From contig NZ_BONQ01000047.1 of NCBI RefSeq assembly GCF_016862795.1, forward strand, positions 1-64,000: a DNA stretch of 64,000 bases, written 5' to 3'. The translations under genes and the position numbers were made by a program. This DNA is from Dactylosporangium siamense. Lineage in GTDB: Bacteria > Actinomycetota > Actinomycetes > Mycobacteriales > Micromonosporaceae. This document shows positions 1 through 64,000 of the stretch, one piece after another. How positions within the stretch are numbered: the first letter of the stretch is position 1; every line of letters starts with the position of its first letter. The notes beneath the pieces are model-generated. The model was given only the letters and a program-made list of their open reading frames with translations, was not told the DNA's origin and ran no database searches.

Positions 1-325
1 GGCGACGGTGCGTTCGGCGACGGTGGTCAGCAGCGGCGGCGGCCAGCGGTGACGGCCCGACTCCGGCGGCAACGGCGGCCAGCGGCAACGGCGCGTTCGG
101 CGATGGCGGCCAGCGGTGACGGCCGACTCCGGCGGCAACGGCGGCCAGCGGCAACGGCGCGTTCGGCGACGGCGGCCAGCGGTATCGGTCGGGCTCCGGC
201 GGCCAGTGGCAACGGCGGCCAGCGGTGACGGCGGCCAGCGGTGACGGCGGCCAGCGGTGACGGCGGCCAGCGGTGACGGCGGCCAGCGGTGACGGCGGCC
301 AGCGGTATCGGTCGGGCTCCGGCGG
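1..325. repeat. GC-rich minisatellite block
   Basis: The stretch is built from short variants of a ggcggccagcggtgac-like 16-bp unit. Between about 225 and 305 the 16-bp unit repeats almost perfectly five to six times. The left part contains longer composite units in which tatcggtcgggctccggc alternates with the short unit. Open frames cross it on both strands because the unit is GC-rich and stop-poor, and they resemble no protein. The block begins directly after the stop codon of the minus-strand gene at 326-520 and runs off the window edge. Confidence 0.85.
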
Positions 326-520
326 TCAGGCGCCGGCTGAGATCACCAGGGACGTGACCTGGGGCCAGGGGATGAACAAGGTGCCGCCGTCCGGGTTCGT
401 GATCGCCATGCCGACCGGGAGTGACTGCTCCCGGACGATGACACCCTTCGCGTTCTGGGTGCTGGTGTGCGTCCGGTAGCTGAACCGCACTTCGGTGCGG
501 CCGTCTGGCAGTTCGATCAC
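326..520 (-). CDS. Small hypothetical protein (64 aa)
   Basis: A 64-residue soluble protein with a GTG start, preceded on its strand by a gagagga ribosome-binding sequence about eight bases upstream. Its composition is balanced, unlike the arginine-rich shadow frames around it. The sequence suggests a small beta-rich fold: an acidic start (IELPDGRTEV) followed by alternating hydrophobic strands and a proline-tryptophan stretch near residue 52. I do not recognise the family. A minisatellite starts immediately after its stop codon. A real small gene is likely, and the function is unknown. Confidence 0.55.
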   Translation of the reverse strand: MIELPDGRTEVRFSYRTHTSTQNAKGVIVREQSLPVGMAITNPDGGTLFIPWPQVTSLVISAGA

Positions 521-1005
521 GTTCGGCTCCTCTCCGGCTCCGATGTCGCGAGCCTACGCCTGCGGGCCGGCACCCGGCGGCGCTGATCGAGGCGCCCGGA
601 CCGGGCAGGGCGTATCGCACCGTCCCCACAGCACGGGCGTCTCGCGCCGGGCCGGCCACGGCGGCACCGACAAACGCGGTGCCGGGCGAGGGCCAGGCGA
701 TCACCGTCACCAGGCAGGCGCCACGTCACGCCCGAAGGTCGCAAACCACTTCGATGGCATGGCTCGAACGCGAGGTCGACCTCGGACGCGGCGGCGAAGC
801 CGTGCGGCCGTGGCGACAGCGGCCTCGCCCGCGCGTGGGAGAGGCCAGGCGGGTTGCCGGCACGGGGTTTCCTCGTGCCGAATCGGCGCCGTCATGGCCC
901 GCACCGCCGGGCATGTCGTCGACGCGGGCCATCGTTCTTCGGTGTCGTCGGTGCGTCCCGCCTCGGTGTTGTCGATGTGCCCGCGCTTCGCTGCCTCTCG
1001 CGAAT

Positions 1006-1107
1006 GACCTGCCGCAGCACGATGGGAATATCAACAGTTTCTGGATCTTCGACGAACGGTACGTCTCGGCCGAGACCATCGCCGCCGAGGTCGTCTCGGC
1101 CTCCGGG
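1006..1107 (+). pseudogene. Possible remnant of a DUF5753-type regulator C-terminus
   Basis: In the 737-bp stretch between the small gene and the histidine kinase, one frame reads NSFWIFDERYVSAETIAAEV. From memory this resembles the C-terminal DUF5753 segment of actinobacterial XRE-family regulators (a FDxxxVxVETisAE-like motif). The expected helix-turn-helix and the residues after this segment are missing, and flanking sequence in the same frame looks non-coding. I interpret it as a decayed fragment. The remainder of 521-1257 shows nothing else I can support. Confidence 0.3.
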
Positions 1108-1257
1108 TCGGGATTCGCGTTCCCGACTGGAGGCCGGCATCGTTTCCGCGGGCCTCGATGCACGGCATGGTCACAGACCTGCCACCGAGGCCGCGCGGCG
1201 CGCGGCGCGAACGACGGCCGGGTCATCCTCAAGCATGAGACCGGGTCGGGCGCGACG

Positions 1258-2520
1258 ATGAATCGGAGGCGGGCCGGAGCGGATAGCGTACGAAGGGTGC
1301 TGAAGCGCGTACTGGACCGCCGAGCGGACCCGTTGGTGCAGGACATCGCCCTCGCGGTCGGGCTCGCGGTGGTCAGTGCGGTGGCGACCGCGGTGGCGCA
1401 GCGGGAGTTCGGCACGAGGAACCTGGGCTGGCAGCTGGCGTTCGACACCGCGGGGTTGCTGGCGGTGGTGGTGCGACGGCGATGGCTGTGGGTCGCCGTG
1501 TGGTTCACCGCGGTGCACATCACGGTGCCGTTCCTGGGGGTTTTCCCGCTGGTCAGTGGCGGGTTCTCGATCATTGTCGTGACGTACACGGCGGCGGCGT
1601 ACCTGCCGTTGAAGCGGGCGGTGGCGGCCGGGGTGCTGATCTGGGCGCCGGGGATGGTGCTCGCGACCGTGATGGGACGGACCCAGGACGAGCCGTATTC
1701 GCTGGAGCCGCGGATCTTCCTGCTGTTCAACGCGATGAGCGCCCTGGTGTGCTTCACGGTGGGGCGGACGATGGCGACGCGGCGGGCGTACGTGGCGGCC
1801 CTCGAAGACCGGGCCAGGACCGCGGAGACGAGCCAGCGGGCGTTGACGGAGCAGGCGGTGGCCGACGAGCGGCGGCGGATCGCGCGGGAGCTGCACGACG
1901 TCGTCGCGCACCACGTGAGCGTGATGGGGGTCCTGGCGACCGGGTCGCGGCGGATGCTGCAACGGGACCCGCGGGCGGCCGACGAGGCCCTGGCGACGAT
2001 CGAGGAGACGGGGCGCACGGCGTTGCGGGAGATGCGGCGGTTGCTGACGGTGCTGCGCACGGAGGCCGAGCCGGCCGGTGAGCTCGCGCCGCAGCCGGGG
2101 CTGGCGGGGCTGGAAGGGCTCGTCGAGCAGATCCGCGAGGCTGGGCTGCACGCCGTGCTCAAGGTCGAGGGGGTGCCGGGGCCGCTCGACTCGGGCATCG
2201 CGTTGACGATCTACCGGATCGTGCAGGAGGCGCTGACGAACGCGTTGAAGCACGCCGGCGCGGCGGCGGTCGAGGTCAGGATGGTGTTCAGCCGGCAGGA
2301 CGTGGTCGTCGAGGTGTGCGACACGGGCCGCGGGCCACAGCTGGGGACGGCCGCGATCGGGCACGGGCTGCTCGGCATGCGGGAGCGCGTGATGTTGTAC
2401 GGGGGGACACTGCGCACCGGTCCACGGCCCGGCGGCGGCTACCGTGTGCACGCGAGGATCCCGATCGAACAGCACGTCGACACCGCGTCACCGTCGACGA
2501 CGGAAAGGCAGCCAGCTTGA
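1258..2520 (+). CDS. Sensor histidine kinase (NarL-type partner)
   Basis: Membrane sensor kinase of about 420 residues. The first 150 residues after the start contain several hydrophobic segments (predicted membrane anchor), followed by a short coiled stretch and the dimerisation/phosphoacceptor region RRRIARELHDVVAHHVSVM with its His near residue 217. An HATPase_c domain follows (N-box IVQEALTNALKHA, G-box CDTGRG and HGLLGMRERV). The response regulator gene overlaps its stop codon, so the two are co-transcribed and form a two-component system. The open frame extends upstream to 679, but that part is non-coding in character. I chose ATG 1258; GTG 1297 is an alternative. Two ABC cassettes follow, suggesting this pair controls them, as in antimicrobial-peptide or envelope-stress modules (inference). 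Confidence 0.85.
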   Translation: MNRRRAGADSVRRVLKRVLDRRADPLVQDIALAVGLAVVSAVATAVAQREFGTRNLGWQLAFDTAGLLAVVVRRRWLWVAVWFTAVHITVPFLGVFPLVSGGFSIIVVTYTAAAYLPLKRAVAAGVLIWAPGMVLATVMGRTQDEPYSLEPRIFLLFNAMSALVCFTVGRTMATRRAYVAALEDRARTAETSQRALTEQAVADERRRIARELHDVVAHHVSVMGVLATGSRRMLQRDPRAADEALATIEETGRTALREMRRLLTVLRTEAEPAGELAPQPGLAGLEGLVEQIREAGLHAVLKVEGVPGPLDSGIALTIYRIVQEALTNALKHAGAAAVEVRMVFSRQDVVVEVCDTGRGPQLGTAAIGHGLLGMRERVMLYGGTLRTGPRPGGGYRVHARIPIEQHVDTASPSTTERQPA

Positions 2521-3188
2521 ACCCGAAGCCGATCCGGCTCCTGCTCGTGGACGACCAGCCGCTGTTGCGCACCGGGTTCCGGATGGTGCTCGGCGGCGAG
2601 ACGGACCTCGACATCGTGGCCGAGGCGGGTGACGGGGTCGAGGCGGTCGAGCTGGCCCGGCGCCTGCTGCCCGACGTGGTGCTGATGGACATCCGGATGC
2701 CGCGGATGGACGGGGTCGCCGCGACCCGGGCGATCGTCGAGGCGAAACTGCCGGTCAGGGTGCTGATCCTGACCACGTTCGACCTGGACGAGTACGTGGT
2801 GGGCGCGCTGCGGGCCGGCGCGAGCGGGTTCCTGGCGAAGGACGTGCCCGCCGACGACCTGGTCACCGCGATCCGGACGGTGGCGGCCGGTGAGGCCGTG
2901 GTGGCGCCGCGGATCCTCAAGCGGTTGCTGGACAAGTTCGCCGACGCGCTGCCGGACCCGGACGCGGCGCCGCCGCGGGACCTGCGGGTGCTGACGGACC
3001 GGGAGCGGGAGGTCCTCGTCCATCTGGCGCGGGGGTTGTCCAACTCGGAGATCGCCAAGGCGCTGTCGGTGAGCGAGACGACGGTGAAGACGCACGTCGG
3101 GCACGTGTTGACGAAGCTCGGTCTCCGCGACCGCGTGCAGGCCGTCGTCCTCGCGTACGAGACCGGCCTGGTCCGTCCGGGCTCATAG
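2517..3188 (+). CDS. NarL/FixJ-family response regulator
   Basis: A 223-residue regulator. The receiver domain (about 5-120) has acidic residues in LLVDDQ, the phosphoacceptor Asp in VVLMDIRMP near residue 56, the Thr in LILTTFD and the Lys in FLAKDVPADD. The C-terminal LuxR-type helix-turn-helix (about 155-215) carries LTDREREVL and SVSETTVKTHVGHVL. The chosen start is TTG 2517, which overlaps the kinase TGA and has gaaagg nine bases upstream. The in-frame extension upstream lies inside the kinase gene and lacks receiver homology. It probably binds DNA when phosphorylated by the adjacent kinase and may drive the downstream ABC genes. Confidence 0.9.
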   Translation: MNPKPIRLLLVDDQPLLRTGFRMVLGGETDLDIVAEAGDGVEAVELARRLLPDVVLMDIRMPRMDGVAATRAIVEAKLPVRVLILTTFDLDEYVVGALRAGASGFLAKDVPADDLVTAIRTVAAGEAVVAPRILKRLLDKFADALPDPDAAPPRDLRVLTDREREVLVHLARGLSNSEIAKALSVSETTVKTHVGHVLTKLGLRDRVQAVVLAYETGLVRPGS

Positions 3189-3292
3189 GTCTCCTTCGCA
3201 GGGAGTAGTCCCGACCGGCACCCCGGGAGGACGGCACGACCGAGATCACCCCGTAGCGTGAGGACATTCACGAAACCAGAGGGGGATCGAGC

Positions 3293-4078
3293 GTGACCAC
3301 GACAGTCACGACCGGGCAGGCGGTCGCCGCCCGCGCGGTGGATGTGTGGAAGGTGTACGGCAGCGGCGAGGCCCAGGTCATCGCGCTGCACGGGGTGAGC
3401 GTCGAGCTTGAGCGCGGGCAGTTCACCGCGATCATGGGCCCCTCGGGGTCCGGCAAGTCGACGTTGATGCACACGCTCGCCGGGCTGGACTCGGTGACGC
3501 GCGGTGAGATCTTCATCGGTGACACCCGGTTGACGGGGATGTCCGACGGGGACCTGACGAACCTGCGCAGGACCAAGGTCGGGTTCATCTTCCAGCAGTT
3601 CAACCTGCTGCCGACGCTGACGGCGGAGGAGAACATCCTGCTGCCGCTGTCGATCGCCGGCCGTAAGGCGGACCCGAAGTGGTATGAGACGGTGATCGAC
3701 ACGGTGGGGCTGCGGGACCGGCTCAAGCACCGGCCGAGCCAGCTGTCCGGTGGCCAGCAGCAGCGGGTCGCGTGCGCGCGGGCCCTGGTGTCGCGGCCCG
3801 AGGTCATCTTCGCCGACGAGCCGACCGGCAACCTCGACTCGCGGTCGGGGGCGGAGGTGCTGTCGTTCCTGCGCAACTCGGTGCGGGAGTACGGGCAGAC
3901 GATCGTCATGGTGACCCACGACCCGAACGCGGCCTCGTATGCGGACCGGGTCATCTTCCTCGCCGACGGCCAGGTCGTCGACGAGCTGCTGGCGCCGTCC
4001 GCGGACGCGGTGCTGGACAAGCTCAAGGGGCTGGACGCCAAGGTCGAGAGCGCCGCCGACGCGTCGCAGGCGGGCTGA
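3293..4078 (+). CDS. LolD/MacB-type ABC transporter ATPase, copy 1
   Basis: A 261-residue cytoplasmic ATPase of the MacB/LolD class that partners FtsX-type permeases. Walker A is GPSGSGKST (about residue 50), the Q-loop lies in FIFQQFNLLP, the signature is LSGGQQQR, Walker B is VIFADEP and the switch His is in MVTHDP. The start is GTG 3293 after an agaggggg ribosome-binding site. A TAGCGT hexamer near 3255 may be the -10 of a promoter in the 104-bp gap after the response regulator. It is followed after 3 bp by its permease. It is closely similar to the ATPase at 6855-7610, so the two cassettes are a tandem duplication. Confidence 0.92.
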   Translation: MTTTVTTGQAVAARAVDVWKVYGSGEAQVIALHGVSVELERGQFTAIMGPSGSGKSTLMHTLAGLDSVTRGEIFIGDTRLTGMSDGDLTNLRRTKVGFIFQQFNLLPTLTAEENILLPLSIAGRKADPKWYETVIDTVGLRDRLKHRPSQLSGGQQQRVACARALVSRPEVIFADEPTGNLDSRSGAEVLSFLRNSVREYGQTIVMVTHDPNAASYADRVIFLADGQVVDELLAPSADAVLDKLKGLDAKVESAADASQAG

Positions 4079-4081
4079 GCC

Positions 4082-6631
4082 GTGCTGCGCGCGACGCTCA
4101 AGAGCCTGCTGGCGCGCAAGCTCCGGCTGATCCTGTCGACCCTCGCCGTCGTGTTGTCGGTGATGTTCGTGTCGGGGTCGCTGGTGCTCACCGACACGCT
4201 GGGCCGCACGTTCGACAACGTGTTCTCCAACATCTACAGCTACACCGACGTGCAGGTGTCGGCGAAGTCCGAGACCGCCGACGCGGCGTCCGGCAACAGC
4301 TCGGCGATCCTGCCGGTGCCGGCCTCCGACGTGGCCCGGATCGAGAAGATCGACGGGGTGCGCAAGGCGACGGGCTCGGTGTTCGTCTCCGGCGCCCGGG
4401 TCATCGGCAAGAACGGTAAGGTGGTGATCAGCCAGTCCGGGCAGTTCGGCGGCAGCTGGACCGGCGAGGACGAGCTCACCAAGCTGATCTCCGGGCGGGC
4501 GCCGTCGGCGCCGGACGAGATCGTCATCAACAACGGGCTGGCGAAGCAGGCCAAGTTCGCCGTCGGTGACCCGGTCGACATCATCGCCCGGGCCGAGGCC
4601 CGCAAGACCTACAAGGTCGTCGGGATCATGCAGTATGCGGGCAACCGCGACTCCATGGCCGGCGAGACGACGGTGCTGTTCACCGAGGCGACCGCGCAGC
4701 AGGTGATGCTGGGCGAGACCGACGTGTTCAACGTCATCGACGTGAAGGGCAAGGACGGCGTCACCGACAACCAGCTGCGCGACAACATCAAGGCGGCGCT
4801 GGGCCCCAAGTACACGGTGCAGACGGGTGACGAGCTGTCGAAGGCGTCCAGCGAGGCGATCCGTGGCCTGCTGAAGTACTTCAACTACTTCTTCCTCGGC
4901 TTCGGCACGATCGCGCTGCTCGTCGGCGTGTTCCTGATCCTGAACACGTTCTCCATCATCGTGTCGCAGCGCACGCAGGAGCTGGCGCTGCTGCGGGCGA
5001 TGGGCGCGAGCCGCTGGCAGATCATCCGGTCGGTGCTGATCGAGGCGCTGCTCATCGGCACCGTCGGGTCGCTGTTCGGGTTCCTGGTCGGCATGGGGCT
5101 CGGCGCGGCCGGGGCGAGCGCGTTCACGTCCCTGGCGAAGATGGACTCGGCCGGGCTCGGGTTGCCGGTCGCGGCGATCGTGACGTCGTTCACGATCGGC
5201 ATCCTGGTCACGATGATCTCGGCGGTCCTGCCGGCGATCAAGGCGGCCCGGGTCGCGCCGATCGCGGCGATGCGGGACGCGGCGACCACCGACAAGCCGC
5301 TGACCGGGATCACCATCGGCGGCGGGGTCGTCACCGCGGTCGGTGTCGGCTCGCTGTCGTGGGGTCTGGCGGGGGCCGGCGACGCGACACTCCTGCTGGT
5401 GTTCGGCGGGGTGCTGCTGACGCTGATCGGGGTGGCGCTGCTCGCTCCGCTGATCAGCCGGCCGCTGGTCGCCGGGCTCGGCTCGGTGTTCTCCTGGTCG
5501 GTGCCGGGCAAGCTGGGCCGGCGCAACTCCTCGCGCAACCCGCGCCGCACGGCCATCACGGCGGGCGCGGTCATGGTCGGCATCGCGATCATCACGATGA
5601 TCTCCACGATCTTCTCGTCGCTGTCGACCGCGATCGGCGAGTCGGTGGAGAAGGACCTGCAGGCCGACCTGATCGTCTACGGCCAGCAGACGTCCGACGT
5701 GCCGCCGATCATCCAGCCCGACGAGCTGAAGCAGATCAAGGCGCTGCCGCAGCTGCAGACGGTCGCGTCGGTCACCTACGACGTCGTGTCGCTCAACGGC
5801 AAGCAGGACTTCGTGCTCGCCTACGACGACGTGCCGGCCGTGATCACGGTGCTGAAGCTCCACCCGGTGGCGGGTCGTATCGACCACATCGACAGCGGCG
5901 AGTTCACGGTCGACGAGAAGACGGCGAAGGAACGCAAGTACACGGTGGGCAGCACCATCCAGGTGACGTTCGCCAAAGGCCAGACGAAGACGCTGACGCT
6001 GGTCGGCATCACCAACTCGACCAGCAACGGCAACGGCGTCGTGGTCTCCAACACCGACGCGCAGGCCGGGTTCACGTTCCCGCAGCCCATCCAGGCACTG
6101 GTGAAGGCGAAGGACGGGGTCGCGGTCGACGACGCGAAGGCCGCGGTCGAGGGGGTGCTGAAGAACAACCCCGAGGTCAGCGTGCAGACCAAGAAGGAAC
6201 TCGTCGGCTCCAGCCAGCAACAGTTCGACGTGGCGCTGGTCATCGTGCAGGTGCTGCTGTTCATCGCGCTGGGCATCTCGGTGCTCGGGGTCATCAACAC
6301 GCTGCTGCTGTCGGTGATCGAGCGGACCCGGGAGTTGGGCATGCTGCGGGCGATCGGCCTGCGGCGCCGGCAGACGTGGTCGATGGTGACGATCGAGTCC
6401 GTGGTGATCACGCTGTTCGGCACGGTGCTCGGGCTCGTCGTGGGCGCCGGGCTCGGCGCGGCGACGGTCACGGCGCTGAAGTCGGTGATCGGTTTCGGCG
6501 CGGTCACCCTGCCGTGGGGGTACATGATCGCCTACATCATCGGCGCGGTCATCGTCGGCGCGGTCGCCGGGCTCATCCCCGCGATCCGGGCCGTGCGGCT
6601 CAACGTGCTCAACGCCATCGCGTACGAATAA
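4082..6631 (+). CDS. FtsX-family ABC permease, copy 1
   Basis: An 849-residue permease with the actinobacterial two-module layout. An N-terminal membrane segment (about 12-35) is followed by a large extracytoplasmic MacB-like domain, a first FtsX core (about 265-400), central membrane segments (about 415-465), a second extracytoplasmic domain and a second FtsX core (about 715-845). Motifs such as LLRAMGASRWQI and GMLRAIGLRRRQTW are the cytoplasmic coupling loops of the FtsX modules. Such permeases extract lipids or lipoproteins, or provide antimicrobial resistance. The substrate is not evident here. Start GTG 4082; a terminator hairpin follows at 6647. Confidence 0.9.
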   Translation: MLRATLKSLLARKLRLILSTLAVVLSVMFVSGSLVLTDTLGRTFDNVFSNIYSYTDVQVSAKSETADAASGNSSAILPVPASDVARIEKIDGVRKATGSVFVSGARVIGKNGKVVISQSGQFGGSWTGEDELTKLISGRAPSAPDEIVINNGLAKQAKFAVGDPVDIIARAEARKTYKVVGIMQYAGNRDSMAGETTVLFTEATAQQVMLGETDVFNVIDVKGKDGVTDNQLRDNIKAALGPKYTVQTGDELSKASSEAIRGLLKYFNYFFLGFGTIALLVGVFLILNTFSIIVSQRTQELALLRAMGASRWQIIRSVLIEALLIGTVGSLFGFLVGMGLGAAGASAFTSLAKMDSAGLGLPVAAIVTSFTIGILVTMISAVLPAIKAARVAPIAAMRDAATTDKPLTGITIGGGVVTAVGVGSLSWGLAGAGDATLLLVFGGVLLTLIGVALLAPLISRPLVAGLGSVFSWSVPGKLGRRNSSRNPRRTAITAGAVMVGIAIITMISTIFSSLSTAIGESVEKDLQADLIVYGQQTSDVPPIIQPDELKQIKALPQLQTVASVTYDVVSLNGKQDFVLAYDDVPAVITVLKLHPVAGRIDHIDSGEFTVDEKTAKERKYTVGSTIQVTFAKGQTKTLTLVGITNSTSNGNGVVVSNTDAQAGFTFPQPIQALVKAKDGVAVDDAKAAVEGVLKNNPEVSVQTKKELVGSSQQQFDVALVIVQVLLFIALGISVLGVINTLLLSVIERTRELGMLRAIGLRRRQTWSMVTIESVVITLFGTVLGLVVGAGLGAATVTALKSVIGFGAVTLPWGYMIAYIIGAVIVGAVAGLIPAIRAVRLNVLNAIAYE

Positions 6632-6646
6632 GCACCGAGGCTGACA

Positions 6647-6679
6647 AAAGCCGGTCGGGGGTCTCCCCCGGCCGGCTTT
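6647..6679 (+). terminator. Stem-loop terminator after first ABC cassette
   Basis: A 15-bp stem (arms aaagccggtcggggg and cccccggccggcttt) with a 3-nt loop begins 15 bases after the permease stop. There is one G-U pair and no long T-tract, as is common for high-GC actinobacterial terminators. Confidence 0.75.
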
Positions 6680-6854
6680 CCGCATTTCCGAGGCCATTTC
6701 TGAGAAGGCTGAGCAACAAAGGCTAGGGGTTCACCCTGATAGGAGATCGGGGCCATTCCCCGGCGAAAAACCCGTGGTCAGCTCGCCCTGCGGGCGGACG
6801 AGACGAGCACGGCCCGCCCCGAGGATGAAGGCACACCATTCACCAGGGGGAATC

Positions 6855-7610
6855 ATGACTGCATCGGTTGCGACACGCACCGAGGTGGCCGCGAAGGCGG
6901 TCGACGTCTGGAAGATCTACGGCACGGGCGAGGCGCAGGTCCACGCGCTCGGCGGGGTGTCGGTCGAGCTCGAGAAGGGCCACTTCACCGCGATCATGGG
7001 CCCGTCCGGCTCCGGCAAGTCGACGCTCATGCACTGCCTCGCGGGCCTGGACGCCGTGTCGCGCGGTGAGGTCTACATCGGCGACTCGAAGATCACCGGC
7101 CTGTCGGACCGGGGGCTGACGAACCTGCGCCGCACCAAGGTCGGGTTCATCTTCCAGCAGTTCAACCTGCTGCCGACGCTGACCGCGGAGGAGAACATCC
7201 TGCTGCCGCTGTCGATCTCGGGCCGGAAGCCGGACCAGGCCTGGTTCGACACGGTCATCGAGACCGTGGGGCTGCGGGACCGGCTCAAGCACCGGCCGAG
7301 CCAGCTGTCCGGCGGCCAGCAGCAGCGGGTCGCGTGCGCGCGAGCCCTCGTGTCGCGGCCCGAGGTCATCTTCGCCGACGAGCCGACCGGCAACCTCGAC
7401 TCGCGCTCCGGCGCGGAGGTGCTGTCGTTCCTGCGCAACTCGGTCCGCGACTTCGGCCAGACGATCGTCATGGTCACCCACGACCCGAACGCGGCGTCGT
7501 ACGCGGACCGGGTCATCTTCCTCGCCGACGGGCACATCGTCGACGAGCTGCACGCGCCGACCGCCGACGCCGTCCTCGACCGCCTCAAGCGCCTCGACAA
7601 GGCGGTCTGA
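6855..7610 (+). CDS. LolD/MacB-type ABC transporter ATPase, copy 2
   Basis: A 251-residue paralogue of the ATPase at 3293-4078, with the same Walker A GPSGSGKST, signature LSGGQQQR, Walker B VIFADEP and long identical blocks through the helical and Walker B regions. The start is ATG 6855, preceded by agggggaatc. The frame stays open upstream to 6774 but lacks a ribosome-binding site and homology there. The gap from the previous terminator (about 175 bp) probably holds its own promoter. The permease follows 2 bp after the stop. The divergence between copies lies mostly in the first 30 and last 20 residues, consistent with duplication followed by pairing to a diverged permease. Confidence 0.92.
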   Translation: MTASVATRTEVAAKAVDVWKIYGTGEAQVHALGGVSVELEKGHFTAIMGPSGSGKSTLMHCLAGLDAVSRGEVYIGDSKITGLSDRGLTNLRRTKVGFIFQQFNLLPTLTAEENILLPLSISGRKPDQAWFDTVIETVGLRDRLKHRPSQLSGGQQQRVACARALVSRPEVIFADEPTGNLDSRSGAEVLSFLRNSVRDFGQTIVMVTHDPNAASYADRVIFLADGHIVDELHAPTADAVLDRLKRLDKAV

Positions 7611-7612
7611 CG

Positions 7613-10171
7613 ATGCTGCGCGCCACCCTCAAGAGCCTGCTGTCACGCAAGCTGCGGCTGGTCCTGTCGGGCCTGGCAGTGGTGCTGGGCGTGATGTTCG
7701 TGTCGGGGGCGTTCGTGCTCACCGACACGATGGGCCGTTCCTTCGACAGCCTGTTCTCGTCCGTGTACCAGGGCATCGACGTCAACGTCACGCAGAAGCC
7801 GAAAGTCGGCGGCGACCAGGACGTCGGCCCCTCCCAGCAGGGCAACATCCCGGCCGCGACCCTCGACAAGGTCCGCGCGGTGCCGGGCGTCGCGAGCGTC
7901 ACCGGCGACGCGACCGCCGACGGCGCCCGGGTCATTGGCAAGAACGGCAAGGTCGTCACCACGTTCGGCCCGCCGCGCCTCGGCGGCAACTGGGTCGGCA
8001 CGTCGGACCTGCTGCAGCTGCGCGAGGGCCGCGCGCCGGCCGCTGACAACGAGATCGTCGTCAACGTGACCACGGCCAAGAGCGCCGGCGGGCTCAAGGT
8101 CGGCGACGACGTCGGCGTCCTCACCCTCCAGCCGGGCAAGAAGGTCTTCAAACTCGTCGGCATCTTCGGCTACAGCGGCGACCGCGACTCCCTCGGCGGG
8201 TCCCTGGAGGTCCTGTTCACCACGCCGGTCGCGCAGGAGCTGATGCTCGGCGAGAAGGACGTGTACAGCGGGATCAACGTGACGGCCGCCGCGGGTGTGA
8301 CGAACGAGAAGCTCCGCGACGACGTCGCGGCCGCGCTCGGCGGCGAGGCCGGCGGGTTCCAGGTCAAGACCGGCAAGCAGCTGACGGACGAGACGACCAA
8401 GTCGTTCCGGGAGGGCCTCGCGTTCTTCAACAACGTGCTCATCGGGTTCGCGGGTGTCGCGTTGTTCGTGGGCACCTTCCTGATCCTGAACACGTTCTCG
8501 ATCATCGTCGCGCAGCGGACCCGTGAGCTGGCGCTGATGCGGGCCCTCGGCGGCAGCCGCGGGCAGACGCTCGGCTCGGTCATCATCGAGGCCGTCGCGA
8601 TCGGGCTCATCGCCTCGGTCCTCGGCCTGGCCGCCGGCGTCGGCGTCGGTGTCCTGCTCGCCTGGGTGTTCGGCAACGTCAGCGGCGTCGCCCTCGCCAG
8701 CGTCGGCGTCCCCGCCGCCGCGGTGATCAGCGCGTTCGTGGTCGGCCTGCTGGTGACGGTCGTCGCCGCGGTCCTGCCGGCGCTGCGGGCCTCCCGGATC
8801 CCGCCGATCGCGGCGCTGCAGGAGGTCGCCACCCCGGACCGGCCGCTCACCAAGCTCACCGTCAGCGGCGCGCTCATCGGCGCGGCCGGCGGCACGATGC
8901 TCGGCCTCGGCCTGGCCGGTCAGGGCGACAACACGCTGTGGCTGATCCTCGGCGGCGTCCTGGTCAGCTTCATCGGGGTCGCGCTGCTCACGCCGCTGCT
9001 GGCCCGCCCGGTGGTGTCGCTGCTCGGCCGGCTGTTCTCCTGGTCGGTGCCGGGCAAGCTGGGCCGGCTCAACTCGGGCCGCAACCCGCGGCGCACCGCG
9101 ATCACCGCGGCCGCGCTGATGGTCGGCCTGGCCCTGATCACCGGCGTCAACGTCATCCTCGCCTCGGCGAAGCAGAGCCTGTCCTCGCAGGCCTCGACCC
9201 AGGTCACCGTCGACCTGATCATCTCCGGCGACGGCGACGACAACGGGCCGGCGAAGTTCGACCCGGCCGTCATGGACGCCGCGGCGAAGCTGCCGGGCGT
9301 GTCCAGCGCCGCCAGCGAGTACTGGGACTTCGCCCAGGTCGACGGGAACGGCACGGGCATCTCCGCGACGCCGGACATGGCCGCCTACGCGAGCATGTTC
9401 AAGCTCACGGCGACCGAGGGCACCCTGCAGTGGACCGGCCCGGACCAGGCCGTCATCGACACCGAGAACGCGAAGAAGCGCAACCTCACGCTCGGCTCGA
9501 CGATGACCATGCAGTTCACCCGCGGCGAGCCGCACCAGGTGAAGATCGTCGGCCTGTACCAGCGCAGCGACGTCATGGGCGGCACCATCGTCTCCGGTGA
9601 CGTGGTGAAGGACTACCGCTCCGCGCAGCCGTCCTGGGGCTACCTGCGGGTCAGCGACGGCGCCTCGGTCGACGCGATCCAGAAGCAGGTCGACCAGCTC
9701 CTCGTCGACAACCCCGAGGTGTCGGTCGCGAACCGGGCCGAGTACGTCGACGCCCAGTCCGCGCAGTTCGACCAGCTCCTGGTGATGATCCAGGTGCTCC
9801 TCGCGCTGGCGATCCTCATCGCGGTCCTCGGCATCGTCAACACCCTCGCCCTGTCGGTGCTGGAACGGACCCGCGAGCTGGGGCTGCTCCGCGCGATCGG
9901 GATGCGCCGGGCCCAGACGATGCGGATGGTGACCGTCGAGGCGGTCGTCATCTCCACCTTCGGTGCGCTGCTCGGCCTCGCCGTCGGCACCGGCCTCGGC
10001 GCGGCGGTGGTCCGGGCGCTGAAGGACGACGGCTTCACGAAGCTGGCGTTCCCGTGGAGCCAGATGGCGACGTATCTGCTCCTCGCGGCGCTGGTCGGGG
10101 TCATCGCGGCGGTCCTGCCGTCGATCCGGGCCTCCCGGGTCAACGTCCTGCAGGCGATCTCACACGACTGA
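7613..10171 (+). CDS. FtsX-family ABC permease, copy 2
   Basis: An 852-residue permease with the same two-FtsX architecture as the one at 4082-6631. It has an N-terminal membrane segment (about 12-35), a first extracytoplasmic domain, an FtsX core with LMRALGGSRGQTL, central membrane helices, a second extracytoplasmic domain and a C-terminal FtsX core with LLRAIGMRRAQTM. The extracytoplasmic domains have diverged much more from copy 1 than the membrane cores, suggesting different substrates or partners. ATG 7613 follows the ATPase stop by 2 bp. It is terminated by the hairpin at 10181. Confidence 0.9.
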   Translation: MLRATLKSLLSRKLRLVLSGLAVVLGVMFVSGAFVLTDTMGRSFDSLFSSVYQGIDVNVTQKPKVGGDQDVGPSQQGNIPAATLDKVRAVPGVASVTGDATADGARVIGKNGKVVTTFGPPRLGGNWVGTSDLLQLREGRAPAADNEIVVNVTTAKSAGGLKVGDDVGVLTLQPGKKVFKLVGIFGYSGDRDSLGGSLEVLFTTPVAQELMLGEKDVYSGINVTAAAGVTNEKLRDDVAAALGGEAGGFQVKTGKQLTDETTKSFREGLAFFNNVLIGFAGVALFVGTFLILNTFSIIVAQRTRELALMRALGGSRGQTLGSVIIEAVAIGLIASVLGLAAGVGVGVLLAWVFGNVSGVALASVGVPAAAVISAFVVGLLVTVVAAVLPALRASRIPPIAALQEVATPDRPLTKLTVSGALIGAAGGTMLGLGLAGQGDNTLWLILGGVLVSFIGVALLTPLLARPVVSLLGRLFSWSVPGKLGRLNSGRNPRRTAITAAALMVGLALITGVNVILASAKQSLSSQASTQVTVDLIISGDGDDNGPAKFDPAVMDAAAKLPGVSSAASEYWDFAQVDGNGTGISATPDMAAYASMFKLTATEGTLQWTGPDQAVIDTENAKKRNLTLGSTMTMQFTRGEPHQVKIVGLYQRSDVMGGTIVSGDVVKDYRSAQPSWGYLRVSDGASVDAIQKQVDQLLVDNPEVSVANRAEYVDAQSAQFDQLLVMIQVLLALAILIAVLGIVNTLALSVLERTRELGLLRAIGMRRAQTMRMVTVEAVVISTFGALLGLAVGTGLGAAVVRALKDDGFTKLAFPWSQMATYLLLAALVGVIAAVLPSIRASRVNVLQAISHD

Positions 10172-10180
10172 TTTCCCCCG

Positions 10181-10215
10181 GCGAAGGGGGCGTCCCACGG
10201 GGGCGCCCCCTTCGC
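10181..10215. terminator. Bidirectional terminator between convergent genes
   Basis: A 12-bp perfect stem (arms gcgaagggggcg and cgcccccttcgc) lies 9 bases after the permease stop. Its right arm touches the stop codon of the convergent HAD gene, so it can serve both transcripts. Confidence 0.8.
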
Positions 10216-10877
10216 TATGCGATGAGCTTCCGGAGATACGCCACGTCGACGTCCAGCAGCGAGTCGACCAGCGTGACCCCCTCCGGGTCCAGCGCCACCT
10301 CGCACGGCACGGCCAGGACCGCGCAGCCGGCGGCGCGGGCGCTGCGGACGCCGTTGGGCGAGTCCTCCACGGCGACGCACTGCGGTGCGGTCGCCCCGAC
10401 GAGCCGGGCGGCGGTCAGATACGGCATCGGGTGCGGCTTCGTCCGGTCGACCTCGTCCCCGGCGACGACCGCGTCGAAGTTGTCCGCGCCGATCGTCAGC
10501 AGCGCCACGTCGACCAGGTGCCGGTGCGTGGCGGTGACCAGCGCCAGGGGTACACCTTCCGAACGCAACGCGGCGAGCAGCTCCTTGGCGCCGGGACGCC
10601 ACTCGACGCCGCCGTGGAACAGCTCCTTGACCCTGGACTCCAGCCACACGAGGCTCGCGTGGGTGCTGACGCTGGCGGGCAGGCCGAGGTCGGCGTGCAG
10701 CAGCCGCATCGACTCGGTCATGTTGCTGCCGACCATCGCGTGCCTGGCCTGCGCGGACAGCTCACCGCCGTAGTGGGTGGCGAGCTCGGTCAGGCCGACG
10801 GACCAGACCTTCTCGCTGTCCACGAGGGTGCCGTCCATGTCGAAGAGCACGGCCGCGAGCCGGTCGTCAGAAGCCAC
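10215..10877 (-). CDS. HAD-superfamily phosphatase (beta-phosphoglucomutase-like)
   Basis: A 220-residue cytoplasmic haloacid-dehalogenase hydrolase. Motif I is FDMDGTLVDSE (nucleophile Asp near residue 13), with a helical cap domain at about 20-85. Motif II is VTATHRH, the motif III region is around DEVDRTKPHPMPYL, and motif IV is VAVEDSPNGVRSA. This is the subfamily of beta-phosphoglucomutase, phosphoglycolate and sugar-phosphate phosphatases; the substrate cannot be assigned. The GTG start lacks a strong ribosome-binding site. It converges on the ABC cassette and sits apart from the ketopantoate-reductase-like gene upstream. Confidence 0.85.
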   Translation of the reverse strand: MASDDRLAAVLFDMDGTLVDSEKVWSVGLTELATHYGGELSAQARHAMVGSNMTESMRLLHADLGLPASVSTHASLVWLESRVKELFHGGVEWRPGAKELLAALRSEGVPLALVTATHRHLVDVALLTIGADNFDAVVAGDEVDRTKPHPMPYLTAARLVGATAPQCVAVEDSPNGVRSARAAGCAVLAVPCEVALDPEGVTLVDSLLDVDVAYLRKLIA

Positions 10878-10917
10878 CTGACGGATCCTGCCCTGCCGCC
10901 CGTGGTTTCACGGCGCG

Positions 10918-10986
10918 GTCGTGCTCAACGTCACGGCCTCGTCGTGCTCAACGTCACGGCCTCGTCGTGCTCAACGTCACGGCCTC
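10918..10986. repeat. Three copies of a 23-bp repeat derived from a gene 3' end
   Basis: The unit gtcgtgctcaacgtcacggcctc occurs three times head to tail without mismatch. The rightmost copy encodes, on the minus strand, the last residues (AVTLSTT) of the ketopantoate-reductase-like protein. Its stop codon is read from the next copy and the third copy lies downstream of the stop. Because 23 is not a multiple of three, each added copy changes frame. Confidence 0.9.
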
Positions 10987-11913
10987 CAGGAACTCCGCGG
11001 GCGTCAGGCTGCCCGGTGTGCGGCCCTCCCGGACGGCGCGCTGGACCAGCCGGCGGGCGGTCTCGTTCGCCGGGGTCGGCACGCCGTGCAGCCGGCCGAG
11101 CAGCACGATCTCGCCGTTGAGGTAGTCGGCCTCGACGGTGCCGGCGCCGCGCGCCAGGCTCTGCCACGACGACCCGCCGGCCCGGTTGATGCCCTGCGGC
11201 CACCGCATGATGTCGCCGCGGCGCTCCCGGTCCTCGGCCGCCGACGCGACGTCGATGCCGGCGCGGCGCAGCACCTCCTCCCCCTCGGCCTGCACGGGTC
11301 CGACCGCCGCGTCGAGCCCGTCGACCCGCCCGCACAGCGCCTCGACCGCGTTGCCGAGGTTCAGCACGAGTTTGCGGTGCTTCCAGCGCATGATGTCCGC
11401 GCGCGGCTGCGACACGAACCCGGCCTCCTCCAGGCCCTGCGCTAGTCGTAGAGCGGTCGCATCACTCCCCGACGGGTAACGGCCCAGGTCGAGGATGCCG
11501 GGGACCGGGTCGCAGTGCTCGACGACGACGCCCGGCTCCAGATGGCTGGCCGGCAGGATGACGTGGACCCCGTACACGTCGGCGAAGTGCCGCAACGCCG
11601 CGCGCTCGTTGGCGACACCGTTCTGCAGGCAGACCACCGGGCCCCGGAAGCCCTCGAGGGCAACCAGTGCGGCGCCGGTGTCCTGGCCCTTCATCGCGAG
11701 CACCACGACGTCCTGCTCGGTGTCGGCGGGATGCCGGTAGACGTCGACCTTGACGACCGTGTCCCCGTCCGGCCGGCGCAGGGTCAGCCCGTCCTTCTGG
11801 ATCGCCTCGAGGTGCGGGCCGCGGGCGACGACCGCCACGTCGTGCCCGGCGATCGCGAGCCGGGCCGCGACCACTCCCCCGACAGCGCCGGCGCCGTAGA
11901 TCATCCATCGCAT
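10954..11913 (-). CDS. Ketopantoate reductase (PanE/ApbA) family protein
   Basis: A 319-residue NAD(P)-dependent reductase. It has an N-terminal Rossmann domain with the glycine-rich loop YGAGAVGG (residues 5-12), conserved segments VVLAMKGQDT and CLQNGVANE, and a C-terminal helical domain with the catalytic-lysine region KHRKLVLNLGNAVEAL. The family reduces 2-dehydropantoate to pantoate for CoA synthesis, but many actinobacterial paralogues have unknown substrates, so panE is not certain. The start is ATG 11913 with TACGAT exactly six bases upstream, a leaderless arrangement. Its last codons lie in a 23-bp tandem repeat that also supplies the stop codon, so the C-terminus has been reshaped by repeat expansion. 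Confidence 0.8.
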   Translation of the reverse strand: MRWMIYGAGAVGGVVAARLAIAGHDVAVVARGPHLEAIQKDGLTLRRPDGDTVVKVDVYRHPADTEQDVVVLAMKGQDTGAALVALEGFRGPVVCLQNGVANERAALRHFADVYGVHVILPASHLEPGVVVEHCDPVPGILDLGRYPSGSDATALRLAQGLEEAGFVSQPRADIMRWKHRKLVLNLGNAVEALCGRVDGLDAAVGPVQAEGEEVLRRAGIDVASAAEDRERRGDIMRWPQGINRAGGSSWQSLARGAGTVEADYLNGEIVLLGRLHGVPTPANETARRLVQRAVREGRTPGSLTPAEFLEAVTLSTTRP

Positions 11914-11969
11914 CGGCCCATCGTAAATCGGGTGACCCTTTGATCAACGAACTTCGCTATCGTGACCGG

Positions 11970-12290
11970 ATGATCGGGGTTCTTCTCGTGGTCGACGGGG
12001 CCGTCCTGTTCACGCTCGTCGCGGTCACCGCCGCCGTCGGCCGGGTCGGCGTGGTCAGCGGGTGGCGGTGCACGCTGCTCGGCGGCGCCCTCGCCGGGCT
12101 CGCCGCCACCGGCACGTGGATGTTCGACCTGCCGCGGTGGGTGTACGTGGTCGCCGGCTTCGTGGTCGCGACGGCCGTGTTCCTCGGGCTCGGGGCGGAC
12201 CTGATCCGGCTGTCCCGGCGGCCCCGGCCGGTGCCGCTCGGCGCGACCATCGAGGAGTCGCTGCGCGGCCTGCTCAACAGCGCGAGGTGA
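11970..12290 (+). CDS. Small membrane protein, three predicted helices
   Basis: A 106-residue protein with hydrophobic segments at about 1-22, 33-50 and 55-77, followed by a basic cytoplasmic tail (RLSRRPRPVP). I do not recognise a named family. The start is ATG 11970 because TATCGT ends exactly six bases before it, a leaderless promoter. The frame is open to 11940, but that would place the promoter inside the gene. It is divergent from the ketopantoate-reductase-like gene and 68 bp before the PAC2 gene, which has its own leaderless promoter. Confidence 0.65.
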   Translation: MIGVLLVVDGAVLFTLVAVTAAVGRVGVVSGWRCTLLGGALAGLAATGTWMFDLPRWVYVVAGFVVATAVFLGLGADLIRLSRRPRPVPLGATIEESLRGLLNSAR

Positions 12291-12358
12291 TCTTGGAAAC
12301 TGACACCCCCGGGCGCGGCCGGCAAGCCATCCGGCGGTCACCCACGTAGGCTGGGACC

Positions 12359-13243
12359 GTGACCGAGTTCGACGGCCTGCCCGTGCTGCGCTCCCCTGTC
12401 GCGATTGCCGCGTTCGAAGGGTGGAACGACGCTGCCGACGCGTCGACCGCCGTCGTCGAGCATCTCGAACAGGAGTGGGGCGCCGAGCCCATCGCCGCGC
12501 TCGACCCCGAGGACTTCTACGACTTCCAGGTCAACCGCCCGACGGTGACGATGTCCGAGGGCGAGACCCGCCGCATCGAGTGGCCCACCACCCGCTTCTC
12601 GGTGGCCACCCCGCCCGACGCGGAGCGCGACATCGTCCTCATCCGCGGCATCGAGCCGAGCATGCGCTGGCGCACCTTCTGCGAGCAGGTCCTCGAGGTC
12701 TGCCACAGCCTCGAAGTGAGCCGGATCGTGCTGCTGGGCGCGCTGCTGGCGGACGTGCCGTACACCCGGCCGCTGCCGGTCAGCGGCTCCGCGCCGCGCG
12801 GGATCGCCTCCACCGACGCCACCGAGCGCCTCGGCCTCACCCCGACCCGCTACGAGGGCCCGACCGGCATCGTCGGCGTCCTGCACGACGCCTGCGTGCG
12901 CGCCGACCTCGAGGCCGTCTCCTTCTGGGTGCACGTCCCCCACTACGCGAACAACCCGCCCTGCCCGAAGGCCACCCTTGCGCTGCTGCACCGCGTCGAG
13001 GAGGTCCTCGACCTGCCCGTCCCGACCGGCGACCTCGCCAAGGAGTCCTCGGAGTGGGAGGAGCGGCTCAAGCTGGCCGCCGAGCAGGACGCCGAGCTCG
13101 CCGAGTATGTCCGCGAGCTGGAGGAACGCTCCGGCGACGCCGGCCTGCAGCCCCTGTCCGGCGACGAGATCGCGCAGGAGTTCGAGAAGTACCTCCGCCG
13201 CCGCGGCGGCCAGGCCGGCCCGTCCGCGACCGGCGCCTGGTAG
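12359..13243 (+). CDS. PAC2-family protein
   Basis: A 294-residue protein of the PAC2 family (proteasome-assembly-chaperone-like fold), widespread in actinobacteria that carry a 20S proteasome. The N-terminus PVAIAAFEGWNDAADAS is the family hallmark. The C-terminal 60 residues are charged and probably helical (EEVLDLP to the end). In actinobacteria the role is unproven, with links to proteasome or ligase assembly inferred from homology. The start is GTG 12359 with TAGGCT six bases upstream and no ribosome-binding sequence, so the mRNA is probably leaderless. A decayed IS110 element follows. Confidence 0.85.
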   Translation: MTEFDGLPVLRSPVAIAAFEGWNDAADASTAVVEHLEQEWGAEPIAALDPEDFYDFQVNRPTVTMSEGETRRIEWPTTRFSVATPPDAERDIVLIRGIEPSMRWRTFCEQVLEVCHSLEVSRIVLLGALLADVPYTRPLPVSGSAPRGIASTDATERLGLTPTRYEGPTGIVGVLHDACVRADLEAVSFWVHVPHYANNPPCPKATLALLHRVEEVLDLPVPTGDLAKESSEWEERLKLAAEQDAELAEYVRELEERSGDAGLQPLSGDEIAQEFEKYLRRRGGQAGPSATGAW

Positions 13244-13279
13244 CCACGGTCCAACTGATAGATCATCCGCATGGCTCCG

Positions 13280-13496
13280 GTCCGTCGTGGGCGCGGCCCG
13301 TCGCTCATTGGGGGAATGCTGGTGTTGCCCGGCTCCTGGGTGGGGTTGGGTGGCACCTGGGCCGTCAGGTCACTGCCAACCGTCGTGTCCCCGGTTTGAG
13401 GGCTTGCGGGAGTTGTTGCGGGGTCTGGCGGTCCGGGGCATCCCGACTGGCCACAGGATTGTGCGCCGTTGAGCGCCCGTCAATGAGCGTCCGGCA
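13280..13496 (+). mobile_element. IS110 left end, candidate bridge-RNA region
   Basis: This is a GC-rich non-coding stretch directly upstream of an IS110-type transposase remnant. IS110-family elements carry a non-coding left end that encodes the bridge RNA guiding target choice, and in many of them this lies just upstream of the transposase. The segment contains several short inverted repeats but I cannot fold it reliably. The outer boundary is unknown because IS110 elements lack terminal inverted repeats. Identity rests on position only. Confidence 0.35.
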
Positions 13497-13985
13497 GTGA
13501 TGCCCGAACCTCCAGGTGCGCCTTTCCACTGGGATGAGCAGCGGAATGGAGCAGCTTTGAGTGTGGCGGAGATGGTGGGGTCGGCGCGACCGGTCACGGT
13601 CGGTGTCGACTGGTCGAAGGACAACCATGCGGTGTGCGTGCTGGACGCTGACGGCGAGCCCGTCCAGCGGCTGGTGGTCGCGCATTCGCGGCCGGGGATC
13701 AGCCGGCTGCTGGCGGTTCTGGAGCGGTTTGAGGTTGTCGGGGTAGGGATCGAACGGCCGGACGGGCCTGTTGTGGCGGCGTTGCTGGCGGCTGGTGTTG
13801 TGGTGTTCGTGATCCCGCCGTCGCAGGTTAAGTCGTTTGCGGGGGCGGTATGGGTCGGCGGGGAACAAGGATGACCGGTTCGACGCGTTCGTGTTGGCGG
13901 ACGCGGTGCGCACGGATCGGCGTCGGTTGACTCCCTTGGCGCCGGATGGTGCGGCGACGGTGGCGTTGCGGTCGTTGGTGCTTGC
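13497..13985 (+). pseudogene. Truncated, frameshifted IS110 transposase
   Basis: The N-terminal RuvC-like (DEDD) part of an IS110 transposase. VGVDWSKDNHAVCVLDADGE carries the first catalytic Asp, IERPDGPVVAALLAAG is typical, and KDDRFDAFVLADAVRTDRRR carries further conserved acidic residues. Reading leaves frame at the TTT of 13836-13838. Removing one T joins VKS to LRGRYGSAGNKDDRF, as in intact homologues. After about residue 160 (near 13985) homology stops, so the rest of the DEDD domain and the serine-containing Tnp domain of a roughly 400-residue protein are missing. The element is dead. Confidence 0.85.
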
Positions 13986-14124
13986 ACCCGTGATCAAAGG
14001 ACAACGCTGGCCGTCCACACGACCCGGACGCTCCTTCGATCATGGAGAAGATCCACTTTGGCGGGGGACGATCTGCGCAAAGTGGTGTTTTCGGGCAGCG
14101 GTCCGAGGTGCGGGGCTTGGCCGC

Positions 14125-14200
14125 GGCCGCAGGTCTCGTCGCGGCCGTCCACGGCCGCGGGTCTCGTCGCGGCCGTCCACGGCCGCGGGCTTGGTCACGA
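14125..14200. repeat. 28-bp tandem repeat in degenerate intergenic DNA
   Basis: Two near-identical 28-bp copies (beginning ggccgcaggtctcgtcgc and ggccgcgggtctcgtcgc) and a partial third lie between the IS110 remnant and the aminotransferase. The rest of 13986-14351 is non-coding with no recognisable gene. It includes an imperfect ccactttg/caaagtgg inverted repeat near 14051-14083. Confidence 0.75.
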
Positions 14201-14351
14201 CCGCAGGTCGTGGCTGCGCGACCGTCCGCGGAGGTGGCAGGGCCAGGGCCAGCGAAGCTGGGCCCCGGCCCGGTGCCTGGCGGGAGCATCGGTCCGCACC
14301 ACGGCGGACCCGAGCCATCCCGGTCTCTTCATACCGGTCTTGAAGTGACGA

Positions 14352-15566
14352 TCACACCTGGCGATACGTGGACAGGAACCGGCCGATGCGCCCGATCGCG
14401 TCCTCGAGGTCTGCCACGCGCGGGAGGGTCACGATGCGGAAATGGTCCGGATTGTGCCAGTTGAAGCCCGTCCCCTGCACGACCATCAGCTTCTCCTTGC
14501 GGAGCAGGTCGAGCGCGAACTGCAGGTCGTCCTTGATCGGGTGCACCTCGGGGTCGATGCGCGGGAACATGTAGAGCGCGCCCTGCGGCTTCGTGCACGA
14601 CACGCCCGGGATGTCGTTGAGCATCCGCCAGGCGGTGTCACGCTGGGCGAGCAGCCGGCCGCCGGGCAGGATCAGATCGTTGATGCTCTGATACCCACCG
14701 AGCGCGGTCTGCACGGCGTGCTGCGTCGGCACGTTGGGGCACAGGCGCATGTTGGCGAGGATGTCGAGACCCTCGATGTAGCTGGTCGCGTGCCACTTCG
14801 GGCCCGACAGCACGAGCCAGCCGGTGCGGAAGCCGGCCACCCGGTACGCCTTCGACAGCCCGTTGAACGTCAGCGTGAACAGGTCCGGGGCGACGGCGGC
14901 GGTCGAGACGTGCTTCGTGTCGTCGTAGAGGATCTTGTCGTAGATCTCGTCGGAGAAGACCAGCAGGTTGTGGCGGCGGGCCACCTCGGCGATCCGCTCG
15001 ATCATCTCCCGCGAGTAGACGGCGCCCGTCGGGTTGTTGGGGTTGATGATGACGATCGCTTTGGTGCGCGGGGTGACCTTCGCGGCGATGTCGTCGACGT
15101 CGGGCATCCAGTCGTTGGTCTCGTCGCAGATGTAGTGCACGGCGCGGCCGCCGCAGAGGCTGACGGAGGCGGTCCACAGCGGATAGTCCGGCGAGGGGAT
15201 GAGCACCTCGTCGCCGTTGTCGAGCAGCGCCTGCAACGCCATGACGATGAGCTCGGAGACGCCGTTGCCGAGGTACACGTCCTCGATGTCAACGCCGTAC
15301 ACCTGCTTCTGCTGGTAGTACTGCACCACGGCGCGCCGGGCCGACAGCAGGCCCTTGGAGTCACCGTAGCCGTGGGCTGACGGCAGGTTCAGGATGACGT
15401 CCTGGAGGATCTCCTCCGGCGCCTCGAATCCGAACGGGGCCGGGTTGCCGATGTTGAGCTTCAGGATGTGATGGCCTTCGGCTTCCATCTGCTTGGCGGC
15501 GGCCATGACCGGTCCGCGGATGTCGTAACAGACGTTGGCCAGCTTCGCGGACTGAGTCACCTGCAT
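14352..15566 (-). CDS. Alanine-type aminotransferase (AlaA-like)
   Basis: A 404-residue fold-type I PLP aminotransferase. Conserved elements include the N-terminal IGNPAPFGFEAP, GDSKGLLSAR, IINPNNPTGAVYS, the Asp/Tyr pair in FSDEIYDKILYD, the PLP-binding Lys in NGLSKAYRVAGFRTGW and the substrate Arg near the C-terminus (FRIVTLPR). The family (AlaA/AlaT-like, actinobacterial alanine/aspartate aminotransferase) interconverts pyruvate and alanine with glutamate as donor. The ATG at 15566 is preceded, six bases away, by TACTGT and no ribosome-binding site, so it is probably leaderless. It is divergent from a GntR regulator 118 bp away. Confidence 0.88.
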   Translation of the reverse strand: MQVTQSAKLANVCYDIRGPVMAAAKQMEAEGHHILKLNIGNPAPFGFEAPEEILQDVILNLPSAHGYGDSKGLLSARRAVVQYYQQKQVYGVDIEDVYLGNGVSELIVMALQALLDNGDEVLIPSPDYPLWTASVSLCGGRAVHYICDETNDWMPDVDDIAAKVTPRTKAIVIINPNNPTGAVYSREMIERIAEVARRHNLLVFSDEIYDKILYDDTKHVSTAAVAPDLFTLTFNGLSKAYRVAGFRTGWLVLSGPKWHATSYIEGLDILANMRLCPNVPTQHAVQTALGGYQSINDLILPGGRLLAQRDTAWRMLNDIPGVSCTKPQGALYMFPRIDPEVHPIKDDLQFALDLLRKEKLMVVQGTGFNWHNPDHFRIVTLPRVADLEDAIGRIGRFLSTYRQV

Positions 15567-15684
15567 GGAGTCACAGTACGAGCCTTTCTCCCATGCCTCA
15601 GTAGCCAGTTCCCATCATGTGGCGGTTTCCACCGTGACGCCGATCCGCTTGCGTAGAGCTTCCTAGGAGGCTAGGCTTTGACCC

Positions 15685-16479
15685 ATGACCATCAACCCTG
15701 GAGCCGCGGAGTTCCCGCACCGGCAGATCGCCGCGCAGCTCCGGGCCCGCATCCATCGCGGAGACTGGGCGCCCGGCGAGCGGCTGCCGTCGATCCCCTC
15801 CCTCGCCACCCAGTTCGGCGTCGCCAAGCAGACCGTCCAGCGGACCATCGACCAGCTGCGGATCGAGGGCCTGCTGATCACCCGTCCGGGTTCGGGGACG
15901 TTCGTCCGCGGCACGAAGCGCCGCATGAACCGGTTGTCCCGCGGGCGCTACGGCGCCGAGCGCGGCTACCACGCCGAGCTCGCCGCGCGATATCGCCAGC
16001 ATCTGATGCAGGTCGGCGTCATGCCCTGCCCCGCCGACGTCGCCGAGGGGTTCGGCATCGACGTCGGCGTGCCGCTGCTGGTCCGCCGGCACCTGGTGCG
16101 CACCGGCGACGCACCGGTCGAGGTGGGCGCCTCGTGGTTCCGCCCCGCCGACGTCCGCGGCACCTCGATCGAGCGACCCGACGTGTTCGACCGCCCGCTC
16201 TACCAGGAGGTCGAGGCCGAGCTGGGGCGGCGGTATACGAGCGCCAAGGACCAGGTCAGCGCCCGGTTACCGACCCGCGAGGAGGCCGAGCTGCTGCAGA
16301 TCCGGCCCGACACGCCGGTGCTGGTGCTGCTGCACATCGCGTATGACGCCGAGCACCGGCCGATCGAGGTCGCCCAGGCCGCGTGGCCGGGGCCGATGAC
16401 GTCGCTGACGGAGGAGTACAAGATCCCGGCCGTCCGGCCCGGCCTGCCCACCGACGAGCCCGACCTGGCGCTGGGCTGA
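15685..16479 (+). CDS. GntR-family transcriptional regulator (HutC type)
   Basis: A 264-residue regulator. The N-terminal winged helix (about 7-75) has HRQIAAQLRARIHRGDWAPG and LPSIPSLATQFGVAKQTVQR. The C-terminal UTRA ligand domain (about 95-250) ends with AQAAWPG. HutC-type regulators bind small metabolites and usually repress neighbouring genes. The divergent aminotransferase is the obvious neighbour, but the ligand is unknown. The start is ATG 15685 with TAGGCT seven bases upstream, a leaderless arrangement. The gene is followed by about 770 bp lacking an intact gene. Confidence 0.85.
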   Translation: MTINPGAAEFPHRQIAAQLRARIHRGDWAPGERLPSIPSLATQFGVAKQTVQRTIDQLRIEGLLITRPGSGTFVRGTKRRMNRLSRGRYGAERGYHAELAARYRQHLMQVGVMPCPADVAEGFGIDVGVPLLVRRHLVRTGDAPVEVGASWFRPADVRGTSIERPDVFDRPLYQEVEAELGRRYTSAKDQVSARLPTREEAELLQIRPDTPVLVLLHIAYDAEHRPIEVAQAAWPGPMTSLTEEYKIPAVRPGLPTDEPDLALG

Positions 16480-17246
16480 GGCCCGGCTGGTCAAGGTGGC
16501 GCTGGTGACCGGGTTTGCCGCTGGACGCGGACCCGGGTCGCGGCCGGGCAGATCCTCGCCGATGCGCTGGCCGGCGGACCGTTGCGCCGACGGACCGTTG
16601 CGCCTGCGGGCGGTTGTCGGCTGCGCCGGTGTGCTGCACGGTGCGGCCGGTGGTGCCGAGATCTTCAACGTCCAGGCGCGCATGCGGTCCCGCACGGCGA
16701 CGTGCTCCATCGAGCTGCGCGGCACCGGCGGCAGATCCTGGACGCCGCTCGGCAGGCCTGGACCGTGGCCCTGCGCGGCCGGTTCTAGCTGGCCGCCAAC
16801 CAGGGACCGGAGCTGATCGACCTGACCGAGGAGCAGTTCGACCTGGGCTTCACCCGCGCCACCGGCTCCTGCTCGACGACGTGACACCGTGCCCGCCGGG
16901 CTGACCGCGGTCCGACCGGTCGGGGGGGCAGAGGCCAGGGATAGAGGCGGAGGCCAGAGAGCCAGAGCCATGGCGACGGGTTGCTGTTCGGTGCCCGGTT
17001 CGGTGAGTGCGGCGGCCGGCCGGAGTAGCTGAGCTCCGAGCGGCCCGTGGACCGTGTCGGCATGGCCTGCCACTGGTGCCGCGAGCTGGTGGATCGGGCT
17101 CCGCCGCGGTGCCGGCGCGCTGAGTGTTCGCCCAGGTCAGGAACGCGCGGCACACTTGCCGGACGCCTGGTGGAAAAACTTCCGCCGGGCGTGCAGCGTT
17201 CGGGTGGGCGGGGACCGTTCTATCCGCGGCGGAGGGAGCGGCCCTT
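16480..17246 (+). other. Long intergenic region, possibly decayed coding DNA
   Basis: No frame is intact over this 767-bp stretch. Short coding-like islands occur, for example GPELIDLTEEQFDLGF around 16808-16855 and a preceding island ending at a TAG near 16786, but they are interrupted and I cannot name a family. Codon-position GC remains high, consistent with a recently broken gene or genes. A purine-rich run around 16920-16975 repeats gaggccag. No RNA gene is visible. Confidence 0.4.
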
Positions 17247-17957
17247 GTGAAGGCAGAGGATCCGGACGGGTTCCGGGAGTTCGTGGCGTCGCGGATGGCG
17301 GCGCTGCGGAACCTGGCGTACGTCACATGCGGGGACTGGCACGCCGCGGAGGACGCGGTCGCCAACGTCCTGACGAAGCTGTATCCGCGCTGGGCGAAGC
17401 TCGACCGGCCCGACCTGTACGCGCAGACCATGGTGGTCCGGGCGGCGATCGACGAGACCCGCCGGCCCTGGTGGCGGCGGGAGCGGGCGGCCGGGGACAA
17501 GGTGCCCGACGTCGAGCTGGGCGACCACAGCGGTGCCGCCGACGAACGGCTGACCGTGCGGAAGGCGCTGCAGGCGGTGCCGGTGCGGCAGCGGGCGGTG
17601 CTGGTGCTGCGGTACTACCTGGGCATGACGGCCGAGGAGGCCGCCGAGGTGCTCGGCATCCGGGGCGCATCGGTCAGGAGCCAGACGACCAGAGGTCTGG
17701 CAAATCTCCGGGCGGCCCTCGCCGCCGGAGGCGTGGTCCTGGACGAACCGTCCCAGGACGAACCGTCCCAGGACGAACCGTCCCACGACGAACCAGCCCA
17801 CGAAGAACCGTCCCACGAAGAACCAGCCCACGAAGGACCGGCCGGCAACGAACCGGCCGACGGTGAACCGTCTGAACTCGGAGAGTGGACCCATGCGCAT
17901 GCAGGACCTGGTGGAGCTGGCGACGTCAGAGCCACCGCCGCTGCGGCACGACGCTGA
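17247..17957 (+). CDS. SigE-family ECF RNA polymerase sigma factor with repeat tail
   Basis: A 236-residue sigma factor. Region 2 covers about residues 6-75 (FREFVASRMAALRNLAYVT, then AEDAVANVLTKLY). Region 4 covers about 105-160 (VRQRAVLVLRYYLGMTAEEA, then GASVRSQTTRGLANLR). This SigE/SigM-like group is expanded in Streptomyces and Micromonosporaceae and usually precedes a membrane protein gene, as here. The start is GTG 17247 with ggaggg ten bases upstream. After region 4 comes a 45-residue tail of nine PxxDEP/PxxEEP units produced by a 15-bp repeat. The tail overlaps the next gene by 65 bp. Function of the tail is unknown. Confidence 0.85.
   Translation: MKAEDPDGFREFVASRMAALRNLAYVTCGDWHAAEDAVANVLTKLYPRWAKLDRPDLYAQTMVVRAAIDETRRPWWRRERAAGDKVPDVELGDHSGAADERLTVRKALQAVPVRQRAVLVLRYYLGMTAEEAAEVLGIRGASVRSQTTRGLANLRAALAAGGVVLDEPSQDEPSQDEPSHDEPAHEEPSHEEPAHEGPAGNEPADGEPSELGEWTHAHAGPGGAGDVRATAAAARR
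17742..17876 (+). repeat. Nine 15-bp in-frame repeats coding an acidic Pro-rich tail
   Basis: The unit gacgaaccgtcccag and variants occur nine times in register with the sigma-factor frame, giving DEPSQ/DEPAH/EEPSH-like pentapeptides. The first two copies are identical and later copies are increasingly diverged, suggesting recent expansion from the 5' side. Confidence 0.9.
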
Positions 17958-18987
17958 CCAGATCCTGGCGTCGGGACGGCGCTTCCGGCGCCGGCGGCGG
18001 GCCGCGATGGGTGCGGCCGCCGTGGTCGTGCTCGGGGTGATCGCCGCGGCCGTCGCGGTGCCGGCGCTCGGGCGGCAGGACGACCCGGTGCAGGTGCCGG
18101 CGGTGAGCGGGCCGGTGCCGGCGACGGCGGAGCCGTTCACGTTCACGTTCGGCGGGTACCGGGTCGGGAAGCTGCGGGTGGAGAAGCCGGTCGACGTGTC
18201 GACGGCGTATCAGCTGGCCTCGGTGTACGCGGACGGGCTCACCACCAATGACAAGGCAGTGGACCCCAAGGACAAGACCGTGCAGGGACCGGACCTGTAC
18301 GCGTACCTGACCGTGTACCGGGCCGGGGCGTACGACCCGTCGAAGCTCGCCGGGGCGCAGCAGGTGACCGTCGACGGGCGGCCGGGGCTCGAGGTCAACG
18401 ACCAGGAGCACGGCTGGGCGGCCCGGCGGACCCTCGCCTGGCAGTACAACACGGATGCGTGGGCGGTGATCAACGCCAGCTCCGACGACGCGGCGTTCCC
18501 GTCGGCGAAGGACCTGCGCGACCTGGCCGCCGGGCTGCGCGGCAGCGCCCCGTCGGTGGCGAAGGTGCCGGTCACGTTGAGCTACGTGCCGGCCGGGTAT
18601 CAGCTGGCCGAGGTCGCGATGCACGCCATGCCCGGGCTGAACGGGATCGCGGCCGCGCGTGACGGGGACTACGCGGGGCTGCTGTTCAGCAACCCGGGGC
18701 TGCCGACGACCGGGCTGAGCGAGCCGTTCGGCGGTGTCGAGGGCGACGACCCGCCCGGCAGTTTCCAGATCTTCGTGGTGCCGGCGGCGAACTCCAACCA
18801 GCACGCGTCGCCCGGGCTGAGCTGTGGCACCGGGTTCTGCAACCGGTGGGTCGACGGCGTGAACATCCAGGTCAGCAGCGGGGGCCGGCTGACGGACACG
18901 GAGATGAAGCAGATCCTCGACGGCGTCCGGCTCGGCAACGTGAAGGACGACAGCACCTGGACGGACGTGACCGCCGCAACCCCCTGA
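17893..18987 (+). CDS. Single-pass membrane protein downstream of sigma factor
   Basis: A 364-residue protein with a short cytoplasmic N-terminus (LVELATSEPPPL), a basic patch RRFRRRRRAAM, one membrane helix (about 46-68) and a large extracytoplasmic domain with two cysteines (SCGTGFCN). The layout is that of the membrane proteins encoded after SigE-family sigma factors in Micromonosporaceae. It may act as a cognate anti-sigma or sensor, but it lacks a recognisable zinc-finger motif. I chose ATG 17893 (ggagag seven bases upstream); it lies inside the sigma-factor reading frame. It is terminated by the palindrome at 19006-19033. Confidence 0.7.
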   Translation: MRMQDLVELATSEPPPLRHDADQILASGRRFRRRRRAAMGAAAVVVLGVIAAAVAVPALGRQDDPVQVPAVSGPVPATAEPFTFTFGGYRVGKLRVEKPVDVSTAYQLASVYADGLTTNDKAVDPKDKTVQGPDLYAYLTVYRAGAYDPSKLAGAQQVTVDGRPGLEVNDQEHGWAARRTLAWQYNTDAWAVINASSDDAAFPSAKDLRDLAAGLRGSAPSVAKVPVTLSYVPAGYQLAEVAMHAMPGLNGIAAARDGDYAGLLFSNPGLPTTGLSEPFGGVEGDDPPGSFQIFVVPAANSNQHASPGLSCGTGFCNRWVDGVNIQVSSGGRLTDTEMKQILDGVRLGNVKDDSTWTDVTAATP

Positions 18988-19005
18988 CGGCGGTCGCCGA
19001 ACGAT

Positions 19006-19033
19006 GGCCGCCCACCGGATCCGGTGGGCGGCC
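19006..19033. terminator. Perfect palindromic terminator
   Basis: A 28-bp perfect palindrome (half ggccgcccaccgga) lies 18 bases after the stop of the preceding gene, between two convergent genes. It can stop transcription from either side. Confidence 0.75.
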
Positions 19034-19034
19034 G

Positions 19035-19129
19035 TCACGCGATCGAAAAGTCACGCGAATCGAAGAGTCACGCGAATCGAAGAGTCACGCGAATCGAAGA
19101 GTCACGCGAATCGAAGAGTCACGCGATCG
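19035..19129. repeat. 17-bp tandem repeat derived from symporter 3' end
   Basis: Six copies of a tcacgcgaatcgaagag-type unit (16-17 bp). The rightmost copy contains, on the minus strand, the final codons and TGA stop (19119-19121) of the symporter gene. The five others lie downstream of that stop, each carrying another TGA. Confidence 0.9.
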
Positions 19130-20777
19130 GGTCGGGGGCGACCTCCGGCGCCTTGGAGACAGGGTGGGCGGTGTCGGCGCGCGGGTCGCCCTCGTCGGCG
19201 AAGTAGTCCGAGCGGCTGGTGTCATCCCCGCCGTCGGCGACCGAGGTGGCCCGCAGGATCAGGGTGAGCAGCGCCGCGACGAGCAGGTTGACCGCGACCG
19301 CGACGAAGCCGACGTAGATCGTCTTCGTGGAGTCGAAGCCGAACTCCTTCAGCGGGAACGCGGAGCCGCCGAAGTGGGCGCGTTTCGTGGCGGCGTTGGG
19401 GATCTGGTACAGCATCCACATGCCGAGGCCCATGCCGGCGACCCAGCCGCCGATGAGCGCGCCGCGGTGGAACCAGCGGGTGAACAGGCCCAGCGCGACC
19501 GCCGGCAGGGTCTGCAGGATGATGACGCCGCCGATGAGCTGCAGGTCGATGGAGAACTGCGGGTCGACGAAGACGACGAAGACCAGCGCGCCGACCTTGA
19601 CCAGGAGCGAGGTCACCTTCGAGACGGTGGCCTCCTGGGCGGGGGTGGCGTCGCGGCGCAGGTATTCGCGGTACACGTTGCGGGTGAACAGGTTCGCCGC
19701 GGCGATCGACATGATGGCGGCCGGCACGAGGGCGCCGATGCCGATCGCGGCGTAGGCGACGCCGGCGAACCAGTCGGGGAAGAGCTTGTCGAACAGCAGC
19801 GGGACGACGGTGTTGTTGTCGTTGGTGCCGTTCGGGTTCTTCAGCGGGGTGACGTTGGCGGCGATCGCGGCGTACCCCAGCAGGGCGATGAGGCCGAGCA
19901 GCAGCGAGTAGGCCGGCAGCGCCGACATGTTGCGCTTGATCACGTCGCGGTTCTTGCTCGCCAGGACGCCGGTGAGGCTGTGCGGGTAGAGGAACAGCGC
20001 CAGGGCGGATCCCAGGGCGAGGGTGATGTACTGGAGCTGGTTGTTGGCGTTGAGCAGGATGCCGTCCGTCGCAGCCGGTGACTTGTCGAACTTCGCGTCG
20101 GCGGCGTCGAAGATGGCGCCCCAGCCGCCGAGCTTGTAGGGCAGGTAGAACACCGCGACGAGGATGACGATGTAGATCAGGGTGTCCTTGACGAACGCGA
20201 TGAGCGCCGGTGCGCGCAGCCCGCTGGAGTACGTGTACGCGGCGAGGATCGCGAACGCGATGATGATCGGCAGGTGCCGGGCGATGGCGCCGGAGCCGGT
20301 GACGCCCATCGTCTTGAGGACCGACTCGATGCCGACGAGCTGCAGCGCGATGTACGGCATCGTCGCCACGATGCCGGTGATCGCGATGAGCAGGGCGAGC
20401 GTCGGGGACTGGAACCGCGCCCGCACGAAGTCGGCCGGCGTGACGAACCCGTGCCGGTGCGAGACCGACCACATCCGCACCAGGACCAGGAACACCAGCG
20501 GGTAGATGATGACGGTGTACGGCACGGCGAAGAAGCCGGCCGCACCGGCCGCGAAGAGCAGGGCGGGGACGGCGACGAAGGTGTAGGCGGTGTACAGGTC
20601 GCCGCCGATGAGGAACCAGGTGATCCAGCCGCCGAAGTTGCGGCCGCCGAGTCCCCACTCGTCGAGGTGGTTGAGGTTGTCGGGGCGGCGCCACCGGGCG
20701 GCGACGAACCCGACGGCGCTGACGCCGAGGAACAGGATGACGAAGATCGCGATCTCGAGCTGATGGTCACGCCACAT
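19119..20777 (-). CDS. Sodium:solute symporter, probable monocarboxylate type (MctP-like)
   Basis: A 552-residue inner-membrane transporter of the SSS family with about 13 hydrophobic segments. The N-terminal GLGGRNFGGWITWFLIGGDL and the central YSSGLRAPALIAFVKDTLIY with ALFLYPHSLTGVLASK are typical of MctP/MctC-like permeases for acetate, pyruvate or propionate. It starts 6 bp after the stop of a DUF3311 gene, the usual small partner of this subfamily, so the two form an operon. The hydrophilic C-terminal tail (about 50 residues) ends in codons that have been tandemly repeated into the intergenic region. The substrate is inferred, not proven. Confidence 0.85.
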   Translation of the reverse strand: MWRDHQLEIAIFVILFLGVSAVGFVAARWRRPDNLNHLDEWGLGGRNFGGWITWFLIGGDLYTAYTFVAVPALLFAAGAAGFFAVPYTVIIYPLVFLVLVRMWSVSHRHGFVTPADFVRARFQSPTLALLIAITGIVATMPYIALQLVGIESVLKTMGVTGSGAIARHLPIIIAFAILAAYTYSSGLRAPALIAFVKDTLIYIVILVAVFYLPYKLGGWGAIFDAADAKFDKSPAATDGILLNANNQLQYITLALGSALALFLYPHSLTGVLASKNRDVIKRNMSALPAYSLLLGLIALLGYAAIAANVTPLKNPNGTNDNNTVVPLLFDKLFPDWFAGVAYAAIGIGALVPAAIMSIAAANLFTRNVYREYLRRDATPAQEATVSKVTSLLVKVGALVFVVFVDPQFSIDLQLIGGVIILQTLPAVALGLFTRWFHRGALIGGWVAGMGLGMWMLYQIPNAATKRAHFGGSAFPLKEFGFDSTKTIYVGFVAVAVNLLVAALLTLILRATSVADGGDDTSRSDYFADEGDPRADTAHPVSKAPEVAPDPIA

Positions 20778-20783
20778 CGCCGG

Positions 20784-21005
20784 TCACCGCCGCTTCGTCA
20801 TCTGGTAGACGAGCGTCGTGGTGCCGACGCCGACGGCGATGATGGCCAGCTGCATCCAGTAGAACCGCGGGAACCCCAGCAGCCTGGGGCTGTCGGCGTT
20901 GTACCAGACGGTGACCAGCGGCAGCACGATCGGTATGAACAGCAGCCAGTTCCACGGGCTTTTGTCCGCGGCCCGGGGGGTGTCGGGCCTTTCGGGACCG
21001 GTCAC
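20784..21005 (-). CDS. DUF3311 small membrane protein
   Basis: A 73-residue protein with two membrane helices (about 20-38 and 47-66) and a basic C-terminus (MTKRR). DUF3311 proteins are almost always encoded just before an SSS-family monocarboxylate symporter and are thought to be an accessory subunit. Here the symporter begins 6 bp after the stop. It has a GTG start with a strong aaggagg site. Confidence 0.85.
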   Translation of the reverse strand: MTGPERPDTPRAADKSPWNWLLFIPIVLPLVTVWYNADSPRLLGFPRFYWMQLAIIAVGVGTTTLVYQMTKRR

Positions 21006-21142
21006 GGCAGACCTCCTTCACGGGGGTGTGCGGGCCTGGCGGGCGGCCCGGCAGATCGACGTAACCTGATCAAATGCCCGGCCGCTGACCGGCGGGGGCA
21101 CGGATCGGCGAACGGTCGGTTTCGCGCGCCGGACGGTGTCCC

Positions 21143-21246
21143 AGATCACACCTGAGTGCCCGCCAGCCCGGCGTCCCACGTCACCCGTGAGGGCCGCCAA
21201 CCCGGCGTCCCGCCTCACCCGTGAGGGCCCGCCAGTTCGGCGTTGC
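21143..21246. repeat. 34-35-bp imperfect repeat derived from dehydratase 3' end
   Basis: Three imperfect copies. The right copy (21213-21246) holds the last codons and the TGA of the minus-strand dehydratase (ELAGPHG-stop). Copies at 21179-21212 and about 21143-21178 are downstream, each again containing the TGA. The copies have diverged more than those at 10918 and 19035, so this array is older. Confidence 0.8.
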
Positions 21247-22126
21247 CGCCGGTGAGGATCACCGCGACCGCCGACCCCATCAGGTCGGGCCGGGCCAGGA
21301 CCGCGGCGAGCGCCGCCGCGCCGGCGCCCTCCGCCTGGGTGTGCGCGGCCCTGGCGAGGACGCCCCGCGCGGCGTCGATGGCGTCGTCGTCGACGAGGAC
21401 GAAGTCGGCGAGCCGGTCCCGCAGCATCGACTGCGGCAGGTCGAACCCGCGCCCGGTGGCGAGGCCGTCGACCCGGGTGCGGTTGTCCCGGCGGACGCAG
21501 GCACCGGCCCGCCACGAGTCGTGCGCGGCGGGTGCGGCGGTGGACTGCACGCCGATCACCCGGCAGCCGGGCGCGACGGCCGCGGCGACCAGGCAGGCCG
21601 CGGCGGCGCCGGTGCCGCTGCCGACCGGCACGACGACCGTGTCCAGGTCGGGGTGGCGCTCGAACAGCTCCAGGTATGCGGTGCCGACCCCGGCGATGAC
21701 GGCGGGCTCGTCACCGGGGCTGATCAGCCGGCCGTCGAGGGTCGCCGCGAAGGCCTCGGCCTCGGACATGTCCCTGCCGTGCAACGTCACGGTGGCGCCG
21801 AGGGCCCGCACCGCGCGGACCTTGAACTCGGCGGCGCCGGCCGGCATCACGATGTGCGCGGGGAGCCCGAAGGTCCGGGCCGCGTACGCGACGGACCGGG
21901 CGTGGTTGCCGGTCGAGTAGGTGACGACGGGCTGCCGGTCCAGGCCGGAGAGGAGGTTCAGCGCGCCACGGACCTTGAACGCCCCGGTCGGCTGGGCGTT
22001 CTCGTGCTTGACCACGACGCTGCGGCCCGCGGCCTCGTCCAGCAGCGGGTAGGACCAGGAGGGCGTGGCCGGCAGGTGCGCGTCGAGCAGGCGCCGCGCG
22101 CGCAGCACATCGTTGAGGGTGAGCAT
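21215..22126 (-). CDS. PLP-dependent threonine/serine dehydratase family enzyme
   Basis: A 303-residue fold-type II PLP enzyme. The PLP Lys lies in the AFKVRGALN motif near residue 48, after VKHENAQPTG. The phosphate-binding glycine loop is VGSGTGAAAACL. Conserved YSTGNHARSVAYAAR matches threonine dehydratase or hydroxyaspartate ammonia-lyase. It lacks a regulatory ACT domain. The start is ATG 22126 because homology begins at LTLNDVLRARRLL. It is divergent from a LysR regulator across an AT-rich intergenic segment, the classic arrangement for LysR control. Its 3' end has been copied downstream. Confidence 0.85.
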   Translation of the reverse strand: MLTLNDVLRARRLLDAHLPATPSWSYPLLDEAAGRSVVVKHENAQPTGAFKVRGALNLLSGLDRQPVVTYSTGNHARSVAYAARTFGLPAHIVMPAGAAEFKVRAVRALGATVTLHGRDMSEAEAFAATLDGRLISPGDEPAVIAGVGTAYLELFERHPDLDTVVVPVGSGTGAAAACLVAAAVAPGCRVIGVQSTAAPAAHDSWRAGACVRRDNRTRVDGLATGRGFDLPQSMLRDRLADFVLVDDDAIDAARGVLARAAHTQAEGAGAAALAAVLARPDLMGSAVAVILTGGNAELAGPHG

Positions 22127-22197
22127 GTGATCAGCCTGCTCCCCGTACCATATATAAATCCAATGCCTGATTTCTTGGAAAACCATAGGCGGCATCG
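22127..22197. promoter_or_regulatory. AT-rich divergent promoter/operator for dehydratase and LysR
   Basis: In an otherwise about 72% GC region, the segment 22149-22185 is strikingly AT-rich (tatataaatccaatg, then gatttcttggaaaacc). It lies between the dehydratase and lysR starts. LysR regulators bind such regions through T-N11-A motifs, and several T/A pairs at that spacing exist here. No single site can be fixed by eye. Confidence 0.5.
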
Positions 22198-23055
22198 ATG
22201 CTTGACCTGACCCGGCTGCGGGTGTTGCTGGCCGTCGCCCGGCACGGGTCGGTCACCGCGGCCGCCGAGGCGCTGCACTACGCGCAGCCGTCGGTCAGCC
22301 ACCACCTCGCCCGGCTCGAGGCGGAGACGGGCGCGCGGCTCGTGCAGCGGGTCGGCCGCGGCGTGCGCCTCACCCCCGCCGGGCTGCTGCTCGCGGAGCG
22401 CGCGGAGGAGATCCTCGGGCGGCTCGACGCGGCCGAGGCGGAGCTGCAGTCGCTGAGCGGCCTGACGGCCGGGCGGGTGCGCCTCGCCGCGTTCCCGTCG
22501 GCGCTGGGGTCGTTCGTGCCGCTCGCCGCGGCCCGGTTCGCCGCGACGCATCCGGGTGTCGCGCTGAGCCTGGTGGAGGCCGAGCCGCCGGAGGCGCTGC
22601 GGCTGCTCAAGGCCGGCGAGGTCGACCTGGCCGTGATCTTCTCGTTCGACGAGCCGGCCGCGGACGAGGGGGTGCGGCTGACGCCGCTGTTCGACGAGCC
22701 GCTGCACCTCGTCACCGGCCCGGCCGAGACCCGGGACCTGGCGGGCCTGGCCGGGGAGCGCTGGATCGGCGGCTGCGAACGGTGCCGCACCAGCCTGGTC
22801 CGCCGGTGCGCGGCGGCCGGATTCGCGCCGGAGATCGCGTTCACGACCGACGACTATGTCGCCGTGCAGGCCCTGGTCGCGGCCGGCCTCGGCGTCACCA
22901 TCCTGCCCGATCTGGCGCTGCGTGCCCATCGTTCGGCAGGTGTACGGACGGTGCCGCTCCCCGGTGACGGCCGGCACGTGAGCGCGGCGCTGTACGGTGC
23001 CCCGCCCGATCCGCCCGGGGCGGCCGCGCTACTGGACGCCCTCCGCGTCGTCTAG
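22198..23055 (+). CDS. LysR-family transcriptional regulator
   Basis: A 285-residue regulator. The N-terminal winged helix (residues 1-60, with TRLRVLLAVARHGSVTAAAE and QPSVSHHLARLE) is followed by a substrate-binding domain (about 88-280). An aggcgg sequence lies five bases before ATG 22198. It probably regulates the divergent dehydratase in response to its substrate or product. The last 27 bp overlap the convergent DHFR-like gene tail to tail. Confidence 0.88.
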   Translation: MLDLTRLRVLLAVARHGSVTAAAEALHYAQPSVSHHLARLEAETGARLVQRVGRGVRLTPAGLLLAERAEEILGRLDAAEAELQSLSGLTAGRVRLAAFPSALGSFVPLAAARFAATHPGVALSLVEAEPPEALRLLKAGEVDLAVIFSFDEPAADEGVRLTPLFDEPLHLVTGPAETRDLAGLAGERWIGGCERCRTSLVRRCAAAGFAPEIAFTTDDYVAVQALVAAGLGVTILPDLALRAHRSAGVRTVPLPGDGRHVSAALYGAPPDPPGAAALLDALRVV

Positions 23056-23661
23056 GCCGTAGGTGCCGACCGGGGCGGCGCCGGTGGTCTCGTACTCGAG
23101 CAGGAGCAGGCCCTTCGGCGTGACGTCGTGGTGGGTGAGGCGCATCCCGGCGCTCTCGGCCGGGTGCGTGAGAAGCCGGCGGCCGGACCCGACCACGACC
23201 GGGGCGACGACCAGCCGCAGCGTGTCGACCAGGCCCGCCGACAGCAGCGCGGCGCCGAGCCGGGCGCTGCCGTGGATCTGCAGTTCGCGGCCGGGCTGCC
23301 GTCTCAATGCGTTGATCGCTGTCGCGGGGTCGCCCCGCAGCACCGTCACGGGCCGCCAGGCCGGGTCGCGCAGGGTGTTCGACAAGACGTGCTTGGGCAG
23401 CGAGTTCATCCGCTCGGTGAACGGGTCGTCCGGGTCGGTGATCTTCGGCCAGTCGCGGGCGAAGGCCTCGTAGGTGCGCCGGCCGAGCAGGAGGCCGTCG
23501 GCGTGGTCGAGCCAGTCGGACGCCTGCCCGATGAACCGCGCGTCGATGTGCGGCACGAGCCAGCCGCCGCCGGTGAAGCCGTCGCTGGTGTCCTCGTCCG
23601 GCGAGCCCGGCCCCTGACTGACGCCGTCCAGCGAGACGAACTGAACGAGTGTGATCTTCAT
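23029..23661 (-). CDS. Dihydrofolate-reductase-like (RibD C-terminal) protein
   Basis: A 210-residue protein of the RibD C-terminal/DHFR-like family: N-terminus MKITLVQFVSLDGVSQGPG, then GLLLGRRTYEAF and LQIHGSARLGAALLSAGLVD (NADPH-binding region). Stand-alone members are common in actinobacteria next to SRPBCC and ArsR genes, with no defined reaction. The ATG at 23661 overlaps the stop of the SRPBCC gene (ATGA), so it is the third gene of an operon. It overlaps lysR convergently by 27 bp. Confidence 0.85.
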   Translation of the reverse strand: MKITLVQFVSLDGVSQGPGSPDEDTSDGFTGGGWLVPHIDARFIGQASDWLDHADGLLLGRRTYEAFARDWPKITDPDDPFTERMNSLPKHVLSNTLRDPAWRPVTVLRGDPATAINALRRQPGRELQIHGSARLGAALLSAGLVDTLRLVVAPVVVGSGRRLLTHPAESAGMRLTHHDVTPKGLLLLEYETTGAAPVGTYGLDDAEGVQ

Positions 23662-24128
23662 GCTGCGCCCTCCGCCAGCCGCGCGAGTTGTTCGGTGACC
23701 GTGCCCCAGCCGTCGATGAATCCCAGCGTCTCGTGGCGCTTCTTCGCCGCGGGGTCGCCGTGCCGGACGACGATCCGGTAGTCGGTGCCGTCCGGGTGGT
23801 CGCCGAACGAGATCTCGGCGGTCATGGCCACCGGGTCGGGGTTGGTGGGGCGCCACGCGCTGTCGACCGCGTTGGTGAACACGATCCGGCTGAGGTCCTC
23901 CACGACGATGAAGCAGGCGTCGACGTGCGGACCGTAGTGGACGCCGTCCTCGCTGAGACGGGTCACGAACCCGCCGCCGGGGCGCACGTCGAGCCGCTCG
24001 ACGCGGGACCGGGCGGGCGCCGGCACCCACCACCGCGCGAGGCGTTCCGGGTCGGTCCACGCGCGCCACACCGTGGCGCGGGGGGCCCGGATGACCCGGG
24101 TCAGGGCGAGGTCGAGGTCGGGGTTCAC
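23658..24128 (-). CDS. SRPBCC/AHSA1-domain protein
   Basis: A 156-residue START-like protein of the AHSA1 family. The start VIRAPRATVWRAWTDPERLARWW is characteristic, and the C-terminal helix begins at GWGTVTEQLARL. These lipid- or ligand-pocket proteins often form an operon with an ArsR-type repressor, as here (ATGA overlap on both sides). The ligand is unknown. Confidence 0.88.
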   Translation of the reverse strand: MNPDLDLALTRVIRAPRATVWRAWTDPERLARWWVPAPARSRVERLDVRPGGGFVTRLSEDGVHYGPHVDACFIVVEDLSRIVFTNAVDSAWRPTNPDPVAMTAEISFGDHPDGTDYRIVVRHGDPAAKKRHETLGFIDGWGTVTEQLARLAEGAA

Positions 24129-24460
24129 TGGTCCTCCGTGGTGTCGGTGACGAACCGTTCGAGCCGGTCGGTGCGCTCCTGCCAGATCCCGCGCTGCTCG
24201 GCGAGCCAGTCGTCGAGCAGGGCGAGGCGCTCCCGGTTGAGCGTGCAGGTGCGCACCCGGCCGGACTTGGCCGTGTGGATCAGGCCGCTGCCTTCGAGGG
24301 TCCGCACGTGCTTCATGAACGACGGCAGTGCCATCGGGAACTCGCGGGCGAGGTCGCCGACGCTCGCCGGCCCGCGCCCGAGCCGGCGGATCACAGACCG
24401 CCGGGTCTGATCGGCGAGGGCGATGAACACCTCGTCGAGTTGGGCCGAATACTGAGCCAT
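24125..24460 (-). CDS. ArsR-family winged-helix repressor
   Basis: A 111-residue regulator with the ArsR/SmtB fold: FIALADQTRRSVIRRLGRGP, then LPSFMKHVRTLEGSGLI (recognition helix). It has no cysteine-based metal site, as is usual in the subgroup paired with AHSA1 proteins. It is the first gene of a three-gene operon with the SRPBCC and DHFR-like genes. Two direct repeats in front of it (24463-24508) are the probable autoregulatory operator. Confidence 0.88.
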   Translation of the reverse strand: MAQYSAQLDEVFIALADQTRRSVIRRLGRGPASVGDLAREFPMALPSFMKHVRTLEGSGLIHTAKSGRVRTCTLNRERLALLDDWLAEQRGIWQERTDRLERFVTDTTEDQ

Positions 24461-24462
24461 GC

Positions 24463-24508
24463 GGCTAAGTATTCGCTCCTGAAACAGTTAGCGCAAGGGC
24501 TAAGTATT
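24463..24508. promoter_or_regulatory. Probable ArsR operator: direct repeats
   Basis: The 11-bp sequence ggctaagtatt occurs twice, at 24463-24473 and 24498-24508, with a 35-bp period. A gttagc/gctaag inverted repeat lies between and over the second copy. The sites lie 3 and 38 bases upstream of the arsR start and stand out as AT-rich. Binding there would block the promoter. Confidence 0.65.
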
Positions 24509-24624
24509 GGCGGTGGCGCCGTGAGCGTGGGTGGGCGGGCCTCCGCCGTGGCGGCCTGGAGCGTCCGACAGCTCCGGCGCGGCGATCAGGCCGGCCCACC
24601 CACGCAATCCTTCAACGACGTGAG

Positions 24625-25875
24625 CTACAGCTTGATGCCCAGCAGCGCGTCGACGGCCAGGCGCACCACCGCCGGGGCGTCACGGTCCTCACCGGCGTCG
24701 GCGAGGGTGGCGTCGACCCAGTTGTCGACGATGGCGAGGGCGCCGGGTGTGTCGAGGTCGTCGGCGAGGCGCTCCCGCAGCTGCTCGAGCAGCTCGATCC
24801 CGGCCGGGCCGACGCCGGCCTTCACCGCCTGCCGCCAGCGCGACAGCCGCTGCTGGCCGGTCTTGAGGACGTCGTCGGTCCACTGCCGGTCGTTGCGGTA
24901 GTGGTCGGCCAGCAGGGCCAGGCGCACCGCCATCGGGTCGACGCCGTCGCCGCGGAGGCGGGACACGAAGACGAGATTGCCCTTGCTCTTGGACATCTTG
25001 TCGCCGTCGAGGCCGATCATGCCGGCGTGCACGTAGTGCGTGGCGAACGGGGTCTTGCCGCTGAGCGCCTCGCCGTGCGCGGCGGAGCACTCGTGGTGCG
25101 GGAACAGCAGGTCGTTGCCGCCGCCCTGCACGTCGATGGTGTCGCCGAGGAGGCTCTGGGCGATGACGGTGCACTCGATGTGCCAGCCGGGGCGGCCGGG
25201 GCCGAGGTCGCCACCGTCCCAGGCGGGCTCGCCCTCGCGCAGGCCGCGCCACAGCAGCGGGTCGAGCGGGTCGCGCTTGCCGGGGCGCTGCGGGTCGCCG
25301 CCGCGCTCCGCGGCGAGGCGGAGCATCTCGGTGCGGGACAGGTTGGACTCGCCGCCGAAGCCGGGAGCCGTGGCGACGCTGAAGTAGACGTCGCCGGTGC
25401 CGTCCTCCAGCACATACGCGTGGCCGCCGGCCAGCAGGGCGGACACCTGGCGGGCGATCTGCGGGATCGACTCGACGGCGCCGACATACCGCTTCGGCGG
25501 GATGATCCGCAGCGCCTCCATGTCCTCGCGGAACAGGGCGGTCTCGCGCATCGCCAGGACGACCCAGTCCTCGCCGTCGCGGGCGGCCCGCTCCAGCAGC
25601 GGGTCGTCGACGTCGGTGACGTTCTGCACGTAGTCGACCTCGAGGCGGGCGTCGCGCCAGACCCGGTTGGCCAGATCGAAGGCGATCATGGTGGCGGCGT
25701 GCCCGAGGTGGGTGGCGTCATACGGGGTGATGCCGCAGACATACATGGTGGCGGGCCTGCCCTCGACCAGGACCGGCGCGATCTCGCGGCGGGCCGAGTC
25801 GAACAGGGCGAGTGTGGTCGCACCGGCAGCGGTGCGGGGCAGCGTGGGCACCGCCGGTGCCGACCATGAATCCAT
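24625..25875 (-). CDS. Cysteine:1D-myo-inositol 2-amino-2-deoxyglucopyranoside ligase (mycothiol synthesis)
   Basis: A 416-residue ATP-dependent ligase of the cysteinyl-tRNA synthetase fold. The HIGH-type motif is [10 protein letters not shown] and the KMSKS motif is DKMSKSKGN. Zinc and cysteine binding residues are in [12 protein letters not shown] and [18 protein letters not shown]. MshC joins cysteine to GlcN-Ins, the penultimate step of mycothiol synthesis. It is distinguished from CysS by the shorter C-terminus and by its neighbours (SCO1664, DUF3090 and phosphomutase families). The start is ATG 25875 with TAGTCT six bases upstream, so leaderless. The last gene of the minus-strand group before it ends 75 bp away. 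Confidence 0.92.
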
Positions 25876-25949
25876 CCGCCAAGACTATCCGCGCGGACGT
25901 GCTGAAACACGTGGGAAACAGGTGTGACGAACCTAGCGTAGACAGACCT

Positions 25950-26753
25950 TCACATCGGCGGCCAGGGGATGGCGTGCCGGTCCTCGTCGGGCGCCGGGAA
26001 GCGCCTGGCCTGCAGCAGCTGGTTGATCCGCAGCGCGACGGTGCCGACCTCGGCGGCGGTCAGGTGCTCCGACATCGCCTCGGCGAGCCCGGCCGTGTAC
26101 TGGGCGCGCAGCTTCTCCAGGACCTCGACGGCCTCGTCGGGCAGCGGGTCATTGGCCCAGCCCCACAGGATGGTGCGCAGCTTGTCCTCGGCGTGGAAGC
26201 AGATGCCGTGGTCGACGCCGTGGACGCGGCCGTCGACGGTGTCGATGATGTGCCCGCCCTTGCGGTCGGCGTTGTTGGCGACGGCGTCGAAGACCGCCAT
26301 CCGGGCCAGTCGCGGGTCGTCGTCGTGGGCGAGGACGAACGGGCGGCCACGCTCGTCGCGTGCGGTCAGGACCCGCTTCCAGGCGCGGGGGACCTTGCCC
26401 GCCGGGACGAACCCGAGGATCGCGTCGTCGCACTGCAGCTCGTCGTCGATCCACAGCTGCACCATGCCGGCGCCGAGGGGCCCGTCGCGCAGGACGGTCG
26501 GCGGGACCACCGACCAGCCGGTGGCCTCGGACAGCAGCCAGGCCGCATACTCACGGCCGGCGAGGGTGCCGTCGGGGAAGTCCCACAGCGGGCGCTCGCC
26601 GCTCACGGGCTTGTACACGCACCGGGCGACGGTCGAACCGTGCGTGATCACGGCGCGCAGCGTCGCGTTGGACGCGTCCATCAGCCGGCCCTCGAGCTCC
26701 ATGGTGCCGTGGCGGAGCAACTCCAGCGCCTCGTCCTGGGGCAGTGCCGGCAC
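25950..26753 (-). CDS. SCO1664-family conserved protein
   Basis: A 267-residue protein of the actinobacterial family named after Streptomyces SCO1664, with a PI3/PI4-kinase-like catalytic fold: YKPVSGERPLWDFPDGTLAG (nucleotide loop region), DAVANNADRKGGHI (catalytic Asp/Asn) and GVDHGICFH (metal Asp). The family is almost always next to mshC, DUF3090 and a histidine-phosphatase-like gene. The substrate is unknown. I chose GTG 26753 just after the DUF3090 stop. An in-frame extension to 26831 would overlap that gene and is proline/arginine rich. Confidence 0.82.
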   Translation of the reverse strand: MPALPQDEALELLRHGTMELEGRLMDASNATLRAVITHGSTVARCVYKPVSGERPLWDFPDGTLAGREYAAWLLSEATGWSVVPPTVLRDGPLGAGMVQLWIDDELQCDDAILGFVPAGKVPRAWKRVLTARDERGRPFVLAHDDDPRLARMAVFDAVANNADRKGGHIIDTVDGRVHGVDHGICFHAEDKLRTILWGWANDPLPDEAVEVLEKLRAQYTAGLAEAMSEHLTAAEVGTVALRINQLLQARRFPAPDEDRHAIPWPPM

Positions 26754-26758
26754 GGCGA

Positions 26759-27322
26759 CTACCGGCGGTAGCCGTTGTGGCGCGGGCAGAGGTGCCCGCG
26801 GGCGTCGAGCGGCTGACCGCACAGCGGGCACGGCGGCCGGCCGGACGCGACGACCCGCTTGGCCCGGTCGATGAACGCGCGGGTCGCCTGCGGGGTCAGC
26901 CGGACCCGCAGCCGGTCCCGGTCGGCGGTGCTGAGCTCGTCGTCGTCCTCCTCCTCGACCTCCTCCGCCTCGTCGTCACCGACGGCGATGGCCTCGATGA
27001 CGACGGTCGCGGTGTCGACGTCGAAGGCCAGGCCGAGCGTGCCGACCCGGAACTCCTCGTCGAGGGGCGTGTCGAGCGGCTCGTTGTCGCTGGTGTCGAC
27101 GGTGGCGGTCTCGGGCAGGTCGACGCCGAAGCGGCGCTGCGCCTCCAGCAGGAGCTCCTCGAGCTTCTCGGCGAGGAGCGTCACCTGGACCTTTTCGAGG
27201 GCGACGCTGACCAGGCGCCCCCCACCGCGCGCCTGCAGGAAGAAGGTCCGCTCCCCCGGCGCGCCCACGGTTCCCGCGACGAACCGCTCCGGCGGCTCGA
27301 ATGCGTACACCTGGTGGCTCAT
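26759..27322 (-). CDS. DUF3090 family protein
   Basis: A 187-residue conserved actinobacterial protein: HQVYAFEPPERFVAGTVG start, an acidic linker (DDEAEEVEEEDDDE near 120), and a C-terminal CPLCGQPLDARGHLCPRHNG that looks like a four-cysteine or Cys/His zinc ribbon. No reaction is known. It is encoded between the phosphomutase-like and SCO1664-family genes in most mycothiol producers. The start is ATG 27322, with TAGAGT seven bases upstream (leaderless). The longer frame to 27445 lacks homology. Confidence 0.85.
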   Translation of the reverse strand: MSHQVYAFEPPERFVAGTVGAPGERTFFLQARGGGRLVSVALEKVQVTLLAEKLEELLLEAQRRFGVDLPETATVDTSDNEPLDTPLDEEFRVGTLGLAFDVDTATVVIEAIAVGDDEAEEVEEEDDDELSTADRDRLRVRLTPQATRAFIDRAKRVVASGRPPCPLCGQPLDARGHLCPRHNGYRR

Positions 27323-27374
27323 GCTCAAAACTCTATCCGCACCCGAGGGTGACCGCCGAGGGCGGGCGCCAAGA

Positions 27375-28073
27375 TCACACAGAACCGCCCGAACCGCCCC
27401 CGACGGCAGCATCCGACGTCGGCTCCTCATCGACTTTTGGTACAAACGGGGCGAGATCTCCCCCGGTGTCGTTCAGCCTGAGGACGAACGACCGCAACGG
27501 GGTGTAACGGATGACCGTCACCGACGCCGGTTCGACGGCGATGCGCTGGAACAGGTCCAGGTGCATGCCGAGGGCGTCGGCGACGATCGCCTTGATGATG
27601 TCGCCGTGGCTGCACGCGAGCCACACGGCGTCGGCACCGTGCGACTCGGTGAGCCGGGCGTCCCAGCCCCGGATCGCGGCGATCGCCCGTGCCGACATGA
27701 CGGCCATCGACTCGCCCTCGGCGCCAGGGAACACGGCCGCCGAGGGGTGCGCCTGCACGGTGGCCCAGAGGGGCTCCTTGGCGAGCTCCTTCAGCGGCCG
27801 GCCGGTCCAGTCGCCGTAGCGGCACTCGACGATGCCGTCATCTACCGAGATGTCGGAAAAGTCGGGTAGCGCGATCGACAGCGTCTCCCGGCAGCGCGGC
27901 AACGGCGACGACACCACCGCCGCCAGGGGGAGCTTCGCCGCGGCGAGCCGGTCGCCGACCGCCCGGGCCTGGGCCTGCCCGACGTCGTCGAGCCCGACCG
28001 GCTGGTGACCGGCAAGGACCCCGGTGGCGTTGGTGGTGGTGCGGCCGTGCCGGAGCAGGAGAACTGTCGTCAC
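27375..28073 (-). CDS. Histidine-phosphatase/phosphomutase-like protein (MSMEG_4193 type)
   Basis: A 232-residue member of the histidine phosphatase superfamily: N-terminal LLLRHGRTTTN with the catalytic His, VSSPLPRCRET, and the second His in LACSHGDIIKA. This subgroup clusters with mshC, DUF3090 and SCO1664-family genes, suggesting a shared but unknown pathway. It overlaps the stop of the upstream F420-type oxidoreductase (ATGA). The C-terminal 30 residues are Gly/Ser-rich and may be unstructured. Confidence 0.85.
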   Translation of the reverse strand: MTTVLLLRHGRTTTNATGVLAGHQPVGLDDVGQAQARAVGDRLAAAKLPLAAVVSSPLPRCRETLSIALPDFSDISVDDGIVECRYGDWTGRPLKELAKEPLWATVQAHPSAAVFPGAEGESMAVMSARAIAAIRGWDARLTESHGADAVWLACSHGDIIKAIVADALGMHLDLFQRIAVEPASVTVIRYTPLRSFVLRLNDTGGDLAPFVPKVDEEPTSDAAVGGGSGGSV

Positions 28074-29119
28074 GCGGACAACCCTGCCATGTCGTACGCC
28101 TGCTTCAGCTGCCGCAGCGTCTGGGTGCCGTACTCCTGGTCACCGAAGATCAGCGTCGCGAGCTCGGTGACGCCGGCTTCCTTGTAGGCCTTGAGCCGCT
28201 CGGCGACGCGCTCCACGGGCCCGAGCAGCGAGGTCTGGTCGATGAACTCGAACGGGATCGCCGCCGCGGCCTCGCGGTGCTTCTTCGCCAGGTACAGGTC
28301 CTGCACCTCGCGGGCGGCGTCGCCGTACCCCATCCGGGTGGCGAGGGCGTTGTAGAAGTTCTGCTCGCGGCTGCCCATGCCCCCGACGTACAGCGCCGCG
28401 TACTGCCGCACCAGCTCGGCGCACATCTGCGGGTCGTCGCCGAAGACCACCGGCACCCCGGCGCAGATCTCGAACCCGTCCATGGTCTTGCCCGCCTTGG
28501 CCCGGCCGGCCTCGATCGGCTTGAGCGACTCCGGCGCGAACTCCGGGGAGAAGAAGATCGCCAGCCAGCCGTCGGCGACCTCACCGGCGAGCTCGAGGTT
28601 CTTCGGGCCGACCGCGGCGAGGTACACCGGCACGTGGTCGCGCGTCGGGTGCAGCGTCAGCTTCAGGGCCTTGCCCGGGCCGTCGGGCAGCGGCAGCTGG
28701 TAGTGCTGGCCGTCGTAGGCGACGGTCTTGCGGGTCAGCGCCAGGTTGACGATGTCGATGTACTCGCGCGTGCGCTGCAGCGGCTTGCCGAACCGGACAC
28801 CGTGCCACCCTTCGGACACCTGCGGCCCCGACACGCCGAGACCCAGCCGGAACCGGCCGCCGGACAGCTTGTCGATCGTGGCCGCGGTCATGGCCGCCAT
28901 CGCCGGCGTGCGGGCCGGGATCTGGAACACCGCGGAGCCCAGCTCGATGCGCTCGGTCTGCCCCGCGAACCAGGCGAGCATCGAAGGGGCGTCCGACCCG
29001 TACGCCTCCGCCACCCACACGCAGGAGAAACCGAGGCGGTCGGCTTCCTGTGCGAGGGCCAGGTGGCTGGCCGGATCATTCCACGCGGCCAGATAGCCGA
29101 GGTTCAACGCGAGTCGCAC
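28070..29119 (-). CDS. LLM-class F420-dependent oxidoreductase
   Basis: A 349-residue luciferase-like monooxygenase-fold protein (TIM barrel), with LALAQEADRLGFSCVWVAEAYGSD near the N-terminus and GVSGPQVSEGWHGV in the middle, as in coenzyme-F420-dependent enzymes of actinobacteria. The substrate is unknown. The start is GTG 29119 because ggagg lies five bases upstream; the extension to 29185 is not conserved. It overlaps the phosphatase gene by 4 bp, so it heads a small operon leading into the mycothiol-linked cluster. Confidence 0.85.
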   Translation of the reverse strand: MRLALNLGYLAAWNDPASHLALAQEADRLGFSCVWVAEAYGSDAPSMLAWFAGQTERIELGSAVFQIPARTPAMAAMTAATIDKLSGGRFRLGLGVSGPQVSEGWHGVRFGKPLQRTREYIDIVNLALTRKTVAYDGQHYQLPLPDGPGKALKLTLHPTRDHVPVYLAAVGPKNLELAGEVADGWLAIFFSPEFAPESLKPIEAGRAKAGKTMDGFEICAGVPVVFGDDPQMCAELVRQYAALYVGGMGSREQNFYNALATRMGYGDAAREVQDLYLAKKHREAAAAIPFEFIDQTSLLGPVERVAERLKAYKEAGVTELATLIFGDQEYGTQTLRQLKQAYDMAGLSA

Positions 29120-29226
29120 AACTGCCTCCCAGGGTCCCCCGTGCGACCCTGCACGGGGCGGCACCAAGGGTAGCCGGGGGCCCACCTACCCGCCTTCGGT
29201 GGGATCCGGCCGTATCGTTGCCAGCT

Positions 29227-30198
29227 ATGCAACAGCGACCGCTCGGCCGTAGCGGGCTGGCGGTATCCCGGCTGGCCCTCGGCACCATGACCTGGGGCCG
29301 TGACACCGACGCCGACGATGCGGCCGCCCAGCTCAAGACGTTCCGCGACGCGGGCGGCACGCTGCTGGACACGGCCGACGTCTACGCCGACGGCGAGGCG
29401 GAGTCGGTGATCGGCGCCCTCGTCGGCCGGCTCGTGCCCCGCGACGAGCTGGTCATCGCCACCAAGGCGGGCCTGCGACCAGGCATGGCACGCCGCCGCG
29501 ACGGCTCCCGCAGCCACCTGCTGCGCGCCCTCGACACGTCCCTCGAGCGGCTCGGCACCGACCACGTCGACCTCTGGCAGGTCCACGGGTATGACCCCGA
29601 CACCCCCCTCGAAGAGACGCTCAGCGCCCTCGACACGGCCGTCTCGACCGGCCGGGCCCGCTACGCCGGTGTGTCGAACTTCTCCGGCTGGCAGACCGCC
29701 CGCGCCGCGACCTGGCAGGCCGCCTGGCCGGGCCGCGCCCCGCTGGTCTCCACCCAGGTCGAATACTCGCTCCTCGAACGCGGCATCGAGCGCGAGGTCG
29801 TGCCCGCCTGCTCCGCGCTCGGCATCGGCCTGCTGCCCTGGTCGCCCCTCGGCCGGGGAGTGCTCACCGGCAAGTACCGCGGCGGCGTCCCCGCCGACTC
29901 CCGCGCCGCCTCGCCGCACTTCGAGCGGTTCGTCGCCCCGTATCTCGACGACCGTTGCGCCGGCATCGTCGAGGCGGTCGCCACCGCCGCCGGCGGCCTC
30001 GGCGTGTCGCCCCTCGAGGTCGCGCTCGCGTGGGTCCGCGACCGCCCCGGCGTGGTCGCGCCCGTCCTCGGCGCCCGCACCGTCGGCCAGCTCCTCGGCG
30101 CGCTGCAGACCGAGGAGATCGACCTGCCCCGGGAGATCCGGGCCGCCCTGGACGACGTGTCGGCGCCGACGTCGGGCTATCCGGAGCGCCAGACATAA
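29227..30198 (+). CDS. Aldo/keto reductase
   Basis: A 323-residue NADPH-dependent reductase with the AKR barrel. Catalytic residues lie in LLDTADVYADGEAESVIG (Asp, Tyr), VIATKAG (Lys) and LWQVHGYDP (His). The C-terminal GARTVGQLLGAL segment is the NADP-binding loop. The substrate is unknown. TATCGT lies eight bases before ATG 29227, suggesting a leaderless mRNA. It is divergent from the F420-type oxidoreductase. A lipoprotein gene starts 10 bp downstream. Confidence 0.88.
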   Translation: MQQRPLGRSGLAVSRLALGTMTWGRDTDADDAAAQLKTFRDAGGTLLDTADVYADGEAESVIGALVGRLVPRDELVIATKAGLRPGMARRRDGSRSHLLRALDTSLERLGTDHVDLWQVHGYDPDTPLEETLSALDTAVSTGRARYAGVSNFSGWQTARAATWQAAWPGRAPLVSTQVEYSLLERGIEREVVPACSALGIGLLPWSPLGRGVLTGKYRGGVPADSRAASPHFERFVAPYLDDRCAGIVEAVATAAGGLGVSPLEVALAWVRDRPGVVAPVLGARTVGQLLGALQTEEIDLPREIRAALDDVSAPTSGYPERQT

Positions 30199-30208
30199 TT
30201 GCCGCATC

Positions 30209-31300
30209 ATGCGCCGTGTCTCGTTGTTGTCGTTGGTACTGGTAGCACTCCTGGCCGGGTGCGACGCCGGCGCTCCGGTCTCCCGCCCTGACGCGACCGT
30301 GCCCACTCCCACCTGGGCGCCGGAGCCGTCGGTCTCCCCTGCCGGGACGGTCGTCCCGGTGGGTGGTCCGCCGCTCGCGGTGGCGGTCGGCTCGTCGCTG
30401 ACCGCGGTCGGTCTGGCGTCCTCGCTCGTCGTGCTGGACTCGTCGGGGGCGCGGGTCGCGTCCGTGCCGGTCCCGGATCCGGTGCGGGCGGTGGTGGCGC
30501 TGCCGGGCGGCCGGTTCCGGGCCGTGTCCGGTAGCACCGTGCTGACCGTGTCCCCGGTTTCGGCGTCCTCTTCCGCTGCCTCGTCTCCTTCGTCTTCTCC
30601 GTCGTCTTCTTCTGCTGCTGCTCCGTCTTCGGCTGCTTCGTTGCCGGCTTCGGCTTCTTCTGCTTCGCCTTCTTCTGCTTCGTCGGCGGTGGTGGCGCGG
30701 TGGTCGATTCCCGGGGCCGGTGCCGCGCTGGCCGTGCACCCGTCCGGGTGGACCGCGGTCGCCGTCCCGTCCCTCGGCGACGTGATCATCCTCTCCGACA
30801 CCGGCTCCGTGACCCGCACCCTGCACGTGGGCGGCCGGCCCGGCGGCGTCGCCGTCGTCACCGAACTCGTCGCCGTGCTCGACCCCGCCGAGACGTCACT
30901 CACCGTGTTCGACACCACGACCGGCGCCCGCAAGGAAGGCCTCCGCGCCGGCGACGGCGCCGTGGCCGTGACCAGCGACGGCACCGGCCGCTTCCTGGTG
31001 ATCGACGCCCGCGACGGCGAGCTGCTCGCCTTCGAGACCGGCCCGCTGATCCTGCGGCAACGCTTTCCGGTGCCCGGCTCCCCGTACGCCGCCGCCTACG
31101 ACCAGACCCGCAACACCCTCTGGGTGGCGGTCACCGAACGTAACGAGGTTGTGGGCTACAACCTGACCGGCGGCACCCCCCGCGAAGTCGCCCGCCACCC
31201 CACGCCGCGCCTGCCGATCGCGGTCGCGGTGGACCCGTCGACCGGCGCGGTCGTGGTCGCCGGGTCAGCCGAGGGGCTGGTGCAGCGGATTTCGCCGTAG
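30209..31300 (+). CDS. Secreted lipoprotein with beta-propeller-like repeats
   Basis: A 363-residue protein with a lipoprotein signal (lipobox LLAGC, Cys at about residue 18). A propeller-like region follows, interrupted at about residues 119-155 by a Ser/Ala/Pro-only linker of roughly 35 residues. More propeller repeats follow (VTSDGTGRFLVIDARDGEL, AAYDQTRNTLWVAV, AVDPSTGAVVVAG), like YVTN/SMP-30 surface proteins. The linker is coded by cttc/gctt-rich DNA unlike its neighbours, suggesting local slippage. It is cell-surface located and its function is unknown. The start is ATG 30209; upstream frames overlap the reductase. Confidence 0.75.
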   Translation: MRRVSLLSLVLVALLAGCDAGAPVSRPDATVPTPTWAPEPSVSPAGTVVPVGGPPLAVAVGSSLTAVGLASSLVVLDSSGARVASVPVPDPVRAVVALPGGRFRAVSGSTVLTVSPVSASSSAASSPSSSPSSSSAAAPSSAASLPASASSASPSSASSAVVARWSIPGAGAALAVHPSGWTAVAVPSLGDVIILSDTGSVTRTLHVGGRPGGVAVVTELVAVLDPAETSLTVFDTTTGARKEGLRAGDGAVAVTSDGTGRFLVIDARDGELLAFETGPLILRQRFPVPGSPYAAAYDQTRNTLWVAVTERNEVVGYNLTGGTPREVARHPTPRLPIAVAVDPSTGAVVVAGSAEGLVQRISP

Positions 31301-31312
31301 CAATATCGGTTC

Positions 31313-31504
31313 ATGGACTACGAATACGTGCCGTTGCGGCTGCCGTCGAACGTGGACCGGCTCACCGCCAACGCACAGCTGACGATCCAGGCCGAGTACG
31401 GCGGCTGGGAGCTGGCCCGGGTCCGCCTCTACGCCGACGGCACCCGACAGGTCATGCTCCGCCGCAGAGTCACCAACGACACCATGCCCGGCCTCAGCAC
31501 GTAG
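31313..31504 (+). CDS. DUF5703 family protein
   Basis: A 63-residue protein matching the DUF5703 pattern (YEYVPLRLPSNVDR, AEYGGWELARVRLYADGTR). It is a small conserved actinobacterial protein of unknown role, typically found near mshC-cluster or peptidase genes. The start is ATG 31313, 10 bp after the lipoprotein stop. Confidence 0.8.
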   Translation: MDYEYVPLRLPSNVDRLTANAQLTIQAEYGGWELARVRLYADGTRQVMLRRRVTNDTMPGLST

Positions 31505-31927
31505 GGTCCTCCCCCCGTCCACTTCTCCCGATCGTGCGCGCCACGGCCGCACGGGGACCAGCCACGGGCACGCACACATCCGGTGAACTCTTCGGTGCTC
31601 TGTTCCCCGAAGGGCCCACTGTCCCTGCTCCGACCCGCGGCACTCGTGGTCTTGGCCTGCCGCCGTTCGCTCTCCAGCTTCCGATCTTGCGCCCCGTGAT
31701 CGAACGACGGATCCCGGTGACCGATGCTTTGATCACGGCCGCGATACCCTGGCGCCGCTTGCGGACAGCCGCCCTGGGCGTCACGCGGCGCACCGCTCGT
31801 GATCGAAGGCGCGCAGCGGCCACCCAGGCAGCTGCCAGTTCCGGGACGACTTTGATCAACCGTCCATGATCGAACGCAGGCGGTCCCGGTCGCCAGAAAA
31901 CGACAGAACGCCTGGGCCATCGCGATC

Positions 31928-32325
31928 CAGCGGACGTGCCCGAGGCCCGGAGTGCACGGCCCACAGGCGAACGTGCTCAAGGCCGGAAACGCACGGCCCA
32001 CGGGGGACGTGCTCGAGGCCCCCACCACACGGCTCACAGGCAGACGTGCTCGGCCCAGAGTGCACGGCTCGCATGCGGACGTGCTTGAGGCGCGGACCGC
32101 ACGGCCCACAGGCAGACGTGCTCGGGCCGGAGTGCACGGCTCACAGGCAGACGTGCTCAAGGCCCGGACCGCACGACTCACAGGCAGACGTGCTCGGGCC
32201 GGACCGCACGGCCCACAGGCAGACGTGCTCAAGGCCCGGACCGCACGACTCACAGGTGGACGTGCTCGGGCCGGACCGCACGGCCCACAGGTGGACGTGC
32301 TCGAGGCTCGGAGCGCACGGCCCGC
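31928..32325. repeat. Minisatellite of about eleven 35-38-bp units
   Basis: Units follow the pattern gcacggcccacaggcagac, then gtgctcaaggcccggacc, with period 35-38 bp. Two variants alternate (cacggcccacagg with cacgactcacagg; caaggcccggacc with gggccggacc), so a roughly 72-bp higher-order unit has been duplicated. There is no conserved repeat/variable spacer structure, so it is not a CRISPR. Open frames cross it on both strands but the product would be a low-complexity peptide. The rest of 31505-32413 shows no gene; tgatcaaag-like palindromes occur near 31730 and 31855. Confidence 0.9.
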
Positions 32326-32413
32326 AGCGCGAACGGGGGCACGGCCGGCGCGCCACCCTGTGGGCACCACACCGGCCGGCCAACGTGCAGTGGCCGGCCG
32401 GGTGGGCGGTGGG

Positions 32414-33139
32414 TCAGCGGCGGTCGGCGGGTGCGGAGCTCTGGTCGGAGGCCTCGTCCAGGCCGGCGTCGATGCCGACGCCCTCCTCGTCCTCGTCCTC
32501 GTCCAGGTCGACGAACGCGTGCTCGTCGAGGCGGTCGACCACCCGGTCCTCGGCGCCGACGGCGAAGGGGCCGGTGCCGTCGTTGTCCTCGTAGGCCTCG
32601 GGGTCGAGCGGGGTGGCGACCTCAGCGACGACGACCACGCCGTCGAGGGACTCGAGCTCGGGGATGTCGAGGGCGCCGAGCGAACCGTCGCCGGCCTGCA
32701 TCAGCTCGAGGACGGCTTCGCCGACGGTCTCGACCGCGGCGGTGTCGCCGTCGCCCGGGTTGGTGCGGCGGGCGGCGTCGGCGAGGCGCAGCAGCGCGGC
32801 CACGCTGGGGACGCGGTAGTCGCGGCGCTGGCGGACGGAGATGATCTGCGGGTGCGGGTCTTCGGCCTCGGTGCCGTCGACGCCGCCGATGCCGACGCCG
32901 AACTGGCGGTCGGCCTCATCCGGGTCGATGGCCTCGACGTCCCACGGGGTGACCTCGCCGTAGGCGTCGAGCAGGAGCTCGTCATAGCCGTTGGAGGCGT
33001 TGTTGAGCTCGACGTAGGCACGCCAGACCTCGTCGTCGTCGGCCCGCCCGTCGGCGGCCTTGACCGCGGCAAGGTGGTCGCGGGCCGCCGTGATCACGCG
33101 CTCGAGCGCGGCGTCAAGCTCCGCGTGCCGGTCGGTCAT
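32414..33139 (-). CDS. Conserved acidic hypothetical protein
   Basis: A 241-residue soluble, acidic protein. Recognisable local features are an N-terminal helical region (ELDAALERVITAARDHLAAV), a central VTPWDVEAIDPDEADRQFGV and DPHPQIISVRQRRDYRV, and a very acidic C-terminal 40 residues (VDLDEDEDEEGVGID). It is conserved-looking but I cannot name a family. The start is ATG 33139 with a ggggag site; the longer frame upstream is not conserved in character. It is followed on its 3' side by the minisatellite. Confidence 0.7.
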   Translation of the reverse strand: MTDRHAELDAALERVITAARDHLAAVKAADGRADDDEVWRAYVELNNASNGYDELLLDAYGEVTPWDVEAIDPDEADRQFGVGIGGVDGTEAEDPHPQIISVRQRRDYRVPSVAALLRLADAARRTNPGDGDTAAVETVGEAVLELMQAGDGSLGALDIPELESLDGVVVVAEVATPLDPEAYEDNDGTGPFAVGAEDRVVDRLDEHAFVDLDEDEDEEGVGIDAGLDEASDQSSAPADRR

Positions 33140-33203
33140 GATGGGACTCCCCCTGATTGGTGGCTGTCGGTGTCGGGTGTCGGGTCGGGACTGATCGGGT
33201 TGA

Positions 33204-34505
33204 TCAGGACTGCTGGAGGAACCTGTCGAGGACTCGCACGCCGAACTGTAGTCCCTCCACGGGAATGCGCTCGTCAATGCCGTGGAACAACGCGCCGAAG
33301 TTCAGGTCGGCGGGCAGGCGCACGGGCGAGAAGCCGAAGCACCGGATGCCGAGCTTGTCGAACTGCTTGGCGTCGGTGCCGCCGCTGAGCATGTAGGGCA
33401 CCGGCAGCGCACCCGGATCCTCGGCCTTGAGCGCGGCCGTCATCGCCTCGACCAGGGCGCCGTCGAAGGTGGTCTCCAGGGCGGCCTGGCGGTGGATGTA
33501 CTCCAGCTCGATGTCGGGGCCGACCAGGTCGCGCAGCTGCTGCTCGAACAGCTCCGACTGCCCCGGCAGGGTGCGGCAGTCGATGGTGGCCGACGCACGC
33601 CCCGGGATCACGTTGTCCTTGTACCCCGCGGCGAGGCGGGTCGGGTTGGCCGTGTTGCGCAGCGTCGCGCCGATGATCATCGCGATCGGGCCGATCTTCT
33701 CGACGGCCTGCTCAGGGTTGTCGAGGTCGAGCTCGATCTGGAGGATCTCCGAGACCTGCTCGAGGAACGTGCGCACGGTCGGCGTCATGATCACCGGGAA
33801 CCGGTGCCGGCCGACCCTGGCGACGGCCTCGGCGACCGCGGTCACCGCGTTGTCGTCGTTGATCATCGAGCCGTGCCCGGGCCGGCCCTTGGCGTGCAGG
33901 CGCAGCCAGTCGATGCCCTTCTGCGCGGTCTCGATGAGGTAGAGCCGCTGGTCGCCGCCGACGCTCACGGAGAAGCCGCCGACCTCGCCGATCGCCTCGG
34001 TCACCCCGTCGAAGTGGTGCGCGTGCTTCTCCACCAGATACTGCGCGCCGTAGGTGCTGCCCGCCTCCTCGTCGGCGACGAACGCGAGCACCACGTCGCG
34101 CGGCGGCTTGCGGCCCTCTCGGCGCATCTGCCGCACGAGGGCCAGGACCATCGCGTCGAAGTCCTTCATGTCGACGGCGCCGCGGCCCCACAGGTAGCCG
34201 TCCTTGATCTCGCCCCCGAACGGGTCGACGGACCACTCGGACGCGTCGGCCGGCACCACGTCGAGGTGGCCGTGGATCAGCAGCGCGTCACGGCCGGGGT
34301 CGCTGCCCTCGAACCGGGCGACGACGCTGGCCCGGCCCGGCGCGCTCTCGTGGATCTGCGGCTCCAGGCCGACCTCGGCGAGCTTCTCGGCGACGTATTC
34401 CGCGGCGAGCCGCTCCCCAGCACTGGTCTCCAGGTCGCCGGTGTTGGTGGTGTCGATGCGCAGCAGGTCGCGGCAGAGCTCGATGACCTCGTCGGTGGCG
34501 TCCAT
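33204..34505 (-). CDS. M20/M25/M40 family metallopeptidase
   Basis: A 433-residue dizinc peptidase. HGHLDVVP holds the first metal His and Asp, GRGAVDMKD the bridging Asp, FVADEEAGS the catalytic Glu pair, and GGTDAKQF a later conserved Asp. The lid domain is around 190-310. Members hydrolyse dipeptides or N-acyl amino acids; this actinobacterial subgroup is annotated only generally. TATGAC lies six bases before ATG 34505. It is cytoplasmic, with no signal peptide. Confidence 0.88.
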   Translation of the reverse strand: MDATDEVIELCRDLLRIDTTNTGDLETSAGERLAAEYVAEKLAEVGLEPQIHESAPGRASVVARFEGSDPGRDALLIHGHLDVVPADASEWSVDPFGGEIKDGYLWGRGAVDMKDFDAMVLALVRQMRREGRKPPRDVVLAFVADEEAGSTYGAQYLVEKHAHHFDGVTEAIGEVGGFSVSVGGDQRLYLIETAQKGIDWLRLHAKGRPGHGSMINDDNAVTAVAEAVARVGRHRFPVIMTPTVRTFLEQVSEILQIELDLDNPEQAVEKIGPIAMIIGATLRNTANPTRLAAGYKDNVIPGRASATIDCRTLPGQSELFEQQLRDLVGPDIELEYIHRQAALETTFDGALVEAMTAALKAEDPGALPVPYMLSGGTDAKQFDKLGIRCFGFSPVRLPADLNFGALFHGIDERIPVEGLQFGVRVLDRFLQQS

Positions 34506-34546
34506 GGAGAAGTCATACCAGGCCGCTGTGACAATTCCGGCGGGTG

Positions 34547-34578
34547 GTCCGGCGACGTACCCCGAGACGTCACCGGAC
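34547..34578 (-). terminator. Terminator after SGNH hydrolase
   Basis: A 12-bp stem (gtccggcgacgt paired with acgtcaccggac, one wobble) with an 8-nt loop, 11 bases after the stop of the SGNH hydrolase gene on the minus strand. Confidence 0.7.
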
Positions 34579-34588
34579 CGTCACACAC

Positions 34589-35413
34589 TCACCAGCCGAA
34601 GCCGGCCGCATAGGTCACCGAGGCGAGCACCGCCTGCCCCGACGCGTTGGGGTGGAAGTAGTCCCACGTCGAGATCTGGGACAGCTGGAACGCGTAGCCG
34701 AACACGGCTCCGCCGTCGTACTTGCAGTTCGCGCCGTACGCCGTGCACGCGGAGGCCAGCTGACCGTTGAAGTCGACCACCCGCTGGCGGACGCGATCAC
34801 GCCGGGCGGTGTCGGCCGCGGCGGTGGACGTCGGGTTGGCCAGCATCGACTGGCAGATGCCGAACAGCCCCCAGGCCGTCCGCGCGCCGGAGCTGTCCTT
34901 GCCCACCTGCCACAGCCGCTTCAGGTCGGGCACGCTGACGAGCAGCACCTTCGCGTCGGGCAGGCCGGCCTTGAGCGTGCCGAGCGCGCTGTCCAGCGCC
35001 GCCCGGAACGCCGCCACGCTGGTCATCGACGCCTCCGAGGAGGTGCAGGCGTCGTTCGCGCCGATGAGGATCGTGACGTACGCGACATGCTGCGAGACGG
35101 CCGTCGACGCCTGGCCGGGCATGTCGGCGACCTTCGCCCCGGATCTGGCGTCGTTGTATGCCACAACGGCCGGGTTCTGGGCCCGGATCCGCAGGTAGTG
35201 GCTGTTGACGGCGGAGTTGTTGCCCGTGCTGAACGAGCGGGTCGGGCAATCGACGAACCATCCGCACGCGTTGAACCCGCGAGTGATGGAGTCGCCCATG
35301 CTGGCGATCGAACCGGGTGGCGGCCCGGCGGCGGCGTGTGCCGGGATGGCGGTCCCGAGCAGCACGACCAGGGTGGCGGCGAGGACGGTCAGCCCCCGCC
35401 TGGTGACGGACAT
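34589..35413 (-). CDS. Secreted SGNH-hydrolase (GDSL lipase/esterase family)
   Basis: A 274-residue secreted esterase-like protein. The signal peptide (about 1-29) ends AHA-AAG. Block I is SMGDSITRGF (catalytic Ser), the Gly block is around ARSGAKVADMPG, the Asn block is LIGANDACTSS, and the catalytic Asp/His lie in STWDYFHPNASGQ. Four to six cysteines suggest disulfides. The family includes phospholipases and acyl esterases; the substrate is unknown. I chose ATG 35413, preceded by aaagggg. Confidence 0.88.
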   Translation of the reverse strand: MSVTRRGLTVLAATLVVLLGTAIPAHAAAGPPPGSIASMGDSITRGFNACGWFVDCPTRSFSTGNNSAVNSHYLRIRAQNPAVVAYNDARSGAKVADMPGQASTAVSQHVAYVTILIGANDACTSSEASMTSVAAFRAALDSALGTLKAGLPDAKVLLVSVPDLKRLWQVGKDSSGARTAWGLFGICQSMLANPTSTAAADTARRDRVRQRVVDFNGQLASACTAYGANCKYDGGAVFGYAFQLSQISTWDYFHPNASGQAVLASVTYAAGFGW

Positions 35414-35539
35414 GGCGGCCCCTTTCGGTGTCGCATTCATAGTTGTGTATGAAAGCGTACTGGCCGGTAACCGTCTGTTTCAAGAACTTGCACGTCGGGT
35501 ACCGATGCGGCACCAGCAAAACCGATCGATGGAGGTCTC

Positions 35540-36181
35540 GTGAGCGCCGCACCTTTGCCGCCGCTGCCACCGGTGCCGGGCATCGAGGACGACGACGTCG
35601 ACTTCGGCGGTGACAACATGCTCGACCTCCTCGACGAGGACCACCGCCAGCTCACGTCGCTGTGCGAGCGACTGGCCGCTCCCTCCTCGCAGGAGCGGGC
35701 GAAGTCGCAGGACATCGAGGACGTCCTCGTCGCCACGCTCGCCCGGCACCTGTCCGCGGAGGAGCAGTACCTCTATCCGACGGTCAAGGCCGTCCTGCCC
35801 GACGGCGCCCCGATCGCCGAACAGGAGATCGCGGCCGACGCGGAGCTGCTCATCGCGCTGCAGCGGCTGCACGTGACGTCGGCAGCGGACGAGGCGTACC
35901 GCAACGCCCTGGACGCGGTCGCGGCGCACGTGCGCGACCACACCCACCGCACCGGCGAGGAGGTGTTCCCCCGCCTCCGCGAACAGTGCACCGACACCGA
36001 GCTCGTCCGGCTCGGCAACCGGGTCCTGATCGCCCGCGGCGCGGCACCCACCCGCCCCCACCCGAACACCCCGTCGGCACCACCGCTCAACAAGCTCGTC
36101 GACCCGGCCGTGGCCGTCGTCGACAAGGTCCGCGACGTCCTCACCCGCCGCACCACCTGGCCGGAGGACCTCGCCAGCTGA
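35540..36181 (+). CDS. Hemerythrin-like HHE-domain protein
   Basis: A 213-residue protein with a four-helix HHE cation-binding domain. Ligand-type residues are in LDEDHRQLTSLCERL, LARHLSAEEQYLYP and VRDHTHRTGEEVFPRL. Such proteins bind a di-iron centre and sense or store oxygen or NO. The C-terminal 45 residues (from APTRPHPNTP) are a proline-rich linker and a basic helix. GTG start with a ggaggt site. A 48-residue membrane protein gene follows 39 bp later. Confidence 0.82.
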   Translation: MSAAPLPPLPPVPGIEDDDVDFGGDNMLDLLDEDHRQLTSLCERLAAPSSQERAKSQDIEDVLVATLARHLSAEEQYLYPTVKAVLPDGAPIAEQEIAADAELLIALQRLHVTSAADEAYRNALDAVAAHVRDHTHRTGEEVFPRLREQCTDTELVRLGNRVLIARGAAPTRPHPNTPSAPPLNKLVDPAVAVVDKVRDVLTRRTTWPEDLAS

Positions 36182-36220
36182 TCAGGTTTATCGATCTCAC
36201 CCCGGAGGTACTACACCATC

Positions 36221-36367
36221 ATGGCAACCGTTCTGTGGATCATCGCTGTGCTCATCGGCATCGCCGGCGTCGCCGCCCTCCTGCGCCGCCAGATCCTGTG
36301 GGGCATCATCCTCATCGTCGTCGCGCTGCTCGTCGGCCCCGGCGGCGTGAGCATCTTCAACGTATGA
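36221..36367 (+). CDS. 48-residue membrane protein with GPGGVSIF end
   Basis: A small protein with two hydrophobic helices separated by LLRRQ, ending GPGGVSIFNV. It has a strong cggagg ribosome-binding site nine bases before ATG 36221. Similar tiny GPGGxSIF-terminated proteins are conserved in actinobacteria without known function (from memory). It is probably co-transcribed with the hemerythrin-like gene and is followed by a terminator. Confidence 0.75.
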   Translation: MATVLWIIAVLIGIAGVAALLRRQILWGIILIVVALLVGPGGVSIFNV

Positions 36368-36411
36368 CCTGCACGGGTGACCGGCTCCCCCACCGGCCAC
36401 CCCAGCGAAAC

Positions 36412-36445
36412 AGGGCCCCGGCGATCCCCCCTCCGCCGGGGCCCT
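36412..36445 (+). terminator. Strong stem-loop terminator
   Basis: A 12-bp perfect stem (agggccccggcg with cgccggggccct), 10-nt loop, then tt. It lies 45 bases after the 48-residue protein gene and upstream of tRNA-Leu. Confidence 0.8.
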
Positions 36446-36550
36446 TCGCGTGTCACACCCCCCGATTCGCCAAGATCTTCCAGGACCGTGTAATGTCTCC
36501 GACGGCCATCCGGGCGGTGCGGAAGTCACCGGGTAGGATGTTCACAGCAG

Positions 36551-36633
36551 GTCGAAGTGGCGGAATGGCAGACGCGCTAGCTTGAGGTGCTAGTGCCCGC
36601 AAGGGCGTGGGGGTTCAAGTCCCCCCTTCGACA
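36551..36633 (+). tRNA. tRNA-Leu (anticodon GAG)
   Basis: Class II tRNA. The acceptor stem is gtcgaag/cttcgac, the D arm starts tggcggaatggcaga, and the anticodon stem ctagc/gctag encloses loop ttgaggt with anticodon GAG. There is a long variable arm (tgcccgcaagggcg), and the T arm ggggg-ttcaagt-ccccc is intact. The 3' CCA is not encoded. It decodes CUC/CUU leucine codons. A recombinase pair sits downstream. Confidence 0.95.
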
Positions 36634-36750
36634 CTGGTCTTGGTGAATGTTTACCAAGATCGTGGGGACCAAAGCATCCCAGCAGCTGACCCGAGCGGGT
36701 GAGCACCCGGTCGGGTTTCGGCATGTGCGGGCAACGCTCCGGCGGCGACG

Positions 36751-37224
36751 ATGAGCCGCGTGCCGAGCAACGTTCCGGCCCCGGCCGAGCAGATGATCGC
36801 GGCGCTCATCCCCGCACCACTCCCCCGCGCCAGCCCGCCACGGCCACCATTGCCCCGGCTGCCGGCACCGCGCACCGGCCCTGACCTGGCCGACGCGCAG
36901 CTCGACGTCGGTCGGCTCGACCCGTCCGGCCGGATCTCGGCCCGCCCGCTGCTGCACCGGCTCGGCTGGCCACCGGGGCACCGCATCCAGTTCGACATCG
37001 CGCACGACGCCATCACCGCGACCTCCAGCCCGACCGCACGCCACACCGTCGGCGCCACCGGTCTCCTCGCCATCCCTTCGGCCATCCGGCAGCTGTGTCA
37101 CCTCACCGCTGGCGACGTAGTCGTCCTCCTTGCCAACCCCGGTCGTGACCTGCTCCTCATCCACCCAGCCCGAACCGTCGCACAGTTCCTCGCCGAGCGC
37201 TTCGCCACGGACGATGACGCCTGA
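36751..37224 (+). CDS. AbrB/SpoVT-like domain protein next to recombinase
   Basis: A 157-residue protein. After a proline-rich N-terminus (about 40 residues), two short beta-rich modules read LDPSGRISARPLLHRLGWPP and ATGLLAIPSAIRQLCHLTAG, the swapped-hairpin pattern of AbrB/MazE/SpoVT DNA-binding domains. It overlaps the recombinase start by 11 bp, so the two are translationally coupled. It could repress or assist the recombinase. No toxin partner is visible. The start codon is uncertain, as other in-frame starts lie nearby. Confidence 0.65.
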   Translation: MSRVPSNVPAPAEQMIAALIPAPLPRASPPRPPLPRLPAPRTGPDLADAQLDVGRLDPSGRISARPLLHRLGWPPGHRIQFDIAHDAITATSSPTARHTVGATGLLAIPSAIRQLCHLTAGDVVVLLANPGRDLLLIHPARTVAQFLAERFATDDDA

Positions 37225-38242
37225 CCGCGAGCGGCTCGCCGCCGCCTGGACAGCCCTGGCCGAACTCGGCATCACCCTCGCAGACCTGCAACGCGATGCC
37301 CGACCGGCAGTGCCGACCTTCGACGAGTACCTTCCGCAGGTGCTCGCCGCGGCCGGACCCGGCGCGCTGCGCGCCTACCACAGCTACTGGCAACGCATGA
37401 CCACAGCCTGGGGCAACCTCACCATCGACGCCATCACCGCCAGCGACATCCAGGCACTCCAGCGACGCGTCGTCGCCAACGCACGGGCCCGGCGCAACAG
37501 CCGCGGCGGCCGCCACGCCGGCGAACTGCTCATCGCCGCCGCCCGCGCCTTCTACAACGTCGCCATCGCCGACGGTCTCATCGACGCCACGGACAGCCCA
37601 GCCCACCGGGTCCGCAAACCCCGGCGGCTCCCCACCACCCGACGAGCGCTCACCCCGGCCGAACTGACCGACATCAACCAGGTCGCCCGCACCACCGGCA
37701 ACGACACCATCCTCGACGCACTGCTACTGCGACTGCACACCGAGACCGCATGCCGGCGCGCCGGTGCCCTCGGGCTGCGCCTACAGGACCTGGACGCCGA
37801 GCGGGGCCTCCTACAGCTGCGTGAGAAGGGCGGCACGTTGCGCTGGCAGCCAATCAGCCTCGACCTCGCTGCCAGCCTCGCCCAGCATGCCGCCGTTCGC
37901 GGCGCAGTCCTGCCCGCAGATCCGCTGCTGCGGTACCGCAACGGTCGTGCCTTGACCGGCCGCCGCTACGACGAGCTCTGGCGCCGCGTCGGCCGGCACC
38001 TGCCGTGGGTCGCGGCTCAGGGCATCACCGCCCACTGGCTGCGCCACACCACGCTCACCTGGGTCGAGCGGCACTTCGGGTACGGCACCGCCCGCGCCTA
38101 CGCCGGGCACACCGACACCACCGGACCGGCGACCACCACCTACATCCGCGCCGACCTGCAAGCCGTCGCGACAGCCCTCGCCGCGATGACCGGGCAGCCA
38201 CACCCGCTCGCGCAACTGATCGATGACAGTCGGGTGGTCTAG
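37214..38242 (+). CDS. Tyrosine recombinase (XerC/phage-integrase family)
   Basis: A 342-residue recombinase. The N-terminal SAM-like core-binding domain covers about 30-130 (FDEYLPQVLAAAGPGALRAY). In the catalytic domain, Arg I is in HTETACRRAGALGL, the Lys is around LREKGGTLRWQP, the HxxR motif is in TAHWLRHTTLTW, the third His is in YAGHTDT, and the nucleophile Tyr is in TTTYIRADL. All catalytic residues appear intact. It is translationally coupled to the AbrB-like gene and located 580 bp after tRNA-Leu. It could be an integrase of a small or degraded element or a domesticated recombinase; no duplicated tRNA end is visible downstream. Confidence 0.85.
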   Translation: MTPDRERLAAAWTALAELGITLADLQRDARPAVPTFDEYLPQVLAAAGPGALRAYHSYWQRMTTAWGNLTIDAITASDIQALQRRVVANARARRNSRGGRHAGELLIAAARAFYNVAIADGLIDATDSPAHRVRKPRRLPTTRRALTPAELTDINQVARTTGNDTILDALLLRLHTETACRRAGALGLRLQDLDAERGLLQLREKGGTLRWQPISLDLAASLAQHAAVRGAVLPADPLLRYRNGRALTGRRYDELWRRVGRHLPWVAAQGITAHWLRHTTLTWVERHFGYGTARAYAGHTDTTGPATTTYIRADLQAVATALAAMTGQPHPLAQLIDDSRVV

Positions 38243-38410
38243 CGGACACTTCAACACGTCTGCGCTGCGCCGTTGCGGAGCTGGTGGAAGGCATTCTTGT
38301 GGGACCAGGTCCTGTCGTCGTAGCTGGTTATGAACGGTTGCGGCCTGGCGACGGCCGTTGCTCTCGAGTAGAGAGCCGGTCACGGACGTTGCCAATTGTT
38401 GGGTCAACCA

Positions 38411-39232
38411 TCACGAAGCCAGTCGATTGCCCTCCGCGCTGGTGAAGTCGGCGGCGGCGTCGAAGGCGGCTCGGCGGCTGGCGCGGCGGAGGGTGGTGAG
38501 GACGGCGGTGCCGAGGACGGCGACGGCGACGCTGTTGGTGATGGCCCGGCCGGTGTCCCAGCCGAGGGAGGACGTGGTGACGGTGAAGAGGACGAAGCGG
38601 TGGAGGTTGTCGAGCAGCGGGGCGCCGGCGAGGTAGGAGAGCTGGGTGTCGGCGGCGGGGCTGAAGGGCCAGAACCACATGTTCATGCAGAAGCCGTAGG
38701 CGTAGGCGCTGACGGCGGCGTAGGCGGCGAGCATCGCGATCTCGGCGCGGCCGGTGAGGCGGCGCGGGAGGAGGCCGGCGCCGAGCCCGACCCAGGAGGC
38801 GGCGAGCATCTGGAACGGCAGCCACGGCCCGACGCCGGCGGTGAGCAGCGCGGACGCGAACAGCGACGTGGAGCCGAGGAGGAAGCCGAACCCGGGTCCG
38901 AAGACGCGGCCGGCCAGGACAAGGAGGAAGAAGACCGTTTCGATGCCGGCGGTGCCGGCGCCGAGCGGGCGGAGGGCGGCGTTGATCGCGGACAGCACAC
39001 CGAGCATCGCGACGGCCTTGGTGTCCATGCCTCCGCTGGTGAGTTCGGCGAGCATGACGGCGACGAGGACCGGCAGCAGCACGACGAAGATCAGTGGTGC
39101 TTCAGCGGTTCGCGCGACAGCCGCTGGATCGGCGGGGACGAACAGCGGCCAGAAGAACGCCGCGAGGCCGGCGGTGGAGGCGAGGGTCAGCACGAGCGCA
39201 GCGCGGGGGCGGACGCGGACGGGGTGGGTCAT
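38411..39232 (-). CDS. ECF transporter S component (substrate-binding, probable corrinoid)
   Basis: A 273-residue integral membrane protein with about six to seven helices, the last gene of the riboswitch-headed operon. Conserved-looking stretches are GVLSAINAALRPLGAGTAG and FGPGFGFLLGSTSLFASALL, matching S components of the CbrT type seen with ATPase-EcfT modules. S components bind the vitamin within the membrane and topple it inward with the energising module. Cobalamin is inferred from the riboswitch and intrinsic-factor-like partners. ATG 39232 overlaps the ATPase stop (ATGA). The C-terminal region is basic. Confidence 0.75.
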   Translation of the reverse strand: MTHPVRVRPRAALVLTLASTAGLAAFFWPLFVPADPAAVARTAEAPLIFVVLLPVLVAVMLAELTSGGMDTKAVAMLGVLSAINAALRPLGAGTAGIETVFFLLVLAGRVFGPGFGFLLGSTSLFASALLTAGVGPWLPFQMLAASWVGLGAGLLPRRLTGRAEIAMLAAYAAVSAYAYGFCMNMWFWPFSPAADTQLSYLAGAPLLDNLHRFVLFTVTTSSLGWDTGRAITNSVAVAVLGTAVLTTLRRASRRAAFDAAADFTSAEGNRLAS

Positions 39233-40821
39233 CGCAGGGCCTCGGCGACGTCGGCGACGGTGAGCCACGGCTGCGGGTGCAGGATCTTGGCGACCTGCGG
39301 GGCGAACGCCGGTGACGCGGCGATGATGTCGGCGGTGGGGCCGTCGGCGACGATCTCGCCCTGGGCCATGACGACGACGCGGTCGGCGAGGGCGGCGACG
39401 AGTTCGACGTCGTGGGTGGCGACGACGACGGCGGTGCCGTTCCGGGCGAGGCCGCGCACGATGCGGGTGAAGTGGCGTTTGGCGGTGTAGTCGAGGCCGC
39501 GGGTGGGTTCGTCGAGCAGGACGACCGGTGGTGCGGCGGTGAGCTGGATCGCGAGGACGAGGGCGAGGCGTTGGCCTTCGGACAGGTCGCGGGGGTGCAG
39601 GTCGCCGGGGATGCCCGGGGCGAGGTCGTCGAGCAGCGCCCGGCAGGCCCCGGGAACACCGTCGGCGTCCGCGGCGGCGCATTCGGCGTCGACGGTGTCG
39701 AGGTACAGCAGGTCGGCGGGGGTCTGCGGGACGAGTCCGACGCGGCGGCGGGCGTCGGTCGGGGACAGTTTCGCCGGGTCGGTGCCGCCGGTCGTGACCG
39801 TGCCGCGCTGCCGGGGGCCCGAGCCCTGCAACGCCCAGAGCAGTGACGACTTGCCGGATCCGTTGCGGCCCATCAGGGCGACGACCTCGCCGGTGCGCAG
39901 CTGCAGGTCGACGCCCGCGACGGCGGTGTGCCGTCCGTACCGCACGACGACGTCGTGGGCCAGGAGCTCGACGGTACCGACGCCGAAGCCGCGACATGGT
40001 GGCTCGTGGTCTTCGAGGCGGGCGCGCAGCGGGGCGGCGGCGCGGCGGGCGTCGCGGACGGACAGGGGCAGTGGGTGCCAGCCGGCGAGGCGGCCGAGCT
40101 CGACGATCGGCGGGGCGACGGCGGCGGTGGCGAGGATCCGGGCAGGTGGGCCGTCGATGACGGTTCCGTCGCCGGGGAGGTGGAGGAGGCGGTCGGCGTA
40201 GTGGGCGACGCGTTCGAGGCGGTGTTCGGCGATGAGGATGGTGATGCCGAGGTCGTGGACGAGCCTGGTGACGGCGGCGAGGACGTCCTCGGCCGCGGTG
40301 GGGTCGAGGGCGGAGGTGGGCTCGTCGAGGACGACGACGCGGGGGTGGGCAGTGAGGACGGCGCCGATGGCGACGCGTTGCTGCTGCCCGCCGGACAGGG
40401 TGCGCAGCGGCCGGTGCCGCAGGTCGGCGATGCCGAGCAGGTCGAGGGTTTCCTCGACGCGTTTGCGCATGGCCGGGGCGGGCACGGCGAGCTGTTCGAG
40501 GGCGTAGGCGAGCTCCTCCTCGACGGTGTCGGTGACGAAGCCGTGCAGCGGGTCCTGGCCGACGTACCCGACGACGTCGGCGAGCTCGCGGGGTGGGTGG
40601 GTGCGGGTGTCGCGGCCGGCGACGGTGACGCGGCCGGCGAGGGTGCCACCGGTGAAGTGCGGCACGAGCCCGTTGACCGCACGCAGCAGTGTGGACTTGC
40701 CGGTGCCGGTGTGGCCGGCGACGAGGCACAGCTCGCCTTCGCCGATGCTGAGGGTGACGTCGCGGATGGTGGGTGTCGCGGCGCCGGCGTAGGTGACGGT
40801 GACCCGGTCGAACTCGATCAT
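39229..40821 (-). CDS. ECF transporter ATPase, two domains fused
   Basis: A 530-residue fused ABC ATPase. Domain 1 has GHTGTGKST (Walker A), LSGGQQQRV, VVVLDEPTSALDP and the switch His in LIAEHRL. Domain 2 has GRNGSGKSS, a degenerate signature LSEGQRLAL, VVLLDEPTRGLDY and VATHDVEL. The fusion replaces the separate EcfA/EcfA' pair of Firmicutes. It energises import by the S component with EcfT. ATGA overlaps on both sides show tight translational coupling. Confidence 0.9.
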   Translation of the reverse strand: MIEFDRVTVTYAGAATPTIRDVTLSIGEGELCLVAGHTGTGKSTLLRAVNGLVPHFTGGTLAGRVTVAGRDTRTHPPRELADVVGYVGQDPLHGFVTDTVEEELAYALEQLAVPAPAMRKRVEETLDLLGIADLRHRPLRTLSGGQQQRVAIGAVLTAHPRVVVLDEPTSALDPTAAEDVLAAVTRLVHDLGITILIAEHRLERVAHYADRLLHLPGDGTVIDGPPARILATAAVAPPIVELGRLAGWHPLPLSVRDARRAAAPLRARLEDHEPPCRGFGVGTVELLAHDVVVRYGRHTAVAGVDLQLRTGEVVALMGRNGSGKSSLLWALQGSGPRQRGTVTTGGTDPAKLSPTDARRRVGLVPQTPADLLYLDTVDAECAAADADGVPGACRALLDDLAPGIPGDLHPRDLSEGQRLALVLAIQLTAAPPVVLLDEPTRGLDYTAKRHFTRIVRGLARNGTAVVVATHDVELVAALADRVVVMAQGEIVADGPTADIIAASPAFAPQVAKILHPQPWLTVADVAEALR

Positions 40822-41900
40822 GCTGGTGCCTCGGCGGTTTCCGTGGGGACCGGTGGGGTGAGCCAGGCCGGTGCCACCGCGAGCGCGACGGCGAGGGCGG
40901 GCAGCAGCGTGAGCTGCGGCCAGGTGAGCGGGCTCAGCGACGGGTACAGATTGGCGGGGTCGACGGTGGCCGTGGCGAACAGCAGCGCGCCGGCGCCGAT
41001 GCCGGCGAGCGCGGTCAGGGTTTCGGGCAGGCGCCACGGGTCCGGCCGGTACCGGCTGCGGGTCACCCGGCGCCCGCCGAGCAGCATGCCGGCCGCGGCG
41101 ACGGCCCCGCCGGCGGCGAGCATGGGCAGGCCGAGCGCGCGGGGTGTGGTGGCGTCGAGGAGCCCGTACACGCCGGCGCAGACACCGAGGAGGCCGCCGA
41201 CGACGAGCGCCGCGGTGGCGAGGCGGACGGGTCGTGGGGTGGTGCCGGCGCGGGCGTAGCCGCGGGAGTCCATGGCGGCGGCGAGGGTGAGGGACCGGTC
41301 GAGGGCGTCGGCGAGGACGGGCAGCAGGATCGCCCGCAGCGCGTGCACGCCCTTGCCGGCGCCGCCGCGGAGCCGGCGGGCGCGGCGCACCCGCAGGACG
41401 CTCTCGGCGAGCTGCGGGGCGACGGACAGTGCGACGATCACTGCGGTGCCGGCCTCGTACAGGGCGGCGGGGACGAGTTTGAGCAGGCGTTTGGGGTTGG
41501 CGAGGGCGTTGGCGGCGCCGAGGCAGATGAGCATCGCGGCGAGCCGGAGCCCGTCGTAGAGGCCGCCGAGCAGTTCCTCGGCGGCGACCGGGCCGAACAG
41601 CCGGATGCCGGCCGCCCACGCGGGCAGCGGGACCTCGGGCAGGGTGAACAGCACGTGGGTGCCGCCTCCGCCGCCGAACAGGACCCGGAACAGCAGCCGG
41701 CTGGCGACGATCAGCGCGCCGAGGTACAGGTACAGCCGGAACGCGAGGGCCCACGGGGCGTCGGTACGGCGGCGGGCGACGACACAGCCTGCGGCGGCCA
41801 CGATGAGGGCGAGGACGATCGGGTTGGTGGTGCGGCTGGCCGCGGTCGCCAGCCCGATCGCCCACAGCCACCACGCGGCCGGGTGCAGCGGCCGGGTCAT
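40818..41900 (-). CDS. ECF transporter transmembrane protein (CbiQ/EcfT family)
   Basis: A 360-residue membrane protein. The CbiQ-type core (about 1-240) contains the coupling motifs AMDSRGYARAG and ESVLRVRRARRLRG, which contact the ATPases. An additional C-terminal region has four more hydrophobic segments, making it longer than a minimal EcfT (about 260 residues). It couples the fused ATPase to the S component. ATG 41900 overlaps the previous stop. Confidence 0.85.
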   Translation of the reverse strand: MTRPLHPAAWWLWAIGLATAASRTTNPIVLALIVAAAGCVVARRRTDAPWALAFRLYLYLGALIVASRLLFRVLFGGGGGTHVLFTLPEVPLPAWAAGIRLFGPVAAEELLGGLYDGLRLAAMLICLGAANALANPKRLLKLVPAALYEAGTAVIVALSVAPQLAESVLRVRRARRLRGGAGKGVHALRAILLPVLADALDRSLTLAAAMDSRGYARAGTTPRPVRLATAALVVGGLLGVCAGVYGLLDATTPRALGLPMLAAGGAVAAAGMLLGGRRVTRSRYRPDPWRLPETLTALAGIGAGALLFATATVDPANLYPSLSPLTWPQLTLLPALAVALAVAPAWLTPPVPTETAEAPA

Positions 41901-42712
41901 GTGTCGCGGGTCCTGCGGCGCCGCCACGCGACGACCCCGGCGGCGACGGCCAGCGCGGCGAGGAGCCCGGCGCCGGCGAGGGTGCCGACGGGAACCCCGG
42001 ATGCGGTCCTGGTCGCCTCGGCGTCCGCCGCAGCCTCCGGGGCTGTACTTGACGTTGTCGTGGTCACCGCAGGCGATGGGGGTGCGGACGTGACCGTCGA
42101 GGGTGGGGCGCTGATGACCGGCGGGCCGCTGGTGACCGGCACCGCGCCGGTGGTGCGGGGCGCTGCCGGGGTGGGCGGGCCGGTGGTCGGCGGCGGGGGT
42201 GGTGATGCGGCGGGGCGGGCGGGGGTGGCGCCGGGCTTGGGGGCGGTGCCTTCGGTGTGGTTCTTGGAGAAGGACCAGCCGTCGAAGCTGCCGGGTGGTG
42301 GGGTGCGGTTCTTGACGCCCTTGTCGCTGTAGGTCCAGGCGCCGCCGTTCGACGCGTGCCAGTAGGACCAGTAGGCGGTGGCCGGCGGGGTGTCGACGCA
42401 CGGTTCGGTGGCAGGGCCGGGTTTGCCGTCGATGCGGCAGACGAACGCGAGGCCCCACCGGTTGGTGCCGGCGACCGTGAATCCCGCGTTCTGCAGAGCG
42501 GTCAGCCCCGAGGACTGGTTGCCCGGTGCGCAGCGGATGACGACGCCGCCGCCGAGCTCGTGGAAGTCTACGACGACGGTGACGCCCGTGCTGTCCGGGC
42601 AGTACCCGGCCGTGCCGGCCGCGTGGGCGGTCCCGGCGGGCAGCACCAGTCCGGCGGTGGCCGCGATCAGCAGCGCCGCCGCTCGGATCAGGTTGGCGGG
42701 AACGGACGTCAC
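41897..42712 (-). CDS. Membrane-anchored transcobalamin C-terminal-like (DUF4430-type) protein
   Basis: A 271-residue protein. The signal peptide (about 1-33) ends AHAAG. A beta domain (about 40-150) reads VTVVVDFHELGGGVVIRC, NRWGLAFVCRIDGKPG, PPATAYWSYWHASNGG and FDGWSF, resembling the C-terminal beta domain of vertebrate transcobalamin/intrinsic factor (DUF4430-like). A long Pro/Thr/Ser linker leads to a C-terminal helix and a basic stop-transfer WRRRRTRD, anchoring it outside the cell. It has a near twin at 44105-44575 without the anchor. GTG 42712 overlaps the upstream stop. I infer that it presents captured corrinoid to the ECF transporter. Confidence 0.75.
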   Translation of the reverse strand: MTSVPANLIRAAALLIAATAGLVLPAGTAHAAGTAGYCPDSTGVTVVVDFHELGGGVVIRCAPGNQSSGLTALQNAGFTVAGTNRWGLAFVCRIDGKPGPATEPCVDTPPATAYWSYWHASNGGAWTYSDKGVKNRTPPPGSFDGWSFSKNHTEGTAPKPGATPARPAASPPPPPTTGPPTPAAPRTTGAVPVTSGPPVISAPPSTVTSAPPSPAVTTTTSSTAPEAAADAEATRTASGVPVGTLAGAGLLAALAVAAGVVAWRRRRTRDT

Positions 42713-44043
42713 GGTGTGCGACGCCGGCGGGCGGCGAGGACCAGGACGGCACCGGCGATGATCAGCCCGACGGCGACGGCGGCGATGCGCATGATCGGGT
42801 CGCCGGTGACGGGCAGCGCCCCGCCGGGCGTCGTGCTCGCTGACCCGCTGACGGAGGCACTCACCGACGGGCTGGCGGACGCGGATCGTGACGGCGACGG
42901 TGACAGCGACACGGATGCGGACGGCGATGCCGATGCCGATGCCGATACGGAGGCTGACGGAGATCCGGTCACGGGCTTGCCGATGTCGCCGAGGGGAACC
43001 TGGGCCAGGGCGAGGACGGCCTGGGCGGTGGCGCGGCGCCACTGATCGCGCAGCATGTCGTCGATCGCGCCGGTGGCGTGCGCCTCCGCGGAGTAGGCGA
43101 TCGCGCCCTGGTCCGCGCCGGTGGTCAGCTGCAGCCCGGTGATCCACGTGGCGGCCTTGCCGGCTTCGGCGGTTGCGCCGGCGGCGGCGAGGGCCTGCCC
43201 GGCGAGGCCGGTGCTGTTGCTGTTGGCGACCGAGGGCAGGTTCGGGTCCGGCTGCTGCGGCCCGTTGACGAACGACCCGTCCGCGGCCTGTTTCGCCTTC
43301 AGCCAGGCGACGGCCTTCGCGGCCGCGGCGGACCCGGGATCCGTGGCGAGGACGGCCTGGACGGCCATCGCGGTGGCGTCGACGTCGGCGGCGGCGTCGC
43401 TGGTACAGGTTGCGCCGGCCGGATCGGGGTTGAGCCGGAAACCGCCGGCGGGGCACTGCTGCCGGACCAGGTAGGCGACGGTGTCGGCGGGCGCTCCCCC
43501 GCTGCGGGTCAGGCCGAGCACGGCGAGGGACTGGTCGAAGGTGTTGGACGCGTCGCCGCCGTACACGTCGGGGGTGGTGTCGCGGACCCGGCCCCGGTGC
43601 GGACCGGAGGTGGCGATGAGGGCGCGGGTCTGCGCGTCGAGATCCAGACCGCCGAAGTGTTTCGGGTCGCGGCCGGCGACGACGGCGGCCAGGAGGAGCT
43701 TCGCGGTGGACCCGGCGTCGGTGATCCGGTCCAGGTCGCCGTCCTCGTCGTAGTCGATCTCGTAGTAGCTGAAGGTGGCGGCGTTCGCGGCGACCTGGTC
43801 GGCGACGGCCGCCGCGGCGGCGGGGGCGACGCCGGTGGCCTTGAGGGCGAGCAGGGCGTCGATGGTGAGGCCGATGTCGGGCATGCCGAAGTTGGTCAGC
43901 AGCCCGTCCTCGAGCTGGGTGGTGAGCCAGACGCCGGCCGTTTGCGGTGCCGGGCCCTCGGCGGCGGCGACGGTGCTGACGGCGGCGAGGCCGGTCGCGA
44001 CGGTGGCGGCGAGGGCGGCGACGGCCCTGCGGTGCGGACGCAT
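42709..44043 (-). CDS. Surface-anchored alpha-toroid protein with LPVTG sorting signal
   Basis: A 444-residue protein with a signal peptide (about 1-28) and an alpha/alpha-toroid region (about 30-350) made of repeated helical pairs (ADVDATAMAVQAVLA, SNSTGLAGQALAAAG, AYSAEAHATGAIDDML). This pattern is seen in prenyltransferase/squalene-cyclase folds and in the alpha domain of intrinsic factor. A Ser/Ala-rich linker precedes LPVTG, a membrane helix and RRRRTP, a sortase-type cell-wall signal. DDxD-type catalytic motifs of cyclases are not evident, consistent with a binding rather than enzymatic role. It is paired with the DUF4430-like gene downstream. ATG 44043 has ggaagg upstream. Confidence 0.75.
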   Translation of the reverse strand: MRPHRRAVAALAATVATGLAAVSTVAAAEGPAPQTAGVWLTTQLEDGLLTNFGMPDIGLTIDALLALKATGVAPAAAAAVADQVAANAATFSYYEIDYDEDGDLDRITDAGSTAKLLLAAVVAGRDPKHFGGLDLDAQTRALIATSGPHRGRVRDTTPDVYGGDASNTFDQSLAVLGLTRSGGAPADTVAYLVRQQCPAGGFRLNPDPAGATCTSDAAADVDATAMAVQAVLATDPGSAAAAKAVAWLKAKQAADGSFVNGPQQPDPNLPSVANSNSTGLAGQALAAAGATAEAGKAATWITGLQLTTGADQGAIAYSAEAHATGAIDDMLRDQWRRATAQAVLALAQVPLGDIGKPVTGSPSASVSASASASPSASVSLSPSPSRSASASPSVSASVSGSASTTPGGALPVTGDPIMRIAAVAVGLIIAGAVLVLAARRRRTP

Positions 44044-44104
44044 GTGGAGCCTTCCGGGTGCAGCGGTACGGCGCCGCCGTCGTGGCGGCGCCGTACCGGG
44101 TCTG

Positions 44105-44575
44105 TCAGGGGGCGGTGATCGACGGCTGCTGGCCGGAGCCGAAGCGCCAGCCTTCGACGGTGCCGATCGCCGGGTTGAACGAGGACGCGCCGCTGGAGCT
44201 GTACGTCCAGGCGCCGCCGGGGGCGGCGTGCCAGTACGACCAGTACGCCGACGCGGGCGGGGTGTTGACGCATGGCTCGGTCGCCGCGGTCGGCTTGCCG
44301 TTGATCCGGCACACGAACGCCAGCCCCCACCGCTGGGTGCCGGTCACGGTGAACCCGGAGCCGGTCAGCGCGGCCAGGCCGGTGGCCGGGTCGCCTGGGT
44401 AGCAGTTCGTGACCACGCCGCCGCCGAGCGACCCGAAGTCGACCACGACGGTCACGCCGGATCCCGCAGAGCAGGCGGCGGCATGCGCGGCCGACGGAGA
44501 CGCCAGGACGAGGGCGCCGGTGGCCGCGATCGCGGCGACGACGGTGGACACGGTGCGGCGCAGGGTGGACGTCAT
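44105..44575 (-). CDS. Secreted transcobalamin C-terminal-like (DUF4430-type) protein
   Basis: A 156-residue secreted protein. The signal peptide (about 1-33) ends AHAAA. The beta domain has VTVVVDFGSLGGGVVTNC, QRWGLAFVCRINGKPT, PPASAYWSYWHAAPGGAW and VEGWRFG, closely matching the anchored paralogue at 41897-42712. It has four cysteines. It lacks the linker and anchor, so it should be released or held by its partner. The ATG at 44575 has ggagga upstream. It lies between the two alpha-toroid genes, giving the order alpha-beta-alpha-beta. Confidence 0.75.
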   Translation of the reverse strand: MTSTLRRTVSTVVAAIAATGALVLASPSAAHAAACSAGSGVTVVVDFGSLGGGVVTNCYPGDPATGLAALTGSGFTVTGTQRWGLAFVCRINGKPTAATEPCVNTPPASAYWSYWHAAPGGAWTYSSSGASSFNPAIGTVEGWRFGSGQQPSITAP

Positions 44576-44595
44576 CGTTCCTCCGAAGTGGACGG

Positions 44596-45642
44596 TCACG
44601 GGCAGGCCAGCACGGGAGCGGCGGCCTTCGAGCCGGCCGAGGTCAGCGCCGCCAGGCCCTGTCCGGTGAGCCCGGGCACGGCCTGCGCGGTGGCACGGAC
44701 GGCGGTCGCCGGGTCGAACCCGGCCGGGGTGTAGGCGATCGCGCCACGGTCGGCGGCCGGGCCGGTGCACCGCACCTGCAGTGTGAGCAGGAACCCGCGG
44801 GCCTTCAGCCAGGCGACCGGCCGTCCGGCGACGGCGAGGGCCTGCGCGGCGAGGCCGGTGCTGTTGGCGTTCACGACGCCGGCGCCGTCGGTGTACGAGC
44901 CGTCGCCGGCCTGCCGCGACACCAGCCACGCGATCGCCGGTGCGGCGTCGGCGGGCCGGTGCACGGCGAGGAGCGCCTGCACGGCCAGGGCGGTCGCGTC
45001 GACGTCGCTGACGCAGGCCGGCTGGTCGTAGTAGAGCGGGTAGCCGCCGTCCGCGCAGCGGGTGCCGGCCAGGTAGGTCGCGCCGGTCGCCGGTGCGCCG
45101 GCCGGGGTGCGGCTCAGCGCGAGCAGCGCGAACGCCTGGGTGAACTGGTTGCTGTAGTCACCGAACGCGGACCGGTCATTGAACCGCCCCGACGGCGCCT
45201 GCAGCCCGCGCAGCCGGGTGATCAGGTCGACGCCGCCGAACGCGGCCGGGCTGCCGCCGCGGACCTGGACGGCGAGGGCGAGTTTGGCGGTGGCGCCGGC
45301 GTACGCCTCGGTGCCGTCGCCGATGTAGCCGGTGAGGATCTCCGGGCGGGCCAGCCATGCGGTCGCCTTGCCCGCGTTCGTCCCGGAGGCTTTCGCCGCG
45401 GCGAACGCGAGGATCGCGTCGATGGTGAGGCCCTGGTCAGGGTAGGCGACGCCGTCGAAGACGACCTCGAAGCGTTCACCGTCCACGAGCTGCCGGGCCA
45501 GCCACCCGGCGGCGGCGTCGGGCCGGTTGACGGTCGGTGCGCTCGCGGCGGCAGGCGCGGCGGCGATCAGGGTGGTGGACAGGGCGAGCGCGGTGAGCAC
45601 CCCAGCGAGGAGGGTGCGGGCGCGGTGCCGGTGGACTGCCAT
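44596..45642 (-). CDS. Secreted alpha-toroid protein (intrinsic-factor alpha-like)
   Basis: A 348-residue secreted protein. The signal peptide (about 1-33) ends AAASA. An alpha/alpha-toroid region carries repeated motifs (NRPDAAAGWLARQLV, PDQGLTIDAILAFAAAK, DVDATALAVQALLAV, NANSTGLAAQALAVAG). It lacks a cell-wall anchor, unlike the paralogue at 42709-44043. It is the first gene after the cobalamin riboswitch, so its translation should be shut off when cobalamin is plentiful. I infer a corrinoid-capturing protein acting with the secreted beta-domain protein encoded next. ATG 45642 is preceded by aaagg. Confidence 0.75.
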   Translation of the reverse strand: MAVHRHRARTLLAGVLTALALSTTLIAAAPAAASAPTVNRPDAAAGWLARQLVDGERFEVVFDGVAYPDQGLTIDAILAFAAAKASGTNAGKATAWLARPEILTGYIGDGTEAYAGATAKLALAVQVRGGSPAAFGGVDLITRLRGLQAPSGRFNDRSAFGDYSNQFTQAFALLALSRTPAGAPATGATYLAGTRCADGGYPLYYDQPACVSDVDATALAVQALLAVHRPADAAPAIAWLVSRQAGDGSYTDGAGVVNANSTGLAAQALAVAGRPVAWLKARGFLLTLQVRCTGPAADRGAIAYTPAGFDPATAVRATAQAVPGLTGQGLAALTSAGSKAAAPVLACP

Positions 45643-45751
45643 CAGGCGGTGCCTTTCCGGCCCTGACAGTCGAGAGAAACCGGGGACGAGACAACCGAGA
45701 CGCCCGGTGGCTCCGACCCGTGGGCCACGACGGGTAGGGAGGTGCAGAAAC

Positions 45752-45880
45752 CAACGCGCGTCAGACAGGTATTCGGGCTCGCGACAAGCACAAACGCGCT
45801 CGTCGCCTACCGTTGCGGGCCAGCGCCGGAATTCGACCGGACTTCCCCCATCAACACACGGCTATGCAGTTGTGACGTCC
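45752..45880 (-). ncRNA. Cobalamin (B12) riboswitch
   Basis: Read on the minus strand, the conserved aptamer elements appear in order: gggggaagtccgg (45850-45837), gcgctggcccgcaacggt with tagg (about 45824-45803), and the B12 box agcccgaatacctgtctga (45779-45761), matching consensus AGYCMGGAUACCUGCC. Junction spacing is typical. It precedes the alpha-toroid/ECF operon by about 110 nt. That interval contains a hairpin (acccgtgggccacgacgggt on the plus strand, about 45717-45736) that could be the expression platform. Repression by adenosylcobalamin is expected from the class. Confidence 0.9.
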
Positions 45881-45932
45881 AGTCTGTCGGGCGAACCACC
45901 GCGCCGTCAATCCCGACCATCCCGCCGCCAAC

Positions 45933-45959
45933 CCTTATTGCAAGTAATATGCAATAAGG
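45933..45959. promoter_or_regulatory. Nur-type box, perfect inverted repeat, before MFS gene
   Basis: A perfect 10-bp inverted repeat (ccttattgca / tgcaataagg, 7-nt spacer) contains TTGCAA-gtaat-ATGCAA, i.e. the TTGCAA-N5-TTGCAA pattern of the Fur-family nickel regulator Nur. It sits directly upstream of TAGGGT (45962-45967), the likely -10 of the MFS gene. It lies about 55 bp from the start of the divergent cobalamin riboswitch, so it could affect both directions. Confidence 0.75.
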
Positions 45960-45975
45960 TCTAGGGTCGGTGCTC

Positions 45976-47196
45976 ATGGCGTTGTCCCTGCTCCCGGCGC
46001 CGGGACCACAGCGTTTGCTGGCGCTGTCCAACTTCGTGTTCACCGTCGGCAGCGGCATGTACCTCACCGCCGGCGTGCTGTATTTCACCGAGGCGGTGGC
46101 GCTGCCGGCGGCGCAGGTCGGCGTCGGGCTCGGCGTCGCGGGGGTCCTGGCGCTCGCGCTCGGTGTCGCGGTCGGCCACCTCGCCGACCGGCGCGACGCG
46201 CGGAAGGTCTACGCCGCCACCCTCGGCGCGCAGGCCGCGGCAACGGCCGGGTTCCTGGTCGTGGACGGGTTCTGGGCATTCGTCGTGGTCGTGAGTGCGG
46301 CCACGGCGGCGAAGGCAGCCGGGGTCGCGGCGCGCAGCCCGATGATCCGCCGATTCGGCGGAGACCGGCCCCAGCAGTTCCGTGCCTACCTGCGGGCGGT
46401 CACCAACGTCGGCGTCTCGTTCGGTGCGCTGCTGGCCGGGTGGGCGGTGCAGACCGGCACCCACACCGCCTACGACCTGATGGCAGCCGGGATGGCGGTC
46501 GCCACAGCCGGGTCCGCGGTGTTCCTGGCGTTCGTACCGCGCGTGCAACCACTGCCCGCCGCGGCGGGACCGCGCTGGCTGGCGCTACGGGACGGGCCGT
46601 ACCTGCTGCTCACCGGCCTCGACGGGATCATGGCGATCCAGTTCAAGGTGCTCACGGTGGCGATGCCGCTCTGGGTGCTCGGCGCAACCCGGGCACCGCA
46701 CTGGACCATCGCCGCCACCATGCTCACCTGCACCCTGATCGTCGTCGCGTTCCAGGTACGTGCGAGTCGCGGCATCGACTCACCGACGGCCGGAGCGGCC
46801 GCGTACCGGCGGGCCGGGGTCGCGTTCCTCGCCGCGTGCGCGCTCATCTCACTGACCGCCAAACTGCCTGGATGGGCCGCGGCGGTCATGCTCGTCGCGG
46901 CCGCGGTGGTGCACACCGTCGGCGAGCTGTGGCACGCCGCCGGCGGGTTCGAGCTGTCGTTCGCGCTCGCACCGGACTGGGCCACCGGCCAGTACCTGGG
47001 CGTCTTCGGCCTCGGCGCCGGGATCGCCGAGGCGGTCGGGCCGGGACTGCTGATCTGGCTGTGCATCACGTGGGGCCGGCCCGGCTGGTACGTCGTCGGG
47101 GCGCTGTTCCTGGTCACCGGCCTGGTCATGCCCGCTGCCGTCCGGCTCGCCCACCGCAAGGCGGCCACCGCGACCGAACCCGTCATGGCCGTCTGA
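45976..47196 (+). CDS. MFS transporter, candidate member of nickel regulon
   Basis: A 406-residue permease with 12 predicted helices. The MFS loop motif is GHLADRRDARKVY between helices 2 and 3. No substrate-specific motif is recognised. The Nur-type box over its promoter and its place between a B12-uptake operon and a nickel-type ABC importer suggest handling of Ni/Co, a metallophore or a related metabolite. An exporter of a secreted nickelophore is one possibility. The start is ATG 45976, with TAGGGT eight bases upstream; GTG 45970 is an alternative. It converges on the nickel operon with a 37-bp gap. Confidence 0.75.
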   Translation: MALSLLPAPGPQRLLALSNFVFTVGSGMYLTAGVLYFTEAVALPAAQVGVGLGVAGVLALALGVAVGHLADRRDARKVYAATLGAQAAATAGFLVVDGFWAFVVVVSAATAAKAAGVAARSPMIRRFGGDRPQQFRAYLRAVTNVGVSFGALLAGWAVQTGTHTAYDLMAAGMAVATAGSAVFLAFVPRVQPLPAAAGPRWLALRDGPYLLLTGLDGIMAIQFKVLTVAMPLWVLGATRAPHWTIAATMLTCTLIVVAFQVRASRGIDSPTAGAAAYRRAGVAFLAACALISLTAKLPGWAAAVMLVAAAVVHTVGELWHAAGGFELSFALAPDWATGQYLGVFGLGAGIAEAVGPGLLIWLCITWGRPGWYVVGALFLVTGLVMPAAVRLAHRKAATATEPVMAV

Positions 47197-47233
47197 CAAA
47201 GCGGACAGGCACAACGCCCCGTACGGTGAGCGC

Positions 47234-47926
47234 TCAGTGATGGTCCGCGTGTTCGACCGCCGTGGCAGGGGCCGCCTGGTCGGGAGGCCAGTCGATGACG
47301 CGGTGGGCCCAGCGGTGCATGAGTGCTGGGTCGTGGGTGATGAGCAGGACGCCGGTGCCGTGGCGGTGCTGGTGGTCGGTGATGACGGCGGCGACGTGGG
47401 CCTGGGTGGAGGCGTCGAGCATGGTGGTGGCTTCGTCGCAGAGCAGGTAGTCGGGCCGGTGTGCGAGGGCGCGGGCGAGGCACGCGCGCTGGAGTTGCCC
47501 GTCGCTGACCGCGTGCGGTTGCCGGCGCAGCAGGTCGGTGGTGAGGCCGGCGGTGTAGGCGAGTTCGACGACCCGGTCCTGGATCCGTTCCGCCTTCGTG
47601 GCTCGGAGGGGTTCGGCGATGATGTCGGCGAGGCTGAGGCGGGGGTCGGCGGCGCTGCGCGGGCTTTGGAAGAGCACGCCGATGCGGGTCCGGACGGCAG
47701 CCGCAACGCGGTAGCGGGCGCCGGTGACGGGGTTGCCGTCGATGCTGACGTGGCCGTCGTCGGGGCGGTGCAGCAGAGCGAGGACCCGCACGAGGGTTGA
47801 CTTGCCGCAGCCGGAGGGTCCGCGCAGCCCGACGGTTTCGCCCGGTCCGATGTGGATGCTGGCACGGTCGAGGACCGTTTGCCGCCCGTACGCGACGGTG
47901 ACCTCGTGCGCGGCGAGGCCGTTCAC
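47234..47926 (-). CDS. Nickel/peptide-type ABC transporter ATPase (NikE-like)
   Basis: A 230-residue ATPase of the oligopeptide/nickel class with Walker A GPSGCGKST, Walker B YLLCDEATTML and the switch His in LLITHDP. The signature reads VSDGQLQRA rather than SGGQ, a notable deviation, although the Gly-Gln core is kept. It is the fifth and last gene of the nik operon, and ATG overlaps the NikD stop. It lacks the C-terminal zinc-type motif that NikD has. Confidence 0.8.
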   Translation of the reverse strand: MNGLAAHEVTVAYGRQTVLDRASIHIGPGETVGLRGPSGCGKSTLVRVLALLHRPDDGHVSIDGNPVTGARYRVAAAVRTRIGVLFQSPRSAADPRLSLADIIAEPLRATKAERIQDRVVELAYTAGLTTDLLRRQPHAVSDGQLQRACLARALAHRPDYLLCDEATTMLDASTQAHVAAVITDHQHRHGTGVLLITHDPALMHRWAHRVIDWPPDQAAPATAVEHADHH

Positions 47927-48825
47927 GGTGCACCTACGACGCTGAGCGGGTGGTGGCAGGCCGCGCCGTCGCTGATGGCCGGTTGCGCGGCGCAGTCAGG
48001 GGAGGCGTGCGGGCAGCGAGGCGCGAACGCGCAGCCGGCGGGCAGGTCGGTGAGCATCGGCGGGTGTCCCGGGATGGGTTGGAAGGCTCGGTCGGGCAGG
48101 GAGTCGAGGAGCGCGGCGGCGTACGGGTGGTGTGGTGCGGTGAAGAACTCGTCGGCGGGGCGGTGTTCGACGATGCGGCTGGCGTACATGACGGCGACGG
48201 TGTCGGCGACGCGTTGGGCGGCGGTGAGGTCGTGGGTGATGAGCATGACGGCGGTGCCGGCGGCGCAGCGGCGGCGGAGCAGGTCGAGGGTGTGGTCGAC
48301 GAGGGGCCGGTCGAGTCCGGCGGTGGGTTCGTCGGCGAGCAGGACGGCCGGGTCGGGGGCGATGGCGAGTGCGGTGGCGAGGCGTTGGGCCATGCCGCCG
48401 GACAGCTGGAACGGGTAGCGGTCCAGGTCGGCCGGGTCGAGTCCGGCCTCGGCGGCGACGGTGTCGGCGTCGGTGGTGGCGCGGCCGTGGACGCGCAGCG
48501 TTTCGGCGAGCAGGGAGCGGCCGGTGCGGACGGGGGTGAGCGCGGTGGCCGGGCTTTGTGGGATGAGCCCGATGTGGCGCCCGCGTAACTCGCGCACCGG
48601 CCGACTGCCTGCTCCGAACTGGACGGTCCCGGTCGTTGCAGCGTTCGCGGGAAGGAGATCGAGGACGGCGTGGGCGAGGACGGATTTGCCGCAGCCGGAT
48701 TCGCCGACGACGGCGAGGAGTTCGCCGCGGTGCAGGGTGAGTGACAGGTCGGTGACGGCGTGGACGGTGGCGTCGCGGAGCCGGAACCGCACGTTGAGGC
48801 CGTCGATGGTGAGGGCAGCGGTCAC
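47923..48825 (-). CDS. Nickel/peptide-type ABC transporter ATPase (NikD-like)
   Basis: A 300-residue ATPase with Walker A GESGCGKSV, signature LSGGMAQRL, Walker B AVLLADEPTAGLD and switch His in MLITHDL. The C-terminal oligo_HPY-type extension is CAFAPRCPHASPDCAAQ with four cysteines, typical of DppD/NikD/OppD and able to hold an iron-sulfur cluster in some members. GTG 48825 overlaps the NikC stop. Confidence 0.82.
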   Translation of the reverse strand: MTAALTIDGLNVRFRLRDATVHAVTDLSLTLHRGELLAVVGESGCGKSVLAHAVLDLLPANAATTGTVQFGAGSRPVRELRGRHIGLIPQSPATALTPVRTGRSLLAETLRVHGRATTDADTVAAEAGLDPADLDRYPFQLSGGMAQRLATALAIAPDPAVLLADEPTAGLDRPLVDHTLDLLRRRCAAGTAVMLITHDLTAAQRVADTVAVMYASRIVEHRPADEFFTAPHHPYAAALLDSLPDRAFQPIPGHPPMLTDLPAGCAFAPRCPHASPDCAAQPAISDGAACHHPLSVVGAP

Positions 48826-49700
48826 AGTTGCAGCTCCGCTCGGACGCGGGGGTCGAGGCGGTCGCGCCAGTGGGCGGCGACGGCGGCGATGGCGAGGGTG
48901 ACCACGACGATGGCGAGGCCGGGGGTGAGGCTGGCCCACCAGGCGCCGGTGAGCAGCGACCGCTGCCCGTCGTTGATCATGTTGCCGAGGGAGGCGAGGT
49001 GCGGCGGGAGGCCGAGGCCGAGGAACGACAGGGCGGTCTCGTGCCAGACGGCGTGCGGGACCATGAGCGTTGTGGCCAGCGCCATCCGGGGCAGGACGTG
49101 CGGCAGCAGGTGCCGGGTCAGCACCCGTACGCGGCTGGCGCCGCCGGAGATGGCGGCGTCGATGAACGGGCGGGTGCGCAGGGAGAGCAGTTCGGCGCGG
49201 ACGATCCGGGCGGTGGACAGCCAGTGGGTCAGGCCGATGGACAGGATGACGGCGCCGAGGCTGGGCCGGAGCATGGCGACGATGAAGATGCCGAGCAGCA
49301 GGTGCGGCAGCGCGGCGACGGTGTCGACGATCCGCATGAGGATCCGGTCGGTCCAGCCGCCGACGGTACCGGCGACGGCGCCGACGGCCCCGCCGATGAG
49401 GGTGGCGACGAGCGCGGCGACGGCGCCGATGAGCAGCGACACCCGCAGGCCGTAGAGGGTGCGGTGGGCGACGTCGCGGCCGAGGTCGTCGGTGCCGGCC
49501 GGATGTGTCCAGGTGGGTGGCTGGTTGATCCGGTCGAGGGCGACGGCGCTCTGGTCGAGCGGCCACAGCAGCGGCACCAGCAGGCATGCCAGGATCGCGG
49601 TGGCGAGCACGACCGCGGCGAGCGCGGCACCTCGGGTGCCGGGCCGCAGCCAGGACAGCGGCCGCAGCCGGCGCTTCCTGGGCATGGTCAGCTCAGCCAT
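48822..49700 (-). CDS. Nickel/peptide-type ABC permease (NikC-like)
   Basis: A 292-residue permease of the BPD_transp_1 (DppC/NikC) class. An N-terminal helix (about 26-48) is followed by the conserved GTDDLGRDVAHRTLYG and five more helices. The EAA-type coupling loop is around AAISGGASRVRVLTRHLLP. It overlaps the NikB gene by 8 bp. Substrate nickel is inferred from the Nur boxes before nikA. Confidence 0.82.
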   Translation of the reverse strand: MAELTMPRKRRLRPLSWLRPGTRGAALAAVVLATAILACLLVPLLWPLDQSAVALDRINQPPTWTHPAGTDDLGRDVAHRTLYGLRVSLLIGAVAALVATLIGGAVGAVAGTVGGWTDRILMRIVDTVAALPHLLLGIFIVAMLRPSLGAVILSIGLTHWLSTARIVRAELLSLRTRPFIDAAISGGASRVRVLTRHLLPHVLPRMALATTLMVPHAVWHETALSFLGLGLPPHLASLGNMINDGQRSLLTGAWWASLTPGLAIVVVTLAIAAVAAHWRDRLDPRVRAELQL

Positions 49701-50664
49701 CGAGGCGCACCCGGGGGTCGGCGGCGGTGTAGGCGAGGTCGGTGAGCAGGTTCGCGGTCAGGACCACGGCGGTGGTGACGAGGGTGATCGCGGCCAGCAG
49801 CGGGAAGTCGCTGCCGAGCGCGGCCTGGACGGTGACCGCGCCGAGCCCGGGCAGCGAGAACACGGTCTCCACGAGCACGGCGCCGCCGACGAGTTCGGGC
49901 AGGTGGGTGCCGATGAGTGTGAGGAACGGCAGCAGCGCGGTGCGCAGCGCGTGTCCGAACAGGACGGTCCTGCCGGGTAGGCCACGGCCGCGAGCGGCGA
50001 GGACGTGGTCGTCGCGGAGGCTGTCGGCGACCGAGTCGCGGACGAACAGCAGGAACCACGGCGCCTGCGAGACCGCCAGGACGGTGATCGGCAGGATCAG
50101 GTGGTGCGCGACGTCGCCGGCGTGAACCCCGTCCGCGGCGATGTCGGTGAGCCCGCCGGCCGGGAACCAGCCCAGCACGAGGGCGAAGACGGTGATCGCG
50201 GCGAGGGCGAGCCAGAACACCGGCATCGCCTCCACCGCGTACGCGGCCGCGCGCAGGCCGCGGTCGAGCCAGCCGCCGCGCCGGTACGCCGCGACCGTCC
50301 CCAGGAGCAGGCTCGCCACCAGTACCAAGGCCAATGCTGCACCGACGAGCAGCAGGGTCCATCCGGCGCGGGCAGCGATGACGGAGGTGACGGGCTCGTG
50401 GCGGGTGATCGACCAGCCGAGGTCGCCCTGGACGAGGTTGGTGATCCACCGCCAGTACTGCACCGGCAGCGGGTCGTCGACGCCCCAGTTCGCCCGCAGC
50501 TGGGCAAGGTTCTCATCGGTGGCGGTGAACGCGGCCGCGCCGGCGTACTGCTCGGCCGGGTCGTACGGCGACGCCGCGCCCAGCGCGAACATGCCCATGC
50601 TGGTCGCGGCGAGGACCGGGACGGCGACCAGCAGCCGCCGCCCGACGGTCCGGCGGGCACTCAC
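49693..50664 (-). CDS. Nickel/peptide-type ABC permease (NikB-like)
   Basis: A 323-residue permease of the DppB/NikB class. It has an N-terminal helix, the WGVDDPLPVQYWRWITNLVQ periplasmic segment, five further helices and an EAA loop in LAARGRGLPGRTVLFGHALR. GTG 50664 overlaps the NikA stop (GTGA). A long frame extends upstream into nikA but lacks permease homology. Confidence 0.82.
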   Translation of the reverse strand: MSARRTVGRRLLVAVPVLAATSMGMFALGAASPYDPAEQYAGAAAFTATDENLAQLRANWGVDDPLPVQYWRWITNLVQGDLGWSITRHEPVTSVIAARAGWTLLLVGAALALVLVASLLLGTVAAYRRGGWLDRGLRAAAYAVEAMPVFWLALAAITVFALVLGWFPAGGLTDIAADGVHAGDVAHHLILPITVLAVSQAPWFLLFVRDSVADSLRDDHVLAARGRGLPGRTVLFGHALRTALLPFLTLIGTHLPELVGGAVLVETVFSLPGLGAVTVQAALGSDFPLLAAITLVTTAVVLTANLLTDLAYTAADPRVRLDG

Positions 50665-52241
50665 CCCTTGGTCCAGGTGTGCAGGTTCCACCAGAGGCTG
50701 TTGGCGACGTCGTGCTCGTGCGCCTCCACCCGCGGCTGCACGCCCTTGACGGTGCTCCGCACGACGTAGGTGTGCTGCAGGTACGTGAGGAACACCCACG
50801 GCACGTCGGCGGCGAGCTGCCGCTGGAACCGGCTGTACGCGTCCTTGCGTTTCGCCGGGTCGGCCTGGTCGCGGCCGTCCTGCAGCGCCTTGTCGGTCTC
50901 CGCGGACTTGTACAGGCCGAGGTTGAAGTAGCCTTCGCCGGCGAACTTCGAGCCGAACAGCTTGTAGGAGACGAAGTCCGGGTCGTACGGGCTGCCCCAG
51001 CCCATGACGAGCGCGTCGGTCTTCATCCGCGGGGTGATCGCGTCCCAGGTGAGTCCCTCCGGGGTGACCTGGATGCCGAGCTTCTTCGCGTCCGCGGTGA
51101 CGGCGAGGGCGAGCTCCTTGCGGAGGCTGTCGCTGGCTGGGTACATGATCGTGAACGCCGCCTTCTGCCCGCCCTTGACCCGGATCCCGTCGGCGCCCGG
51201 CACCCAGCCGACGGCGTCGAGCAGCCCTGTTGCGGTCGCTGTGTCGGCACCCGGTTTGCCGGTCACTGTCGCGTCGGCGAAGGCCGATGTCGGCGGGATC
51301 GGGCTGTACGCGGGCTCGCCGGCGCCGCCGAGGACACCGTCGACCATCGCCTTGCGGTCGACGCCGGTGTTGAGCGCCTTGCGCACCGCGAGGTCACCGG
51401 TGACCGGATTACCGAAGGGGAGCATCACGCCGCGATAGTCGGCGGTCGGGACCTTGTGCACCGTGAACCCGGTGACGGTGCCGAGCCCTGCGGCGAGCTT
51501 TGGCGCCAGCTCGGCGGCGTCGAACTCGCCGGCGCGGGTCCGCTGAGCGCGGATGTTGTCGTCGGCGACGAACGCGACCACGACGCGGCGGTTCGCGGGT
51601 TTCCCGGCGAAGTACCGGTCGTTCGCGGTCAGCACGAGCCGGTCCCCCGCCGTCCAGGACTCCACCTGGTACGGGCCGGTGCCGATGGGCTTGCGGTTGA
51701 ACCCGGACTTGTTGATGTCCTGACCCTGCAATGCCGTTGCCGGCACGATGCCGAGGGTGAGGCGCTGCAGGAACGGCGCGTAGGCGTACCTGAGCCGGAA
51801 CACCACCGTCGACGCGTCGGGCGCCTCGACCGCGTCGAGCATGTCCAGGTCGGAGCGCAGCGTCGAGTCGACCTTCGGGTCCAGGACCGCCCGGTAGGTG
51901 AAGACGACGTCGGCGGACGTGAACGGCGTGCCGTCGTGGAAGACGACCCCGTCGCGGAGCTTCACGGTGACGGTGCGCCCGTCGGCGGACACGTCCGGCA
52001 GCGCCGCGGCGAGGGCGGGCGTGAGTTCGTTGCGGCCGTCGCGGGCGACGAGCCCATCGAAGATCAGCGAGGCACCGTCGACCCCGTAGTTCAGCACCGG
52101 GTTCAGGGTGTCCGGCTCCCCGGCGGTCGCGACGACGATCGTGCCGCCGTTGCTGTCCTGCGCTTGTGGTGTCGCGGAGCAGGCCGTGACGGCCAGTACG
52201 AGCGCCGCCGCGGCGGTGAGCCGGTGGAAGGTGACACGCAT
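50661..52241 (-). CDS. Substrate-binding lipoprotein of nickel-type ABC importer (NikA-like)
   Basis: A 526-residue family-5 solute-binding protein. The lipoprotein signal ends VTAC (Cys near residue 21). SBP_bac_5 hallmarks are TLNPVLNYGVDGASLIFDGL, TVKLRDGVVFHDGTPFTSAD and NRKPIGTGPYQVESW. The family binds peptides, nickel chelates or nickel-histidine complexes. Nickel is favoured by the three Nur-type boxes 35-91 bp upstream. The start is ATG 52241, with ggag about ten bases upstream; the frame to 52298 would overlap the boxes. Confidence 0.82.
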   Translation of the reverse strand: MRVTFHRLTAAAALVLAVTACSATPQAQDSNGGTIVVATAGEPDTLNPVLNYGVDGASLIFDGLVARDGRNELTPALAAALPDVSADGRTVTVKLRDGVVFHDGTPFTSADVVFTYRAVLDPKVDSTLRSDLDMLDAVEAPDASTVVFRLRYAYAPFLQRLTLGIVPATALQGQDINKSGFNRKPIGTGPYQVESWTAGDRLVLTANDRYFAGKPANRRVVVAFVADDNIRAQRTRAGEFDAAELAPKLAAGLGTVTGFTVHKVPTADYRGVMLPFGNPVTGDLAVRKALNTGVDRKAMVDGVLGGAGEPAYSPIPPTSAFADATVTGKPGADTATATGLLDAVGWVPGADGIRVKGGQKAAFTIMYPASDSLRKELALAVTADAKKLGIQVTPEGLTWDAITPRMKTDALVMGWGSPYDPDFVSYKLFGSKFAGEGYFNLGLYKSAETDKALQDGRDQADPAKRKDAYSRFQRQLAADVPWVFLTYLQHTYVVRSTVKGVQPRVEAHEHDVANSLWWNLHTWTKG

Positions 52242-52275
52242 CGAGGCTGCTCCAGATGTCGGGCGACCGAATCTG

Positions 52276-52332
52276 ATGCAAGTTATCTGTTGTTGCAAGT
52301 TAGGTGCAATAGCTGTTGCAAGCTTATGGCAA
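52276..52332. promoter_or_regulatory. Array of Nur-type boxes upstream of nikA
   Basis: Two sites with exact N5 spacing, TTGCAA-gttag-GTGCAA (52293-52309) and TTGCAA-gctta-TGGCAA (52316-52332), and a weaker third half-site ATGCAA at 52276-52281. They lie 35-91 bp before the nikA start on the minus strand, where nickel-loaded Nur would block the promoter. Confidence 0.75.
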
Positions 52333-52502
52333 ATACCGGAGACTGACAGCAGAAGGGTTTGGCCTGGTGCGGTCCGTGGAGTGGTCGCCGATGCCGGGCG
52401 GACTCTTCGTCCACGCCGCGGTCGTCAGGGTGCGATCAGGCGAGGCGGCGCCCAGCGCGATGGTCCTCAACCTGGTCTGGGCGCCGCCACCACAGCCGAT
52501 TG

Positions 52503-52527
52503 TGCCGCCGCAGGCTTCGCGGCGGCA
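52503..52527 (-). terminator. Terminator after superoxide dismutase gene
   Basis: A 9-bp perfect stem (tgccgccgc with gcggcggca) and 7-nt loop, 16 bases after the sodF-like stop on the minus strand. The remaining 52333-52502 shows no supported gene. Confidence 0.7.
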
Positions 52528-52543
52528 CTCCGGGTCGGTCCGG

Positions 52544-53146
52544 TCAGCCGGCCGTGGCGGCGGTGAAGCGGGCGGTGACGTCCGACCAGTTCACCAGGTC
52601 CCACAGCCGGTCGACGTAGTCCGGCCGGACGTTCTTGTACTGCAGGTAGTAGGCGTGCTCCCAGGCGTCGAAGACGAGCAGCGGTGTGGTGCCCTGCCCG
52701 ACGTTGCCGTGGTGGTCGTAGACCTGCTCGACCAGCAGCCGCCGGCCGAGCGGCTCCCACGCGAGGACGCCCCAGCCGGAGCCTTGAACGCCCTTGGTCG
52801 CGGTGGACAGCTGACCGGCGAACCCTTCGAAGGACCCGAAGTGCTCGTCGATCGCCGTGGCGAGCTCACCGTCGGGCCGGTCGCCGCCCTCGGGCGACAG
52901 GTTGTTCCAGAAGATCGAGTGCAGGACGTGCCCGGACAGGTTGAACGCCAGGGTCTTTTCGAGGCCGACCAGGGCGCCGAAGTCACCCTTCTCGCGCAGC
53001 TCGGCGAGCTGGTCGAGGGCGTCGTTGGAGCCCTTCACGTACGCGGCGTGGTGCTTGCTGTGGTGCAGCTCCAGGATCTGCCCTGACATCGCGGGCTCCA
53101 GGGCGCCGTAGTCGTAGGGCATGTCGGGCAGCGTGTAGACAGCCAT
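52544..53146 (-). CDS. Fe/Mn-family superoxide dismutase (SodF-like)
   Basis: A 200-residue cytoplasmic enzyme converting superoxide to peroxide and oxygen. Metal ligands are His in [12 protein letters not shown], His in [14 protein letters not shown], Asp in [10 protein letters not shown] and the His of the same motif. In Streptomyces the iron enzyme SodF is repressed by nickel-bound Nur while the nickel enzyme SodN is induced. The Nur-type box at 53183-53199 fits this. No sodN is present in the window. I chose ATG 53146 with gagagg upstream. Confidence 0.88.
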
Positions 53147-53182
53147 GCGCGAACCTCTCAGCAATATGCCATGGAGTGGCTC

Positions 53183-53199
53183 CTGCCAGTATGTTGCAA
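53183..53199. promoter_or_regulatory. Nur-type box upstream of sodF
   Basis: Read on the minus strand: TTGCAA-catac-TGGCAG, the same N5 spacing as the nikA and MFS sites, 37 bases before the sodF start. A second degenerate atggca-tattg segment lies closer to the gene. Confidence 0.7.
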
Positions 53200-53258
53200 T
53201 AAGCATGGCTGCGGGGCGGGTCTGGGAGTGACCGACGTGACAGCGATCGCCGCTCGGC

Positions 53259-54106
53259 TCACCCGGCGTCGACGAACCGTTGCGGTGCGGCCGCGAACTG
53301 TTCCTGGCACCACGTGCAGCAGAAGTGCCAGGTGCTGCCGTCGTGTTCGAGGGTGAGCGGGTCGTCGGGCGGGACCGGCATCCCGCAGACCGGGCATGCC
53401 GGCTGATCCGATGCGTTCGCCGCCTCCGCGGCGAACTCGCTGTTGCTGTCGGGGTGCATCCAGCCGGTGCCCTGGTATTCGAGCTGAGTGGCGGTCCGCC
53501 GCGCGACCGTCCGTCCGAAGTACCGCTCGACGATCCGCAGGGCGAGGTCGGTGCCGGAGGTGAGACCGCCGGCGGTGGCGATCCTGCCGTCTTCGACGTA
53601 GCGGACCCCGCGGACGACGGTGACCTCGGGGAAGGTCGCGCGAAGTGCCCGGTAGCCGCCGTGGTGGGCGGTCGCGGTCCTGCCGTCGAGGAGGCCGGCC
53701 TGTCCGAGGACGAAGGAGCCGTTGCACACGGACATGGTCACCGCGGTGCCGTGATGCACCCGCCGCAGCCAGTCGAGGACCTCCGGGGCGAGCTTCCTGG
53801 TGTCCATGGCGGGGACGACCACGATGTCCGGTGCGGGCGCGCTGTGGAGGTCGTGCCCGGGGACGATGACCATGCCGCCGGAGATCCGGACGGGTTCGGT
53901 CGTGGCCGCCACCGTGTGCAGCGTGAACGGGTTGCGGCCGTCGTCGAGGTGGACGTACTCGAACACGCCCCACGGTCCGGCGAAGTCGACGAGTTCCGCG
54001 TCGGCGGAGATGAGGAACGCGACGGTGATGTCACCGGTCGTGGGAGGGTCGAGCGGTGCGGTGAGACGGGCATCGGGGACCGGCTGGTCGAGCGTCGTGT
54101 CGGTGG

Positions 54107-54110
<4 letters not shown>
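53259..54110 (-). CDS. DJ-1/PfpI-domain protein fused to a C-terminal YHS metal domain
   Basis: A 283-residue protein. Residues about 27-215 form a DJ-1/PfpI (class I amidotransferase-like) domain with [20 protein letters not shown] containing the nucleophile-elbow Cys. Residues about 238-275 form a YHS/TRASH-type domain: [13 protein letters not shown], then [14 protein letters not shown]. It has no AraC helix-turn-helix, so it is not a GlxA regulator. The YHS domain binds metals, often copper or a transported metal, in P-type ATPases and chaperones. It is the last gene of the FecBCD-like operon (ATGA overlap). A metal-dependent enzyme or chaperone role is inferred. Confidence 0.8.
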
Positions 54111-54900
<790 letters not shown>

Positions 54901-54904
<4 letters not shown>

Positions 54905-55983
54905 CGCACCGCCCCGGACCGGCTGCGCAACAGCCACAGGAAGAACGGCGCACCCAACGCGGCGGTGAAGATACCGATCGGCATCTCGTTGGGCCGGTCC
55001 AGCGTGCGGGACAGCAGGTCGACCAGGATCAGGAAGATCGCGCCGACGAGCAGCGACACCGGCACGACCCGCCGGTGGTCAGGGCCGACGAGCAGCCGTA
55101 CCGCGTGCGGGACCAGCAGACCGACGAAGCCGATCCCCCCGGCGACGCTGACGATCGTGGCGGTCAGCAGCGACGCGGCGGCGAGCAGCCCGAGCCGCAG
55201 CCGGTTGACGTCGATCCCCAGCCCCGCGGCGGACGTCTCCCCCATCGTCAGCGCGTTGAGCCGGCGGCCGTCGACCAGCAGCCACAGCATGCAGCACAGC
55301 AGGGCGACGGCCGGTGCCGGCAGGTCGGACCATGACGCCCCGGAGACCGAGCCGAGCAGCCAGAACATGATGCCGCGCAGCTCGGTCGGGTTGGCCTGCA
55401 GCTGGATGTAGCTGGTCACGGCGGAGCCCAGGTAGCCGACCGCCACACCGGCCAGGATCAGCCGCCCGGGAGCGACCTGACCGGCGCGCTGCGCCAGCCC
55501 GACCACCAGCACCACGCTCATCAAGGCGCCGGCGAACGCGGCCCCGGTCACGCCCAGTCCGGCGGTGACCGCGGAGGCGAACGTCAAGGCAAGGACCGCT
55601 CCGACCGAGGCGCCCGAGGAGATGCCGAGCAGGTACGGGTCGGCGAGCGGGTTACGGACGAGGGCCTGCAGGCACACCCCGGCGATGCTCAGGCCGGCGC
55701 CGCTCACCCCGGCCAGCAGCACCCGGGGTGTGCGGAAGTCCCACACGATCTGGTCGTACAGCAGGCTGCGCTCGGTGTCCCCCGGCGTGAGGTGCGCCCA
55801 CGTCACCGCGACCACGTCCCCGAGCGGCACCGGCACGGTGCCGACGGCGATCGCGACCGCCGCCGACACCACCGTCGCGGCTGCCAGGAGCACGACCAGT
55901 AGCGAGTAGGCGCGATCCGGCACGAGGTGGGCACGGTGCGCGGCCGTGCGCTTCGACCGTTCAGCCGGCAGCGTGGACGGCAT
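54901..55983 (-). CDS. FecCD/BtuC-type ABC importer permease
   Basis: A 360-residue permease with about ten helices. Conserved FecCD features are LTPGDTERSLLYDQIVWDFR, RTPRVLLAGVSGAGLSIAG, LLGISSGASVGAVLA and GGIGFVGLLVPHAVRLLVGP. It forms the channel for a TonB-independent actinobacterial importer of siderophores, heme, cobalamin or a metallophore. It overlaps the solute-binding gene by 23 bp. Confidence 0.9.
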
Positions 55984-57049
55984 CGCTGATCCGCTTGACC
56001 GCGACCGCGTTCAGCGGCCCGAGATAGAAACTGTCCGACACCGACGTGTACGTCTTCGTCTTCGAGGCGGGCCACTGCGGGAACTTTGCGAACAGCTGCT
56101 CGGCGAACTTCTTCGCGTCGTCGTCCGGCTGGTACAGGCCGATCACCAGGACGTCCGGGTTCGACGTGGCGAGGGCCTCGACGTTGATCCCGGTGAGCTG
56201 CTGATCGGTGAGCCCGCCGAACGGGTTCACGCCGCCGGCCCGGTTGATGATGTCGTCGAAGATCCCGCCGCCGAACACCGCCGGTACCCCGTTGGTGGTC
56301 ATCATCGACATGCTCGGGTAGGCGACCAGCACGCGCTTGCGGGCGCCGGTCGGCGAGGGGAGCGCGGCCAGCGAGGTGCGGGCCTGCTGCACGACCTCGG
56401 CCGCCCGGCCCTGCACGTCGAAGATCACCCCGAGCTGGGTCAGCAGGTCGAACGACGACTCAACGGTCCGGTTCGCGTACGTCGTCACGTCCTGCGGCCG
56501 GGGCGAGGTCGCGCCGTTGGCGCAGTTGGACGGGGTCACGAAGCTGTTGATGCCGGCCTTGGCCAGCTCGTCCTGACCGATCGAGCCGATCTTGTCGTCG
56601 AATCCGCCCGCCCAGGTCGAGATCACCAGGTCCGGAGACTGGGCCAGTATCTGCTCGCGGGGGATCTCGAAGTTCTGGTTGAGCTTCACCCCGCCGGTCG
56701 GGACGGCCTTGATCTTTTCGACCATTGCCGGGTCATCGGACACGCCGTAGCTCTGGCTGTTCGCCACGATGCTGCCCTGTACGCCGAGCGCGATCATCGA
56801 CTCGACCTCCGCGACCGACGCCCCGTTGAGCAGCACCACCCGGCGCGGCGCCTGCGTGAACGTGACCTTCCGGCCGCAGTTGTCGATCGTCAGCGGATAC
56901 GTGGTCCGCGGCCCGGCGGCCGCGGACCCGCCCGGCGCCCCGGCCGACGCCTCCGGCACCTTCGTCCCGGAGCACGCGCCAAGCGCCAGCATGACGCACA
57001 CGGCCAGCGCCGCACGGGAAGCAACGAACCTGGAAGTACGGGGTGGCAA
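55961..57049 (-). CDS. FecB/BtuF-type solute-binding lipoprotein
   Basis: A 362-residue lipoprotein (lipobox LGAC, Cys near residue 25) with the PBP class III fold. NCGRKVTFTQAPRRVVLLNG opens lobe 1, LAQSPDLVIS and TTYANRTVESSFDLL lie in the helical backbone, and lobe 2 includes VLVIGLYQPDDDAKKF. It binds a metal complex of unknown identity. A Cys at NCANGA and several Met residues (PSMSMM) are noted. TTG 57049 is chosen because aggagg lies five bases upstream. Confidence 0.85.
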   Translation of the reverse strand: MPPRTSRFVASRAALAVCVMLALGACSGTKVPEASAGAPGGSAAAGPRTTYPLTIDNCGRKVTFTQAPRRVVLLNGASVAEVESMIALGVQGSIVANSQSYGVSDDPAMVEKIKAVPTGGVKLNQNFEIPREQILAQSPDLVISTWAGGFDDKIGSIGQDELAKAGINSFVTPSNCANGATSPRPQDVTTYANRTVESSFDLLTQLGVIFDVQGRAAEVVQQARTSLAALPSPTGARKRVLVAYPSMSMMTTNGVPAVFGGGIFDDIINRAGGVNPFGGLTDQQLTGINVEALATSNPDVLVIGLYQPDDDAKKFAEQLFAKFPQWPASKTKTYTSVSDSFYLGPLNAVAVKRISDAVHAAG

Positions 57050-57138
57050 TGCGTCCTCCTGGTGTCGGTGAGCACCGGGCAAGTCCGCTCGACCGGCAAA
57101 CAGATAGTCGTCGCATCGCCGTGAATGGTTCCGTGCGC

Positions 57139-57540
57139 TTACCGGCAGTCCGGGCGCTGCCGCGACACGACGCCGTCGCGGCACTCAACAACGCCGCCCG
57201 TACCGTCGTGCAGTTGGACGCCGGTCACCTCGTCGCCGGCGCGCAGGAGACTGAACTGCGGGCATCCGGGCTGCGGCGCCGACCACGCCCCGTCGCCGCC
57301 GAGCACGGACGAGAAGCTGCAGTGCTCCTCGTCGGTCCAGCCCCAGGCCAGCAGGACGTACGCGTCGCCGTAGCGGTACCGGCCGATCGAGGCCGTCCGC
57401 TCCCCCACCGGCCGGTGCAGGAACTCCGCGGACAGCCGCGGGACCGCGGCGCCGTCAAGGTTCGCTGCCGCGACGGTCCGGTGCAGGGTGTAGGCCGACA
57501 GGTCCGGCAGTGCCGGCGACGTCGTCGCAGCCTCGGTCAT
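57139..57540 (-). CDS. Hypothetical protein in copper/ABC operon
   Basis: A 133-residue soluble protein without signal or membrane helix; I do not recognise it. Features are EFLHRPVGERTASIGRYRYGD, WTDEEHCSFSSVLGG, three cysteines and several histidines. It lies between the Dyp peroxidase (46 bp upstream) and the solute-binding protein gene (89 bp downstream), in the same direction. The start is ATG 57540; the frame upstream to 57573 has no better site. Confidence 0.6.
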   Translation of the reverse strand: MTEAATTSPALPDLSAYTLHRTVAAANLDGAAVPRLSAEFLHRPVGERTASIGRYRYGDAYVLLAWGWTDEEHCSFSSVLGGDGAWSAPQPGCPQFSLLRAGDEVTGVQLHDGTGGVVECRDGVVSRQRPDCR

Positions 57541-57586
57541 CGTTCGCTGTTCCTTACTTGTCGATACGATCAACCGCGCGGAGCGG

Positions 57587-58807
57587 TCATCCGAGCAGGC
57601 TCTGGCCGATCCAGCCGCCGGGCTCGCAGCCGGGCGGGACCGCGAAGACGGCGGAGCCGATCGGCGTGATCCACTCGTTCATCAGGTCGGCGTCGTCGAG
57701 CTTGCGCTGGATCGGGATGAACTGCTCGCCGATGTCACGCTGGTACGACGCGAAGACGAGCCCGCTGTCCGCGGTGCCGTCCGCGCCGGGCGGCTCGTCG
57801 TAGTTGTACGGGCGGCGGAAGATCCGCAGCCGGTCCGAGCCCACCTGTGCCCGCGAGACGTGCGAGAACTCCGAGATGACCGGGAACCCGAGCTCGTTCT
57901 TGGCATTGAAGTCGGGCTCGTCCAGCTCTAGGCGGCCGGTGAGCGGCGCGCCGTCGGACAGCCTGCGACCGACCGCGAACTCCTTGCCGACGGTGTCGGC
58001 GGCGTCCCACTTTTCCAGCTCGGCATGGATCCGGCGGATCACGACGGTGGTCCCGCCGTGCAGCCACGCGGGGCCGCTGTCGGTCCAGACCGCGCTGGCG
58101 AACACGTCGCTGCCGGGTGCCGGGTTGCGGGTGCCGTCGAGCTGTCCGAGGACGTTGCGCTGGGTCACCCCGTCGTCCTGCGTGCCGCGGGCGTTGCGGA
58201 ATCCGCGCTGCACCCACCGTACGGTGGCGAAGGACCGCGAGTCCTTGACCAGCATCCGCTGGGCGTGGGCGACGGTGACCGGGTCGTCGGCGCAGATCTG
58301 CAGCAGCACGTCGCCGCCGCTCCACCCCTGCTGCAGTTTGTCGATGCCGAAGGCGGGCAGCTGCTGCAACGACGATGGCCGCTGCGCGGTGAGCCCGGCG
58401 ACGTCGAACAGCCGCGGCCCGAACCCGAACGTCACCGTGAGCCGCGCCGGCATCCGCGCCAGCTCCGGCTGCCCGTCGGCGAGCGGCGCGACGCCCTGCG
58501 TCAGCCGCGCCGCGTCGTCGGTGAGCACGAGCATCATCCGGCGCAGCGCCGCACGGTCGGCGACGGCGGCCAGGTCGAGGGCCACGAACGAAGCATGCGC
58601 CTGCGCCGGCGTCTCGACACCGGCCTGATGCGCCCCGTGGAACGCGATCGTCTGCCCACCCGCCGCTGCCGGCGCCGGGGTGGGTGCGGCATGGTCGCCG
58701 CCGGTCCGGACGGCCGCCGCGCCGACGGCGATCGCCCCGCCCACGGACAGGGCACCGCCGGCCAGCAGGGCACGCCTGCTGACCGGCCCCCGCTCACGAT
58801 CGGTCAC
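57587..58807 (-). CDS. Tat-exported Dyp-type peroxidase (EfeB-like)
   Basis: A 406-residue heme peroxidase. The twin-arginine signal is SRRALLAGGALSVGG at the N-terminus. The Dyp hallmark Asp/Gly motif is LGQLDGTRNP (GxxDG), with heme and distal residues in GTTVVIRRIHAELEKW. The C-terminus reads GLVFASYQRDIGEQFIPIQ. EfeB proteins normally work with EfeU/EfeO in iron uptake, but neither is present. Here it follows a PCuAC copper chaperone by 2 bp. The chosen start is GTG 58807; the frame upstream overlaps PCuAC. Roles could include oxidation of heme, a metallophore or copper. Confidence 0.88.
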   Translation of the reverse strand: MTDRERGPVSRRALLAGGALSVGGAIAVGAAAVRTGGDHAAPTPAPAAAGGQTIAFHGAHQAGVETPAQAHASFVALDLAAVADRAALRRMMLVLTDDAARLTQGVAPLADGQPELARMPARLTVTFGFGPRLFDVAGLTAQRPSSLQQLPAFGIDKLQQGWSGGDVLLQICADDPVTVAHAQRMLVKDSRSFATVRWVQRGFRNARGTQDDGVTQRNVLGQLDGTRNPAPGSDVFASAVWTDSGPAWLHGGTTVVIRRIHAELEKWDAADTVGKEFAVGRRLSDGAPLTGRLELDEPDFNAKNELGFPVISEFSHVSRAQVGSDRLRIFRRPYNYDEPPGADGTADSGLVFASYQRDIGEQFIPIQRKLDDADLMNEWITPIGSAVFAVPPGCEPGGWIGQSLLG

Positions 58808-58809
58808 CG

Positions 58810-59361
58810 TCAGCCCATCGACATGCCGCTGGCACTCGGGCTGCCACCCATGCCAGGCATGTACGACTCGTTGCCCGCCGCGAAATCCTTGCCCAGCGCG
58901 GTGAACTGGAACGTGCCGCCGTCCTTCGTCGTCAGCGTGAACGTCACCTGGTCGCCGGTCTTCACCTCGGTCTTGACGTCCATGAGCATGAAGTGGTCGC
59001 CGCCGGGCTTGAACTCGTGCGACCCGTTGGCGGGGATGACGAACCCGCCGTCCTTCGGCCGCATCGCCATCTTGCCGTCCACAGTGGTCGTCTCGTGCAG
59101 CTCCATCATCGGCGACACCGACGACGACGCCGAGACGAGCACGATGTCCTTGCCGGTGGTGTTCATGACCGTGCCGTACGCCGCCGACATCCCGGACTTC
59201 GCCGTCTTCACCCACGGGTCCTTCACCACGAGGGCCTGCTGCGGGCTCGCGCTGGTGGCGGCCGGCGCGGCCTCGGCACCGGGCGACTTCTCGGACCCGC
59301 AACCGGTCAGGGCCAGCACCAGCACGGTGGCGGCGAGCAGACCGCGTTTGCGCAACGACAT
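58810..59361 (-). CDS. PCuAC-type periplasmic copper chaperone lipoprotein
   Basis: A 183-residue lipoprotein (lipobox LTGC) with a PCuAC cupredoxin-like domain. The copper site matches H(M)x10Mx21HxM in spirit: MMELHETTT, GKMAMRPKDGG and DHFMLMDV. The Met-rich C-terminus SYMPGMGGSPSASGMSMG adds likely Cu(I) ligands. PCuAC delivers copper to cytochrome oxidase or stores it outside the membrane. It is the first gene of the minus-strand operon and lies behind an ECF-type promoter (59407-59436). ATG 59361 with gaagga upstream. Confidence 0.88.
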   Translation of the reverse strand: MSLRKRGLLAATVLVLALTGCGSEKSPGAEAAPAATSASPQQALVVKDPWVKTAKSGMSAAYGTVMNTTGKDIVLVSASSSVSPMMELHETTTVDGKMAMRPKDGGFVIPANGSHEFKPGGDHFMLMDVKTEVKTGDQVTFTLTTKDGGTFQFTALGKDFAAGNESYMPGMGGSPSASGMSMG

Positions 59362-59406
59362 CGAATGTCCTTCAGCTCGGAAATCTCGGCGGAAACACTG
59401 CATGGA

Positions 59407-59436
59407 GGTAGTCGGGGTCCGCGCCGGGAAAGTTCC
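59407..59436 (-). promoter_or_regulatory. ECF-type promoter for the PCuAC-Dyp-ABC operon
   Basis: On the minus strand GGAAC (59436-59432), 17 bases, then CGACTACC (59414-59407). Identical spacing and nearly identical boxes occur at three other places in the locus. Predicted transcription start is near 59400, giving a leader of about 40 nt with a good ribosome-binding site. Confidence 0.8.
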
Positions 59437-59497
59437 CGACGGATTTCTGTCGACCCCGGTGCGCCGTCCAGCGGTTCAGGAGGGTCAGGATGGACGC

Positions 59498-60085
59498 ATG
59501 CGACTGCACGTGACTCTCCGCGCGATCCTCGCCGCCGCCGCTGTGGCACTGCTTGTGCTGCTCGCCCCGCCGCAGCCGGCATGGGCGCACGCCAAGCTCG
59601 TCAAGAGCGACCCTGCCAACGGCGCCACGGTGTCGACCCCGCTGACGGGCGTCGCGTTCACCTTCAACGAGATGGTGAAGCAGCAATTCAGCACGGTGGT
59701 CGTCACCGGACCCGACGGTGTCTCCTACAGCGACGGCACGCCGAAGTCGGTCGACAAGACCCTCACCCAGCCCATCAAGCCGCTCCCACCCGGCGCGATC
59801 AAGGTGGCTTGGCGGACCGTCTCGGTCGACGGCCACCCGATCGAGGGCCAGCTCACCTTCACCAACGCCGCACCGGCCCCCACCACCGCAGCCCCGTCCA
59901 GCGAACCCCCGGCCACCAGCGCGGCGCCGGCGACGAGCGCGGCCGCACCGACCGTCGCGGCCGAGCCGGCATCGAGCGACAGCGGTTCCAGCGGTGTGAT
60001 CTGGATCGTGCTCGGTGTCGTCGTTGTCGCGTCGGTACTGGCCGGCGGCGCCGTCTGGTGGCGTCGCCGCAGCGGGACCGCCTGA
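59498..60085 (+). CDS. CopC-domain copper-binding membrane protein
   Basis: A 195-residue protein. The signal peptide (about 1-30) ends AWA, so the mature protein begins with His-Ala-Lys, the N-terminal Cu(II) ligand typical of CopC. The CopC domain (31-125) has SDPANGATVSTPLTGVAFTF and WRTVSVDGHPIEGQLTF (second His). A Pro/Ala/Ser linker leads to a C-terminal helix and RRRSG anchor. It is divergent from PCuAC. It has no obvious copy of the shared ECF promoter, although gggaaagttccc lies upstream. Confidence 0.88.
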   Translation: MRLHVTLRAILAAAAVALLVLLAPPQPAWAHAKLVKSDPANGATVSTPLTGVAFTFNEMVKQQFSTVVVTGPDGVSYSDGTPKSVDKTLTQPIKPLPPGAIKVAWRTVSVDGHPIEGQLTFTNAAPAPTTAAPSSEPPATSAAPATSAAAPTVAAEPASSDSGSSGVIWIVLGVVVVASVLAGGAVWWRRRSGTA

Positions 60086-60234
60086 GCGAAACGGGCACTG
60101 CCGCCGGGGACGCGACGCCGGTACGCTGGCCGCGTCCGTAACCCGGCGCGGCGGCCTGCACGGACAAGCAGCTCAGTGGTGTCGGCGCACCTCGGAGCCG
60201 CAGTCCTTTGCCGTGCTCGCGTGAGGAACCCGCC

Positions 60235-60633
60235 GTGCCCGCTACCGCCGCACCCGCCCGTTCCCGGGACACCGTCACCCGGATCGCCGCCGTCGCCGTC
60301 CTCCTCGTCGCCGGTGTCGTCGTCGCCCTGCTGTACCGGGGAGGCGGCACCGACGACGGCGCCGCCGTGCAGGACCGGACGATCACCGCAAGGGTCACCG
60401 CCGGCAAGGCCGACCCGCCGGTGCAGCGGGTGGAGGTCGGCAAGGGCAGCGCGATCACCCTCACCGTGACATCCGACGTACCGGACGAACTGCACGTGCA
60501 CGGCTATGACCGCAAGCTCACCCTGAACCCGGGCCAGGCGGCGACGCTGGAGTTCCGCGCCGACACCACGGGTGTGTTCGAGATCGAGACGCACGGCGCG
60601 CACCTGCTGCTGGTCCAGCTCGTCGTGCGCTGA
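60235..60633 (+). CDS. Membrane-anchored cupredoxin-like protein
   Basis: A 132-residue protein with one N-terminal membrane helix (about 14-34) and an extracytoplasmic cupredoxin-like beta domain: ITLTVTSDVPDELHVHGYDR and TGVFEIETHGAHLLLVQLVV. Histidine pairs at LHVHG and THGAH could bind copper, but the Cys of type-1 sites is absent. Start GTG 60235 with gagga upstream. It probably works with CopC in extracytoplasmic copper handling. It is convergent with the sigma factor (7-bp gap). Confidence 0.7.
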   Translation: MPATAAPARSRDTVTRIAAVAVLLVAGVVVALLYRGGGTDDGAAVQDRTITARVTAGKADPPVQRVEVGKGSAITLTVTSDVPDELHVHGYDRKLTLNPGQAATLEFRADTTGVFEIETHGAHLLLVQLVVR

Positions 60634-60640
60634 ACCGGAG

Positions 60641-61189
60641 TCAGCTCGCCTGCGCGGCGCGGTGCGCGGCCACCAGGTCGGCCCGCGCCCGGGCCACCCT
60701 GGACCGGATGGTGCCGATCGGCACGCCCTCGACCTCGGCGGCCTCCGCGTAGGACAGGCCGAGGACCTGGGTCAGCGTGAACGCGACCCGCTGATCGTGC
60801 GGCAGCCGCCGCACGAGGTCGTTCGTCGCGTGGGCGCTGCCGGGGTCGGGCACCGGCGCCGGCCGCAGCTCGAGGTCAACCACCGCGTCCACCCGCCGGC
60901 TGCGCACCAGCGCGCGGATGTGGTCGACGCAGGCGCGCCGGGCGATGGTCAGCAGCCAGGTCCGGGCCGCTGACCGAGCGGCGAACTGCGGCAGCGACCG
61001 GAACGCACGCAGAAACACGTCCTGCGTGACGTCGTCCGCGTGCTCCGGACCGACGACCGCCCCGGCGAGCCGGCGGATCTCGGGCTGCGTCGCGCGGACG
61101 AACGCCGCCGCGGCCGCCCGGTCACCGGCACGCGCGGCAAGCAGGCACGCGGTCAGTTCGTCCGGTTCGTCCGGGCTCGCGGCGCTCAT
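60641..61189 (-). CDS. ECF RNA polymerase sigma factor (SigC-like)
   Basis: A 182-residue sigma factor. Region 2 (about 25-95) contains EHADDVTQDVFLRAFRSLPQ and ARTWLLTIARRACVDHIR. Region 4 (about 120-175) contains LPHDQRVAFTLTQVLGLSYA and GVPIGTIRSRVARARADL. It is divergent from a zinc-finger anti-sigma gene whose promoter carries GGAAC-N17-CGAC, and copies of this promoter precede copper genes on both sides. The sigma C group of mycobacteria has been linked to copper acquisition; orthology here is inferred. ATG 61189. No copy of the consensus drives this gene itself. Confidence 0.85.
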   Translation of the reverse strand: MSAASPDEPDELTACLLAARAGDRAAAAAFVRATQPEIRRLAGAVVGPEHADDVTQDVFLRAFRSLPQFAARSAARTWLLTIARRACVDHIRALVRSRRVDAVVDLELRPAPVPDPGSAHATNDLVRRLPHDQRVAFTLTQVLGLSYAEAAEVEGVPIGTIRSRVARARADLVAAHRAAQAS

Positions 61190-61222
61190 AGCGAGTCACC
61201 GTACCCGCAGCCACTTTCCGGT

Positions 61223-61252
61223 GGAACCATCCGGGGTTCCAGGACGACTATC
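61223..61252 (+). promoter_or_regulatory. ECF-type promoter of the anti-sigma gene
   Basis: GGAAC (61223-61227), 17 bases, CGACTATC (61245-61252). GTG 61258 follows six bases later, so the transcript is leaderless or nearly so. The -35 element is one arm of an inverted repeat ggaacc-N6-ggttcc (61223-61240), placing a mirror -35-like element on the sigma-factor strand. Confidence 0.75.
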
Positions 61253-61257
61253 GGTGT

Positions 61258-62004
61258 GTGGGATGCGACCAGTACCAGGAAGCACTGTCGGCCCGGCTCG
61301 ACGGCGAGGACGAACCGGTCCCGGCCGCCGAGACCGACGCGCACCTGCGCCGGTGCAACGCCTGCCAGACGTGGCAGCGCGACGCCCTGGCGGTGACCCG
61401 GATGGTCCGGGTCCAGCCGGTCACGGCGACCTCGAAGCTCGACGTCGCGGCGCTGCTGGACCGGTTCCGGCCGGTCCTGCCGAGGGTCCGCAACGTCCTG
61501 CGGGTGGCGCTGGGCACGCTCGGCGCCGCGCAGTTCCTGCTCGGCATGGCCCAGGTGGCCCGCAACGCCGCGGCCGACCACGTCCACGCTGCCGCCGCGG
61601 CGGGTGCGACGGCCGGGCACCTGTGGCACGAGTCGGCAGCCTGGAACGTCGCGGTCGGCGCCGGGTTCGCGTTCAGCGCCTGGAGCCGCCGCCGGCCGAC
61701 CGGGGCGCTGCCGATCCTGTCCGCGTTCGTCGCGCTCCTCGCGCTGCTCAGCGTCAACGACATGATCGCCGGTCAGGTGCAGCAGATCCGGCTCGCCAGC
61801 CACGGCTTCGTCCTCGCCGGCTACCTGATCGTCCTGGCACTGTGCCACCCGCGCCTCGACCCGGGCACCCCGCCCAGCAGCGGACTGAAGCCGCGCTGGC
61901 GCCTCGCCCAGCAGCCGCTCCCGGATCCCGTCGCGCCACCGAAGCTGCGGCTGATCCAGGGCCACGCGACCGCGAGCACGGCGGACCTGTACGAGGCGGC
62001 CTGA
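61258..62004 (+). CDS. Zinc-finger anti-sigma factor-like membrane protein
   Basis: A 248-residue protein. The N-terminal cytoplasmic domain has CDQYQEALSARLDGED and the ZAS motif HLRRCNACQTW (H-x3-C-x2-C), which binds zinc in anti-ECF factors. Four hydrophobic segments follow at about 82-100, 125-145, 150-168 and 178-200. A His-containing segment HVHAAAAAGATAGHLWH between helices could sense metal (inference). It is divergent from the sigma factor gene and should hold it inactive until a signal arrives, although the usual co-transcription is replaced by divergence. GTG start, leaderless. Confidence 0.8.
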   Translation: MGCDQYQEALSARLDGEDEPVPAAETDAHLRRCNACQTWQRDALAVTRMVRVQPVTATSKLDVAALLDRFRPVLPRVRNVLRVALGTLGAAQFLLGMAQVARNAAADHVHAAAAAGATAGHLWHESAAWNVAVGAGFAFSAWSRRRPTGALPILSAFVALLALLSVNDMIAGQVQQIRLASHGFVLAGYLIVLALCHPRLDPGTPPSSGLKPRWRLAQQPLPDPVAPPKLRLIQGHATASTADLYEAA

Positions 62005-62006
62005 CG

Positions 62007-62430
62007 TCATGTGCGCAGCGGCGTCGTCATCACCGGCGCCGCGCTGGTCCGGGTCCGCAGCCGGAACGTGAGCGTCCAGGCGAAGCCAGGCGGCAGGACG
62101 GTGGCGGCCACCCGCGGTGTGTTCGCCGACGGCCAGCACCGCGAACGTGACGCTCTCCCCCGCCCGCGTGGCCGTCGCCGTCCAGGCCTGCACGGGCTCC
62201 GTGGTGCACAGGCGGGCGAAGACGCGGCCCGGCCCCTGCTGCTCCAGACGGACCCGCAGCACGTGGCCGTCGTCCTGCATCGTCACGGCCGCCCGCGTGG
62301 GGCAGGCGGCCGCGGCGTGGGTCCGGGACACCGCGAGGACCGCACCCAGCGCGACGACGACCGCCGCGAGCAGCACCAGCACGCGGTGGGAACGCCGGGT
62401 GACCGGCGCGCTCCGGGTCCGGAGCGCCAT
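62007..62430 (-). pseudogene. Frameshifted secreted/membrane hypothetical protein
   Basis: The reading starts at ATG 62430 with LALRTRS-like basic residues, a signal/anchor helix (VLVLLAAVVVALGAVLAVS) and an extracytoplasmic part up to FAVLAVGEHTA near 62112. There the frame is lost. In the frame one base away the sequence continues VAATVLPPGFAWTLTF and ends PVMTTPLRT-stop at 62007. Dropping one G of the ggg near 62110 joins them into one protein of about 140 residues. Without it the frame runs on antisense through the neighbouring gene. It has its own ECF-type promoter (62549-62578). It could be a sequencing error or a true inactivation. Confidence 0.65.
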
Positions 62431-62548
62431 CACGTGGACCGCCGTACCCTCGGCATGTCGGACGGCAGGCCCGCAGCGGTGACCGGCGGGTGTCCGCCGC
62501 GGCGAACGGCGGCGCACCCGGCATCGGTCCTCATGCGGCAGCACACCA

Positions 62549-62578
62549 GGTAGTCGGTGCCGCCCGTGCCGAAGTTCC
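62549..62578 (-). promoter_or_regulatory. ECF-type promoter before the frameshifted gene
   Basis: On the minus strand GGAAC (62578-62574), 17 bases, CGACTACC (62556-62549). It lies 8 bp downstream of the YcnI stop and about 119 bp before the start of the downstream gene. Confidence 0.75.
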
Positions 62579-62585
62579 CGGCAGA

Positions 62586-63308
62586 TCAGGTGGTGCGGCC
62601 CGCCCGGCGGTAGGCGAGGATGCCGACGAACAGCGCGGCAGCGCCGAGGAGCAGCCCGATCACACCTAGGGTGATCGCGGTGCCGTCGGTCGCGTCGTCG
62701 TCGTTGGCGGTGGCGGCCGCGTCCTGCGCCGCCGTGTTCGCGCCGGCGGTCGCGGTGGCGGCGGCGTCGGTCTTCTTCGTGAGCTTCAGCACCGGGGCGG
62801 GGTGCTCGGCCTCCGCGCCCGCGGCGGGCTCGTCGATCCAGCGCACGACCTCACCGTTGGAGTACGTCTGCAGCGCCTTGAACACGATCTGGTCCGCGGT
62901 CGGCAGCGGGCCGAGCGAGACGTCGAACTCCTGGAACGTGTGCGGTTTGATCTCCGAACCCGCCGACGCCGTCCACGTGATCTTCGAGATCGCCTCGGTG
63001 ATCTCACCGTCGTCGGTTTTGATCGGCGTGGCGAGCTTGCTGTTCTCGGTGACGGCGGTCCAGCCCGCGACGGGCTTGAGCGACACCGACGCGATCGGCT
63101 TGTCGGTCGGGATCGCGATCTCCAGCTTCGTGGTGCTCGCGTCGTCCTTCTCGTTCGGGACCCGGAAGGTGACCTTCGTGTAGCCGCCCTGGGTCGCGGT
63201 GTTCGGGTTGACGGTCACGTGCGCAGACGCCGCAGCGGGGAACGCGAAAACCGCGACGGCGAGCGCGGTCAGGGCAGCACCGGCGCGGGCCAGGTGGGCG
63301 AGACGCAT
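62586..63308 (-). CDS. YcnI-family (DUF1775) copper-binding membrane protein
   Basis: A 240-residue protein. The signal peptide (about 1-29) ends ASA, leaving mature N-terminal HVTVNPNTATQGGYTKVTF, the monohistidine brace of YcnI that binds Cu(II). The DUF1775 domain runs to about residue 165 (includes WTASAGSEIKPHTFQEFDVS). An Ala/Thr-rich linker, one membrane helix and a basic tail (YRRAGRTT) anchor it outside. YcnI, CopC and CopD proteins commonly occur together in copper import or homeostasis. It is divergent from the CopD gene. Confidence 0.88.
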   Translation of the reverse strand: MRLAHLARAGAALTALAVAVFAFPAAASAHVTVNPNTATQGGYTKVTFRVPNEKDDASTTKLEIAIPTDKPIASVSLKPVAGWTAVTENSKLATPIKTDDGEITEAISKITWTASAGSEIKPHTFQEFDVSLGPLPTADQIVFKALQTYSNGEVVRWIDEPAAGAEAEHPAPVLKLTKKTDAAATATAGANTAAQDAAATANDDDATDGTAITLGVIGLLLGAAALFVGILAYRRAGRTT

Positions 63309-63335
63309 GACGGGTGGGTCCTCTCAGCAATGGCG

Positions 63336-63365
63336 GGAACTTTCGAGGTTCTCGGACCGACTACC
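63336..63365 (+). promoter_or_regulatory. ECF-type promoter before the CopD gene
   Basis: GGAAC (63336-63340), 17 bases, CGACTACC (63358-63365). The match to the PCuAC promoter extends on both sides (gggaactttc and ccgactacct in both). Predicted start near 63372, leader about 26 nt. Confidence 0.8.
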
Positions 63366-63397
63366 TGGTTGATGCTCACGGTAGTGCACCGAAAACT

Positions 63398-64000
63398 ATG
63401 ACTTATATCGACCTGACCCGAAAGGTCCGCAAGCCCCTGATCCTCGCCAGCAGCGTGATCGCGCTGCTGGCTACCCTCGTCGTCGCGCTGCGGTGGGGCG
63501 GTGGGATCACCGGCCGCAGCATCGCCGGGCTGCCCGACGCGGGCGCACTCACCACATGGGGCCTGCCGCTGATCCGCACGGCCGTCGACATCGGCTGCGT
63601 CGCGACCGTCGGCTGGTGCGTGACCGCCGCGTTCCTGCTGCCCAGCCTCAAAGCCGGCCCAGACGGCGGCGGCCGGCACGGCGCCGGCCAGCTGCTCGGC
63701 CCGGCCGGCTACCGGATGCTGCGCCGCGCCTCCTGGTGGGCCGCCGGGTGGGCCGTCGCCGCCCTGCTCACGCTGCCGCTCACCCTCTCGGACCTGCTCG
63801 GCCGGCCGGTGTCGGACCTGACGTTCGACGGTGTCCGCAGCCTCGCGTGGTCGGTGAACCTCGGCCAGTCCGCCCTCACCCAGGCCGTCCTGGCCGCAAT
63901 CGTGGCCGTCGGAGGACGGCTCGTGCTCACCCGTACCGGCGCCGCAGTGATTGCCATCATCGCCTGCGCCGCAGCGGTCCCGCCCGCGTTGACCGGGCAC
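63398..64000 (+). CDS. CopD-family copper transport protein (partial, runs off window)
   Basis: 201 residues are visible, with no stop before the window edge. Hydrophobic helices lie at about 14-32, 62-86, 115-140, 150-170 and 180-198. The end VPPALTGH matches the ALTGH motif of CopD domains. In actinobacteria such proteins often continue into a CtaG-like cytochrome-oxidase assembly domain, totalling about 650 residues; whether this one does cannot be seen. CopD imports copper supplied by CopC/YcnI/PCuAC. The start is ATG 63398; the ECF-type promoter lies 33 bp upstream. Confidence 0.8.
   Translation, partial: MTYIDLTRKVRKPLILASSVIALLATLVVALRWGGGITGRSIAGLPDAGALTTWGLPLIRTAVDIGCVATVGWCVTAAFLLPSLKAGPDGGGRHGAGQLLGPAGYRMLRRASWWAAGWAVAALLTLPLTLSDLLGRPVSDLTFDGVRSLAWSVNLGQSALTQAVLAAIVAVGGRLVLTRTGAAVIAIIACAAAVPPALTGH

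What the first reader, a model, noticed from the sequence alone, without database searches (positions are those of the whole stretch)
59407..63365. Four identical-spacing ECF promoters define a compact sigma regulon
Seen: GGAAC-N17-CGACTAYC occurs at 59436-59407 (minus, PCuAC operon), 61223-61252 (plus, anti-sigma gene), 62578-62549 (minus, frameshifted gene) and 63336-63365 (plus, CopD). All have exactly 17 bases between boxes and all lie just upstream of genes surrounding an ECF sigma gene. Two sites also share gggaactttc and ccgactacct. Known: ECF sigma factors recognise GGAAC -35 elements and short -10 motifs. Four hits within 4 kb, all positioned before genes, are unlikely by chance.
Basis: seen in the sequence. 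Interest (0 to 1): 0.85.

Follow-up and report, generated by a model that had tools for sequence, protein, structure and literature searches.

The report
Copper-gene switch with shared promoter signature
A soil bacterium appears to turn on a scattered set of copper-handling genes through one shared DNA start signal, probably read by a regulator that a membrane protein with a possible copper-binding site holds in check; the same wiring recurs in related bacteria, so the idea can be tested directly.

Summary
GGAAC-N17-CGACTAYC occurs five times in the window, not four (0.01 expected), and 10 times in the 12.7-Mb genome against 0 for the reversed pattern. Nine of the 10 precede genes, most of them copper genes, so the regulon is genome-wide, not compact. 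The neighbouring sigma is an ECF factor related to mycobacterial SigC. Beside it, divergent, lies a zinc-binding anti-sigma gene whose product has four predicted long helices. In 80 named relatives a GGAAC-N17-CGAC site precedes the anti-sigma in 79, and in 76 the start codon comes exactly 7 nt after the -10 hexamer, implying a leaderless mRNA. Across the family the promoter precedes CopC/CopD, PepSY, YcnI (DUF1775), PCuAC and CtaG genes. In a mycobacteria-like genus a homologous anti-sigma is fused to SigC in one frame, though without the motif upstream. Part was known: SigC's copper-starvation role, a putative anti-SigC, and the fusion. New here are the promoter and regulon map, the fixed leaderless layout, and conserved His/Glu/Asp positions that make the anti-sigma a candidate copper sensor. 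The copper response is untested.

The parts
57103..57132 (-).
   Evidence: exact match; gene start TTG with AGGAGG at 57049 read
55961..57049 (-). Lipoprotein-like substrate-binding protein (Peripla_BP_2), first gene after site 1; followed by FecCD permease 54901-55983, ABC ATPase 54107-54937, DJ-1/YHS protein 53259-54110 and Fe/Mn superoxide dismutase 52544-53206
   Evidence: Pfam; another genome of the family has the motif before a like protein (L235)
59407..59436 (-). Promoter site 2, GGGAACTTTCC...CGACTACC
58810..59361 (-). PCu(A)C copper chaperone
   Evidence: Pfam PCuAC E 1.8e-36
57587..58810 (-). DyP-type peroxidase, presumably in one operon with PCuAC
   Evidence: Pfam; NCBIfam TIGR01413 above its cut-off, TIGR01412 (EfeB-type) below it
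60641..61189 (-). SigC-like ECF sigma factor (regions 2 and 4)
   Evidence: Pfam; best solved relative M. tuberculosis SigC 2o7g E 6.9e-20; tree
61223..61252 (+). Promoter site 3, before the anti-sigma gene; the -10 hexamer ends 7 nt before the GTG start
61258..62004 (+). Anti-sigma factor: zinc anti-sigma domain (C3, H29, C33, C36) plus four predicted long helices with conserved H108, H110, H121, H124, E125, D168, H182
   Evidence: Pfam zf-HC2 30.3 bits (cut-off 22.2); alignment; AlphaFold2
62549..62578 (-). Promoter site 4, before a small open frame of unknown family (ATG 62430; frame may break near 62115)
63336..63365 (+). Promoter site 5, GGGAACTTTCG...CGACTACC
63398..64000 (+). CopD-CtaG fusion membrane protein (663 aa; runs past the window edge)
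   Evidence: Pfam Caa3_CtaG E 1.4e-79 and CopD E 2.4e-13 on L011
62586..63308 (-). YcnI-type (DUF1775) protein; no site of its own found here, but a paralogue on C153 has one and one on C82 follows a CopC gene that has one
   Evidence: Pfam DUF1775 E 7.4e-54
59489..60085 (+). CopC; no site found upstream
   Evidence: Pfam CopC E 1.9e-23
60235..60633 (+). Cupredoxin-like protein; no site found upstream
   Evidence: Pfam Cupredoxin_1 E 3.2e-5, below its cut-off

Best explanation
The sites are promoters of a SigC-like ECF sigma factor (60641-61189) that controls copper acquisition and copper delivery to respiratory oxidases. Its anti-sigma (61258-62004) holds the sigma through a cytoplasmic zinc-binding domain and is anchored by four membrane helices. 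A cluster of conserved His, Glu and Asp residues that should face outward would bind copper. With copper bound the sigma is held; when copper is scarce the sigma is released and transcribes the copper-uptake and oxidase-assembly genes. It also transcribes the anti-sigma gene, from a leaderless mRNA, but not its own gene, which makes a negative feedback loop. Shown here: the sites, their spacing, positions, conservation and gene set; the divergent gene pair; homologous fusions of anti-sigma and sigma elsewhere; conservation of the residues. Inferred: recognition by this sigma, the leaderless start, the membrane topology, copper as the signal, the direction (starvation) and the release step.
For: Window and genome statistics. 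Spacer fixed at 17. Site (GGAAC-N17-CGAC; hexamer CGACTA in 70, CGACAA in 6, CGACCA in 3) before the anti-sigma in 79 of 80 named loci, start codon 7 nt after the hexamer in 76. A pattern joining promoter, 7-nt gap and start gives 8 hits in 7 of 246 genomes of the class, 0 control, each at an anti-sigma listed. Own genome: exact sites before PCuAC-DyP and PepSY genes on C110, a DUF1775 gene on C153, a second anti-sigma on C56; a near-exact one before CopC-DUF1775 on C82. Family regulon: 45 of 57 downstream proteins scanned fall into CopC, PepSY_TM, MauE/DoxX, DUF1775, PCuAC, HupE, DJ-1, CtaG, Peripla_BP_2 or thioredoxin families if, as the list suggests, none counts twice; no P-type ATPase or multicopper oxidase among the 22 families listed. 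Fusion: in a mycobacteria-like genus the anti-sigma and a SigC above the NCBIfam equivalog cut-off (360 bits, cut-off 219) share one open frame without a stop in 33 of 118 genomes; 20 of 27 fusions read carry HMHGAMSG[E/Q]HL[M/L]HES. In two genomes of that genus with separate genes, GGGAAC-N17-CGACT lies beside the SigC-like sigma, pointing away from it; in one of them the gene behind it is a heavy-metal P-type ATPase. Literature: SigC prevents copper starvation in M. tuberculosis (abstract and passages of PMC7924339); YcnI and YcnJ (CopC-CopD) serve growth or import under copper limitation in B. subtilis (abstracts of PMC12362106 and PMC13344008).
Against: No expression, binding or metal data. 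The window sigma does not reach the SigC equivalog cut-off (128.6 against 219 bits) and branches outside the rest of the SigC-like clade. The local CopC, cupredoxin and YcnI genes have no site of their own. None of the 27 fusion genes read has GGAAC-N17-CGAC within 200 nt upstream, and of 27 anti-sigma loci outside the family only 8 show a like site 6-8 nt before the start while 9 show no site at all, so the promoter rule is strong only within the family. CbtB, HupE and a siderophore-type binding protein hint at other metals. The genome has a second sigma (C154, 67% identical) and two more anti-sigmas (C56, C3), so partners could cross. The nearest relatives, Dactylosporangium, have CGACAA instead of CGACTA, and in two of their loci (L089, L090) no sigma was detected beside the anti-sigma.
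Confidence: 0.7

Rival explanations
1. The sigma and promoters are as described, but the signal is not copper: the anti-sigma senses another metal (cobalt, nickel, zinc, iron) or the redox state of the membrane, and copper proteins are only part of the output.
For: A CbtB-like gene near the locus, HupE/UreJ (2 of 57), MauE/DoxX (6 of 57) and a siderophore-type binding protein (1 of 57) among the targets; DyP peroxidase and superoxide dismutase in the window operons. In C. [quoted passage not shown]
Against: 33 of 57 downstream proteins are CopC, PepSY_TM, DUF1775, PCuAC or CtaG, if none counts twice; the loop in the mycobacteria-like fusions is His/Met-rich, which fits copper (the inference is mine).
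Confidence: 0.2
2. A copper-excess (detoxification) response rather than a starvation response.
For: CopC and CopD carry copper-resistance or copper-homeostasis names (Pfam and NCBIfam); a cupredoxin-like protein and a peroxidase are near.
Against: No P-type ATPase or multicopper oxidase among the 22 families found in 57 downstream proteins; PCuAC and CtaG serve oxidase assembly (established knowledge); M. tuberculosis SigC acts in copper starvation (PMC7924339).
Confidence: 0.08
3. Chance repeats or sites of an unrelated DNA-binding protein, not promoters.
For: About half of the looser matches in other genomes look like chance: 121 matches of GGGAAC-N17-CGACTA in 46 genomes against 59 reversed; in the own genome looser patterns do not exceed their controls.
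Against: Fixed spacer, fixed distance to the start codon, orientation towards genes and conservation; the form matches the general ECF type with a GGAAC -35 element (established knowledge).
Confidence: 0.02

Closest known systems
Mycobacterium tuberculosis SigC with the putative anti-SigC RscA; SigC is placed in group ECF36 in PMC8999054
   Same: Related sigma (best solved match of the window sigma); copper-starvation role; anti-sigma homologue with zinc finger and membrane helices; fusion already reported for the M. avium complex (SigC with Rv0093c; passage of PMC7563442) and for some ECF36 members (passage of PMC8999054); GGGAAC-N17-CGACT beside a SigC-like sigma in two mycobacteria-like genomes
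   Different: Window sigma is below the SigC equivalog cut-off; no DUF2275 match reported in the anti-sigma; genes are divergent neighbours rather than distant or fused; the targets are CopC, CopD-CtaG, YcnI, PCuAC and PepSY, whereas the abstract of PMC7924339 names ctpB and the nrp operon
Corynebacterium glutamicum sigma C (branched quinol oxidation)
   Same: ECF factor whose regulon is activated under copper deprivation or defective heme a insertion (passage of PMC7337898)
   Different: Described targets are cydABCD and ctaE-qcrCAB (same passages); sequence and promoter not compared here
Bacillus subtilis ycnKJI copper-uptake system
   Same: Same kinds of effector: YcnI (DUF1775) and CopC-CopD, used under copper limitation (abstracts of PMC12362106 and PMC13344008)
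   Different: Linked to the metalloregulator YcnK (PMC12362106), not to a sigma factor
Myxococcus xanthus CorE
   Same: ECF sigma factor that responds to copper (passages of PMC10141476)
   Different: Sensing by a Cys-rich C-terminal extension of the sigma itself, activated by Cu(II), without an anti-sigma (same passages)

Membership tests
ECF (group 4) sigma factor | sigma-70 regions 2 and 4 in a protein of about 180 aa | tested here: met
   Sigma70_r2 58.7 bits and Sigma70_r4_2 55.5 bits in 182 aa, both above cut-off
SigC (NCBIfam PRK09649 equivalog) | score at or above the curated cut-off of 219 bits | tested here: not met
   128.6 bits; the mycobacteria-like fusion scores 360.4
SigC-like clade / group ECF36 | groups with SigC apart from other ECF factors of the same genome | tested here: inconclusive
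   FastTree of 31 sequences: window and C154 sigmas join the SigC-like clade (support 0.83) but as its outermost branch; of six other ECFs of the genome included, five fall outside and one was set as root. The ECF36 profile itself was not available.
Zinc anti-sigma (ZAS) factor | HxxxCxxC zinc motif at the N terminus | tested here: met
   C3, H29, C33, C36 in 52 of 52; zf-HC2 30.3 bits, cut-off 22.2; profile matches anti-sigma RsiW at 9.6e-8
RscA-type anti-sigma with DUF2275 | match to Pfam DUF2275 in the membrane part | tested here: not met
   no match reported for the window protein at E up to 10 (the filters drop most weak matches) or among 52 members at E up to 1; the fusion matches at 1.8e-25. 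Homology to that fusion is still seen with profile A1
Cognate sigma/anti-sigma pair | physical interaction | not testable with these tools
   supported indirectly by gene neighbourhood (sigma detected in 51 of 80 loci) and by homologous fusions
Copper-starvation regulon | induction on copper depletion | not testable with these tools
   gene content only

The most novel reading that the evidence does not exclude
[quoted passage not shown] A leaderless anti-sigma mRNA at a fixed distance from the -10 box gives a fast homeostat. This would be the missing copper sensor of the whole SigC family, in separate and fused forms.
Probability: 0.4. Interest if true: 0.8.

Novelty: new variant of a known kind. 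Interest (0 to 1): 0.58.

Why it matters
How the tuberculosis bacterium, and so SigC, senses copper shortage is named as open in PMC7924339 (passage). This family offers a defined promoter, a clear gene set and a short list of candidate metal-binding residues in soil and marine actinobacteria. It also gives a large natural set of probably leaderless mRNAs at a fixed promoter distance, useful for studying leaderless translation, and a promoter signature for finding copper genes in this family.

Tried and rejected
Compact local regulon: rejected, sites lie on five contigs. Variable spacing of 16 or 18: rejected. Relaxed pattern GGAAC-N16-18-CGACTA in the own genome: 17 hits against 16 in the control, so uninformative by count; beyond the nine exact sites before genes I kept only three, before genes of fitting or plausible kinds (C47:65408 PepSY, C82:7441 CopC-DUF1775, C153:18504 DUF929), which is a choice made after seeing the genes. 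The 31-base pattern with up to 3 mismatches gave 10 against 11; nine of the 10 were sites already known. Site autoregulating the sigma gene: 1 of 88. Orphan anti-sigma on C3: no such site in the 130 bases printed upstream. Motif before the fusion genes: not seen in 27 of 27. Fold search for the membrane part: no Foldseek match at E 0.001; VIA-align lists VKOR-, tetraspanin- and Fc-receptor-type helical bundles at Z about 9-10, a level the tool calls common for helical bundles; no conclusion drawn. Small open frame after site 4: no relatives outside the locus among the loci held. Papers: nothing found on such a promoter of a copper ECF factor in this family; the library holds open papers only, and the C. 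glutamicum copper-stimulon paper and the ECF reclassification paper are not held.

Errors of mine: the CopD query was out of frame, corrected; one search used a wrong frame, done correctly; one search mixed protein alignments into a nucleotide database, which produced warnings. The 40 loci and the 80 overlap in species and are not added together. In one search, 29 of 40 show the 7-nt gap, one of them (L126) with a poor hexamer; 6 show another gap; 5 were printed without a site, of which L114 and L117 looked in a wrong place (sites exist).
Full report
The observation. Dinucleotide shuffles of the window give a mean of 0.01 matches, at most 1. In the whole genome (12.7 Mb, 296 contigs) the exact pattern occurs 10 times, its reverse never. 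Looser patterns are swamped by chance in this genome: 17 against 16 and 10 against 11.

What lies behind the sites. In the window: a siderophore-type binding protein with FecCD permease and ATPase; a PCu(A)C chaperone with a DyP peroxidase; the anti-sigma gene; a small open frame of unknown family; and a CopD-CtaG membrane protein. Elsewhere in the genome, exact sites stand before a second anti-sigma (C56), a PepSY gene and a PCuAC-DyP pair (C110) and a DUF1775 gene (C153). One exact match (C54) lies inside a coding frame. Three more candidates, each with one mismatch in the last two bases of the motif, precede a PepSY gene (C47:65408), a CopC-DUF1775 pair (C82) and a DUF929 protein (C153:18504); they were picked out of 17 looser hits by their genes.

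The regulator pair. The sigma (182 aa) has regions 2 and 4 and its best solved relative is M. tuberculosis SigC. In a tree of 31 sequences it falls with SigC-like factors, as the outermost branch, and apart from six other ECF factors of the same genome, of which one was the root (one search lists 75 sigma matches in the genome). The anti-sigma (248 aa) has the zinc motif in 52 of 52 aligned relatives and is predicted as a zinc-binding domain plus four long helices, mean pLDDT 78.5. H121, E125, D168 and H182 are kept in 52 of 52, H110 and H124 in 50, H108 in 49. With the zinc domain and the Arg-containing 143-146 turn inside, these residues should face outward; this topology is inferred, not computed.

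Conservation in the family. A homologue of the anti-sigma (E up to 0.001) is found in 89 of 101 genomes of the family. Named relatives carry names of Micromonosporaceae such as Dactylosporangium, Asanoa, Micromonospora and Salinispora, the nearest being Dactylosporangium (best 80 kept of 180; only the family of Dactylosporangium was looked up). In those 80 loci a GGAAC-N17-CGAC site stands before the anti-sigma in 79; the hexamer is CGACTA in 70, CGACAA in 6 and CGACCA in 3; the distance from it to the start codon is 7 in 76, and 8, 17 and 46 in one each. GGAAC-N-CGACTA occurs 88 times with a spacer of 17 and at most once at any other length from 10 to 25; the reversed control has none at 17 and at most 4 elsewhere. 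An ECF transcript usually starts 6-9 bases after the -10 box (established knowledge), so the start codon would be at or next to the first base of the mRNA.

The family regulon. GGGAAC-N17-CGACTA occurs 121 times in 46 genomes against 59 for the reverse, so about half of these hits are chance. I fetched 80 stretches with 85 such sites, 84 of them among the 111 matches outside the own genome; 68 had a downstream open frame by my rule, 17 had none. Leaving out 11 that were anti-sigma genes or overlapped them, 57 proteins were scanned: CopC 14, CopD 11, PepSY_TM 8, MauE 6, DUF1775 5, PCuAC 5, HupE 2, DJ-1 2, CtaG 1, Peripla_BP_2 1, thioredoxin 1; among the rest are single hits such as P450, condensation domain and NADH dehydrogenase, as chance would give. 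No P-type ATPase or multicopper oxidase appears among the 22 families.

Beyond the family. With a profile, 31 of 246 genomes of the class have the anti-sigma at E up to 1e-10. A pattern that joins promoter, 7-base gap and start gives 8 hits in 7 of those 246 genomes and no control hit, each at an anti-sigma. It is strict: of 27 anti-sigma loci from outside the family (L292-L318), 8 show a like site 6-8 bases before the start and 9 show no site of even the looser form. In one genus of the same order, which I take to be Mycobacterium because its SigC nearly equals the solved M. tuberculosis protein, anti-sigma and SigC form one open frame: 33 of 118 genomes have a full-length match without a stop, 3 more have internal stops, and others have the two genes apart (counted from the table; SigC identity). 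Of 27 fusions read, 20 carry HMHGAMSG[E/Q]HL[M/L]HES, and none has the motif within 200 bases upstream, so the feedback onto the anti-sigma is not shown there. In two genomes with separate genes (G258, G103) a CopD-type gene lies between sigma and anti-sigma, and GGGAAC-N17-CGACT lies beside the sigma, facing away from it; in G258 a heavy-metal P-type ATPase gene follows it.

What was already known. SigC prevents copper starvation in M. tuberculosis; that paper states that no anti-SigC factor was identified and asks how copper deficiency is sensed (abstract and passages of PMC7924339). Another paper names a putative anti-SigC, rscA, away from sigC in M. tuberculosis but near it in other species (passages of PMC6917791). 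A review reports a SigC-Rv0093c fusion in the M. avium complex (passage of PMC7563442), and another says that some ECF36 members carry an anti-sigma fused at the N terminus with three to four helices and DUF2275 (passage of PMC8999054). So the kind of pair and the fusion are not new. I found no description of this promoter, this copper regulon, the leaderless anti-sigma or the metal-ligand pattern in my ten paper searches (listed under tried and rejected), which cover only open papers.

Verdict. It is a SigC-like ECF system with a copper gene set spread over the genome, built as a negative feedback loop on the anti-sigma. Calling it copper-starvation control is an inference from gene content and from SigC.

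Noticed in passing
window 47234-57049 (minus): After site 1: binding protein, FecCD permease, ABC ATPase, DJ-1/YHS protein, Fe/Mn superoxide dismutase and a family-5 solute-binding protein with further transport genes. Could be a metallophore uptake region; a Fe/Mn superoxide dismutase gene also lies in the SigC-like locus L357.
   Followed up: partly
G000 C154:143-676, C56:112873-113595, C3:46841-47653: The genome has a second SigC-like sigma (67% identical, at a contig edge) and two more anti-sigmas; the C56 one has the motif and the 7-nt gap, the C3 one shows no site.
   Followed up: partly
window 62004-62550 (minus): Small signal-peptide-like open frame behind site 4 with a possible frame break near 62115; no relatives found in the loci held.
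   Followed up: partly
L011:7201-7999 (contig C47 about 67200-68000): A CbtB-like cobalt-transporter subunit and a small protein without a family follow the PepSY gene.
   Followed up: no
window sigma, residues 154-156: 28-29 of 30 aligned sigmas have Cys at these two positions (CGC before the recognition helix); the window sigma has Glu and Val.
   Followed up: no
L209, L212, L230, L257: More distant anti-sigma relatives (H...REMASFD motif) have the motif on one strand, and a MauE/DoxX gene facing the other way has its own copy.
   Followed up: partly
L357:10753, L358:19444: In two mycobacteria-like genomes GGGAACTTT-N17-CGACCA stands near the anti-sigma; in L357 it precedes a 222-aa membrane-type protein of unknown role.
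   Followed up: no
L014:7780-9213 (contig C110): The second copper cluster repeats the window layout: a CopC-like frame on the other strand faces the PCuAC-DyP pair, and a cupredoxin-like and a DUF1775 gene are near.
   Followed up: partly
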